Assembly (NCBI GenBank): GCA_914767715.1
Contig: OU612067.1
Coordinates: 14,699,001-14,763,000, forward strand
Reading direction: 5' to 3'
Source: Membranipora membranacea
Taxonomy: Eukaryota; Bryozoa; Gymnolaemata; Cheilostomatida; Membraniporidae
DNA length: 64,000 nt
The notes under the pieces: model-generated
What the model saw: the letters and a program-made list of their open reading frames with translations, nothing else
What the model was told of the DNA's origin: nothing
Databases searched by the model: none
Program-made: the position numbers and the translations under genes
Shown: positions 1-64,000 of the stretch, piece by piece
How positions within the stretch are numbered: position 1 is the first letter of the stretch
How the letters are laid out: each line of letters starts with the position of its first letter

Positions 1-1806
1 CCTCCGAAATTGCTTTACAAAAATAGTCCTATGTATCCATTATTATTATTATTATCTATAATTAATAATAACATACATACACACATTCATATCAATCAAA
101 CAAGAGTGATTACTCTACTCCTACTCTACTGGTTGCTGAACTGAAGGATTGACTGGACTCACTCATCAAGGCCCTTAGGCTTAGTTAGTGACTAGCTAGT
201 TGAAGTCAAATGTACTATGAACAAGAATTATGATGTCTACTGCTGGCGTTTGCTTATTAATCATTCAAAATAATCCTTTGCTTTGTCTTCTTTCCAAGCT
301 TGTCCTGTCAATTAAACATTTCTTTCTCACAAAATTCTATTTCGACATATGACCTTGACATAGACATCATCTCAATCTAATCGAATACTGATAGTTTTGT
401 ATACCCGTCTCATATTATGAAAATGTAGCATCTCAGTCTCTTCACCAAAGAACTTCATAGGGTTGTGCTTACTTTTCTTAATCCAACTGTCGGACTGACA
501 ACTCCTGAGCCTATGGAAATGTTGTTGATGAAGCAGGGAGTTTTGGACAATCTCCCTGATGGTAGGAACTGGGAACTTTCTAGTTAGAATGTGTATAACT
601 TGCCAATAATTTGGAAAAAGGGTGAGAGGCGGTACGCGATACAACTAGCTATTATCAGAATTGTACACAGCATTTAGCAGGTACCTGTCATCGTTAAGAG
701 AACACAACCAGTGTAGACTGGTTAGAAAAAAAAACCATGACACATACGCATATCAGATTTTGTTCAAAGTTTATTAAAGTCAGCAACGAATGTGAACAAA
801 TACTTGGAGGTTAGGCTGTAAAATATTTGGAAAAAAACAGGACTTTTCCTCCAAATCTACACTATAACTGTCAACTTGAAACTGGCACCAAACGTCAACA
901 AACAATTTGAAAACATTTACTCACATGAGAAAAAGTTAGCTCCTACTTACAACACAATTTTTGCATTGCATTACTCTAAATTATATTATATTGTGAACAC
1001 TGATATATATATATTCGTATCAGTGCGATTGTAAACGTCAATTATTATTCTCAGGTTCGTCATGGGTTGTCATAATATGCACCTTGTGTAAATCTAAGAC
1101 AACACTTGCAAGAAGCTGTCCCAATCTGACAATATATCAGTCAGGCTTTCAAACTCTTGTCATGAATGGCTCAGACAAAAAAAGTTTTTGGTTATAAAAG
1201 TGAAAGTCCCTAAACTGCGTAACAAAAGTAAGTGGTCTATTTCGTTAAAAAATTTGCAATTCAAGAACATCGCACTTGCAAAGAATAGATAATTGTTAGG
1301 AGCCATTTATATATTCAACATGGCCGAGAGCGGGAAGATTTTTAAATAGTAAGCTATTTACAATATTATGATCTTTGACTCTTTGGTACATCATCCATGT
1401 ACAATACCAGTTACATGTATATACATAAAAAAGTTATGACTAACTACACTATAACTGATTGAGTGCATAAGTCCTTTCTGTTTCTGGTTGTTCATCAATT
1501 GTCCGACATGATATGTCTGTAGGTAATAATTTCTTCATTTCGCTGTCGTGAAGTTTTAACCTGCTGTTACGAGACATTTTTGGAGGAGGTAGTATTTTTA
1601 TATTAGGCTGTAACATAGAGAAAAGCAATCCTCAGTGATATTTACAGGTGACGGTGAGCTGTTGGGAGGACAGCTCAGAATAATAAACTTATCGCACGAT
1701 ACAAATCAGGAAGGGTGGGATATACCACCCTCCCACGGTGTTCAATAATTAAGACAAACAGGACATAGCAAAATCCTACAGAAAAAATGTTTTCTTTTAT
1801 CTTTAT
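1..1806. other. No gene seen; AT-rich flank downstream of CACHD1-like gene
   Basis: I see no convincing coding exon on either strand. The stretch is AT-rich, with short TA runs near 1,005-1,015. It lies 3' of the minus-strand CACHD1-like gene and could include its 3' UTR. Confidence 0.5.
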
Positions 1807-1809
1807 TTA
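1802..1809 (-). terminator. Poly(A) signal overlapping the CACHD1-like stop codon
   Basis: On the minus strand the stop TAA (1807-1809) runs straight into AATAAA (1802-1807, read in reverse complement). If used, the 3' UTR would be only about 15-30 nt. No transcript evidence is available, and an unused AATAAA by chance is possible in AT-rich DNA. Confidence 0.35.
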
Positions 1810-4800
1810 GCTCACCAGTTTACTTGAAGTTGCACTGCTGCCATTTTTACTGCTTGTTGCTGAAGTGGACTGCGCTGAGACGAGAGAATCTCGACAGGAC
1901 GCTGCTGATTGAGAAGAGGTCTCCGCCTCTTCCTGTGCCGTCATTGTACTGTAGCCGTGGTCGCTGCTCTCAGTAGCTGTGACAACGGGACGCGGTGGCC
2001 TGTAGTTCTCGTTGACATGATACGGAGAAATGTGGGCCGCTGGGGGAACCTCCATCTCCACAAGATTCACATGAGCTGATAATATATAATAATATATGAA
2101 TGTAATATATATGTATTTGTTTATATTATAATATTTAAATTGAGATGTAGTGGCTCAGAATGACAGGGCCCAACACAGTCAGCTCAAACAGCTGTAAATG
2201 GGTTGTATCAGGAATAATAAGAGGGAGCTGAACAGACGGAGACAATGATTTGCAATTTCTTTTAATATCTACATGTAGTTATAATACATGATTTTTGGGT
2301 CAATTTAGAGAGAATTACCTGCAGATGTAGCGCTTCAACATGCGCTAACCAGGGGGTAACCCTGTTCACACGGCCACGGGTTTTGGTTTTTTTGGTTGTG
2401 TAGGCACCTACAAAACCATAATAACCAAAACCTGTGGGCGTGTGAACAGGGCTAACCAGGGTTCTTTCAATTAAAACAGCCTAAAAGACTATGCTGGCTC
2501 AGTTAGTGAGAGTGATCTCAATCACTCAATTTGTATAAATTCGGAGTAAACGATTTGGGAACGAATTACTCCAACTTTGAGCAACATGACAGTGACAATT
2601 CGTTTTTTAAAAGCATCGCTCCCTCTAATTGCAAGGCTCAACAGGATACCAATATAGTTTGTTTACCTGCGGCGACTCCAGAAGGCCCTGGTACAGCTGG
2701 AAGCTCGTGATACACGTACGCTCCGTCAGTCTCCTGATTATATCCACTACAATTACTGGAGTCATGAGCGTCAGAGTCGGAGAGAGGCTGCCGGTGTATG
2801 TTATGTCTGTAGCAGTAGACACTGAGTGCTATTATCAGTACTAAGCCTAGAATAGCTCCAGTAACTGGTCCTACTGGTGTGTTCTTCAGGAAAGGACTCC
2901 TACTCTGATGGGTACTCTCTGCCACTGCAACATAAACGTTAAGATGTGTGATAAGTTTTAGTTTCTAATACCGTTGAGACGATCAGCAGAGAAAAGGTGA
3001 GAACATAATTGTCATCATTATATGTGAGGGCATTGTGAGTTATGTGGTTATACTACAAATTACAAGTCTTCAATGCAGAGCGAGTTATCCCTTTAGGGTA
3101 ACGCCGGAGGAGGATCTTTAAACTGCATGTGGGGTGTGCAATCACATAGCGGACCTCCGGTATTTTTTAGTCCTGTTCCGCAAGGACCTCGCTAGGATGA
3201 ATGGCATCTACTTAATCAAGAATGACATTCATCACCAGGAATTGCAATCGGATCCCAAAAATCAAAACTCCACATACTTTACCTTCCGACCACTCCTGAC
3301 TGAATATTACAATACATTGTAAACTTTATGGGGATATTTATACTATAGTAAAGGGCCAGCAGAATATATTTAACGGGTAAAGAGTGAAGACTTACTATCA
3401 ACAATATTTCATAATGCATATTTTTTGTAATACATAATAATTGGCGACAATAATATTGCTGCTGATATGTAAAAGATTCTTGATCGACGCAGTAACTTAG
3501 ACTGCCAGAAACCTCCATGCTGGAGCAAACATTCTTTTCAAACACTTGACTCAGTGAATAATGATCATGCTGAAGTTGAGATATTGACTTCTATTACTCA
3601 CTTGATATCTGATCGTTATAAGGTGTTCGAGCACCGAGTATGCCTCCAAAGCATATCTGATGGATATCACAGAACCCCTCATCCAGGGAAGTCGTCCCAT
3701 CGCTGGCTGTCTCACACCACGAACATCCTACTACTCCCATACAAGTTCTACAGTCATATAGAAAACTCACAGTTAAAGGACAGCACTGTGATCTAAGTCA
3801 CTATTTCCAAGATTTTTGTTATTTATAATGTTATTCAATATTTATAATGTTATTCAATATTTTTTCACCATTATTTAGTGTACACATGTTTACTCATGTA
3901 CATGTATCAATGTATCAGATATTCAAGTATTGTATACCTTGCATTATCAACCTTGTGCATCTCCCATACTGTAAACATGATCGTATGAGTTTTGATAAGT
4001 AATAAAGTTGATACTTGACATAACATTGATACATAAAGACCGGTAATGAAATATATATATATATATATATATATCATTTGTAAGCTACTTCCTCAAAACA
4101 TGTTTCAGATGATCAACTACACAGCCTTCACTTGTAATGATAGGACATATTCCAGGATTTTCACAAACAGCGCTTAGTTGTGGTTCATTTATATAAACAG
4201 TTTTCTGAGCTCTATTTTATGCCTATATTCAGAGTTGGGGACAACTCCTAATAGAGGCTAAAATCAGAGCTCAGAAAACTGTCTATTATTATTGTGCAAC
4301 ATAATCATTTGAGCTGAGTAGTTATCGTCTATGATCTGCCCACAGCACACGCCTTTATCTGACATAGATAGGGATACCATCTATGATCACACTCACCGTT
4401 TACTTGTATATTTGTCACGTCTAGGCTCCACACACTGATGTACCCTCTGAGTGAGAGCCTTAGGTAGCTTAAACAGCACATTACTCTCAGTGAACAGATC
4501 ACAGCTGGGCTGAGAGACCTCACTGGAGTCGAGCTCCCCTGTACATATATCTGACACCAGGGGGCACTCTCATGGACACTCACACTCAGACTGCTCCATA
4601 CACTGACAGTTTAGACAGAGGCGATCAGTCTTTAAAAACGAAAACAAGAATTCAATATGAGAAACAGTATTAATATTCAGTATGAAACGAAAGGATAACT
4701 CGGGACTATTTTGTTTATCTTGCAAGTAAGGGAACATTAGAACGATGTGCTTTACTTTGGATCTACCTATTGAAATGAATAGATCCTGAACTTGCAGATC

Positions 4801-7800
4801 AATCAAAGATGGGAAATGCTGTCTAGCAACCATACATAAATAGCCATACACTTGTTCAGGGATAGATATGTTCCCCTCATCCATATAATATATATATCCG
4901 TGTTTCTACCATATATGTTTTCTATGATTACATAAATGTCTAACATAAAAATTTCCAAGTCATGAATACATATACATGACATTGCATAGAAATTTATTAT
5001 TTGTTGGTTTAAGATAATTCTAGACTTACAATACTACATCGGCAGAAGGCGGCCATTCTCATATCACATGTCTCGTTGATCATGACGATGAACGAGTTAG
5101 TACCGGGCACGAGTCTCATCTGATAACGGACACACTGCTCACCGACCTTCAGATTTGTGACATTGGTAGTCAGACTGGTATTAAACTGTAATAAACAATA
5201 TACATTCCGTCATCACACAGTAGGAGGTTCATATTATAAACAAGTATCTAACCAACTAGAGAGAGGTATGCAGCTGCACAAGTTCGTGATAAATGAATTG
5301 ATTAAATAAAAGGAATTCACCATTGCTTCACAAGTCAAGCCTAATGAAAGAAGTTGTCTGACCGCGGAAAGATAGAAGACAACTCTAACCTCCTTTTTAG
5401 ATGCTGTGTATACAGTGTATATAATAGCAGGGACTTTGGGACAAAAGAACAGCACTACAATGCAAATAGCTTAACTTCCAGTCACTCACATGATAGTATC
5501 TCTGCACAGTTCTGTCTGCGAAGCTGTTACACTGCTTCTTATTGACCAGAGTTTTGTGTCCCAGGATGTCATTGGCTACTAGAGGCTCCTGTAAGTAATA
5601 AAGATGTTACTAGTGTAGAAGATGGTGCGTAAATCTATTTATTTATTTAATTTATTTATTGAGGTTTTTTGAAAGTTTATAATTAAAGTAACTTTAAAAT
5701 AACTTGTTGACGTCACACACATAAATAACAAGAACATAGATAATCAAGAAGCACTATCATTCACTCCAACTAGGTCTTATGCCATTCTGAATGGCCTTCC
5801 AAACAAAAACAGAACGCGCAATTTATGTGATATATTGCAGGTTCACACAAATTTATATGAGCTGATTGAAGTTCAATGATCTTAACTAACCATATGAGTG
5901 AGATGTTGCTGCTCTAACGCCCTCTGGTTACTGGAGAGTTTGAGGTTAGGGTGTGTGATTATGTATCCTTTGTAATCGAGCATGAAACATCGGATATCCT
6001 TAACTGAGCAGGTAGGTATCAGATCGTATAGAAGTCTCTGAATGTAGTTATCAGGTAGATCTAGTCCTACAACAGCTGCTATAGGGTCTCTAGGAGTGTG
6101 GAGCGCAGCAGATCTAACACACAGAACAATAAATCAATTAATCTCACAACTTAGATATCATTCAAAATTCTGGAACTCAGGCTCAAATAGACAACTGTTT
6201 GACCAAGATAATCGCAACCATGATCAGAAACACTATTGTTCAACAGAACAGAGTATATGTATCAACGTGTGGGCTTGTTCAATTTGAAGGTGTTTTTATC
6301 CGATTACACAAGCAAATACATACTGCTCACATTCGAAGTCAGTATTGCCCAGAATCCTTCAGCATTTTCTTCATTTCACTGCTATGCTAGCAGCAGTGTT
6401 TTTTAGATACTCCAATATTGCAATTTATTTGTAGTTCAAATAACTAAATAAACTACTCAAAGGGGTGGTTGATTATTAACCATAGTATATCATGATATCA
6501 TTGATAATACAAACCTGCCCTCGTAGATGCTATGACTCAGTGTAACCATGTATCCTGATCCCGCAGAGTCTACATAAGGCCTGGTCAGCATGATTCTACC
6601 AGGTAATCTCATAGCCTGCTTGTACCAGTGACTCTGTGTCGGGTCATAGAGCTTACGAGTCAGAGTGGCAGGAAACATCCTAAATACACCACTAGGTGTC
6701 GCTATGTACCTGGGAAACAATAGGAGAGTACAAACTGATGAGAGCCGTTGCTTATTGATACTAAAATGGCTCATATCTTTGTAAAGTGTCATGCAAAATG
6801 TGGTTGAGCCCTTCTTTGTCCTTCAATTGAAAATTGGGTAGGTTGGAAAATCCATACTGTGTGGTTCACATGTAATAAAGTTAAGGCTGGCCACAGAAAC
6901 AATGCTTCTCTAAAATCCAAGCCTTTCTGGCCATCAGTAAATACTTTACAATAGGGGTAAGTGTATAAAAAAGCAGTAGCTACTATGGAAGAATCATGTA
7001 AACAAGGTTCAGACTAGCCTGTCTTGACAAAGCTTGTCAAGTTAGGCTAGGTTCAGACATGACCAGTGAGTAAACTAAACATACCTTCTGATAATAAACT
7101 CTGAGTAAGTAAAAGTTTTCCACTGTTTCAGCCACAGTTTGTGAACTTTAGATATGGCTATGGCATCATTCTTCACTCCCTCCTTCAGACCTGTAGAGTA
7201 GATGAACATTCCATAGAATAAAAACTCATGAGCAAGAAAAGAGCAAGTAAGGTTAGGCAGATTCAAAGCAACCCTCTACTGCATAATGGCTATGATAAAA
7301 TTATGGATGGATATTAATTTAATATCAGGCCCCTGATCGAAGGATAAAATAATTATTAAGGAATTTTTTGAGCAGTGCCTTTAAATAAAAAGCTGTCCTT
7401 TCAAATATCCTGTTGTATATTTGACAGTGAAGACCAAGATTGGCTATGGCATGTGATATACAGAAAAACAGGGAAAACACAATACTGAATTTTATTATTG
7501 ACCCCAAAACCTATGTAACTCCTGAATAATGCATTGTGGGATTTCATAAACAGTCCTGTTATACAAAATATAACTGACCAGGTTTGCTAATGTAGCTGGA
7601 GCCATCTGCGATATAAGCTAGGTAATTGGACACCATCTTTTTCGTCTCAGGCTGACTTATATGTTCGAACGGTTTGTCGAATGCCCGAGCTGAGAGAAAG
7701 AGCGCAGAGGTAGAGAATGAGGCTAACTGCTGGAAGTGCAGACATGTATCATCAGTGGGTAGCTGACCGAGGTCTAGCCTGTGATTAACCATACCATCCT

Positions 7801-9976
7801 CTTCAGAATCTCCTAAAAAACGAATATCACATAATTATTTCAGAGTCAGTCCCAAGCCTTGTTGTATCTAGGCAGGGAACATAATAGATATTTATGAAAG
7901 AGTGTTCACACAAAACTCTACAAAAAAGTTTATACATCACACTCGGCACCGAAATTGAAGCTTTTGTTCATTTCACTGTGTTTTTATATCATTTTATTTC
8001 ATCTGTTATTAATATTCATCATTTTATTACATGTTTTTATTTCATCTGTAGCTTTTATATCATTTTTGATGACGAGTTGATCGACATATCATAAACCAAT
8101 CTAGCCAAATCAGACAATGGTTAGTCAATGATTGAAGACAATGTTATGGCAACACGGCCTGAATAAGTGTCATACCCACTCACTCATGACTCACTTCTAT
8201 TACATACGGTCAATAAAATAAGATTACCACTTACCACTTATAGATGATATTTCATTGCGAGAATCTTTGCTCTTAGCCTGTCGCATGACGACAACATAGG
8301 GAGTTTCCTTAACTCTATACCACGAGTACATCATCATATATGTGGGGTATATAGCATAACTGGTGTTACTCACTACCAACTCGGCTGTACAATTGCTGTA
8401 TATATGATATGAGTAAACTGTTTGCAAAATATTCGACTTTAAGAGGAGGAATGTACCATGATGAGCAGGTATTAAAGAGAGTTTGAATACGCTGTTATAT
8501 TCTAATAGCGACTATGAAATGTACACCACTGACCATTACAAAAGTTTGATGGCTGCTGAAATGGCTGCTGAAAAGGCTCGCATAACAGTGCCGTTGGCCC
8601 TAAGAATGTTCAATGCGGCTCCAGGAATATTGTGTTCTGATTATTCAATTTTTGTAAGGCTTTGTTCACATGGAAAAAATAAACCCAATCATAGGTAATT
8701 CAAAATGTTCAGATTCAATAAAAGTGTTGTAAAGGGCAGCTATGAAGAAGTTGTCTACTACCGTTTATTGAGGAGACAACTCTCTAAATACTGAACAAAA
8801 TCTGTAAGATATCAAAAGTGTATACCTTGTTGATAATATCTGCTGAGCCACAGAAGGGAATCCTGGCAGATTCTCATAGTGTGTGAGGTTAATCAGTGTC
8901 AGAGTATCTCGAAGAGCCATTGTCCTCTCGACATCAGGATGCATAATCACATGGCCTGCAACGGACGACACAAAAAGTTTCGTAACTCACAACAGTAGTC
9001 AGTCTAAAACTTATCAAATGCACTCAAACATTTAAATAAAAACTGCAACTTTAGCCCTTTGAAAGATATATGTGTACGCTATCATGGCAAAACTCACATA
9101 AAAATTGAAAATGAACACAATGGCTTTAGCGCAAATTCCAAAGAAACTTATTTCTTTGTGGATTGAAAGTATTATGGCTCAGAATCAATTGTAAAAGTCA
9201 TGAATTTGTGTAGCTGGTTGGAACCTTGTATATCTGTAAGAAAGGCATAGAGTCCCTCACTTAGTGTGTGTTACTCTGGCGGTGAGATCCTCTAGTGATA
9301 AGTCGATACCAGTCACACCAATCACCTCATCATCCCCTGTTACACATGGTACGGACATACTGACCACTAGACCTGTGAAATAACCATAAATTTTCTAAAA
9401 TCTAGGCCTAGTGTTTGGCAAGTTGTCTACGCCAAGTTTCAGAGATATTTATTTGAGTAATCAATAACTCTTATGAGTGAATAAAAAGAATTGTCGATGA
9501 GTAAAACATTACAAAGTGATCATCAAAATAATTACACCTTGATAACTTTAATCCTGGATTTAATTAGAACAATTTCAACCCCTCAACAGGTAGTAATATT
9601 TGCGCACATACTGCAAAAAAAATGCCACCATTGTTAACATATATGCTGACAGCAGCCTCAGCTGATCCTCAGAGATTTGACCAGCGGTTGCAACTTCAGA
9701 GTGCAGACCGGTTTGCATGACGCCACATTACTAACATATCACCCAGCTGACCCTGAGAGGATTTAATAAAAACCCATTGAGGTTTCGCTGAGGCTGCAAC
9801 CCCTTACAACCCCTTACAGTGTGTTTAGACAATTATATAACAAGGTGACGGACAAACTGGAGGATAGTAGTAACTCACAGTGACAGGTGGGCCTGTGTAG
9901 TCAACACCATATTTAGTAAAGTTCTGTGAAGCTATGTCAGTCAGGAAAGTTTTCTCGTACATCACCGGTGTTCCTT
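1807..9976 (-). CDS. CACHD1: CACHD1-like VWA/Cache-domain membrane protein (C-terminal two thirds)
   Basis: Cell-surface protein of the calcium-channel alpha2/delta relatives. Coding exons, 5' to 3' on the minus strand: 9879-9976, 9261-9372, 8826-8955, 8235-about 8436, 7579-7812, 7085-7190, 6515-6709, 5891-6089, 5490-5588, 5030-5185, 4397-4629, possibly 3396-about 3555, 2667-2924 and 1807-2075. The order and spacing match human CACHD1: the end of the VWA domain (SQNFTKYGV), first Cache core (VIGVTGIDLSLEDL), HYENLPGF, HISQPETKKMV, YIATPSGVFRMFP, second Cache (CFMLDYKGYIITHP), EPLVANDIL, a Cys-rich stretch (DRLCLNC), one membrane helix (VTGAILGLVLIIALSVYCYRH), and a tail with SDHGYSTM. Most splice joins keep phase; the 8826/8436 join and the step between 9879 and 9372 do not, so a small exon is probably missing. 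The VWA metal site and signal peptide were not found. There is an in-frame TGA at 4570-4572. Confidence 0.92.
2354..2458. repeat. Long near-perfect hairpin repeat (about 50-bp arms)
   Basis: The left arm (about 2354-2404, GGGTAACCCTGTTCACACGG...) is nearly the reverse complement of the right arm (about 2408-2458). The loop is only a few bases. It lies in the last intron of the CACHD1-like gene. The size and structure suit a fold-back or MITE-type element. Confidence 0.8.
3105..3302 (-). mobile_element. Diverged tRNA-derived SINE copy
   Basis: This shares ordered blocks with the better-preserved element at 21,150-21,345: a CTCGCTAGGATGAATGGC-like block, then AATCAAGAATGAC, and the terminal GACCACTCCTGAC. 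The B-box of this copy is degraded. It is inserted in an intron of the CACHD1-like gene. Confidence 0.55.
4051..4074. repeat. (AT)n microsatellite
   Basis: An uninterrupted run of AT dinucleotides in an intron of the CACHD1-like gene. Confidence 0.9.
4197..4283. repeat. Inverted repeat, about 28-bp arms
   Basis: ACAGTTTTCTGAGCTCT at the left is mirrored by AGAGCTCAGAAAACTGT at the right, with further partial pairing inside and an AGTTGGGGACAACT core. It is an intronic MITE-like hairpin in the CACHD1-like gene. Confidence 0.8.
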
Positions 9977-11304
9977 CTGCAAGTAAAGTGATATGTATAT
10001 ATAAGGAACAGTGAATATATGGATCAAACTTGATCTCACTATGAACCAAAAACGTTATGCTAGTGTTAACACTACTCAACTGACACTAAGCATGGCTTTA
10101 CCTTATTTACTCCATAGCTTTCACGACAAAACTTATTCAAAATTCTCCGATTTGCAATTGAATGGTAAAATCACAGCATAAATATTTATATACAGCACTG
10201 CAACTGGCACATTGTACTGTTATGTTACCCTCAGTCAATAACATTTAAAAAAAACTATAAGTTTCAGAGACAGGGAGAAGGCCATTTTATTTTTCCTGCT
10301 GCTGGAAGTGCATTTTTTTGAACATCAGAGGAAGAAAAAAAGATTTGATTGGTCCATAATTGTATAACTTATAATTTTCTATAATGTCACATGACATTCA
10401 GTGCTGTGTATTTATTTTAAGGCTGTGGTTAAGCTCAACTTACCATCACTTCTATACAGATATTGAGATATATATGTGTACATTCTTCTATAGCATCAGG
10501 CAGCCAGGGGTATGTCTCGGTTCTATCCTTTATTAAAGATTGTTCTTCATCAACACCACTCATTTTAGCTGTAATAAAGTCAGAAATAAAGAGCAGAAAT
10601 TAAACAAAATAAGTAAACATATTACAAAAATGGAACATTTTCTATTTTACATACTCATGGAGAATGGACATATCATTTCTATTATCTATGAGTATATAAC
10701 ATAGATAACTTATTATTGGCTACACAACTCCTCACACTAGACCTATGAATGCACTCGATCATCTAAAGCTAACGTTGTTGCTCCAGACCTTCCATTGGAG
10801 AGTTGATCATGTAAAGAACATTAAATGTGATGTTCGACCATAATAAGCTCACAGCCCAACTTCCCCTTATTGTCATTAATTAGTGTATGACACGTAATTC
10901 CAATGTCATCCATCAAATTGGAAATCTGCAAGTAAAAGGTGAAAACCTCCGGCAGGGGGGTCAGATGGGGGCAAAAATCTGGGGTGCTTAGACTAGTAAA
11001 AACCATGAGCATAAGAATATTTTTATGAATATTGTTAACACGTAAACATGAACATTGCGCAGCCCAATATTGGTATAATTTTGAGGGAGAGATATATAAA
11101 ACAACTGTAAGATTTAATTATATTACATTGGAGATGTATTCTGTACTATTATTTACAACCATCAAAATATGAGAAGTGTTTACATTTATGACATATAGCC
11201 TACAAATTTGTAACAAAACACCATTTTTGTGTGAAAACCTAGTTACTCCTCGGTTTTTACCAAGAAGAAACTACTCTTCGCTTGAACTTTGGCCCGGGTT
11301 GCTG
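9977..11304. other. Gap between CACHD1-like and PIGU; two possible orphan exons
   Basis: Two minus-strand stretches have good splice edges. One is 10444-10568, with acceptor TTACAG, donor GTAAGT, and an open frame that includes an ATG and the residues TYPWLPDAIEEC. The other is 10824-10934, with acceptor TTACTTGCAG and a frame ending in a stop after GITCHTLINDNKGK. I recognise neither. They may be 5' exons of the CACHD1-like gene or relics. No VWA metal-site motif (DxSxS) was found here. Confidence 0.35.
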
Positions 11305-14300
11305 TCAGTGGCATTCATTACTAAACACATCACAATGAAAAGCCGCTAACATCACCAAAGTCCAGAGTATATCATCAACATCATTATCATATTTTTCGCT
11401 TGAATCACTATGGATGCTGTTTGTTGTACACTTTTGTTTTGAGACAACTACATGACATATCAAGTCAGATATAAAGAATATCTACAAAACAAACCGTAAC
11501 CAAACTGGTTAAGTAGGGTTCTCAGTTCTCACAACATCAATATGAATATTGGAGAAAAATGTAAGTGGATCTCTCTGGATTGCATTCGGAACAAATACAA
11601 AATTTCATTCCAAATCTAAATCCTCTTACATTTCATATCAAACCTGGTGACATTTATAAAATAAAAAAATTAGAATGATATTACTCAGTGAAGTGGCTAT
11701 GTCATACATTGACAAACATGACTTACCAATTCAGCACCTCATGTTAATAAGACACCACTTAATAGTCTAAGGATATTATCATAATTATGATATAATATTA
11801 TATATTATCATATTATTATAGTGATACGCCGAGGATGATACAGGAGGAGATAACCACTTATACGTATTATACCTGAGCTACCAGCGAGACGAGTGAGAGA
11901 GCAGAGTAGAAGTTAACATTAGCTGATCCAGAGTAGATCCATAGATGATAGAATATAGGTGATAGGATCACGCACCAGATGTACATGTTAGTTACTATAA
12001 ATGTGATCCTCATATCTAAAATTAAAAACAAATATACCATTATGATGTATGTAATGTATGCATGCTTTATTATCATTCCTCCTCATAATATACTAGTCAA
12101 TATTTTCATGAGTGCAAGTCATAAAGTTTTGTCAGGGTAGATAATAAATAGATCAAATTTAAATTTGAGGAAAATCCTGATTATTCTGATGTTACATTTT
12201 GCCAACATTAGAGTCAGATTCCTGCCTGTTGTGTAAGTGATGTCACACTTAGTTCTTTGTTTGAGTTTTTGCAATTATATGATGCATAAAAAAAAATTTG
12301 ATCAACACAAAGCAATAATTTTACTTGATTTCATAGGAATTTGACAACCTGCCAAGCATTTTTACACAGTCCAATGACAATAAATGTCAGAACTTATATC
12401 CAAATTGCCATCATTATCACAATTTCACAGTTATAATGATTCAATTTCCATGAATTTCACAACTATCATGATTTAATTAACTTAGCTAAAAGTACTTAGA
12501 TATTATCTCATGCATAACAGGGAAATTACACTACAAAGGATGCAAAAAAAGAAAGTTATTACTGACATGAGCTCACAAAGCATAACATACTTACATGTTG
12601 TAGCAAAACTCCAGCAAGGCAAAAGGGCAAGATAAAATCCTACATCTGCATATTCGGGATAGGATTTAAATATCGCCACAATCACTATGAGAGTGTATAA
12701 CAGGAATGCTGGATGATGGCTGCAAAAAAAACATAAACAATGTGATAATGACTCGTCATTTAATACATAGATGTCATACAAACAGTAATTATTGAGTGAA
12801 TTCGGAATGTTCTATCTATTTTTTTGTAAAGCTTTTTATCATAGTTTTTTACATCCAAATGAAGACATTTTCCTTCTTTCTAATGTGTAAATTCTGATCT
12901 GTCACATATTTTTTGCAGTCCATATTACATCTGATCCTGTAACTGCAGTACCAAACAGAACTGAGACTGTGTTTTGTATTCCAGCATCAAATAAATGAAC
13001 ATAATCGCAAAAGAAGACACTTTGACATTTCAAAAGTTCATAAAATAGGGAAACTCATTATCATGGTAGGTAGAAGTTGGCTATGACAAGGAATCAATTC
13101 AGATTACATACAAATTATACAGTTTATCTCAAATACGGGAGTTGTCATCTCTCTGAGGTTAAGGTTCAGAGAGTTGACAACTCCCATTTGCTCCACCAAT
13201 TTCTAATTAGACATATCAGTCTGCTTGTATAGGATTTTAGAGTTTATCAAATGATTATTATAGCAGGACTGGGACCTGTCCAAGGGCATTTATTAACCCT
13301 GCAGCATGAGATACAATGTATTATGAGTTTAGAAGGACATGTGATAAAATGATATGACAAGATCCTTGACACGATAGATAATGATAAGAGTACATAGATT
13401 GCAAACTTACACTCAACTAAACACCGGTTGCTATCCATTCATACAATGTTTGTGTCATGACAGATTGCTTTGTTGTTACTGACCTTAGTTTTATGGCAAG
13501 TGGAATGGTATAGATGAATGCGTTCACTTGGAATACTATGAGAAAGAACTGCTCGAAATGTGTGAACATTTCAGTGAGGAAATACCAGAATACTCCCATG
13601 TTAGGAGTCAGCTCCGGCACGCTTAGCTTATAAACAAATAGATGACCCCAGTTATTTCATACGGTGGCTGAAGTTAGCCTGGGCAGGCTGTCAGGGGTGG
13701 GTGGTGTCCCCCCCACCCACCCCTGACAGCCTGCCAAGGCTAGGCTGAAGTACTAAGATATGCATGTGATGTTAACTATTTCTAAATAATGTCTTCTTTG
13801 TACTGTCATTCTGGCATGTCTGCTCGACTGTGAATATGACAATTGAAATGATCAAGTATTAAACAAATATTCAGCTTTACAGATATCCAGTGATTTCATG
13901 GTACATTTGATTGAATTTCAAGTTTATTTAGGTTTATTTGAGTAACAGAGAACCTGTTGATATCGTTAATCTGGAGGGGGGGGGATTCAGCTGTTAGGAG
14001 CACACAAGTATCCAGACACATCGGGTTAGAATCCTATTGCGGTGCAGTGATAAATGTGTGCTAAAATCTGAAAGCTACGGAAGTGAAACCTCTCCAAAAG
14101 AAATGATCTTATCCTAACATCGTTTGGAGATGAGTGATAGAACTTGCGAATTTTCCAGCTGACAGAACTTTTGTGACTTACATGAAACCATAAGTAGATC
14201 CGAGGAAATCCCAGGAGCCATGCAGAGTCTGTGAGTAATATAACAGTGAGGCGAGCCATGCAGCAGTCAGGATAACAGTCAGTGAGATGGAGGAGAGAGC

Positions 14301-16994
14301 CTTCCTGCTGGTGTAACGTACCACTCCTAACATATCTCTCTGTGTGCCAGAAAAATTACAAACATCATATGCCATTCTGTGATGAATACAAAAATTGTGC
14401 CTAAACCTACATACATATAGCTACCATAAACATTTGAAAACTGGCCTATCACGGACCAATATTTTGGGCTAGTAAATTGTAAATTTAATTCAAAATAATT
14501 GCATCATTGGCATTATATGTTGCAAAAAAACCAAAATTGGGAGGCTGGGTCAGCTATTGTTGATTTAGCACCCACACGCGGGTGAACTAAAACGAAGGTC
14601 GAAACCAAGGAGGAAATTTGATCTAATATAACCATATTTGGTATTAACACATCACAAATTTTATATTTTTTCGTATTGGACTCATAAGGGAAAGGACACG
14701 CCTTTCTCAAACATTATGACATAAATTACTTTGTCATATTGTTAGTCATGTCATGACATGACTTAGTAATGCAAGGAGTTCTTGTGTCACATTGCAGGGC
14801 CATGATGACCATATGTTTGTCTATATTGGAGGTTAATCTCATTCCCATGTTACGCCCAACTCCAAAATTTGCACGGCTTAACTCCATGGAAACACAGTGA
14901 TTTTATGATGACTTCAGCCAACAAACAGTAGAGGTAGAGTTACCTGCACCAAGCAGAGAGCGACTGGCACAATCAGCATGATGGAGTTAAAGTTCTGATA
15001 AGCTAACAATGCGAGCAGCAAAGTAGACCCAAATCTCCAACCTGAAAATATAATACCGATCAGCCCTTATAAAACAATACAAATAGTTGTTAACTATTTT
15101 ATAAAGCAAGTTATGAGAATGGTCAATGTCTTCAGGTGCTTATATGAAGCGGACTAAAAAAACTACCTTATAACCTGAATGTGAATATAGACTAATGGTG
15201 GGTCCCAAAAACTTAACTATTAAATAATTGGTCATCATCACCATTGTCAGTGTTTTCACACCTATCAAGGACTGTCATGTCAATAAAATATCATAAAAGA
15301 AGTGAGCACAACACAAATAGCTGAATCATTCCTACCTTTTATTGTGAGAATGATCATGTAGGCCATGATGATATTATCAAACACTGCAGTGGATTTCGCA
15401 ATACAAGCAGCGAGTGAGTAGGGGTTGAAGAGGTACATAGCAGCTGTATATACAAATACACATCTAAAAGACCTGTCTGTTAGAAGTTTTTCTTCACCAC
15501 AGTTTTTGTGGTAATTTGGACGGCTTTTCTGCTGCAGCAATAGCTGAAAAATAGAGAACACATTTAGAAGTCGAGGACTTGGGTAATTAAATACCTGGTC
15601 TTCATTAGACCAAGTTTGGTCCATTTGCCTGCATTCTGAGCTGCTCCCAATCCACTGGTCTCGCCGCAGTAACCAGTGGAAGGAGAGAGAGAGGTTGTTT
15701 TATTGCTTGTCATCAATGATGAAGCAAAATTATAGTGACTGTCAGAAGGCGTTATCATTTAGGAGTCAACTGGAATGCAGGCGATCGGATTAAACTTGAT
15801 CTAGGTCTTCACAGGAGCACAATTATTAATCAATAACACCTAAAACAGGAAGTTATAAAACTTGATTAATACCAATGACCAGTTCGATATTGGGTTCTTC
15901 GATATTGGTTTCTTAGAACTCTTAGACCTAGCAGGATAATGAGTGTAATATGTCATGTAGGGTCAAGGCAAGGGATAATCACTCATTTCTCAAGATACAA
16001 CAATCATTTAATGATGTTGATGATTATACAAAAACAATTCACTCCATGAGGCTTACCATAGATCTGCCTGTCTCCCTGGCAGCCAAACCAATCATCACAG
16101 CAGCTATCAGGTCAAACAACTACACAAATTTTCAGATGTTCTAGTATATTAGTCATATCGTCATTAGGACATCAAACTCTCTAAACCAGAGGTTCCCATA
16201 TTTAAATCTGATTCTTTATGGGAACTCAATATTAATGCTAACAGGACTGTGTTTGTAATGATCACTTAGTATACAAACTACTGACCTTCAAAGTAATGGC
16301 AGGGGCCTAAAGTTGATCTATCTACTATTCAGAGGATCGATAGATCAGTCTGAAATAAAGCATTGGGAAGAGGGGGCAAGCTGGACAGCCATTCGGGTGC
16401 TCAAGTAGTTATATAGACTCAGACTCTTTTAATTACCTGGGTATGCGGAAATCATACTCACCACAAATATTTGGGGTACAACTCTATTCCATCCTTGCTC
16501 CAAATAGTCGACAAAACTGAGCATAATAGGGCTCTAAAAGTGAAGAGAGTATTAGATGCTTCACAACATTAAATAAATCAATTCTGTTGAGATGTAGGAC
16601 ATCACATGCACGCCATCGCATTATTGGTATGTACTTTGTAGTCTAAGCAAACCCACAACAGACTAAATAAGATAGCAGTCTATTGGTAAATCCATCAAAG
16701 ACAGTTTAAAAAGGCCCTGTGTTTATAATGGCATAACATCTAAAACTTTTGATACAGGTAGGTATAAAACTCTGTCTTAATCTTTGGCATCCTGCATAAG
16801 TTTCTTATACAGGATGCCAAAGATTTTTACGTAGTTTTATACCTACCACTATCAAAGTCAAGTAGGGGAATTCTTGACACTAAGGAATGAGACACTGAGC
16901 AGGACATAATCAGGCTCATCGCTTCTCACCTGATGAAACACATCACCATCGTTGGGGGATATACCATGGCGTTTCAGGTACAAGCCTTCTGTTA
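11305..16994 (-). CDS. PIGU: PIGU, GPI-transamidase subunit (Cdc91 family)
   Basis: ER multispanning subunit of the complex that attaches GPI anchors to proteins. Minus-strand exons, 5' to 3': 16930-16994, 16462-16533, 16057-16119, 15336-15443, 14944-15041, 14182-14339, 13484-13621, 12595-12719, 11873-12015 and 11305-11481 (ending in TGA). Family landmarks read in order are [95 protein letters not shown], and IFFISD. Phases agree at most joins, including TIKG at 15336/15041 and LVQ/RDM at 14944/14339. The listed exons give about 380 residues against about 435 in human PIGU. The missing parts are the first exon and one linking exon between 15,444 and 16,056. The C-terminal tail beyond ISD does not resemble the human tail. 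The donor after 11873 is GTATAA, which is slightly unusual. Confidence 0.9.
13137..13185. repeat. Short hairpin repeat
   Basis: GGGAGTTGTCATCTCTCTGA and TCAGAGAGTTGACAACTCCC are near-perfect inverted arms of 20 bp separated by about 9 bp. The repeat is intronic in PIGU. GTTGTC/GACAAC arms recur elsewhere (5350-5377, 8751-8781), suggesting a small repeat family. Confidence 0.75.
13675..13746. repeat. GC-rich hairpin repeat
   Basis: AGCCTGGGCAGGCTGTCAGG with GGGTGGGTGG on the left is mirrored by CCACCCACCC and CTGACAGCCTGCC on the right. This is a strong stem with a C-rich loop in a PIGU intron, and its base composition is unlike the AT-rich surroundings. Confidence 0.8.
16757..16848. repeat. 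Inverted repeat, about 38-bp arms
   Basis: GGTAGGTATAAAACT with CTTTGGCATCCTG on the left is mirrored by CAGGATGCCAAAG and AGTTTTATACCTACC on the right. It lies in a PIGU intron and is a MITE-like hairpin. Confidence 0.8.
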
Positions 16995-18598
16995 CTGCAA
17001 TCACAAACATAATTTTTGAAACATCAAAAAGATAAGTCTAAGGCTCAAACTTTTGTAATAGAAATGGCTCCCAAATCTTTATCAGAGAAGATCTACCTTT
17101 CCATCAATCAGTGTACAGATTGGGTATAAGACCTCTGACAGCCCTTATCCTAGGTCAAGGGAATAACATGTATTTTCCAAGTTAGAGAGTGGGGTTTGAC
17201 TCTAGCGCAATAGATATGCACATAACCTAAGGAACCATAGCCTACGTGTTATAATATACTAGCCCTCTTTCTCTATACAATACAGTATGACACTTGTTTG
17301 CTGATGCTCTCATCAAGGAGTAACACTCTGTTCCTCCTTGCTTCTTATACTCAGTCATTTGTTATCACATACAATATTGTCATACCATAGCTGCTAAGAT
17401 GGCATCTATTTCTATAAGTGCCCAGCCAGGCAGAGAAATTAGCAAACCATTTTTGTTTGAAAAGCACAGAGAGAATGACCATATCCAGACTAATCATACT
17501 GTTAGTTTGGGTGTAGGTTGTGAATCACAGACTCATTCCATTTAGTTATCCTGTTGTCATACTCAACTTCAACTCAGGCTGTTGTTGATTGATTGACTTG
17601 AATTGATCTGATGGGACACACTAAAAACTCGATTCACTATAACAAAAAAATCACCTGACTGAATATAGCTATGAAATTAGTAATCAAGATTACTAGGGGC
17701 TTTAGCTGTGTCTGAAAAGCATACCTTTCGGATGACATCATTGTCAGGGGTGAGAAGCTGACCCAGTTTCATCAGAGTTCTTGATCGCGTTCAGTTCCGT
17801 CGGTCCCTTTTTTTGCGATATATTGTAGTTTACCGATCTGTAATAATCAGTGTAGTTTACACGACCCAACAAAGATTCAATCACAGTCGCTTGCTCTGTC
17901 ATCCCTACTTCTCTAGATTGACAAATGGTGTTTGACTTTGTGACCATTCTGCGCATGCTCAGCACACCAGGAATTTTCAGGGGTGTTCAGTGAGAGAGGA
18001 GGTGGGGCCCGCCGCAGGGGAAATTTTTTTGGAGTCTTAATAAGTTAGTGTTATATTTTCCACCCAACCAACCCTGCAGCTTTGTATCATAGTTTTCACC
18101 CAGCCTACCCAGAAATATCAACCAATATACCCAACAGGCGAACACATCTGACTAAAAGAAAACATGAAGTGTGCCCAAAATGGTAGTAGGAACTATGGCA
18201 ATTAATTCAACTGTTTCAGGCTATCTGGGGGTTGTATAAGCAATAATTTGTCCAGCTTGAGAATTCTATTCAGCCGAAAGATTGCGTTGAGGCTCTCATA
18301 AATAACATACCTGCAATAAAGCTTCAAACTAGTGGTTGAATCGAACACAGAGCTCAAAAATGTTCAGAAGTGTTGGAACTTAGCCGATTGCAGTGAAATC
18401 CATCAGAAACAAAGATTGATAAGCAGATACATGTATCAGGGAGTAAGTTGGAATCTGGCCAAGCCAACAGATATTATTATTTCTGAAATTTAACAAAATG
18501 GCACCTTTATATTAAATTTAGTGAAATTATTGTGAACTTTGCAATATAGATCAGTCAGTAAATTGCCTAAAGATTCCAGTTTCAGTCATTGTTATCAG
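16995..18598. other. Region upstream of PIGU; first exon not resolved
   Basis: The first coding exon of PIGU should lie here on the minus strand, but I could not place it with correct phase. A 73-codon minus-strand frame (17744-17965) and an overlapping short frame ending in LLTPDNDVIRK before a GTATGC donor at about 17,725 are unassigned. Confidence 0.4.
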
Positions 18599-19393
18599 CT
18601 ACATTAATAGAGAGGCCAGCTCCATGCGTCGTGGTTGCAGCCTAGTGAATGTATCATAGACCTGATCAATATCTATTGCAAGGTCGCAGTGGATGTTGAT
18701 CAGAGCCAGAGAGTCGAGCCTTTCTGGCATCTGAGTTCTGCGTAGGTAGGTGTTGAGCCTCCGGAGAGTGCTAAAGGAGCGCTCACACTCGCATGTAGTT
18801 ACTGGCAATGTGGCTGCGATCTGTAGGAGGGTATTTATATTAGGATATATATCAGGGTCGGCCTGGTGCAGAGCATTTGTGACATTACTCGGACCTACCT
18901 GGGACCGCATCTCCCACCTTTGGTATTCATTGGTGATGAATACAGGTGATTGGAGGTCCTCCACATAGAGCTCAGTCAGGTCTCTTAGCTCCTGACTGGT
19001 AAGACTTCCCTCAACCAGTTTCAGCAGAGAGGCTGCAGTTTCTGACATTCCTATCAACATACAATACCAAATAAATAAATCATCTATCTTAATGTTTGAA
19101 ACCATTTTAATAACTCATTACTCAAGTTTGATAGGTATGTCAGTGTGAGAAATACATGCACTAGCTGGTATGTTGGTCAGTAAAGTCGGGAATAACTCAC
19201 GAGTGAACTGGCTGTCTAACTCCGAGAGAAGGTGGTCCAGGAAGGGAGTGTACACATTGATCTGATAATAAGTTAGGAGTGAGGTACTAGGGGTGTTATT
19301 CCGGTTAGCCATCCGCCCGCAAATCCTCGGTACTGTGGGGGAAACCCCTGCCATCTCAGAGAGACCTATCGCTATTTCATACCAGCTTGTCAC
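18599..19393 (-). pseudogene. hAT-superfamily transposase remnant with C-terminal dimerisation domain
   Basis: Two minus-strand open blocks (19118-19393, then 18599-19105) read as the 3' half of an animal hAT transposase of the type also found in P52rIPK and ZMYM1-like proteins. The upstream block has the RICGRMANRNNTPS stretch. The downstream block has the dimerisation signature CECERSFSTLRRLNTYLRR and LALINIH. They are broken by a stop and a short gap around 19,050-19,118, which may be a small intron or a disruption. No zinc-finger N-terminus, DDE catalytic core or terminal inverted repeats were seen, so this is a 5'-truncated relic. Confidence 0.85.
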
Positions 19394-22345
19394 ATGTTTA
19401 TCATCTACATCAATCCAAAAGAAACACTGATATAATTGTCAAAACCAAGAGTAAAACTCACAGCAGTCAGATAGAGTCACAGTGCATATTGTAAGAAACA
19501 GCAATGCAGTGACCGACTGAAGCAGTGACTGACTGAGTCATCTACTAGTAGTACTACTAGAGTGACATGGTACACACAGCAGGCATCATCACAGTCAGAT
19601 CAGAACAAAACACATGATACAAAATAATGATGATCAACATTTCTTTATTTGTTGTACCAATCAGCAAAGAGATATGGAGTTCAAGAATTTGCTACATACT
19701 TGGTGTTCTGTCTCTTTGGCTGGGGCTGGAAGAAGAATTCTAGTATGTTCTTGTTTTTAACAGGAGCTTTCCTGTTCTGTTGGTCCAAGCCCTTTGTTGG
19801 TCCTTTCTTTTCCCCATCTTTTTTGTGTTTTCTCAGATGTGATGAATTTGTTAGCCAAACAAGTCAAAGTCAAATCATTGTGAATGAATGGGAGTTGTGA
19901 ACACCCCCAACCTAATTATTATCTTATCAAACCCAAAACATGGGTTATTACAGTGAGTGCATTATGCACATTTGTATTTTTTAGCATGACAATTGAATTA
20001 GGAAAGACAACTCTATCAACTTCAAAAGATTCTAAAAAAAATCTTTTTTTTGATGTGCTCAGGGGTGTTCGTTTGCACAGGCTGAACCCGAACCCCCCTA
20101 CTGACGCCCATGACATCAACTGCCTGACTGAGACTGAATTCATGGAGTGCTCGTGGCTGTTTTTGTGAGTAAACTTAAGAAATTAGCATGTGTATCAATC
20201 TTTAATATGCTAGTGTCACTGAATAGTACAATAGTACAATTCAATGGCTAGTGTACATGACTGTAGTGTAGCAGTAGGGCAAACAAACAAAAACAACTTC
20301 TCAATACCCAAAGAGCTGAGTTCATTGTGCAATGCACTATACCTAAATCACAATGAGTATATACAGAGCACTTCAGCGTTTCATTGATGAACACCGTGAG
20401 AATGGACAAGAAAAAATTTGCTAATGAGGGCGGGTCACTGTCGGACAGCAGAAGACATCCCCATTCTCTCACAGTAGCACAGCGATAACGTTGATGATTC
20501 TTTTTATTTCATACAGATTCAGGGATTGAGTAGACAATGTTGGAGAAGAAGATGAGATACATGAGACATTCCAAAGTGAGGCTCGTATAAGTGCTTTATG
20601 AGTACATGAGTATTTAAAAGTTTGTAGATTGGTTCAATGTGTGGTCTTGTGACCTGTGACTTGAAAATGGCCAAAGAAAGCCTCATGATACCTAAAAAAA
20701 CTCTGTGTTATATGGTGCGTAGTAGTAGTAGTATGCCATTATTGTGCATGACTCGGGTGAGTATTTCGCACAGTTCTCAAGTTCTGCCTTAAAGAGTGTC
20801 AAGCACGATTGTATGGATAGAGAGGGACTGATCTAAAAGTATTGCTCAAAAATTGGCCTTTAATGGACTCAGTTTTAGATAGTATCATGTTGAGTCCTAT
20901 CTGGGATGAATGAATATTTTTTTAACACTGTGTCAGATTTCATGTAGTTATGTCCAATATCTGATTCGAGATTTTGTAATTTATTCCTAAATCTTAGTAA
21001 GTTTTATTGTCAGGATTCGTTTTTAATTCTTTCTCTATACTAGGGCTTATTTGACCGCCCTATTTATCAGGACAACACGAGCGCAGGTGGCTTGTATGGA
21101 GTAGTTACCTAATACCCTTACCCGCGTTGCTGGCTACACTTTTATTTCGAAGAGGCAGAGGGGTATCTTTATACCTCGTGCAAACACACAGTAGACCTGT
21201 ATTTACGGTCCTGATCCGAGCCGACCTGGCTAGGATGATTGGCTTGCCACTGCCAAATCAGAAATGACGGACGACGCCGGGAATCGAACCTGGATCTTAT
21301 TAAGATCACAAGTCCTTATCCAAAATCGTCAGACCACTCCTGACCCGATCTGCAGGTCTAAAAAATACAGTATTGATACAAGCGAACAAGTGTATGTTTA
21401 TCTAGTTGATAATGAAGTTTGCGCAAAACGCCGCGGGAGGGATCTACTAGGACATCTTCGGTAAAGTCATTGGCTGCAGTATTAGCTGGATGCCTCACAA
21501 ATTTATCATCACTATTTTATTTTACACTGTCACAATCTAAAAGGTTGTAATTCAGGCTTTTACTGTACCTTCGTTTACATCCTGCTGATAACGGCAGTCT
21601 AACTTATTGAGACTTCATGATAGCTGGCATACAAGCTTAGACGCATGCTAATAATCCTCTGTGTCATTGGTAAGTCATTGTATAATAAAACATAAGCGTA
21701 TAATTAAGTTTTGACTGGTAGCCTGGTTTGAAGACAAGCTATTCTGGTAAATTGTACAAAATGGGATAAACTGAACCATACCAATGCTGGTTGATTGAAT
21801 TGGATGCAGTGATGCACCTTCTTGATCCGTGATCACAACCAATGATTATTTATTTACCAGTTCTGAAAAAATCACTCCCTGGCAAGTCTTGAAAATAGGT
21901 GCATGCAAGGTGCTGGCGCTGATTGGGCGTTGAATGGGCAGCGTCATAGATAGTACCTTTTCCCTTCCTATAGTATTATCTAGTTAATGTGTTTTTACGA
22001 CATCGTAAGGTTTGGAATCTTACCACGATCCTGACGAGCCCTCTTGACAGCCTGAAAACCCTTCACAGGGTATTACAAAGCTATTTTGTGATGTCCTCTG
22101 AGCACCGTCGCCAAGTAATGGGCATCGCGCCATTCCAGACCTGATAACATAAATGTATTGCTAATTTCATGACTCTACCTGACTTATAATACTGAGAAAG
22201 AACATATAGCTTGAAGTGAATCAACTGGTCAACACAACTAGTGACAGTCTGGAAAAACATCAAAATCCTCATGATAGAAGGGCTAACAAGCAGGAACGGT
22301 CAGTACTTTATAGACTGATTGAGTGTATTTTCATTATTCATACAG
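19394..22345. other. Intergenic region with a SINE; upstream flank of the LRR gene
   Basis: Several short frames occur on both strands (for example 19649-20168 plus), but none shows a recognisable domain. The region holds one tRNA-derived SINE (21150-21345). The promoter of the LRR-caspase-like gene may be here, but I see no clear TATA element. Confidence 0.4.
21150..21345 (-). mobile_element. tRNA-derived SINE
   Basis: On the minus strand the head carries an A-box-like AGTGGTCTGACG near 21330 and an exact RNA polymerase III B-box GGTTCGATTCC (21280-21290). An unrelated tail follows. A diverged copy with the same block order is at 3105-3302. The spacing between boxes suits a class II (Ser/Leu-like) tRNA ancestor, which is an inference. 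Confidence 0.7.
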
Positions 22346-22370
22346 GGTGAGGGCTGTGAGTGATGAGACT

Positions 22371-25300
22371 ATGGCTGGTGTGGGAGACGAGATTGATCTG
22401 GAGGTTCACGATGGAGCAGATAGCCTGACAATGTCTTCAGATGAAAAACCAGTCACATCTCAAAAAGAAGCTTGTAAGTATATTTTAGTCACAGACAGTT
22501 TTTGTTTCAACTTGCCTAGTTGGGTTGATGAAGCTTTACAATAATTGCAAGGCAAGTTGAAACACAAAACACATTCACCTAAACCTTCACAAATTTTGGG
22601 TATTATTGCTATTCTCATGCACAAAGTTAAACTTGTGTCTGATGCTCAAATGACCCGGTGACGCATTTTATAGTTCGAACGCCAACATTGTATCTGTTTC
22701 AAACTGTCACAAACCCATCCGGTTGAATATATCACAGCCTGACGACTTTGTGGCAGCAAGCATTCATATTACAAACCCATCCAGAATGGCTTGTAATGCG
22801 TGAAATACCAACAGTGACTCCATCTAGATGGACTTGTGAAAGTTAATTTTGCTGTCTAAAAGTCAACTGGGTGCTTGTGCGCTCACTGGCAATTGCAAAA
22901 ATAGGTTTCCGGTTGGATTTTATCGCAGCGCTCCTCTCCGAATGCGTTTGGTATTATAATGTTTGCGGTTTCAAACCCACATTTTATGATGCTTGATATG
23001 AAGACCTAAGTCTCCTCAAGTATGGAAGTAGTCGTACTGTAAAGTTATGCGATCAGATTGTGACTGTTGTGCCTTCTCCAGTATCCGCACATGTGTTCAG
23101 CGATAAAAATATATCACACAACCAGCGCATAACAGCTTTAACAATATGGCTATAATTTTTTATTGTTTCATTAATACACAATGAGTTATCGGAATTGTTG
23201 AACCATCACGCCACTTTTCCTTATCAGTAAGTTCTAAGCAGACACTGAGGTGCCAATTTAGTTTGAAAGGTCTGTTATCAAAAGATTAGTGCAGCTGATC
23301 TAACATAGTTATCTACGTGTAGCAATAATTTTACAGTAATAATTTGTGAGCAGTCAAAAAGGCCAAAATCTGTCACACAAGAGTGGTTGGCATAGCTCTT
23401 TGGTATTACTGTAGAGATTTCAGTGACCTATATTATAACACTCAAATACTACTGCCAGTCAGAGAAATTACGCTCAGTGATTTCTGTGATAATATCTAAT
23501 AGAGGCTTCATGTCAAGCTAGATCTTTGGTATCATTACCCTAATTTTTATAATCATTTTTCCTTTGCCTTGCACCTCCACCAAACAGTGTTGTTCGCTCA
23601 GTGTGTATGAGGAGACAATTCTTAACAAGAACTTATGGCGTTGCGCCCATAGACAAAATGGTCTATGGTGATACCACTGACACTGTAGCCATGAACTTCA
23701 TCAACTTATAGTGAAAAATGTATTATGATTGAAATTCTTTCAAGCAATTGGAAAAAAAGTTGAAACCACAGCGACCTCACAGGCAAAAGTGTGCATATTG
23801 AATTCCGTATAGCTCAAAGCATAGTATTATGGGGCTGCAATCTTAGCGATATCTACGTAGTTACCGGCTTACTAGTTGACACTTTTGATGTCATCATCTA
23901 CTGCATTAATTTCATACCCTGATCTTGAAAATTGTGCAAGTTATTTGCCCAATGAGGTAAGAATTCTGAGATTAAAGCCTCAATTAGTTATCTTAGACTA
24001 CACTGAATTCAATGAGCACAAATTTGCCTGAGTTGAAGCAGTAGTTTGAATACTCTTTTTTTTTCACTCAGCCTCTGTGCTTATTGTGCTGTATGTCTCC
24101 TCTAGATTTCACAGATCGCTGAGCCAAACATTTGTATCATAAAGCCATAGACATCTAATATCAACCCTCTATCTCCTGCTCCGAAATAGGTACAGCAAAT
24201 AAATTTTGCACAGTTTTTTAGTGATGACGCTGGAAATGTTATTGATGGAAATAGACTGGTTAACATTGGTATCATAACCTTAATTATAATTATTATGTTT
24301 TCAGATTACAGTGTCTGGTATAGACATAGTTTGGAACCTGAGAACATCGACTTCCCGCAAGATGATGAGAACGTGCTTACCCGGTTATCCTTGTCCGATC
24401 TGACAGCTGCTACAAGTGGCCTCCATATCACACATATGATTATCAGAGGTGATATCCCACAAACTCTAAGTCAGTTAGCTCCTGATCTAAGATGCCTCAA
24501 ACCGAGAGAGATGCCACATTCTTATCAGCTACAAAGGTGAGTGTACCGTAGGTTTGCAAAGGATTTTAGAGTCATGTTGGAGATCTTGGTACAATGTGTG
24601 CGTTTTAGTGCATGATAGGTAAGCTCCCAAGTAACATGATAAGTGATATTGTAATGTGTAGGTAGAGGCGTCTAGAAGACAAGCAAACAGGGAAAAATTT
24701 GTTAGTAGCAAATAAATAAAAAATACAAACTTGTTAACACCTTAAGAACTCATTGCTTTAAAAGCAATGGTGACAAGGTTCGGTTGTTTCGATGATTTGG
24801 TACTGGGTAAAACATTGAAAAAATGTTTAACTTTAACCTGGCCTTGAGGCTTATAATTTATGGTTATCTTATCACTGTTTATGAATTATATAGTACAACG
24901 CGCCTCATTGCGAGTTATGCTAAATTCTATGATTTTGCCTATCATGGAAGAGCTTTAGTACCCATATCACCTGTGACAGGCTGGTAATTCCTCATTTGAC
25001 TTCACCTTGTCTTATTTTTTTATACAGTATTTGTTCACTGACAGCACTAGAGGAGTTAGATATAAGCGGCAATAAGAGGCTACAAACATTACCTGATGAT
25101 ATAGATACAATGAGGTCACTAAAGGTGATAAAGGCACTGGATTGTGATCTGTCTCATATACCTGATAGGTGAGTCATTTTTCTTTTATCAGTATCAGGCT
25201 AATTTATCATTTTAATCTGAAAGACTACGTAAAGGTCAAAGGAAGATATGGTCTGGCAGCTAGTTCTGCAGTCATCAAAAGTCATGTACTGAATTTAAGG

Positions 25301-28300
25301 TTTATGAAAGGGAAATATTATTTTCCTGTAAATATGCTGCCTGATGTTTGTTACCATATAAAAATGCAGACTTTGCTCATTATGAAAGAATTCACCTCTG
25401 ATCTATGACTAGCAGTTATCCGCTCATTATACTCTTCCTTTACCTTACTTTCATCACAGTATCTGTTCACTGCGAGCGCTAGAGGAGTTACATGTAGGAG
25501 GTAATAGGAAGCTGCAGACATTACCTGACAAAATAGGTATGGTGATGTCACTGAAGGGGCTTTATGCATGGAAATGTGATCTGTCTCATGTACCCAACAG
25601 GTGAGTAACCCTCAATTACCAGAATCAAGTGAGTGACGATGACCAACTCTGTCGGGTATGTAACCCATTTGACACTGGATACCCAAGCAGAACAGGTGCC
25701 CCTCTTTTACTCATTATAGCCCATATTTATTTTGTATGGAGTTACCCCATCCTGTTGAGGAAGGGGTCAACTCCATACAAAAAGTTCTTTGATTAATTCC
25801 CAATATTTTCAATTGATTTGTTTTTGACTTGACCTTTGTTACCTTGGATCTTAACTCACTAAACCAATGACTCATATTTGAGATGCCTTTTCGACATTGA
25901 AATCAGACTTTATATTTTATAAATAGTTAACTTCAATTACAGCAGTCATCGCAACAACAAAAAACAAATAGAGCTACATTACCAGAATAGTGTGATGATC
26001 GCTTTTGAGGTTTCTCTGAAAAGAACTGCCCATTTTTGCTTTCCTTCCTCATGTCGCCCTCATGTCCAAAAAAAACAAGGATGAATAATTCATTCGGTTG
26101 AACATTTCCGGAAAACATTGAAAATGACCCAGAATGAAAATGACCTGATGAAAATGACCTGAGAATGAAAATAAACTTAAAGTAGATCACAACACTGGAA
26201 TCACTAAATATGAATCAACTTGCAATTTGCCTTCACAGGTAGGCAACATACTCACCATTGAATATTCAAGATATTAGCCTTGGTTGTGCACCCCAGGGCA
26301 GTCAGCAGCCCTCAAACCCCAAAGGCTGTAATAAACTGCACTAAGTTGAAAAGCTATGATTTGTTTACCTTGACATATATTATACCGTGCAAGGACAGGT
26401 ACAGGTACAGGTAAACGTACATGAGGACTCTGAATTGTCACAAACGATTGGCTTGGGGGTTATCTTTTCTCGTTGTAGGAAGAGATAACTCCAAAATAAT
26501 GTGTCCTGTTTGTAGATTCTTGTTTATCCTGTAAATTCACTGTTTACTATTATAGTAAATTAAATTGGTTTAGTTTAAAGTATGAAATTTTCCATGAACT
26601 GCTATAGAAGTGAGGTTTTTAATCCATGGTATGACCAATCAGCCTGAATATAACTCATATGCTGTGTCCGCACATACATGCCTGACCCAGAAATCAGGAG
26701 GTTCCCACGGACGAACTCCAAACCTGGAGAACCACTCTGCATCCTGGAGCGAGGATGCAGTTCAACCGCATGTAACAGAGCACACCAGACATCCACTTCA
26801 CCATTACCTACATTCAAACCTCGTCACATCATCATCATCATCATCTTTGAAGAGGAGAGGGTTTTCCTCTCTTGGGTACAGGTACCGGGACCCATAGTAC
26901 TCATGCCGCACCCTATACCCATGCCCCATGAAATATTTTTAAGTGTGATTTCGAATTGTTTTCTATGATAATCAGTTATCAGCGAAATCTATTTACCCGT
27001 TGATAATTTACCTATAGGTATCTTGATGTCAGTGATATAATTTATAACTATGCCATTTAATTGTTATCTGTCAGAAGCGGCTATATCCTCATCTTACCTC
27101 ACATTGTGTATATTTATATTTCAGTATTTGTTCACTGACAGCACTAGAGGAGTTAGTTATAAAGGGTAACAAGAAGCTACAAAAATTACCTGAGCATATA
27201 GGTATGATGAGATCACTGACAATGTTACATGCATGGGACTGTGATCTGTCTCATATACCTGACAGGTGAGTCATTTCTCTGTTATCAGATTTTGGTGAGT
27301 GATGACGGTGATACAATCAATCATTAATAATATTTTTAAGTGTGATATCGAATTGTTTTCTATGATGATCAGTGATCAGCGAAATCTACTTTCTCTTTGA
27401 TAATTTACCTACAGGTATGTTGATGTCAGTGATTTAATTTATAACTATGCCATCTATATTGTTATCTGTCAGAAGCGGCTATTTCCTCATCTTACCTCAC
27501 ATTGTGTATATTTATATTTCAGTATTTGTTCACTGACAGCACTAGAGGAGTTAGTTATAAAGGGTAACAAGAAGCTACAAAAATTACCTGAGCATATAGG
27601 TATGATGAGATCACTGACAATGTTACATGCATGGGACTGTGATCTGTCTCATATACCTGACAGGTGAGTCATTTCTCTGTTATCAGATTTTGGTGAGTGA
27701 TGACGGTGATACAATCAATCATTAATAAAATTTTTAAGTTTGACGTCGAATTGTTTTCTATGATAATCAGTTATCAGCGAAATCTATTTTCTCTTTGATA
27801 ATTTACCTCTGTGACTGTGATCTGTTTCATATACCTGACAGGTGAGTCATTTCTCTGTTATCAGATTATGGTGAGTGATGACGGTGATAAAATCATTAAT
27901 ATTATTTTTAAGTGTGATAGGGATATGTTTTCTATGATAATCAGTTATCAGCGAAATCCATTAACCCGTTGATAATTTACCTATAGGTATGTTGATGTCA
28001 GTGATATAATTTATAACTATGACATCTAATTGTTATCTGTCAGAAGCGGCTATATCCTCATCGTACCTCACATTATTTATATTTCAGTATATGTTCACTG
28101 ACAGCACTAGAGGAGTTTTATATATTTGGTAACAAGAAGCTACAAAAATTACCTGAGCATATAGGTATGATGAGATCACTGACAAAGTTACATGCATGGG
28201 ACTGTGATCTGTCTCAGATACCTGACAGGTGAGTCATTTCTCTGTTTTCAAATTTTGGTTAGTGAAGACGGTGATATAATCAATCATTAATAATGTTTTT

Positions 28301-31300
28301 AAGTGTGATATAGAATTGTTTTCTATGATAATCAGTTATCAGAGAAATCTAATTTCTCTTTGATAATTTACCTGTATGTTGATGTCAGTGATATAATTTA
28401 TAACTATGCCGTCTTATTGTTATCTTCAGAAGCGGCTATATCCTCATCGTACCTCACATTATTTATATTTCAGTATTTGTTCACTGACAGTACTAGAGGA
28501 GTTACATATAGACGGTAACAAGAAGCTGCAAAAATTACCTGATGATATAGGTATGATGAGTTCACTGACAAAGTTATATGCATGGGAATGTGATCTGTCT
28601 CATATACCTGACAGGTGAGTAGTGTATCCTCTGCCGATTTTAGGTGAGTGGCGATATTGAGTGGTATCTTCATCGCCCACTCCTGATCACTTGCCTTGTT
28701 TGGCTTGGCCTAAAGCTTGTGTCTGGCGGCTCTCCTCTTCCATCTTGGGCGCTTCATCAACAATAATATTCTGCATAACCTTTGGGCCTTGTAGCTGCAC
28801 TGGTCTACTCATTGCCGTGGAATGTTCGCTGGCTTTCTGCAATTGCTATCAGTTGCATTTTTCTGACAGTGGTTGGATTTTTTTCTGTATGGGGTATTTT
28901 GTGTGATATGTGGCACTGCTCATCAGTGCAGATTTAGGTGATGAGAGGCTAGGCCATTTCTCCAGTGATTTTAATGACCAAAATTGTGCATGTTAATTGA
29001 AAATACATGCATTTTATGTTTCTCAAATCGATAACTGTAACAATATCATGAATATATGTAACACCTATAAATGGAGCACTAAGGTGAACATTATTGACTA
29101 AATCAATTGATATGGATTAATGCTAGCCTGGTAAGACAGGATGAGATTGATGATTGATTATTTGGTCGAGATTCAATGACAACCTGATAGATGTTACACA
29201 TAGTTTCTCTGACTATTGAGGTTCATGTATATAAGCATTATTTGGGCGGGAACTTTGACCTGCAGGCGTTATTGCCTCCATGTTGGAGTTTCTGGGCTGA
29301 TCTGTGGAGCACCCTACTTCATCATTCAGAGCCAGACAATACTCTCATACCGCGTATATTCTTGATGACCATATTGCCAAAATATATATACACCTACAAT
29401 TATATCATTCACACAGACTCCTGTGTTTTGGTTATTGTCTTCCTTTTGTATTTATACATTTTGTTTGCGGGTCATTGGTTTGAAGGGGTCAACTCCATAC
29501 AAAAAAGTGCTTTGTTTATTTCCTCATATTTTCAATCAAAATCAAAATCTCCTGTGCACAGCAGTACAAATAAGGTGTGATCACACTCACCAGAGTAGCG
29601 TGATGTGCTCTTGAGGGTTCTCTGAAAAGAACTGCCCACTTTTGCTTTTCTCCCTCATGTCGCCCTCATGTCCAAAAAAAACAAGGATGAATAATTCATT
29701 CGGTTGAACATTTCCGGAAAACATTGAAAATGACCCAGAATGAAAATGACCTGATGAAAATGACCTGAGAATGAAAATAAACTTAAGTTGACCTTGACAT
29801 ATATTATACCGTGCAAGGAGTTTAAATCAGTCTACAGGTAAACGTACATGAGGACTCTGAATTGTCACAAACGATTGGCTTGGGGGTTATCTTTTCTCGT
29901 TGTATGAAGAGATAACTCCAAAGTAATGTGTCCTGTTTGTAGATTCTTGAGTATCCTGTAAATTCACTGTTTACTATTATAGTATAGTAAATTAAATTGG
30001 TTTAGTTTAAAGTATGAAATTTTCCATGAAATGCTATAGAAGTGAGGTTTTTAATCCACGGTATGACCAATCAGCCTGAATATAACTCATATGCTGTGTC
30101 CACACATACATGCCTGACCCAGAAATCAGGAGGTTCCCGCGGACGAACTCCAAACCTGGAGAACCGCTCTGCATCCTGGAGTGAGGATGCAGTTCAACCG
30201 CATGTAACAGAGCACACCAGACATCCACTTCACCATTACCTACATTCAAACCTCGTCACATCATCATCATCATCTTTGAAGCGGAGAAGGTTTTCCTCTC
30301 TTGGGTACAGGTACCGGGACCCATGGTACTCATGCCGCACCCTATACCCATGCCCCATGAAATATTTTTAAGTGTGTTATCGAATTGTTTTCTATGATAA
30401 TCAGTTATCAGCGAAATCTATTTTCTCTTTGATAATTTACCTATAGGTATGTTGATGTCAGTGATATAATTTATAACTATGCCATTTAATTGTTATCTGT
30501 CAGAAGCGGCTATATCCTCATCTTACCTCATATTGTGTATATTTATATTTCAGTATTTGTTCACTGTCAGCACTAGAGGTGTTATCTGTAAAAGGAAATA
30601 AGAAGCTGCAAACATTACCTGATGATATAGGTATGCTAAGATCACTGACAAAGTTATATGCATGGGACTGTGATTTGTCTCATATACCTGACAGGTGAGT
30701 CATTTCTCTGTTATCAAATTTTGGTCAGTGATGACGGTGATACAATCATTAATAATATTTTTAAGTGTGATATCGAATTGTTTTCTATGATAATCAGTTA
30801 TCAGCGAAATCTATTTACCCGTTGATATTTTACCTATATGTATCTTGATGTCAGTGATATAATTTATCACTATGCCATTTAATTGTTATCTGTCAGATGC
30901 GGCTATATCCTCATCTTACCTCACATTGTGTATATTTATATTTCAGTATTTGTTCACTAACAGCACTAGAGGAGTTAGATATAAACGGTAACAAGAAGCT
31001 AGAAACATTACCTGACGATATAGGTATGCTAAGATCACTGACAAAGTTATATGCATGGGACTGTGATTTGTCTCATATACCTGACAGGTGAGTCATTTCT
31101 CTGTTATCAAATTTTGGTCAGTGATGACGGTGATACAATCATTAATAATATTTTTAAGTGTGATATCGAATTGTTTTCTATGATAATCAGTTATCAGCGA
31201 AATCTATTTACCCGTTGATATTTTACCTATATGTATCTTGATGTCAGTGATATAATTTATCACTATGCCATTTAATTGTTATCTGTCAGAAGCGGCTATA

Positions 31301-34300
31301 TCCTCATCTTACCTCACATTGTGTATATTTATATTACAGTGTTTGTTCACTGACAGCACTAGAGGAGTTATCCGTACATGGTAACCAGAAGCTACAAACA
31401 TTACCTGATGATATAGGTATGCTAAGATCACTGACAAAGTTATATGCATGGGACTGTGATCTGTCTCATATACCTGACAGGTGAGTCATTTCTCGGTTAT
31501 CAAATTTTGGTCAGTGATGACGGTGATACAATCATTAATAATATTTTTAAGTGTGCTATCGAATTGTTTTCTATGATAATCAGTTATCAGCGAAATCTAT
31601 TTACCCGTTGATAATTTACCTATAGGTATCTTGATGTCATTGATATAATTTATAGCTATGCCATTTAATTGTTATCTGTCAGAAGCGGCTATATCCTCAT
31701 CTTACCTCACATTGTGTATATTTATATTTCAGTGTTTGTTCACTGACAGCACTAGAGGAGTTATCCGTACATGGTAACCAGAAGCTACAAACATTACCTG
31801 ATGATATAGGTATGCTAAGATCACTGACAAAGTTATATGCATGGGACTGTGATCTGTCTCATATACCTGACAGGTGAGTCATTTCTCGGTTATCAAATTT
31901 TGGTCAGTGATGACGGTGATACAATCATTAATAATATTTTTAAGTGTGCTATCGAATTGTTTTCTATGATAATCAGTTATCAGCGAAATCTATTTACCCG
32001 TTGATAATTTACCTATAGGTATCTTGATGTCATTGATATAATTTATAGCTATGCCATTTAATTGTTATCTGTCAGAAGCGGCTATATCCTCATCTTACCT
32101 CACATTGTGTATATTTATATTTCAGTATTTGTTCACTGACAGCACTAGAGGAGTTATCTGTACGAGGTAACAAGAAGCTACAAACATTACCTGATGATAT
32201 AGGTATGCTAAGATCACTGACAAAGTTATATGCATGGGACTGTGATCTGTCTCATATACCTGACAGGTGAGTCATTTCTCGGTTATCAAATTTTGGTCAG
32301 TGATGACGGTGATACAATCATTAATAATATTTTTAAGTGTGCTATCGAATTGTTTTCTATGATAATCAGTTATCAGCGAAATCTATTTACCCGTTGATAT
32401 TTTACCTATATGTATCTTGATGTCAGTGATATAATTTATAACTATGCCATTTAATCGTTATCTGTCAGAAGCGGCTATATCCTCATCGTACCTCACATTA
32501 TTTATATTTGATAATGATAATCAGTTATCAGCGAAATCTATTTACCCGTTGATATTTTACCTATATGTATCTTGATGTCAGTGATATAATTTATAACTAT
32601 GCCATTTAATTGTTATCTGTCAGATGCGGCTACATCCTCACTTTACCTCACCTTGTGTATATTTATATTTCAGTATTTGTTCACTGACAGCACTAGAGGA
32701 GTTATATATAAAGGGTAACAAGAAGCTACAAAAATTACCTGAGCATATAGGTATGATGAGATCACTGACAAAGTTACATGCATGGGACTGTGATCTGTCT
32801 CATATACCTGACAGGTGAGTCATTTCTCGGTTATCAAATTTTGGTCAGTGATGACGGTGATACAATCATTAATAATATTTTTAAGTGTGCTATCGAATTG
32901 TTTTCTATGATAATCAGTTATCAGCGAAATCTATTTACCCGTTGATATTTTACCTATATGTATCTTGATGTCAGTGATATAATTTATCACTATGCCATTT
33001 AATTGTTATCTGTCAGATGCGGCTATATCCTCATCTTACCTCACATTGTGTATATTTATATTTCAGTATTTGTTCACTAACAGCACTAGAGGAGTTAGAT
33101 ATAAACGGTAACAAGAAGCTAGAAACATTACCTGACGATATAGGTATGCTAAGATCACTGACAAAGTTATATGCATGGGACTGTGATTTGTCTCATATAC
33201 CTGACAGGTGAGTCATTTCTCTGTTATCAAATTTTGGTCAGTGATGACGGTGATACAATCATTAATAATATTTTTAAGTGTGATATCGAATTGTTTTCTA
33301 TGATAATCAGTTATCAGCGAAATCTATTTACCCGTTGATATTTTACCTATATGTATCTTGATGTCAGTGATATAATTTATCACTATGCCATTTAATTGTT
33401 ATCTGTCAGAAGCGGCTATATCCTCATCTTACCTCACATTGTGTATATTTATATTACAGTGTTTGTTCACTGACAGCACTAGAGGAGTTATCCGTACATG
33501 GTAACCAGAAGCTACAAACATTACCTGATGATATAGGTATGCTAAGATCACTGACAAAGTTATATGCATGGGACTGTGATCTGTCTCATATACCTGACAG
33601 GTGAGTCATTTCTCGGTTATCAAATTTTGGTGAGTGATGACGGTGATACAATCATTAATAATATTTTTAAGTGTGCTATCGAATTGTTTTCTATGATAAT
33701 CAGTTATCAGCGAAATCTATTTACCCGTTGATAATTTACCTATAGGTATCTTGATGTCAGTGATATAATTTATAGCTATGCCATTTAATTGTTATCTGTC
33801 AGAAGCGGCTATATCCTCATCTTACCTCACATTGTGTATATTTATATTTCAGTATTTGTTCACTGACAGCACTAGAGGAGTTATCTGTACGAGGTAACAA
33901 GAAGCTACAAACATTACCTGATGATATAGGTATGCTAAGATCACTGACAAAGTTATATGCATGGGACTGTGATCTGTCTCATATACCTGACAGGTGAGTC
34001 ATTTCTCGGTTATCAAATTTTGGTCAGTGATGACGGTGATACAATCATTAATAATATTTTTAAGTGTGCTATCGAATTGTTTTCTATGATAATCAGTTAT
34101 CAGCGAAATCTATTTACCCGTTGATATTTTACCTATATGTATCTTGATGTCAGTGATATAATTTATAACTATGCCATTTAATCGTTATCTGTCAGAAGCG
34201 GCTATATCCTCATCGTACCTCACATTATTTATATTTGATAATGATAATCAGTTATCAGCGAAATCTATTTACCCGTTGATATTTTACCTATATGTATCTT

Positions 34301-37300
34301 GATGTCAGTGATATAATTTATAACTATGCCATTTAATTGTTATCTGTCAGATGCGGCTACATCCTCACTTTACCTCACCTTGTGTATATTTATATTTCAG
34401 TATTTGTTCACTGACAGCACTAGAGGAGTTATATATAAAGGGTAACAAGAAGCTACAAAAATTACCTGAGCATATAGGTATGATGAGATCACTGACAAAG
34501 TTACATGCATGGGACTGTGATCTGTCTCATATACCTGACAGGTGAGTCATTTCTCGGTTATCAAATTTTGGTCAGTGATGACGGTGATACAATCATTAAT
34601 AATATTTTTAAGTGTGCTATCGAATTGTTTTCTATGATAATCAGTTATCAGCGAAATCTATTTACCCGTTGATAATTTACCTATAGGTATCTTGATGTCA
34701 GTGATATAATTTATAGCTATGCCATTTAATTGTTATCTGTCAGAAGCGGCTATATCCTCATCTTACCTCACATTGTGTATATTTATATTTCAGTATTTGT
34801 TCACTGACAGCACTAGAGGAGTTATATATAAAGGGTAACAAGAAGCTACAAAAATTACCTGAGCATATAGGTATGATGAGATCACTGACAAAGTTACATG
34901 CATGGGACTGTGATCTGTCTCATATACCTGACAGGTGAGTTATTTTTCTGTCATCAAATTTTGGTGAATGAGGATGAACAACCTGTTTTGGTGAGTGATT
35001 ATAGCTACCCCATATGTTATATTACACATGTTTTAAATGGGATATCAAATTTTTACCTATAGGTATGTTGATGTCAGTGATATAATTTATAACTATGACA
35101 TTTAATTGTTATCTGTCAGAAGCGGCTATATCCTCATCGTACCTCACATTATTTATATTTCAGTATTTGTTCACTGTCAGCACTAGAGGAGTTATCTGTA
35201 GGAGGTAACAAGAAGCTACAAACATTACCTGATGATATAGGTATGATAAGTTCACTGACAAAGTTATATGCAAGGGACTGTGATCTGTCTCATATACCTG
35301 ACAGGTGAGTCATTTCTCGGTTATCAAATTTTGGTCAGTGATGACGGTGATACAATCAATCATTAAGAATATTTTTAAGTGTGATATCGAATTGTTTTCT
35401 ATGATAATCAGTTATCAGCGAAATCTATTTACCCGTTGATATTTTACCTATATGTATCTTGATGTCAGTGATATAATTTATAACTATGCCATTTAATTGT
35501 TATCTGTCAGAAGCGGCTATATCCTCATCTTACCTCACATTGTGTATATTTATATTTCAGTATTTGTTCACTGACAGCACTAGAGGAGTTATCTGTACGA
35601 AGTAACAAGAAGCTACAAACATTACCTGATGATATAGGTATGCTAAGATCACTGACAAAGTTATATGCATGGGACTGTGATCTGTCTCATATACCTGACA
35701 GGTGAGTCATTTCTCTGTTATCAAATTTTGGTGAGTGATGACGGTGATACAATCATTAATAATATTTTTAAGTGTGATATCGAATTGCTTTCTATGATAA
35801 TCAGTTATCAGCAAAATCCATTTACCCGTTGATTATTTACCTCTAGGTATCATGATGTCAGTGATATAATTTATAGCTATGCCATTTAATTGTTATCTGT
35901 CAGAAGCGGCTATATCCTCATCTTACCTCACATTGTGTATATTTATATTTCAGTATTTGTTCACTGACAGCGCTAGAGCGGTTACATATAAACGGTAACA
36001 AGAAGCTAGAAACATTACCTGATGATATAGGTATGATGAGTGCACTGAAGGTGATAATGGCATGGGACTGTGATCTGTCTCATATACCTGACAGGTGAGT
36101 CATTTTTCTGTTATCAAATTTTGGCGAGTGATGACGGTCATACAATCAATCATTAATAATATTTTTAAGTGTGATATCGAATTGTTTTCTATGATGATCA
36201 GTGATCAGCGAAATCTACTTTCTCTTTGATAATTTACCTATAGGTATGTTGATGTCAGTGATTTAATTTATAACTATGCCATCTATATTGTTATCTGTCA
36301 GAAGCGGCTATATCCTCATCTAACCTCACATTGTGTATATTTATATTTCAGTATTTGTTCACTGACAGCACTAGAGGAGTTACATATAAACGGTAACAAG
36401 AAGCTAGAAACATTACCCGATGATTTTGGTATGATTAGTACACTGAAGGTGATAAAGGCATGGGACTGTGATCTGTCTCATATACCTGACAGGTGAGTCA
36501 TTTCTCTGTTATCAAATTTTGGTGAGTGATGACGGTGATACAATCATTAATAATATTTTTAAGTGTGATATCGAATTGCTTTCTATGATAATCAGTTATC
36601 AGCAAAATCCATTTACCCGTTGATTATTTACCTCTAGGTATCATGATGTCAGTGATATAATTTATAGCTATGCCATTTAATTGTTATCTGTCAGAAGCGG
36701 CTATATCCTCATCTTACCCCACATTGTGTATATTTATATTTCAGTATTTGTTCACTGACAGCACTAGAGGAGTTATATATAAACGGTAACAAGAAGCTAG
36801 AAACATTACCCGATGATTTTGGTATGATTAGTACACTGAAGGTGATAAAGGCATGGGACTGTGATCTGTCTCATATACCTGACAGGTGAGTCATTTCTCG
36901 GTTATCAAATTTTGGTCAGTGATGACGGTGATACAATCATTAATAATATTTTTAAGTGTGCTATCGAATTGTTTTCTATGATAATCAGTTATCAGCGAAA
37001 TCTATTTACCCGTTGATAATTTACCTATAGGTATCTTGATGTCAGTGATATAATTTATAGCTATGCCATTTAATTGTTATCTGTCAGAAGCGGCTATATC
37101 CTCATCTTACCTCACATTGTGTATATTTATATTTCAGTATTTGTTCACTGACAGCACTAGAGGAGTTATATATAAAGGGTAACAAGAAGCTACAAAAATT
37201 ACCTGAGCATATAGGTATGATGAGATCACTGACAAAGTTACATGCATGGGACTGTGATCTGTCTCATATACCTGACAGGTGAGTTATTTTTCTGTCATCA

Positions 37301-40300
37301 AATTTTGGTGAATGAGGATGAACAACCTGTTTTGGTGAGTGATTATAGCTACCCCATATGTTATATTACACATGTTTTAAATGGGATATCAAATTTTTAC
37401 CTATAGGTATGTTGATGTCAGTGATATAATTTATAACTATGACATTTAATTGTTATCTGTCAGAAGCGGCTATATCCTCATCGTACCTCACATTATTTAT
37501 ATTTCAGTATTTGTTCACTGTCAGCACTAGAGGAGTTATCTGTAGGAGGTAACAAGAAGCTACAAACATTACCTGATGATATAGGTATGATAAGTTCACT
37601 GACAAAGTTATATGCAAGGGACTGTGATCTGTCTCATATACCTGACAGGTGAGTCATTTCTCGGTTATCAAATTTTGGCGAGTGATGACGGTCATACAAT
37701 CAATCATTAAGAATATTTTTAAGTGTGATATCGAATTGTTTTCTATGATAATCAGTTATCAGCGAAATCTATTTACCCGTTGATATTTTACCTATATGTA
37801 TCTTGATGTCAGTGATATAATTTATAACTATGCCATTTAATTGTTATCTGTCAGATGCGGCTATATCCTCATCTTACCTCACATTGTGTATATTTATATT
37901 TCAGTATTTGTTCACTGACAGCACTAGAGGAGTTAGATATAGGCGGTAACAAGAAGCTACAAACATTACCTGATGATATAGGTATGCTAAGATCACTGAC
38001 AAAGTTATATGCATGGGACTGTGATCTGTCTCATATACCTGACAGGTGAGTCATTTCTCTGTTATCAAATTTTGGTGAGTGATGACGGTGATACAATCAT
38101 TAATAATATTTTTAAGTGTGATATCGAATTGCTTTCTATGATAATCAGTTATCAGCAAAATCCATTTACCCGTTGATTATTTACCTCTAGGTATCATGAT
38201 GTCAGTGATATAATTTATAGCTATGCCATTTAATTGTTATCTGTCAGAAGCGGCTATATCCTCATCTTACCTCACATTGTGTATATTTATATTTCAGTAT
38301 TTGTTCACTGACAGCGCTAGAGCGGTTACATATAAACGGTAACAAGAAGCTAGAAACATTACCTGATGATATAGGTATGATGAGTGCACTGAAGGTGATA
38401 ATGGCATGGGACTGTGATCTGTCTCATATACCTGACAGGTGAGTCATTTTTCTGTTATCAAATTTTGGCGAGTGATGACGGTCATACAATCAATCATTAA
38501 TAATATTTTTAAGTGTGATATCGAATTGTTTTCTATGATGATCAGTGATCAGCGAAATCTACTTTCTCTTTGATAATTTACCTATAGGTATGTTGATGTC
38601 AGTGATTTAATTTATAACTATGCCATCTATATTGTTATCTGTCAGAAGCGGCTATATCCTCATCTAACCTCACATTGTGTATATTTATATTTCAGTATTT
38701 GTTCACTGACAGCACTAGAGGAGTTACATATAAACGGTAACAAGAAGCTAGAAACATTACCCGATGATTTTGGTATGATTAGTACACTGAAGGTGATAAA
38801 GGCATGGGACTGTGATCTGTCTCATATACCTGACAGGTGAGTCATTTCTCTGTTATCAAATTTTGGTGAGTGATGACGGTGATACAATCATTAATAATAT
38901 TTTTAAGTGTGATATCGAATTGCTTTCTATGATAATCAGTTATCAGCAAAATCCATTTACCCGTTGATTATTTACCTCTAGGTATCATGATGTCAGTGAT
39001 ATAATTTATAGCTATGCCATTTAATTGTTATCTGTCAGAAGCGGCTATATCCTCATCTTACCCCACATTGTGTATATTTATATTTCAGTATTTGTTCACT
39101 GACAGCACTAGAGGAGTTATATATAAACGGTAACAAGAAGCTAGAAACATTACCCGATGATTTTGGTATGATTAGTACACTGAAGGTGATAAAGGCATGG
39201 GACTGTGATCTGTCTCATATACCTGACAGGTGAGTCATTTCTCGGTTATCAAATTTTGGTCAGTGATGACGGTGATACAATCATTAATAATATTTTTAAG
39301 TGTGCTATCGAATTGTTTTCTATGATAATCAGTTATCAGCGAAATCTATTTACCCGTTGATAATTTACCTATAGGTATCTTGATGTCAGTGATATAATTT
39401 ATAGCTATGCCATTTAATTGTTATCTGTCAGAAGCGGCTATATCCTCATCTTACCTCACATTGTGTATATTTATATTTCAGTATTTGTTCACTGACAGCA
39501 CTAGAGGAGTTATATATAAAGGGTAACAAGAAGCTACAAAAATTACCTGAGCATATAGGTATGATGAGATCACTGACAAAGTTACATGCATGGGACTGTG
39601 ATCTGTCTCATATACCTGACAGGTGAGTTATTTTTCTGTCATCAAATTTTGGTGAATGAGGATGAACAACCTGTTTTGGTGAGTGATTATAGCTACCCCA
39701 TATGTTATATTACACATGTTTTAAATGGGATATCAAATTTTTACCTATAGGTATGTTGATGTCAGTGATATAATTTATAACTATGACATTTAATTGTTAT
39801 CTGTCAGAAGCGGCTATATCCTCATCGTACCTCACATTATTTATATTTCAGTATTTGTTCACTGTCAGCACTAGAGGAGTTATCTGTAGGAGGTAACAAG
39901 AAGCTACAAACATTACCTGATGATATAGGTATGATAAGTTCACTGACAAAGTTATATGCAAGGGACTGTGATCTGTCTCATATACCTGACAGGTGAGTCA
40001 TTTCTCGGTTATCAAATTTTGGCGAGTGATGACGGTCATACAATCAATCATTAAGAATATTTTTAAGTGTGATATCGAATTGTTTTCTATGATAATCAGT
40101 TATCAGCGAAATCTATTTACCCGTTGATATTTTACCTATATGTATCTTGATGTCAGTGATATAATTTATAACTATGCCATTTAATTGTTATCTGTCAGAT
40201 GCGGCTATATCCTCATCTTACCTCACATTGTGTATATTTATATTTCAGTATTTGTTCACTGACAGCACTAGAGGAGTTAGATATAGGCGGTAACAAGAAG

Positions 40301-43300
40301 CTACAAACATTACCTGATGATATAGGTATGCTAAGATCACTGACAAAGTTATATGCATGGGACTGTGATCTGTCTCATATACCTGACAGGTGAGTCATTT
40401 CTCTGTTATCAAATTTTGGTGAGTGATGACGGTGATACAATCATTAATAATATTTTTAAGTGTGATATCGAATTGCTTTCTATGATAATCAGTTATCAGC
40501 AAAATCCATTTACCCGTTGATTATTTACCTCTAGGTATCATGATGTCAGTGATATAATTTATAGCTATGCCATTTAATTGTTATCTGTCAGAAGCGGCTA
40601 TATCCTCATCTTACCTCACATTGTGTATATTTATATTTCAGTATTTGTTCACTGACAGCCCTAGAGCGGTTACATATAAACGGTAACAAGAAGCTAGAAA
40701 CATTACCTGATGATATAGGTATGATGAGTGCACTGAAGGTGATAATGGCATGGGACTGTGATTTGTCTCATATACCTGACAGGTGAGTCATTTTTCTGTT
40801 ATCAAATTTTGGCGAGTGATGACGGTCATACAATCAATCATTAATAATATTTTTAAGTGTGATATCGAATTGTTTTCTATGATGATCAGTGATCAGCGAA
40901 ATCTACTTTCTCTTTGATAATTTACCTATAGGTATGTTGATGTCAGTGATTTAATTTATAGCTATGCCATTTAATTGTTATCTGTCAGAAGCGGCTATAT
41001 CCTCATCTTACCCCACATTGTGTATATTTATATTTCAGTATTTGTTCACTGACAGCACTAGAGGAGTTATATATAAACGGTAACAAGAAGCTAGAAACAT
41101 TACCCGATGATTTTGGTATGATTAGTACACTGAAGGTGATAAAGGCATGGGACTGTGATCTGTCTCATATACCTGACAGGTGAGTCATTTCTCTGTTATC
41201 AAATTTTGGTGAGTGATGACGGTGATACAATCATTAATAATATTTTTAAGTGTGATATCGAATTGCTTTCTATGATAATCAGTTATCAGCAAAATCCATT
41301 TACCCGTTGATTATTTACCTCTAGGTATCATGATGTCAGTGATATAATTTATAGCTATGCCATTTAATTGTTATCTGTCAGAAGCGGCTATATCCTCATC
41401 TTACCTCACATTGTGTATATTTATATTTCAGTATTTGTTCACTGACAGCACTAGAGGAGCTACGTATAAAGGGTAACAAGAAGCTACAAACATTACCTGA
41501 TGATATTGGTACGATGAGTTCACTGAAGGTGATAAAGGCATGGGGCTGTGATCTGTCTCATATACCTGACAGGTGAGTCATTTTTCCGTTTTCCCGTGAT
41601 ACCAGTAGTACGATTTTTCATTGTGGTATCAAAATGTTATCTGTGAGAAGCAGATATATCCACATCTTACCTCACCTTGATTATATTTATATTACAGTGT
41701 TTGTTCACTGACAGCACTAGAGGAGTTATATATAAACGGTAACAAGAAGCTACTAAAATTACCTGATGATATTGGTATGATGAGATCACTGACAAAGTTA
41801 TATGCATGGGACTGTGATCTGTCTCATATACCTGACAGGTGAGTCATTTCTCAGATATCAGATTTTGGTGAGTGATGACGGTGATACAATCAATCATTAA
41901 TAATATTTTTAAGTGTGATATCGAATTGTTTTCTATGATAATCAGTTATCAGCGAAATTTATTTTCTCTTTGATAATTTACCTCTGTGACTTTGATGTTT
42001 CTCATATACCTGACAGGTGAGTCATTTCTCAGTTATCAGATTTTGGTGGGTGATGACGGTGATACAATCAATCATAAATAATATTTTTAACTGTGATATT
42101 GAATTGTTTTCTATGATAATCAGTTATCAGCGAAACCCATTTACCCGTTGATAATTTACCTATGGGTATCTTGATGCCAGTGATATAATTTATAACTATG
42201 CCATTTAATTGTTATGTGTCAGAAGCGGCTATATCCTCATCTTACCTCACATTGTCTATATTTATATTTCAGTATTTGTTCACTGTCAGCACTAGAGGAG
42301 TTATCTGTACGAGGTAACAAGAAGCTACAAACATTACCTGATGATATAGGTATGCTAAGATCACTGACAAAGTTATATGCATGGGACTGTGATCTGTCTC
42401 ATATACCTGACAGGTGAGTCATTTCTCTGTTATCAGATTTTGGTGAGTGATGACGGTGATAGAATCATTAATAATATTTTTAAGTGTGATATCGAATTGT
42501 TTTCTATGATAATCAGTTATCAGCGAATTCTATTTTCTCTTTGATAATTTACCTATAGGTATCTTGATGTCAGTGATATAATTTATAGCAATGCCATTAA
42601 ATTGTTATCTGTCAGAGGCGGCAATATCCTCATCTTACCTCACATTGTGTATATTTATATTTCAGTATTTGTTCACTGACAGCACTAGAGGAGTTACATA
42701 TAAACGGTCACAAGAAGCTACAAGCATTACCTGATGATATAGGTACGATGAGTACACTGACAAAGTTATATGCATGGGACTGTGATCTGTCTCATATACC
42801 TGACAGGTGAGTCATTTCTCTGTAATCATTAATAATATTTTTAAGTGTGATATCGAATTGTTTTCTATGATAATCAGTTATCAGCGAAATCTATTTACCC
42901 GTTGATAATATACCTATAGGTATGTTGATGTCAGTAATACAATTGTTAACTATGACATCTAATTGTTATCTGTGAGAAGCAGTTATATCCACATCTTACC
43001 TCACCTTGTCTATATTTATATTTCAGTATTTGTTCTCTGACAGCACTAGAGGTGCTAGATGTAAAGGGTAACAAGAGGGTACAAACATTACCTGATGATA
43101 TAGGTATCATGAGTTCACTGAAGGTGATAAAGGCATGGGACTGTGATCTGTCTCATATACCTGACAGGTGAGTTAATTTTTTTTTATCAGATTTCGGTAA
43201 GTGATTATAGCTACCTTATATGTTATATTAGACTATGTAGATAGTGGTATCACCGTAGCAGATAAGAGTATATTTTCCATTTAACTATTTAGCTTTAGAT

Positions 43301-44602
43301 TTCTTGATAAGAGAAATACAATTTCTGTTTGTGATATCAAATTGTTGTCTTTGAGACAGTTTTCTCCGCATCTTACCTCACCTTGTCTATATTTATATTT
43401 CAGTGTCTGTTCACTGACAGCACTTGAGGAGTTACATATAAACGGTAACAAGAGGCTACAAACGTTACCTGATGATATAGGTATCATGAAATCACTGAAA
43501 GTGATAAAGGCATGGGCCTGTGATCTGTCTCATATACCTGACAGGTGAGTTAATTTTTTGTTATCGGATTTCGGTGAGTGATTATATCATACTATGTAGA
43601 TAGTGGTATCATCGTAGCAGATAAGAGTATATTTTCCATTTAACTATCTAGCTTTAGATTTCTTGATGAGAGTAATACAAATTCTATTTGTGATATCAAA
43701 TTGTTATCTTTCAGACAGTTATATCCACATCTTACCTCACCTTGATTATATTTATATTTCAGTATTTGTTCACTGACAGCACTAGAGGAGTTACATATAA
43801 ACTATAACCAGAAGCTACAAGCATTACCTGATGATATAGGTATGATGAGTTCACTGAAGGTCTCATGGTCAAGCAGGAATACTGACCGGGAATCACGACT
43901 GCAAAATACCTATTACTGATATTCTGCAGGAGCTGAGAGCTATCCTCCCTGAGCATGTCCCTTTGGTAAGTTGACTGGTCTTGTTCGCATAGTCTTTAAG
44001 ACAAAGTTTTCCTACATTTCTTTGTTCAAGATTCGAGATTGATGACACAGACACAGACTCAATATGGAGCACAAAGAAAGAAAGAATTCCATGTAGCAAA
44101 ATCTAAGAATTGAAATTTGGTCGGAGGGGTCTTTTTCCTCCGAGCATGTAAAATAAATAATGTTAAATAATCGGTCGGTTTTGCTTTTCAGATTCTTCTG
44201 ATTCAGGCCTGTCAACCATATCGTCCAGCTGCTCACCGTAAACAAAATGATGCTGGTGCCGTAGATCCTTCCAAGAAACCTTACATTGTGCTTGAAAGGC
44301 CACATACCCTGCTACTCATGTCAACAGTGGTTGGAGGGATGTCTGTCAGAGGAGCATTCACAGGAGCAATGGCTCAACAGTTTGCTAATGCTGATGGTAA
44401 AACAAATATCAATGATATGGTCACCAATGCAATAATCGACATGAAGAAGAAAGAAACAGACGGGCACAATCTGTCTCCAGAGTCACGAAATACTCTTCAG
44501 AAAAGTCTAGTGCTACCACCAGGTGTGGTAAGCACAGATCTGCCTCAAAGTCAAGAGAGACTTTCTAAAGAGAGCCTCCTGAGGAAGCTTGGTGTACAGT
44601 AG
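22371..44602 (+). CDS. Giant LRR protein with caspase-like C-terminus
   Basis: Rebuilt model: start ATG 22371 (exon 22346-22473), exon 24305-24536, 39 LRR exons of 141 bp each from 25028 to 43544, then 43860-43965 and 44192-44602 (stop TAG). All joins keep phase and the sum is 6,351 nt, or 2,116 residues. Each LRR exon gives 47 residues, for example CSLTALEEL followed by NKKLQTLPDDIGM and CDLSHIPD, which is two LRRs. The end reads SHGQAG, then LILLIQACQ, then RPHTLLLMST. This matches the His-Gly box, Cys box and small-subunit start of C14 caspases. The N-terminal 110 residues have no domain I recognise. There is no signal peptide or membrane helix, so the protein is probably cytosolic. The front half of a caspase large subunit is absent. 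How many LRR exons enter one mRNA is unknown, because any can be skipped in frame. Confidence 0.82.
24305..24536 (+). CDS. Second coding exon of the LRR-caspase-like gene
   Basis: The acceptor is TTTTCAG and the donor is AAAG/GTGAGT. It enters with one base carried over from the 22473 donor and leaves in phase 2, exactly as needed for the first LRR exon. The protein is acidic (EPENIDFPQDDEN) and ends with PREMPHSYQLQ, which looks like the cap before the first LRR. I do not recognise a domain. Confidence 0.75.
25731..25782. repeat. Intronic hairpin repeat
   Basis: TTTGTATGGAGTTACCCC is mirrored by GGGGTCAACTCCATACAAA. The right arm recurs at 29487-29507 within another intron of the same gene, so this is a dispersed small element. 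Confidence 0.75.
25981..26940 (+). repeat. Non-LRR intron insertion, copy 1
   Basis: A block of about 0.8-0.96 kb is shared with 29589-30362: TCTCTGAAAAGAACTGCC, CATTCGGTTGAACATTTCCG, ATGTGTCCTGTTTGTAGATT and CAGGTACCGGGACCCAT appear in the same order. It ends where the standard LRR intron sequence (ATATTTTTAAGTGTG) begins. Copy 1 carries extra sequence around 26,190-26,370. The nature of the element is unknown. It includes a short (ATC)n run. Confidence 0.8.
27811..27841 (+). pseudogene. Vestigial 3' end of an LRR exon
   Basis: GTGACTGTGATCTGTTTCAT and ATACCTGACAG/GTGAG match only the last 30 bases of an LRR exon with its donor. There is no exon front or acceptor. It is a relic of unequal recombination. 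Confidence 0.75.
28615..30553. other. Long intron between LRR exons 6 and 7
   Basis: This is an unusually long intron for the array. It contains about 1 kb of unique sequence with a 129-codon plus-strand frame (29191-29580) that I do not recognise, then the second copy of the non-LRR insertion (29589-30362). Ordinary LRR intron sequence resumes afterwards. Confidence 0.6.
29589..30362 (+). repeat. Non-LRR intron insertion, copy 2
   Basis: Second copy of the block at 25981-26940, collinear and nearly identical through much of its length but lacking part of the middle. It suggests that a large stretch of the locus, not just single exons, was duplicated. Confidence 0.8.
32126..34793 (+). repeat. 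1,727-bp tandem duplication inside the LRR array
   Basis: Exons at 32126 and 33853, and at 32674 and 34401, are the same pairs shifted by exactly 1,727 bp. Both copies contain the same enlarged intron (32267-32673 and 33994-34400), in which about 155 bp of intron sequence is repeated without an exon between. Confidence 0.9.
34794..41572 (+). repeat. 2,344-bp six-exon higher-order repeat, nearly three copies
   Basis: Exon starts 34794, 35164, 35954, 36352, 36745 and 37138 recur at +2,344, and again at +4,688 for most. Copies are almost identical in introns as well as exons. The third copy lacks one unit: 40642 is followed directly by 41039, while the earlier copies have an extra exon between. 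The nearly identical copies imply very recent expansion, or an assembly effect. Confidence 0.9.
41981..42016 (+). pseudogene. Second vestigial LRR exon 3' end
   Basis: CTGTGACTTTGATGTTTCTC and ATACCTGACAG/GTGAG form a decayed exon end, related to the relic at 27811-27841 and placed in the same kind of intron context. Confidence 0.65.
43763..43965 (+). CDS. Chimeric LRR/caspase exon with two splice readings
   Basis: The sequence begins as a normal LRR exon (to CTGAAG at 43859) and then becomes caspase sequence in a different frame. Reading A uses AG/G at 43858-43860 as an acceptor. The previous exon's AG plus G gives Arg, then SHGQAGILTGNHDCKIP, so the catalytic His-Gly box is kept. Reading B keeps the LRR half-exon, uses GT at 43860 (GTCTCA) as a donor and the acceptor TTCTGCAG before 43930. 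It joins in frame at ELRAILPEH and loses the His box. Both feed exon 44192 in phase 0. Neither splice site is strong. Confidence 0.65.
44192..44602 (+). CDS. Caspase-like terminal exon (Cys box and small-subunit region)
   Basis: Terminal exon after the acceptor TTGCTTTTCAG. It opens with ILLIQACQPYR, where QAC is the caspase active-cysteine box (family consensus QACRG; here Gln replaces Arg). A linker with Asp (GAVDPSKKP) follows, where processing caspases are cleaved. Then comes HTLLLMSTVVGG and a helix-rich end resembling a small subunit. The usual small-subunit arginine region is replaced by MSVRGAFTG. The exon has the Cys, but substrate-pocket residues look changed, so proteolytic activity is uncertain. 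Confidence 0.75.
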   Translation: MLLIQACQPYRPAAHRKQNDAGAVDPSKKPYIVLERPHTLLLMSTVVGGMSVRGAFTGAMAQQFANADGKTNINDMVTNAIIDMKKKETDGHNLSPESRNTLQKSLVLPPGVVSTDLPQSQERLSKESLLRKLGVQ

Positions 44603-46175
44603 GCTTCTGATAAACACCCAAGAAGTCTCACTCTACTATATCCGCTCATGCTGGGTGGATGTGCGTCATTTTGATCACATGATGTAGAGTTTATTTGTTC
44701 ACATAATGTCGTCTGAGTTTTTAATTCTCTCAAAGTAGTGATTGGACAACACATGCTCTCTAGGTTATTACAATGCATCATTAATTTTATCTGGATACCG
44801 ATGATAACTATGTATATAGTTTCATTTAATTTCACTTTTATCAAAAATGTGGTAGCCACTATTGTACATTTTGTATATTATGTGTGTATGACATCATCTT
44901 ACAAGTTCCATTTTGTTGTGAATGTTTTGTGATCTCAAGGCTAAAGATAAATTGTGGCTTGCGCTGATAGGAGTAGTGTTTGTGTGACATCATTAATTCA
45001 TCAGTTTTTATTCAAGTTTTACATGTATATATTGATAACATAGATAGACTAATATAATCAACCTTTTTTAGAAACGATATAGGCTTCTAAAATTGAGGCA
45101 CTGAGATGCACATACTACTGTCAGCACAGAAAAAAGGAAACAGCTCCAAGCTCAGCCCAGCTTGAATTATTATAAATATTACGCTTTTCTTTGAGTTTCT
45201 CTACATATATTTGCAGTTATAAAATATGTATGAATATAATTGATAATTGATGTTCTTTTGAAGATCAAAGCCACTTCAGTTCAGTATAAGAGCGAACTTC
45301 ATCCACCTATAATTACATAATATATATATATCATTATCACATTAATAAACGTTAACCTTACATCCTTCCTCTTTCCTTTTGGTTTGACATCAAACTATAT
45401 AATCATGATAATATACAGTCCTTGACCATTTGCAAGAATGAGTTTTGAGTCTTGAACTTTTAATTAACATACAGTTTTCAAACCTTGACACACTGGGCAA
45501 GTGTATCGAAGTAGGCAAAAATGCAGTAAACACATTGGAGGCAACACCCTTGGTATACACCCAAGCCTCCTCTCCAGCCGTTCGTCTGGAGACAATAGCC
45601 TCTGACGATGGTTCCGTAATGGTCTGTAATATCTACTTGAACTGTTTGGGAAATATACATACATAGTGACTCCAAGGATTTTAAAGACTTGTTGAAACAA
45701 TGGCGTCATCTGCTATAGCATTAAACATGTCATTTCCGGAAGAATGATACTTAAAATTTAATCTTAGTTTCAGTTTTTGGCTTTTGTCAGTTTCTTTTCT
45801 TTTCCTTTTTAAATTTTTAGATTTAAGTCATGCATGTTGTTTAAAGTATGAACCAAATTGCATAGAGAAAAAACAGGGAGCAACCCAAAACTGCCACACT
45901 TGGTTACCGCAGATGCCATTAGCTCAGCTAGAATATAGAACAGCCTTTACAAATGACATCCATGGTTAATGGCAAATATTTGCTCTTTATAATTGACCCT
46001 GAAAGTTGCATCACATATTCATTCACTATTAGCTATCGTGACAGCAGCAGTACAAGCTAGATATCAGTTCCATTAACTGCTGTTTCTCAAGTTGTCTTTC
46101 CCTTTTATAGTGCAGGATAACTCCTGACTTTACTGGATCACGTATTATTATAGGACACTGGAATTTCCACTGTCT
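44603..46175. other. Intergenic; no gene recognised
   Basis: This is the 3' flank of the LRR-caspase-like gene. Small frames near 45445-45709 and 45784-45969 lack recognisable domains, splice support or similarity I can name. Confidence 0.45.
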
Positions 46176-46620
46176 TAAAGTAAAGACAGCCAATGAGAAT
46201 GTTTGGTTTAAAACAGACTGCGTATCATAATTATCTTAAGCCAACATGATGGTTTGGCTTAAAATAGACTACGTGTCATAGTGCTTCAGCCAATGAGTTT
46301 GTCTTGTGTACTATTTCCACATAAGGTGCAATCGTGCAATCAATGATGTAAGAAAGACTGAGAGCAGCACATTTCATTTACAGGGAGAACATCACCACAC
46401 CCGCGACAAAGCAGCACAAGGATGAAGGATAAGAATTTCCACATAAGGTGCAATCGTGCAATCGTTGATGTAAGAAAGACTGAGAGCAAAACATCTTTTT
46501 TACAGGGAGAACATCACCACACCCGCGATAAAGCAGCACAAGGATGAAGGTTCAGAGTCTTGGGAATGATGCAAGATTTCAGCAAGCACCACCGGAGGGT
46601 ATAAAAGGAGGAAAATTCGA
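46176..46620 (+). promoter_or_regulatory. Promoter-like block: CCAAT boxes, tandem repeats and TATA box
   Basis: Two GCCAATGAG boxes (about 46188 and 46288) are followed by two copies of a repeat of about 116 bp with a 122-bp period (46313-46428 and 46435-46550). A strong TATA box, GGTATAAAAGG, lies at 46599-46609. A downstream AATAAA is near 46935. No gene with matching exons follows, so this may be the U3 region of a solo LTR or degraded retroelement instead of a host promoter. Confidence 0.55.
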
Positions 46621-48381
46621 GTGAAAAAGGACAAGTACTCACCGGATACAAAAACACATTATAACAGTAGAAACATGTAGAAAAGCACTTCATATTTTTT
46701 TTATAGATCTGATTTTAATTCAGATAAATATTTTGAGAATTAATTTTACCATGAATTATTTTTACTCTGGATTATTCACACTTTGGAGACTGGATATATT
46801 ATAAGCAAGAGGACCCAGGATATATTGGTAATTATATTTTAGTTTGAAAAGGATTATTATCATTTCTTTATTACTAATTTTATACTTCTACATTTTTAAA
46901 TTGACATTTTGTATTCACTTCTAAATTTAGAACAAAATAAATAGTTGTATTGACCTCAACTAAGCATCCGCTTGATTAAATTATTGAGTTGTAAACAACC
47001 TCCGAGTATCAGGATTCAAGAGTCATTAACACAGTCTTTGACCTTGCAAAATTATCATCCTAATAAAGCATCAAGAATTTTATTACCTTTGAGTAGTCAA
47101 AGATATTTTGAACTAGAATTGTGATAGGTCAATTAAAGTATCAAGCTATAATTAAAGCCAAATTTGAAGTGACCTAGAGCTATTCTCATTTCAAACAGAG
47201 AAGTGAACTGAAGTCTGAAACCTATCAATTGGTTACAAGGCCTGTGATTCTAATACAACTGCCGGTGTCACCTAATTGGACTTCCAGGCACTAAACAAAG
47301 TCCAACAACCTTGTTGGAAGTCAAATCTCCACAAATAAGTGAGATTATTTATAGATAACTACGCAATATATATATTAAACTACAAACCACAGGCTAATAT
47401 TTATTATTGCCACGAGTTCATAAACCACATACAGTTATCAATCGCTTTGTGGTGCATGAGTATTGTCTCAAGCTTATAACAAGCTTTCTGCTAGCCCAAT
47501 TTAGGGATACCTGCGGTTGATTGGCAGGAGCTGCCCTTTGAATGACTAAGGAGCCAACTTCTCCTTAGTTCAAGAGTGGTCAGACTTATAAACAATTCTA
47601 AGGGTTTCTCTAAACCTGGAATGGGAAGCCAGCTGTCCGTCTCTTGAAATTTTGCCAAGGTTAAGAGGGAGTTCATTGATTGAGTGCTACCAAATTTACA
47701 CACACACAGAACCTGAATTACATCATCGAGATATTCATTCATAGATTTTTAAAACTTTATCGGACAGGGATTTGTACCGAGTTATTTTGTGTCTGTCCGA
47801 TATTTTTACACCTACTGGTACACCTAGCCACAGTGATGGTCTCTCCATGTTGTTTTACTAGATTTTATAGCAGACAATAGTTAGTATCGCCACCGCCAGA
47901 AGTCAGCTTTTTGCAGATGTAAGTTCTGCTTCAAGGTTTGTAAGGAAGGGTGGACAGCTCAGTGAATGATCTATCCATGAGCACACCGAAGGTAAGAATA
48001 ATTTCATCATGGTTAGACTCTTCAAGTGTACTATTATTGGTGGACACATTTGATTCGGATTTTGGATAACAATAATGTGGATTTGTGCAATCTGACCCAC
48101 CACCTTTCACCCCAGACACAACTGGTTTTTCACCCATTAAATCCAATTTATACCCAGAAATGGGTGTTTTATATGGAAAGAGTATGAAAAACTACCCTTA
48201 GAAGATGTTTTAAGGATGAAAATCCGAAATAAAAAAATTTAATTAAATTTATTTTTAATTCTAATTGAACCCACGACTTGTCGTGAGTCGTGTATGGTAA
48301 TATAACCCCATGCATTCGAATGTGATTTTTGGAATAAAAATCGATTGGGCATGTGTATCACACAATCCGAATCAGCATAAC
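46621..48381. other. Intergenic; possible retroelement remains, no gene recognised
   Basis: AT-rich sequence downstream of the TATA box with an AATAAA near 46935. The short minus-strand frames at 47491-47742 and 47903-48146 show no domain I recognise. Confidence 0.4.
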
Positions 48382-48386
48382 CCATT

Positions 48387-48966
48387 TGTAACGGCCAGCA
48401 TGGCCTAATTTTAGTTCATCTCGTTTGTCTATTTTGCACTGTATCAAGCCTAATATTTTCATAAGAAAGTGATTCATAAACCCATGCTTTTGTCACCAAC
48501 CAGTAAATATTTTGTAACCTTTTGTGGTTATTAATCAGATATCCACCTGTTCAGTGGTTTGCTGTTGCCCGCTATGAAGCTATATGAATCATTCAGATGT
48601 TTTTGTAAACAATTTAACTGACTATAAATACTTGTGTATTGATCATAGATATTTGTTCTATGCTTGGCCTAGCCATGGAAGGTCATGTCATGTTCCACCA
48701 ACTTAGCACAGCCGTTTTATAGAGCCAATCAGGTAATTAATAACTTTACTTTTTCTGTGAATCTGAACCGTTAATATCTTTGATGTGAAATAATGTAAAA
48801 GTCTCAACTGTATTTGATGTTATACCTGCTAATTTTATACTTTTAGAAACACATTTTTACCAACTTGTTGTTCAAACTTTGTAGTTTTCACGGTGTCTTA
48901 ATGGCATCAGTTCGAGACTTACGGCTCAATAAATAACTCAACAACTTAACCACGGCTGCCGCTACA
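48387..48966 (+). repeat. 5' LTR (580 bp)
   Basis: Direct repeat of 49757-50336 with TG...CA ends. One visible difference is TATTTTGTAACC against TATTTGGTAACC in the 3' copy, and another is TAGATATTTG against TAGAGATTTG. An AATAAA is present near the end (CTCAATAAATAAC). Confidence 0.95.
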
Positions 48967-49756
48967 GTGAAAACTGAGGCTTGATGCTGATGGACATGGT
49001 TGTATCGAGCTACGGTGGGAGCGAGATCTCATTCCAAACTACGGGAGAATGCTGCTGGATCTTCAAGTCAGCTGTCTAGGAAAACCTACGAAGTATGCCA
49101 AGGGCTTAGCAGTCAGAGTTTTCAGGACACTGGATTAGGGAGTAGTTACGAACGAAATATGGGTTCTGCTACTAGATTTCTCAGTTACGTAAAGCCTCAA
49201 GATTGGTAGTCTGAGATAATCCTGCACACATAAATCAGCCTTCTTCAGCAGGTCCTGTCAACTCGTTCTTGAACCTACATCAAATTCTAACGACATTTTG
49301 GACTATTGTCTCCTAACTATGTACCTTCTGTACTACATGTCTGAAAGCGGATATGCCGTAATGTTCCACCTAAGTTAAAAACCCTCATGTAAAACGACAA
49401 TAACTCAAAGCTGTAATCTGACACAGTGGACGGGTGCGCCTACGCTAACCACTGAGAGTAACGTCTTGTGAAGCAACTCACAAGTTCCAACTGGGAACAC
49501 AACGCCGCTGTCATGCGCAATTGGGATTACCGCAGTTTAGTGAAGCTGCCACATCCACCCTTGTGAACAAACTATGTTCAACCTTCATGGAGTACCTACT
49601 CACTCAAACCAAACCTATAGCCTAAGAATCTTCACATGTCAGCATTACTACACAAACTCAAATCAGACCGTACATAATGCGTACCAGTAAACATTGTTTT
49701 AATGGCCATCAGCTGGCCCTAAATTATTTTAAAACCAAAGTGGTTTTAGGTGGGAG

Positions 49757-50336
49757 TGTAACGGCCAGCATGGCCTAATTTTAGTTCATCTCGTTTGTCT
49801 ATTTTGCACTGTATCAAGCCTAATATTTTCATAAGAAAGTGATTCATAAACCCATGCTTTTGTCACCAACCAGTAAATATTTGGTAACCTTTTGTGGTTA
49901 TTAATCAGATATCCACCTGTTCAGTGGTTTGCTGTTGCCCGCTATGAAGCTATATGAATCATTCAGATGTTTTTGTAAACAATTTAACTGACTATAAATA
50001 CTTGTGTATTGATCATAGAGATTTGTTCTATGCTTGGCCTAGCCATGGAAGGTCATGTCATGTTCCACCAACTTAGCACAGCCGTTTTATAGAGCCAATC
50101 AGGTAATTAATAACTTTACTTTTTCTGTGAATCTGAACCGTTAATATCTTTGATGTGAAATAATGTAAAAGTCTCAACTGTATTTGATGTTATACCTGCT
50201 AATTTTATACTTTTAGAAACACATTTTTACCAACTTGTTGTTCAAACTTTGTAGTTTTCACGGTGTCTTAATGGCATCAGTTCGAGACTTACGGCTCAAT
50301 AAATAACTCAACAACTTAACCACGGCTGCCGCTACA
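49757..50336 (+). repeat. 3' LTR (580 bp)
   Basis: Direct repeat of 48387-48966, followed by the CCATT target duplication. High identity to the 5' copy indicates a young insertion. Confidence 0.95.
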
Positions 50337-50341
50337 CCATT

Positions 50342-52149
50342 CCCATTAACAAATCTCTCTACTACTCTTCTTATTTACGAAAAAATAGGCTGCTAACCCC
50401 ATTTGAATTTGATATGGCTGTTTGATCGCTTTACATTTACTGGTCTTTTATACCCGTCTTCGATCTTTGAGGACTGTTCAATAATATTGTTACCTGCTCC
50501 AGCAAGCTCTGTCTCGGTACAAATCTATCAATGGAGTCTAAAGTTTTAACCTAGCTGTCCTCCCGAGTATAAATGTTGAACAGTATACAACTGTTTTCGA
50601 TCCTGCTTTCTTGTTTTTGTAGACTTATTTTTTGTAATTTTTTTGCTGGCTTTTCTTGTTTAAGGGTCCATATTGTGGCAGGTGGAGTATATGAATATTA
50701 TGATGTAGTATGTCCAAAGATAAAGTATGATCCCTCAGTAGGCCTACAAAATATCATAGGGTTCCAGTCTGCACTATCTGGTTCCTACCATGGGGCTGAC
50801 TAGAGTGAACTAGTGCTTATAATGTGAGAGTGGGCATGATGTCAGTTAGAAGTTGGAATATATTATTCAATTCTACATCTTTCAACATTGTGCACATTTA
50901 TAAAGCCCTGCGTAATATCATCCCTCCAAAACCCAGTCAATTAATCTTTAAGGGCCCTAGACTGCTCAGGCTTGGGCAGGCGGGCTTATACCCTTTGGCC
51001 CTTCTTCCCATAACCCCAGCTATGTTTACTCCGGGGCTTTGCCCTCGGTGTGCGGCCATGCTGCACTGGATGGTCAGGGATGGCAGGGTCACAACTGAAA
51101 GCTGGAAATCCTCCCTGCTCAAACTATATTCAACAAGGGAGTTGCCTTCTCCAATGTGTGAGCGGGAAACACGTAAATGTTATGTGATGGCTGTGGGAAT
51201 TTGGCTAATTTGACAATAAAACCAATGAACTCTCCATTGAGTTCAGTGATACAACGTCCGTCTTTAAACATCACATTAAAAATTCCTGTATCATTATGTT
51301 CACCCGGGCGATTGATCGATTGATGATTACTTTATTAATCGATCTGAATACATTGAAAATGTATACAGTTGATAAACATTCGGTGTTGTCATAAAAATTG
51401 ATTATAAAACTAATTAAACATAATTATGACAATTTGCCGAACTTTACAAACCGACTTTTACTAGCAAGAGCAGTGTGGGTGAGGGAATATCCCATCCTCT
51501 CTTGTTCGATTGATCAGCGAGGATGGGATACCTTCCACACTCTCTGACCATCCTACCTGCTCTGACCAATGAACTAAACCTGCTCTGACCAGTTGTGATA
51601 GCAGGGATAGGGGATCTGCTTCAATTTTCATGGTAGTCATCCTCTCTTGACTCGAAAGTTTTTGGAAATAATGACCAGAGTGGATGAAATTAGGCTATAC
51701 TTCCTGTTAAATATCACAGCGGATATATTATTTGCATTTAAAAAAAAATTTCTCAGGAAAAGGATCTCAAACACTGTGTTGAGAGAAAATTACCTACACA
51801 GCTGTTAATGATTAAGGTACATGAAGTACTGCCCTTTACATGATGAGAACTCATCTCATACAACAAAGTTTTAATAGTTATGATTATGTTATGTTACTGA
51901 GTAGCCCCTGAGTAGTAGGGTCGTCATACTTATTTGCATTGATTGTTTGTTGAGTGTTTGAGTACAGTTTCGTTCTAGTATGTAATAGTGTCCAATAAAT
52001 CACATAGCCTAGAAGAAACATAGGGTTTGCAAGCATGTTTACTTTGCCACCAATGTCCATGGACATTGGGACTTGGAATTGGATTGGCATACATACAAGC
52101 TTTTGATGTTGTGGTGACTGGACAGTCCAGTCATCTACTCTAGCTTTCA
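50342..52149. other. Intergenic; one unassigned frame and a hairpin
   Basis: A 129-codon plus-strand frame at 50824-51213 lies in a locally GC-rich patch, but I recognise no domain and it may be chance. A hairpin with GTGTGG...CCCATCCTC and GAGGATGGG...CCACAC arms spans 51473-51540. Confidence 0.45.
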
Positions 52150-53095
52150 TTGCAGAAAAAGTCCAGTTCTGTATATGTATTGGCGATAGCCAGTTTTATG
52201 AAAAAATCATAGTAGAGGGTTTGTATGTGCAGCCCATCTTGCAATGTAAGACATCGTTTAGGTACTTAGTCTGATCCAACACAGGAGTGTTGTAAGACAT
52301 GTCGTCATTACAAAATAAAGTGCAGTTCTAAATGAGCAATAAAAACCGTCGCTGGCGACGGGTGTTGCATGAATGGCAGCATTATTGTTAAATACAATAC
52401 AGCATTGTTATACAGTCAATATCGTTAGAAATCCTTTGTTGGATCAGACTAAGTACCTAACATTACAAAATAAAGTACACCTATGCAGTAGGATGTTGGA
52501 TAGGCCCTGGGGGCCGATCTCAGGGAGACATGTCCCAAGAGACCTATGAGAGTTGTATAACAAAAGGCCTTTTGTTTGGTAAACAAAGGAGTACAATAGC
52601 AGGCAAAGTTTGCATGTCTGATTACATGTTGGATGTGTGTGCTTGCATGCTGGGGAATGTGTATGGTAGCATCAATTCCCCACTTTTGATACACTCATTT
52701 GTGGGTATACTCAATCCACCCGCTGCTACAATATGTAGGAACCACTGGTAAAGGGTATTTTACAACTGTATTTTATTTTGTAATGAACTATGCCTTAACA
52801 TGCAACATGGGCTGCACCAACAAACCCTCTACTATGAATTTTTCATAAAACTGGCTATTGGCCATTTAGAACTGGACTTTTTCTGGAACGGTACAACTTG
52901 TCTTACAGCACTCAAGAACAATGGAATTTGTTCACCATATAGACTGTATAGCAATGCTGTGTTGTATCTAAGAACTATGTTGTAGAGGCCTTGAGCGCTG
53001 TAAGACCTGTCCTACAACATGTCTTACATCACCTGTTGCCAGCGACGGTTTTTTTGTGCCCATTCAGAACTGCATAAACTTTTGTAATGTTTAGA
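52150..53095. repeat. Nested inverted (fold-back) repeat element
   Basis: The block at 52153-52253 (AAAAGTCCAGTTCTG, TAGCCAGTTTTATGAAAAA, AGAGGGTTTG, CAGCCCAT) recurs reversed at about 52800-52895. GGTACTTAGTCTGATCCAAC (52258 region) is mirrored at 52434-52460. AACCGTCGCTGGCGACGG (52346 region) and GTAAGACATGT are mirrored near 53000-53055. Together they form nested inverted arms around a small centre, typical of fold-back or MITE clusters. Confidence 0.75.
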
Positions 53096-53267
53096 TGCCT
53101 GTAGTGTATGGGAGGGATGGTGGGGAGACTGAAGGAAACTTGCACACAGCTATTAAAGGGTCATTAAAGTATTTTATCTAGATGTCATTATTGATTGCAG
53201 AGTTCATACAGTAGGCTCTAATGATGCTTGGGTATGTCAGTCAGGGGGTTTTCCAATTATAAACAAC

Positions 53268-53425
53268 ATGACAGAAAAAGTTCAGTTTTGTATTGAAACT
53301 CTAGTAGCCAGTTTTACGAAAAAAAACATGCCATAGGGTTTTTTGTACAGCCCATGTTGCATGCTAAGACATATTTGAGGTACTTAGTCCATCCAAAACG
53401 TTAGTGTTGTGAGATGTGTGGCAGG
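53268..53425 (+). repeat. Partial third copy of the fold-back arm
   Basis: AGAAAAAGTTCAGTTTTGTA, TAGCCAGTTTTACGAAAAA, ATAGGGTTTTTTGTACAGCC and GAGGTACTTAGTC follow the order of the left arm at 52153-52275 in direct orientation. Confidence 0.7.
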
Positions 53426-53994
53426 CGTTGTATGGGACATGTCTTACAGTGCTCATGCGGCCCCTACAGCACAAACAACAATACGTTATAGGCCTGAGTG
53501 CTGTAATACATGTCCCATGTAGCACTCGCTCACTGAGAAAACGAGACCTGATGGGACGATATACATTCTCAGTGGAGAAATTTGGGAATGAAATTATCTA
53601 ACTGACCAAGTGAGTGACAATTTTGAGCAAGGCGATAGTGATAATTGGCTCTAGTAAAGCATCTCTCATTCTAATTGAAAGACCCGTCCTGTATCATAGG
53701 CAAAATGCAGGCTTAAAAGCCCAAATGCCCATATTTTTCTCGTCAAAATAGGCATCAGTTACAAGTATGAATTCCAAATTGGTTTACTTCACCAGTCTTC
53801 ATGATCAATGAATGTAACAAAATCTACAAAGATCAGTCACTGGCCTAAGGCTCTAGTCCTAGTCTGGTCCCTACAAGTAGGTAAATATTTACTGTCGCTG
53901 GATTAGCTGCACTGAGCAGCGACATTGATTACATCTAGGTGTATCACCCTATTCATATCTGTATATGGTTTCTAATATAAGTGACCCCTTGCAG

Positions 53995-56900
53995 ATGTCA
54001 TCTAGTAAGAGTAAGTCCAGGAGACACCACTCAGATAGCGACGATGAGGACAGGAGGACATCTAAATCATCCGTGTTTGAGAGGCTAGGAGGTTCATCCA
54101 AAGGTGAGACCTTCATGCGGATGTTTTAGTGAGTAATTTTAAGTCCCAGTAATGCATCTATTTCGGCCATTGAATTGTGTGTAAAACCTAGCAAACCCTG
54201 TCCTGTAGTGTGAAACATTTGCTCTTTGTGCAGTATATTGTGAAAACTAAATATTTACCATGACACGTTCATTGCTACAGGTAAATATGATTAGAAAACT
54301 GTGACCATGATATTTAAGATCTCCTGTTAGGATTGAGTTCCCTCCATCTTGAAAAGTTGATTGTATCTAATGTATCTGCATTTCAGATCACAAGACGAGT
54401 TCAGGCAGTAAGCATGAATCATCAGAGAGAAAAGAGCGAGAAGACTATGAGAGGAGAGACCGAGAAAGAGATTACAGAGATGACCGGGTCGGGAGTGGAG
54501 AAAGAGGCGGAGATAGGGGTAGATATGAAAACAGGGGTGGATCGAGGTTTGAACATAGAGGAAGATTCGATAGACCACAACCAAAGGTTCGTCCGTACTT
54601 CATAATCGGTAACAGTTTTCTACAAACAACACAAGTCAGATTGCCTTCAAAGTGCTTAGACGCTCAATCGTGCGGCTTAATTCAGTTGGTTTTCCATATT
54701 GAGCTAAATGGTCACATCAAGAAAACTGCAGCATCTAGAATGGTTTTATAAGAACATGAGGCACAGAGATCCATTACTGAGTATTAATAATGGATTTTAA
54801 ATGGCAGCAATGTAACGAAAAACTGGTTTGCACCTTGAACATCTTATTGCAGCGAGAATCAGACAAGCGAGACCCGTGCAAATTTTTATTCAAGAATGGA
54901 TATTGTAATTACGGACCAAACTGTATATTCTACCATGATCGGGAGAGATATGAGAAAGAGTTCCCTAATGCTGAAACCAGGTATGCTTAATTCTCTAGAC
55001 TAGAATGTTTGACATTAAGGATGGATAAACATGCTGCTATCACATGGACTGATAGTAGGGTGGGCAGGCAGGGTGTTGTAGTGGTTAGGATTCAAGCTTC
55101 TCAATCTGAGAATTGCAGGTTCGAATCCCAGTCACTTCTCATCCTGCTGAAGGAGGTGAGCTCTCCGGAAAATAGCCTAGCTTGCCCACCCTTACATTGT
55201 ACGAGGGCGCGCTTATTAGATGAGATCTTAATTATTTAATTAATGAAAGCATATTCTCATTAGCCCCGAAAGGAGCAATGAATAGCAATAAAGCCTATAT
55301 TTTTTTTTTGCTTAGTTTGTTCACCTGTGCTGAGCATCAGAGTTGGGATCATCCATATATGCTGTCTGATATGTATACTGCAGCTTGCTCACAAGAAATT
55401 AACACTGTCATTCTTTGTCCTGTCTATATTTTCCTGTTCAGACCACACAGAGAGTTAGACTCAGCACCTAGTAGGAGTGATAGAAGAGATAGCAACAGAC
55501 CAAGAGAAGAAAACAGGAGAGATGATAGGGACAGGAGCAGGAGGGACTACTCCTCATCTCCAGAAAGGGTGCGTATTTATTAATTTCGTTTCCTGTTCCC
55601 CGTATGTATCAGAGCTGCATATAAACTTTGACTTCATGTGGTAAATATAAACAGCCAAATATCAAACAATCTCCATATTAAAGCTTGTAATTTGTTCTTT
55701 AATCACTTATAATATGTTATTATGTTATGATAGATTATAATATATAACATAATATGTTATTATATCACTTATTACTTGTAATATGTTACTTTATTGTTTA
55801 TTATTAAAACACTCCACATTTTTTACTTGTGGTCACAGAGGGAAGTTAGTGCTGACAGAGCTATAAAATCTACTATCACAGTCGCTCCTAAGGAAGACAG
55901 ATATAGCAGTGATGAGCTAACAGATGTCGATGCATCTGACCTTCAAACACTGGATGAGAAACTGCAGAGATACAAAGAGCTGGCAAGCAAACAGAGTATC
56001 GGGGTAAGCCATATAGTTATCATATATTATATTATATGTATATATATATATATATAATATCTCTATGGGGTAAGCTCTCATCAAACTCTCTGTGGTGGCC
56101 TTACATATTTGAATTATGGATAAGTTAGCCTTTCCGCTCATATCTGAGCTAGTGAAATTTGTGTAAGGGTGTCATATGTTGATTGACCTGATTGTTATGG
56201 TGTTTTAGTTTGCCTAATACTGACAAGTGACAGAAACATATCCATAAATCTCACAGGATGACAAAGTGCATCAATATTAGCACATCGCATGAGGTCAACC
56301 GTTGAATAAAGGTTGCATGTATGCATATGGAAATATCTTAAATAAGCGACATAAATTCTTAAAATCATTTCATTTGGGAAAACAAGCTCCAATTGCATCA
56401 CATATATCTTACCTTTGTATTTATAGAATCCATCCACCTCTAAAAGATCAGGACCCAGAACCCCTTCTCCTGAACCGTAAGTTTATGATACATACTCCCC
56501 GCTGTATCTCTTCTATTGCATTTGTTGTGTGGAAATATGTGACCATTATTGAAGTTTTCCTAATTATTTGTGAATATCTCATGCCGTTATCGCATTGACT
56601 TTTTGAATTTTGCATTGTGTCCACTTGCTCTAAGCCCTGGTTTATCATGCCATTACAAATTAAGGCTCTAGCGCTTCTGATGCTATGCCATGTTAAATTT
56701 TATCGTAAAGGGAACCAGAACCTTCTGAGAGTAAACCCAAACTTGTGAAGAAGAAGGGGAAAAAGAAGCCAGCGCCATCTAGTGGAGAGGAGCCGGTTAA
56801 AAAGAAGAAAAAGTAAGATAAGATTGATTTATTTGGTAAAATAGCCAATGACATATTACAATGATGGAGTAGGAATGTCTCTGTTGTTTAAAATCTTGAT

Positions 56901-59900
56901 GCTAACCGGTATGAAGCTATTTGAAAATCTATTGGTTCTAACTTTTGGTAAAAGGCATCCGTCCTCTATCTATGACTTTGTTCGATGCTCAGGCGATTGA
57001 GTCACTATTCACAAACAGATGTTACCATCAATTGTAGAAAACAAACAGCTTGCTCCGGACCAATTTCAGTTTTAAATTAATAACCTTAACCGCTTACTGA
57101 TTACCATGTGTGTGAAATAATAAAAGGAAAGTGCTAGTTCAGTAGAGAAATGTCTGGTTGCGATCCAAGCGCTGCTTCCCTGTTAATATGAGACATATAC
57201 TAATGTATTTTACAGGGCCGTGGAGACTAAGAAGAAAGCAAAGAGAAGTTCATCAGTAGAATCAAATCAGACTGAAGAGGGTGTAGATAAAAAGAAAAAG
57301 AAGGTTAAGTCAGGGTAAGTAAGACAAATGCTTGATTTACGACATAGAAAATTGCTCAGTTTGTAAGTGCGCTTGCACTCTAAATGTGTTAGAAATCTAA
57401 AGATTAAATCATGTTGCAGTCTCCTGTAAACTGAGAGCAACTTAGTGCTGAATATGCTGTTTGAGGTACTTTTATTTCTCAGTTTTTCAGATACAGAGCT
57501 TGGAATATTTAAGACCACCCAACGACCAAATCAGATTATAGTCAGGCAGTTGGTTAATTATGATAAAGTTGTGTCACAGTCTCCCGGAAGTGATTGCTTC
57601 CTGTGTTGCACATGCGGTAGACTGTGACATCATAATGCAGAGAATGGGTGTTACCTTCCCTTATGGAAGGCACTTTTCCACTATTAATAATTCATGTAGA
57701 GCATTGAGTTTTTTTACCATGCAAATCTGACACAACTTTATCAAAAATAACTGCCTGACTATAACATGCTTTGGTTTTTGGGGTAGTCGTTAACTAGTAG
57801 TGGTTACTCTCATGCCGGATACAGATGGGAGTTTGAATTTGTCTTGGGCACTGCTTTGGCACATCTTTGCTGTCAATCCTAAGCACAACCCTTTGTTTGA
57901 ATGTAGGTCATTGGATATGACGACATGATTGATATGCTAACATCGGAATGTTTCTTTTATTATAGTGAAAAGGTCAAAGCAGGTTCTAAAGTGATGAAGA
58001 AAAAATCTAAATCAAAAGCTGAGTAAGTTTCGCTTCATCGACCCATCTTAACATTGTATTTTGAGATGGATATGATTTGTTAAACAGGATTTTAAAAAAA
58101 AATAATATGTGGCCTGTGACACATTATATTCCGAACACAAACTATTTTTTTAATTGCCTATCGACAGGTTTTCTACTCGTAGTAATAAGGAGTTATCTCC
58201 AACTAAATAAAAGTGCAGGAGAAGACAATCGCAATAAAATATTGGATATTTCACAGTGAAGTTATCAGGCGTGAATCAGTATGTATATGATAGACAATCC
58301 AAGGCTGGAGTTGAGTTATGATGATCATGTATTATTCTGGAAATGTCAGCTTTATTTTATAAATTTCATTTTATAGAGTTGAAGGTAAAGGGAAGTCAGA
58401 GGTGACTCGAGTGGAGAGAAGCCCAGAAGAGAGAAAGTCCAGATCGGACGAAACTCAGTCTAAAAGGTGATCACTAAGACTTTTAGTTAAGTAATATGAG
58501 GGATGTGAGTAATGTAATGGAAGACAAATTCAGTCAGGGAATGAAAGGAGAAGTTACAAGTAAATGTAGATCAAGCTTATGTTTACTAATATGATAAGAC
58601 ATAAGAAGGGTTGAGATTAATGGAATACTAATTTAAACAGGGAATGAGGGGAAAAGTTGCAAGTAAATGCAGATCGAATTCAAGCTTTTGATGACTTGTG
58701 CTGCAATCGCTACACGAGTGAATCAAGGCGACAAGGAGATGCAACAGCCTTATATTTACAAATTTATGTTATCGCACTAGTAGAGAGTTATCCCCTCCTG
58801 TCAAATAGTGATTCCTCTCCAACAACAAATAGGATCTCAGCAATCTAGGTCGAACTCCTTGGTTGTATTATTGATTCAAATTTTGACTCAGGTTAAAGTG
58901 CTCATAGTTCTCCAAATATTCAGCTTTATCAAAAACTTCTCAATCCACAATTGAATAAACAACAAATGTTTATAAGTAGGCGTTCAGAGAGCAGAGAGCC
59001 GGCCGCTAACAGTGAGAAGAAGAGATCCCGCTCTGCTAGCAGCTCCTCATCAGGCTCTAGTAGGAGTGCATCCAGATCTCCAACTCCTCAAGAGAAACCA
59101 TCCAGATCTACTAAACGTCACTTGGGTAATTTTTTACATTCTGTTTTATCAGATAAATATTATCCACTACTAACACATGTTTGAATTATCCCCTATCAAT
59201 TTGTTCATTTTCCTGATTTGATGTGTTATATTTTGGCATACTGCTATTGGGTTGCTGTGCTGTCTGGAATATACTTAGACAACTGAAACTCATGCAGGAG
59301 TAGGAGTGGCTCAGCTGGTTAGAGCACCGTTCCTTTAGCATGCAAATGTTGAAGGTTGCGGGTTTGACTACAGGGGTTTGGTTGGCCCCTAGGTGTGATC
59401 CAACCTGCCTGCCAACAGAGAGCAACTTGGCCCATGCTTTGGGATGTGGCAAGTTGATATTAAAGAACCATTTTGTTTTAATCAACCAGTACTGAGACAG
59501 TTTTTTTAAATAGAATCCCAATCATCGGACTCATTTGAACAAATGTACGCCTGTCTCTTTGGACAACCAATCAGCAGTAACTCTAAAACTTTTGTCCGAT
59601 CCTAGATGCAGATAGAAGATCTCGTTCCCCCTCCGCTGACCGCAGATCACATCGAGATGAAGGTGCAAGGGCTGAGCCAGATCGGGGTAGGGATGAGCAG
59701 GATCGTAGCGGGGGGAAGAGGGGCGTAGAGATGATCACAGCAGAGATGAAAGGGGTGAAAGGTCAGACAGTAGACGAGGAGAGGATAGACGCGGGGAGGA
59801 GAGACGAGGGGACGATCGATCTCGAGATGAGAGGAGGGACAGGGATAACAGGTATATATAAGCTTGTGTGCTGCACCTTGATCATGTATTGGTGTTGTTG

Positions 59901-62900
59901 TCGTTGTTGATATTGATAATGATAGTGATATCATTAAATGATAAATCATGCATCTAGTAACAATCAGAGGGTGAGTAGCTTCGAAATCAGTCACAAAGAA
60001 CCAATATGCTTGACTTTTATGTATGTATGATACTTAAAATTCTTATCAGCAGTCCTATAAATGGCAACATGCATTGATCTTTAGGCCTAAAGAGCGTTCT
60101 CCTGGTGAGCGCCAGGAAGTAAGACGAGAAGAAAGACGTGATGACAGGCGAGATGAGAGAAGGGAGGAAAGATCTCGAGTAGATGACAGAGATGGTAGGA
60201 GGGAATACCCTTCAGCAACAAGAGGTCGTGATGATGAGACCAGGTATGGTAATAATATAAAAAAAATTAACCGATAAATTACTGTCCTGCTGGCTTAATG
60301 TGACATCAAGCTTCAAACTTGGGGCTTCCAAAATGATATATTGTCTTAATGTGTTTACAGACCACCACGAGGAGGGCGTGAGGATGATCGTGAGAGGGAG
60401 AGAGAGAGAAGAGATGATAGGGAGAGGTATGACAACAGAGATAAAAGAGATGAGCGACGCGACGATAGACGTGATGAAAGACGCGACGACAGACGTGACG
60501 ATCAACGCGACGACAGGCGCGATGACAGGCGTGACGACAGGAGAGAAGAGACAGATATCAGATGACAGGGAAAAGGTAGGAGGTAGCATATAGACATCCA
60601 TATCACACTGACATCAATATTACACTATCATGATGTGTATCTCTGATTGTTAGTGTCAATTCAGTATCAGTGCCAATTATGTACCCACCCCTAACTGATC
60701 AAATTGAACACGGGCTGTTACACCAAATTCCTTGTGATGGTACTCATACTAAAGGAATTGGTTCGCTCTCTATCGATCAGAGATATACATGCAACAGTAT
60801 ACAGGTATCATGTGATCACTGTGCATCCATATGTGAGTAAACATTCATGGCATGCAGGAATCTGATTAAATGCATTTTTTTGTGATCTTTATGAATGTTA
60901 AGCTGATAAATTCTAATGAAGAATAACTCCAAAATAATAATGAAATCTACAACTTCCCAAAGGTGTGGTTTCATCATGCACAATCAATTTCCAATTTTTT
61001 TCTGATGATATTATTATTAATATTTCATTATTATTATATTATGTTACATAGAGAATGTACGCAGATCGTGGGCGGGAAAGGGAGGAGAAGTTTGCTGCAG
61101 GAGGCCGACCTAGCCCTAGGCCTTCTGGTCACAGTCCACATCACAAGGATGATAGAGGACGCCCGCCAAGTCCAGGTGATAGAAGAGGAGACAGGAGAAC
61201 CCCGCCGAGAACAAGGTCACCAGGTGACAAAAGAGGCAGGTGAGCTAGAAAATCAAATTTAAACCACTCTCATCCATGCTTACAATACTGGCAAATAAGT
61301 TAGGTTGAAACTTGGATTATACTTTTTTGCAATTAGATAATTAGCTGAATTCGAAATTTGCTCATTATCAACCTTTTGTCATAAATTCTGTGGGAGCACA
61401 AAAAAATGTCTTTGAAATAAATGGATAATATTATTTGTTTCTAATTGAGGGAATTTTCTTTATCAGCGCTAAAAAAAGTTCTACTTTCATCATGGGTAGG
61501 GCACTTGTCCAATAGAAATTTCTGCATCAAATCACCTTCTTTTTCATTTGACTCCCACAATTGGCTAACAGACATCAAATCCAAATAAATTATCTGAATC
61601 TGGAATGCTTATGTACTAATCCTTGTAGGGGCCCGGGTGATTATAGGGGCGGTAGAGATTATCCCCCTCCTGGAATGCCTGGACCCGGCCCTGATGGTTA
61701 TTATGACAGAGAAAGACCTCCTTATCCTCACTTTGATGGCCCTGACAGGGGTGGATTTAGAGGTAAGTCTAACATTTTATCAAGTTTTCCTGAATTTGTA
61801 GTTGCTTTATTAACTAAATGAAAGTCTCTATGCATGTATGTTATATTATGTTATGTTATGTTATATTATGTTATATTATGTTATATTATGTCATATTATG
61901 AAATTATTCCGTTATGATGTAAATTATTTCAGGTCGAGGTAGGGGCGGATATGGAGACAGGCCACCCCCTGATCGCATGCCATATGGAAGGTATGGTGGA
62001 GGACCACCCCCTCCAGGAGACCACTACGGAGGTCCACCCCCTCCTCATGATGACAGATATGGCGGCCCTGACGATAGAGGGGGTTACAGAGGTGGATACA
62101 GAGGCAGAGGCACGTGGAGGGGGCGAGGCAGAGGAAGAGGAGGTAAAAATATGTTTATTTTAATTCTCAGTTGCTATGATGTTTTGTCATATACATTCCT
62201 TTCTATAGTGGAACAGATTTTTTTTTTGTAATTATTTTGGCAGCCCATCTACTACATTTTCTTTTCGGAGTTAGTGAGAATCACAATGGTTGGCTTCGTC
62301 CTAAGACTGTCAAATAAAGGTGCCTTGAGGCCGTTGCCAACCATATATGGTGCCAAGTTGCTCTCAGTTTGTAGGCGCTTACACATGTTTCAAATATTTT
62401 CTGTAGGATATGGTGGGCATGATGGACCAGGGTATCCTGATGGTCCACCACACTACGATGATCGTCACCCCGCTGATGACAGAGGTCCTCGATATAAGAG
62501 GGACCGCAGTCCACCCCCTCGTGATCGGGAGTCTGATAGGGTGGAGAGGGTCGGCTCACCAGACAGGAAGAGACAGAGGAATGAGTCAGACAGGAGAAGT
62601 CGCTCCAGAGAACTCACTGAGAACTCGCAGGGAGACCGAAACACCTGGTCAGTAATTATTGTGTTCTGTACGATTTGCTTTCCTCACAAAATTTATCATT
62701 CACATACCAATTCAGTAAACACCATTATAATAAAGATTTTATTCTGAAACAATTGAATTACTCTATAAAATCATTTCAAGAATGTCCCAACCTAATCCAA
62801 GGTAGCAAAACTAGATATTCGACAGCTTGCTGTGTGCACTGTGATTGCACAATCGAAGCATCATAGGTTGTCTATTCGGTAAAGCCCATATCTTGTGAGC

Positions 62901-63669
62901 AGATGGTGCAATAAAGTTATAAAACAATACTTGCTGAGTATACTAACAAAGACTATTTTTCTCTACAATTAGAGAAAGGTAGAAATCGAGATAAGAGAGA
63001 TTCTCTGTCAGCTAAAGACGACAGTGCCGATCAGCAGCAGAATAAGCCTGACACTGTCGTGACAGATGCTGACTCGCAGGAGAAACCAACCGCTGATACA
63101 GCCGCAACATCGGCAGAGACTGAGGACCTGGAGCAAAACAAGGAGGAGGTGGCTGTCACTGGTAAGTTCTTATATTGTGCACCCATTTTGTTGTGTTTTA
63201 TGAGACTTTGATCTGATTGCACGACCTTGTATGTTAAAAAAAGTCATTTGACTAGGAGTGGCACTGTGGAACTCCACAGCAGTTGAAAGAAGGGAGTTTT
63301 TTGGTATTGACATGATATTTTGTTTATGATCTTCCTCTGCATCTACCTGATATCATATCTGAGTCTATGGTGAATACCATCAGTTGTTTACTGCATCCTG
63401 ACATGCTTGATTCTTATTGGACAGATGTAGTGGGTATTCTGGATGTTGATTGGCAGTCACTTATGTCTACGAACACAGCGATGAAGCCCAAACCCTCCTC
63501 GTCCACAGACGCCCTCGAGCGATTCTCGCCTGCTAATATACTCAGTAGAATAGGAATATCGAAGAAATATGCAGGCCAGGAAAGAGTAGACAAGGTTCAG
63601 AATCTTCTAAACCAACACAATGGTGGGTCACTATCACCACAGACATCAGCATTTAACAATAATGTATAG
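53995..63669 (+). CDS. ZC3H13: ZC3H13-like nuclear protein, m6A writer complex subunit
   Basis: ZC3H13 (fly Flacc) bridges WTAP and the methyltransferase core in RNA N6-methyladenosine deposition. Coding exons: 53995-54103, 54387-54586, 54853-54980, 55442-55568, 55839-56003, 56427-56476, 56711-56812, 57216-57314, 57966-58022, 58377-58466, 58980-59125, 59606-59851, 60085-60243, 60361-60575, 61052-61239, 61629-61762, 61933-62142, 62407-62651, 62975-63161 and 63425-63669. Landmarks are SSVFERLG, one CX8CX5CX3H zinc finger (CKFLFKNGYC to CIFYH), the GPRTPSPE motif, a Lys-rich stretch, long Arg-Asp repeats, Pro/Gly and RGG-rich exons, and the C-terminal ALERFSPANILSRIGISKK domain. The total is about 1,034 codons, shorter than human. 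Phases close except inside 59606-59851 and 60361-60575. The start ATG follows a TTGCAG acceptor, so a non-coding 5' exon is likely. Confidence 0.82.
54853..54980 (+). CDS. ZC3H13: ZC3H13 CCCH zinc-finger exon
   Basis: This exon encodes the single RNA-binding type zinc finger: Cys-x8-Cys-x5-Cys-x3-His within DPCKFLFKNGYCNYGPNC and IFYHD. In human ZC3H13 the finger directly follows VFERLG. Here an Arg/Asp-rich exon lies between, so the N-terminus is expanded. Confidence 0.85.
55050..55215 (+). mobile_element. tRNA-derived SINE in a ZC3H13 intron
   Basis: A-box-like GTAGTGGTTAGG (55078-55089) and B-box GGTTCGAATCC (55118-55128) are at tRNA-like spacing, followed by an unrelated tail. GGGTGGGCAGGC at the head is mirrored by GCTTGCCCACCC near 55180-55192. 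It belongs to a different family from the element at 21150-21345. Confidence 0.7.
58496..58690 (+). repeat. Imperfect tandem duplication in a ZC3H13 intron
   Basis: Two neighbouring segments share CAGGGAATGA, AAGTTACAAGTAAATG/AAGTTGCAAGTAAATG and CAGATCGAATTCAAGCTT/TAGATCAAGCTT. This is a diverged local duplication of about 80-100 bp. Confidence 0.55.
59295..59480 (+). mobile_element. tRNA-derived SINE in a ZC3H13 intron
   Basis: A clear A-box, TGGCTCAGCTGGTTAGAGC (59307-59325), and a slightly diverged B-box, GGGTTTGACTAC (59360-59371), are followed by about 100 bp of tail. It is not a functional tRNA gene, because acceptor and anticodon stems do not fold in an obvious way. Confidence 0.65.
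61838..61900. repeat. Short tandem repeat (TTATATTATG / TTATG)n
   Basis: Repeated TTATATTATG and TTATG units in a ZC3H13 intron, just upstream of exon 61933. Confidence 0.85.
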
Positions 63670-64000
63670 TAGACCACATGATTTACTGTTGGTCCATTGT
63701 ATTCAAGGTCATCTAAATGGTACAATAAGTATCAGGTGCATATTGTACATCCAAATTATGGCTATAACTTTTACCAGACTCGAGTATATGTGCAGCTTCT
63801 ACCAGTTTAGTACTTAGGGATTGCCATATCCCTTTTAGACCCAATCAGCTCTTGTATCTGTTCACATGGTTTGGTAATTGCGGTAAACATATGTCGCTCA
63901 CATGTTTGATTTGCAGTTATTGGAAAACGTCTTCCCACTTGCTTCAAATTGCATACACCGCGATTGCCATTCCATCTGAGAAAGTTTTATAGTTGCATAT
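63670..64000 (+). other. ZC3H13 3' flank or UTR
   Basis: Sequence after the TAG stop at 63667-63669. No further coding exon or clear AATAAA signal was identified before the window ends. Confidence 0.5.

Follow-up and report, generated by a model that had tools for sequence, protein, structure and literature searches.

The bryozoan Membranipora membranacea possesses an array of leucine-rich repeat (LRR) exons that is real, young and selected, and that resides in an animal genome. The array lies within a stretch of 64,000 nucleotides (contig OU612067.1 of assembly GCA_914767715.1, hereafter the window, with positions counted from its first letter), in which 39 complete LRR exons, each of them exactly 141 bp long, follow one another on the + strand from 25028 to 43544. 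The explanation that we favour for the locus as a whole, and which we consider reasonably probable, is that of a recombining array maintained under selection, with an LRR-only product following the rearrangement of its junction with downstream caspase exons. Here we describe the architecture of the array, its growth and variation, and the junction at its 3' end, and discuss them in the context of comparable repeat systems.

Architecture of the LRR exon array

The exons, their phases and the repeats are directly visible in the DNA. All 39 LRR exons are entered in phase 2 and left in phase 2 and are open in that frame; the donor GTGAGT directly follows 39 of 39, and CAG precedes each of them, as it does all 40 seed matches; a truncated 40th unit is located at 43763-43859. 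A sequence-only reading of the same DNA had described 39 symmetric-phase exons of 141 bp, which the exact lengths, open frames and splice sites bear out, and had called the array modular and expandable, a view that is upheld by the 2-2 phases, the equal exon lengths and the recent block duplications detailed below. Each exon encodes two LRRs of 23-24 residues with the unit consensus ICSLTALEELxIxGNKKLQTLPDDIGMM / xSLTKLYAWDCDLSHIPDS, and there are 23 distinct sequences among the 39 exons. The 39 introns that follow LRR exons range from 125 to 1,939 nt with a mode of 252 nt (17 of 39), while exon length is constant throughout. Five joined LRR exons exceed the Pfam cut-offs of LRR_14 (106.3 bits, cut-off 40), LRR_4 (73.3, cut-off 27), LRR_1 (65.3, cut-off 20.6) and LRR_8 (58.4, cut-off 27), which places the units amongst the leucine-rich repeat proteins. 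From the sequence we infer that the exons of the array all belong to one transcript.

All features of the gene are encoded on the + strand. A candidate first coding exon beginning MAGVGDEIDLEV is located at 22371-22473; ahead of it, the frame remains open as far as an acceptor whose end lies at 22345, and the true N-terminus may therefore lie further upstream. Exon 2 (24305-24536) encodes an N-terminal region with no Pfam match and is joined to the first LRR exon in phase 2. LRR exons 1 to 6 occupy 25028-25168, 25460-25600, 27125-27265, 27523-27663, 28088-28228 and 28474-28614, and LRR exons 7 and 8 occupy 30554-30694 and 30947-31087. LRR exons 9 (31340-31480) and 10 (31733-31873) belong to 393-bp units that are identical over their full 393 bp, and LRR exon 11, of the SVRG type, is found at 32126-32266. 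LRR exons 12 to 17 follow at 32674-32814, 33067-33207, 33460-33600, 33853-33993, 34401-34541 and 34794-34934. The array continues through the block repeats described in the next section and closes with LRR exons 34 (41432-41572), 35 (41698-41838), 36 (42273-42413), 37 (42666-42806), 38 (43027-43167) and 39 (43404-43544), after which the truncated 40th unit stands.

Two further relics are present between complete units. Orphan 3' ends of LRR exons, the first at 27813-27841 (a deleted unit) and the second at 41988-42016, have retained intact GTGAGT donors and share a deletion breakpoint; they lie some 14 kb from one another. The two longest LRR introns have a stretch of about 770 bp in common (26363-27124 and 29787-30553, 95% identical), which was probably carried along by unit duplication and whose final 193 bp are ordinary unit intron.

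Growth of the array

Ordered by protein type, the units read ABCCDEFGHHIJGHIJJKLMNOJKPMNOJKPMOQRSTUV, an order which shows that cassettes such as G-H-I-J and K-x-M-N-O-J were copied as blocks. The clearest case is a higher-order repeat of 2,344 bp containing six exons. Its first copy (35164-37507) comprises LRR exons 18 to 23 at 35164-35304, 35561-35701, 35954-36094, 36352-36492, 36745-36885 and 37138-37278, and its second copy (37508-39851) comprises LRR exons 24 to 29 at 37508-37648, 37905-38045, 38298-38438, 38696-38836, 39089-39229 and 39482-39622. A partial third copy starts with LRR exon 30 (39852-39992), followed by LRR exons 31 (40249-40389), 32 (40642-40782) and 33 (41039-41179); its first 1,187 bp equal the second copy at 1,180 of 1,186 aligned bases. 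Such near-identity indicates that the growth of the array is very recent.

The first and second copies differ at only 10 positions, all of which fall within a single patch of 267 bp (35335-35601), and six of the 10 affect codons 11-14 of exon 19, which read SVRS in the first copy and DIGG in the second. De novo clustered mutation was considered for these six changes and set aside: exon 19 and unit 11 have the same base at nine of the 10 patch sites, so that a short exchange between units is the simpler account. The states found in exon 19 are mostly the common ones and those of exons 25 and 31 the rare ones, and the change may thus instead lie in exons 25 and 31, whose DIGG codons (35592-35601 compared to 37936-37945) have no other source within the array. 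On the evidence of this one assembly, unequal crossing-over combined with short exchange would account for the growth of the array.

Scaffold conservation and diversity at predicted contact residues

The pattern of variation between units is likewise observed directly. Divergence was calculated for those 31 of the 39 units whose introns measure 215-260 nt, the other eight being dropped. Amongst these, mean pairwise divergence per base is 0.486 at codons 11 and 13, 0.229 at the ten codons predicted to be exposed and 0.205 at codons 33, 35, 37 and 38, compared to 0.116 in the introns, 0.073 at the codons not predicted to be exposed and only 0.017 at the second positions of the latter. The ten codons, which include 11 and 13, we take to be the concave strand face, placed by means of the LxxLxLxxN pattern. 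Between units, exon and intron divergence are weakly correlated (r=0.18). When the exposed label was permuted over the 46 codons of the 39 exons, the observed diversity was reached in 12 of 20,000 trials; the exposed-codon sets were fixed after the variation pattern was known, and neither this permutation nor the parsimony tests that follow are blind.

Parsimony on a tree built from the introns assigns the most steps to codon 13 (25), codon 11 (17) and codon 35 (15), followed by codon 28 (13), which is not predicted to be exposed, and codons 33 and 32 (12 each). Compared to intron sites, step numbers are higher at codons 11 and 13 (p=1e-5) and at the ten exposed codons (p=0.004) and lower at non-exposed second positions (p=4e-6), with the qualification that recombination between units violates the tree and that intron steps are under-counted. 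The third position of codon 13 is also highly variable (12 steps); together with the rank of codon 28 this suggests that local exchange may add diversity beyond that expected from selection on amino acids. Both the divergence and the parsimony comparisons thus place the diversity at the presumed concave LRR sites.

Pooled over the 23 distinct exons, pN/pS amounts to 0.125/0.139 across the entire exon and to 0.106/0.129 outside codons 10-14, in both cases less than 1; for codons 10-14 it exceeds 1 (0.286/0.223). The value for the entire exon is a point against the explanation that we favour. Simulated drift under a star phylogeny, set to half of the intron pairwise divergence, leads to an expectation of about 8.5 of 23 distinct exons with a stop codon; the observed number is zero, an outcome that occurred in a fraction of 0.0005 of 2,000 simulations. 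The comparison between units points to a conserved scaffold bearing diversified predicted contact residues, and the concentration of diversity on predicted concave positions lends indirect support to the putative recognition role of the product, which we regard as likely.

The caspase-like end and the junction at 43860

The truncated 40th unit ceases to resemble the others at 43857-43861. The sequence from 43861 onwards is SHGQAGILTGNHDCKIPITDILQELRAILPEHVPL, followed by a GTAAGT intron and then by ILLIQACQPY...; within this, 43861-43929 reads SHGQAGILTGNHDCKIPITDILQ and is in frame with the caspase exon. The first caspase segment (43861-43965) is of the p20 part, includes SHG and has its GTAAGT donor at 43966, and the last exon (44192-44602) contains the QACQP motif, a p10-like part and the stop codon TAG. 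The match to Pfam Peptidase_C14 (PF00656) scores 27.4 bits with the SHG segment and 21.6 bits without it, against a cut-off of 21.4, and covers profile positions 79-231 of 233. The score is modest; with the SHG segment it passes the gathering score of Peptidase family C14, but the domain is incomplete, its first third being missing as judged by the start of the match at position 79. Both the truncation of this similarity and the one-base offset between the caspase and LRR frames are direct observations.

When the exon 43763-43965 is delimited by its canonical acceptor (43762) and donor (43966), LRRs and caspase are out of frame with each other and the LRR frame runs into a stop, TGA 43917; the two are in frame only via weak alternative splice sites. 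The donor AAG|GTCTCA at 43860 scores -4.2, compared to 6.8-9.2 for five LRR donors, 8.3 for exon 2, 4.2 for the caspase donor at 43966 and 2.5 for exon 1, and 42% of the 3,804 + strand GTs that were scored outscore it, all scores having been computed from general base frequencies of splice sites. The sequence-only reading had stated that the gene closes exactly at 6,351 nt; the apparent path gives 6,378 nt, requires the GTCTCA donor and drops the SHG segment. It had further proposed about 78 LRRs that end in a caspase-like region. This number of LRRs stands; the transition to the caspase, however, is not in frame when canonical splice sites are used, and the domain itself is truncated.

Within the scope of the searches made, the caspase tail has no relative. 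There was no sequence match amongst solved chains, no relative among 775 candidates of about 233-742 aa sharing five-residue words, and, with a chimeric query, none among the best 7,994 word-sharing candidates scored (about 513-1,631 aa). NCBIfam yielded no match, be it for the tail or for the N-terminal region. A fragment of human caspase-3, representing the missing N-terminal third, gave one non-significant match elsewhere (E 0.63); this query also missed the known tail and is thus insensitive. The single-sequence fold of the last exon is uninformative (pLDDT 40.9). The junction joins a repeat unit to sequence that occurs once in the window. In view of the weak donor at 43860, the loss of SHG and the poor alternative acceptor, we attribute the junction to a rearrangement in this allele or, with lower probability, to a misjoin; the link between LRRs and caspase is probably broken in this sequence.

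Interpretation of the locus

In the explanation that we favour, 141-bp exons would be added, deleted and re-mixed through unequal crossing-over and through short exchanges from one unit to another. Selection would keep the LRR frame and the splice sites and favour new residues on those strands that form the concave, ligand-facing side. The length and the binding face of the product would change quickly between alleles. The downstream caspase exons suggest an ancestral form in which LRRs were coupled to a caspase; in the assembled allele, a rearrangement at about 43860 would have cost the caspase domain its first third and introduced a frame shift, so that the main product is probably LRR-only and ends at TGA 43917. 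This product is most likely a long LRR recognition or assembly protein and probably intracellular; because the N-terminus is not fixed, a cytoplasmic location can only be guessed.

Two other readings retain a fused product. The locus may encode a functional LRR-caspase receptor if exon 39 skips the truncated unit 40 and splices to an acceptor at 43859/43860, which would give ...HIPD-R-SHGQAG... with both motifs in frame and allow recognition to trigger the caspase directly. Such splicing respects phase 2 and leaves the frame open as far as the stop at 44602, it retains SHG and QAC, the caspase exons are stop-free in their own frame, and amphioxus has LRRs-caspase hybrids, as described in parts of PMC2575513. 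We nevertheless regard a functional fusion as unlikely: the acceptor would fall within LRR sequence and be preceded by 50% pyrimidines, against 62.5-81% at six other acceptors, exon 40 has its own acceptor 97 bases upstream, and positions 1-78 of the 233 in the caspase profile are still missing. The form apparently put forward by the sequence-only reading, in which the GTCTCA donor of exon 40 at 43860 and a 70-nt intron (43860-43929) yield a 6.4-kb LRR-caspase-like open reading frame, does close its frame at 6,378 nt, but its donor is very weak (-4.2) and it forfeits the caspase segment with SHG, and we consider it highly improbable.

The broken 3' junction, the truncated caspase and the two orphan exon ends might instead be signs of a decaying or non-expressed locus, a minisatellite derived from coding sequence that grows neutrally after the 3' part of the gene was lost. 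The newest duplications are too similar for a test of constraint, and a very recent loss of function is compatible with signals that reflect past selection; against this, 39 exons are free of stops and of length changes and their non-exposed second positions are almost invariant, which makes decay an improbable reading. In a near-identical repeat, in which blocks are more than 99% identical and the junction falls within a repeat unit, it is conceivable that assembly has gone wrong, be it in the number of copies or at the LRR/caspase junction. The unit types are, however, ordered and distinguishable and the sequence on the far side of the junction is unique in the window, and we hold such a partial artefact to be quite improbable.

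Comparison with known repeat systems

The sequence-only reading did not know the arrangement from a described family. LRRs-caspase hybrids have been described in amphioxus (PMC2575513) and arrays of equal-length phase-2 LRR exons in brown algae (PMC11378527) and Tetrahymena (PMC6564038), in the portions of these papers on which we draw. The LRR-ROCO genes of brown algae contain 72-bp phase-2 exons that encode one LRR each and are shuffled; their products are candidate immune receptors, and four sites on the concave face are under positive selection (excerpts of PMC11378527, which also cites Zambounis et al. 2012). The bryozoan array resembles them in its tandem phase-2 LRR exons of equal length and its concave-site diversity, and differs in that the algal exons of 72 bp with one LRR are combined with ROC-COR, whereas the animal exons measure 141 bp and hold two LRRs. 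A Pfam scan for ROC-COR after the bryozoan LRRs, covering the three + frames of 43.5-54 kb, had no match; as it did not recover the known caspase exon either, it is insensitive. Tetrahymena possesses tandem 90-bp LRR exons with phase-2 introns in thousands of genes, for which unequal crossing-over has been proposed (sections of PMC6564038). Here the equal-length exons and the phase-2 introns are shared and growth is apparently similar, in contrast to exon length (90 versus 141 bp) and to the ciliate host; the word 'concave' is absent from the Tetrahymena paper (PMC6564038). Given the difference in exon length and the absence of a ROC-COR match in what is an insensitive scan, the bryozoan array belongs to neither type.

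The amphioxus hybrids have a conserved QACXG pentapeptide, and a direct link from recognition to apoptosis has been proposed for them (passages of PMC2575513). The bryozoan locus has in common with them the presence of LRRs together with a caspase domain, and differs in its truncated domain, its QACQP in place of QACXG and its frame shift at the junction; the passages on these hybrids in PMC2575513 make no mention of exon arrays.

By sequence, the LRRs match chains in the PDB that include the cytoplasmic proteins SHOC-2 and LRRD1; the top match is bacterial and plant receptors also rank high. The LxxLxLxxN...LPxxI repeat is common to LRRs of the SHOC-2, LRRD1 and LRRC8 type, in which the repeat number is, to our knowledge, fixed and near-identical exon arrays do not occur. 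A protein search with the LRRs retrieved 246 generic LRR proteins from plants, bacteria and animals, none of them bryozoan-named among the 120 listed, many of which are without names. Among the matches listed in the open-licence literature there was no report of an LRR exon array in a bryozoan. No NACHT domain of the NLR type scored above cut-off in ten selected upstream ORFs of 62-106 aa (11.9-21.5 kb, one on the - strand), for which Pfam gave two matches below cut-off and none above; nor was NACHT found in the three + frames of 10.0-24.6 kb with X at stops, a scan format that also missed the known caspase exon. The exact 29-base exon/donor pattern is absent from viral contigs, and Rfam and tRNA scans were empty.

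Genomic surroundings

Upstream of the LRR gene, exons of CACHD1 (VWFA and cache domain-containing protein 1) occupy 1473-10004 on the - strand. The best of 38 matches is to the cheilostome bryozoan Watersipora subatra (441 bits; 526 of 860 aligned residues identical, 61%), and the next is to a mollusc (281 bits). This neighbour thus indicates a bryozoan genome and speaks against a sponge as the source. A C-terminal fragment of a hAT transposase is located at 18602-19114 on the - strand (PF05699, 34.1 bits). Downstream there is a 122-bp tandem duplication at 46313-46556, and the exons of an RS/RD-rich CCCH zinc-finger gene extend over 53929-63666 on the + strand (zf-CCCH, 32.3 bits); by eye this gene resembles ZC3H13.

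Implications

Symmetric LRR exon arrays are already known from brown algae, where concave residues are selected, and from ciliates. What the bryozoan locus would provide is a very young animal array in which a single patch of change is readable, and hence a clean case for the growth of a repertoire from exon cassettes. The caspase join, in turn, serves as a warning that splice sites need to be scored whenever gene models are closed across repeats.

Bryozoans are listed among the animals with allo-incompatibility in the part of PMC8195603 that deals with them, and as they are colonial, a fast-diversifying LRR gene of variable length represents a testable candidate for immune or colony recognition. 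A bolder picture, which we offer tentatively and consider rather doubtful, is that of a colonial animal with a germline-shuffled LRR recognition locus, whose alleles would differ in length and in concave surface, would serve self/non-self or pathogen recognition and would once have been wired to a caspase. Were this the case, the repertoire of a single colony could be multiplied further if transcripts differed in the exons that they include.
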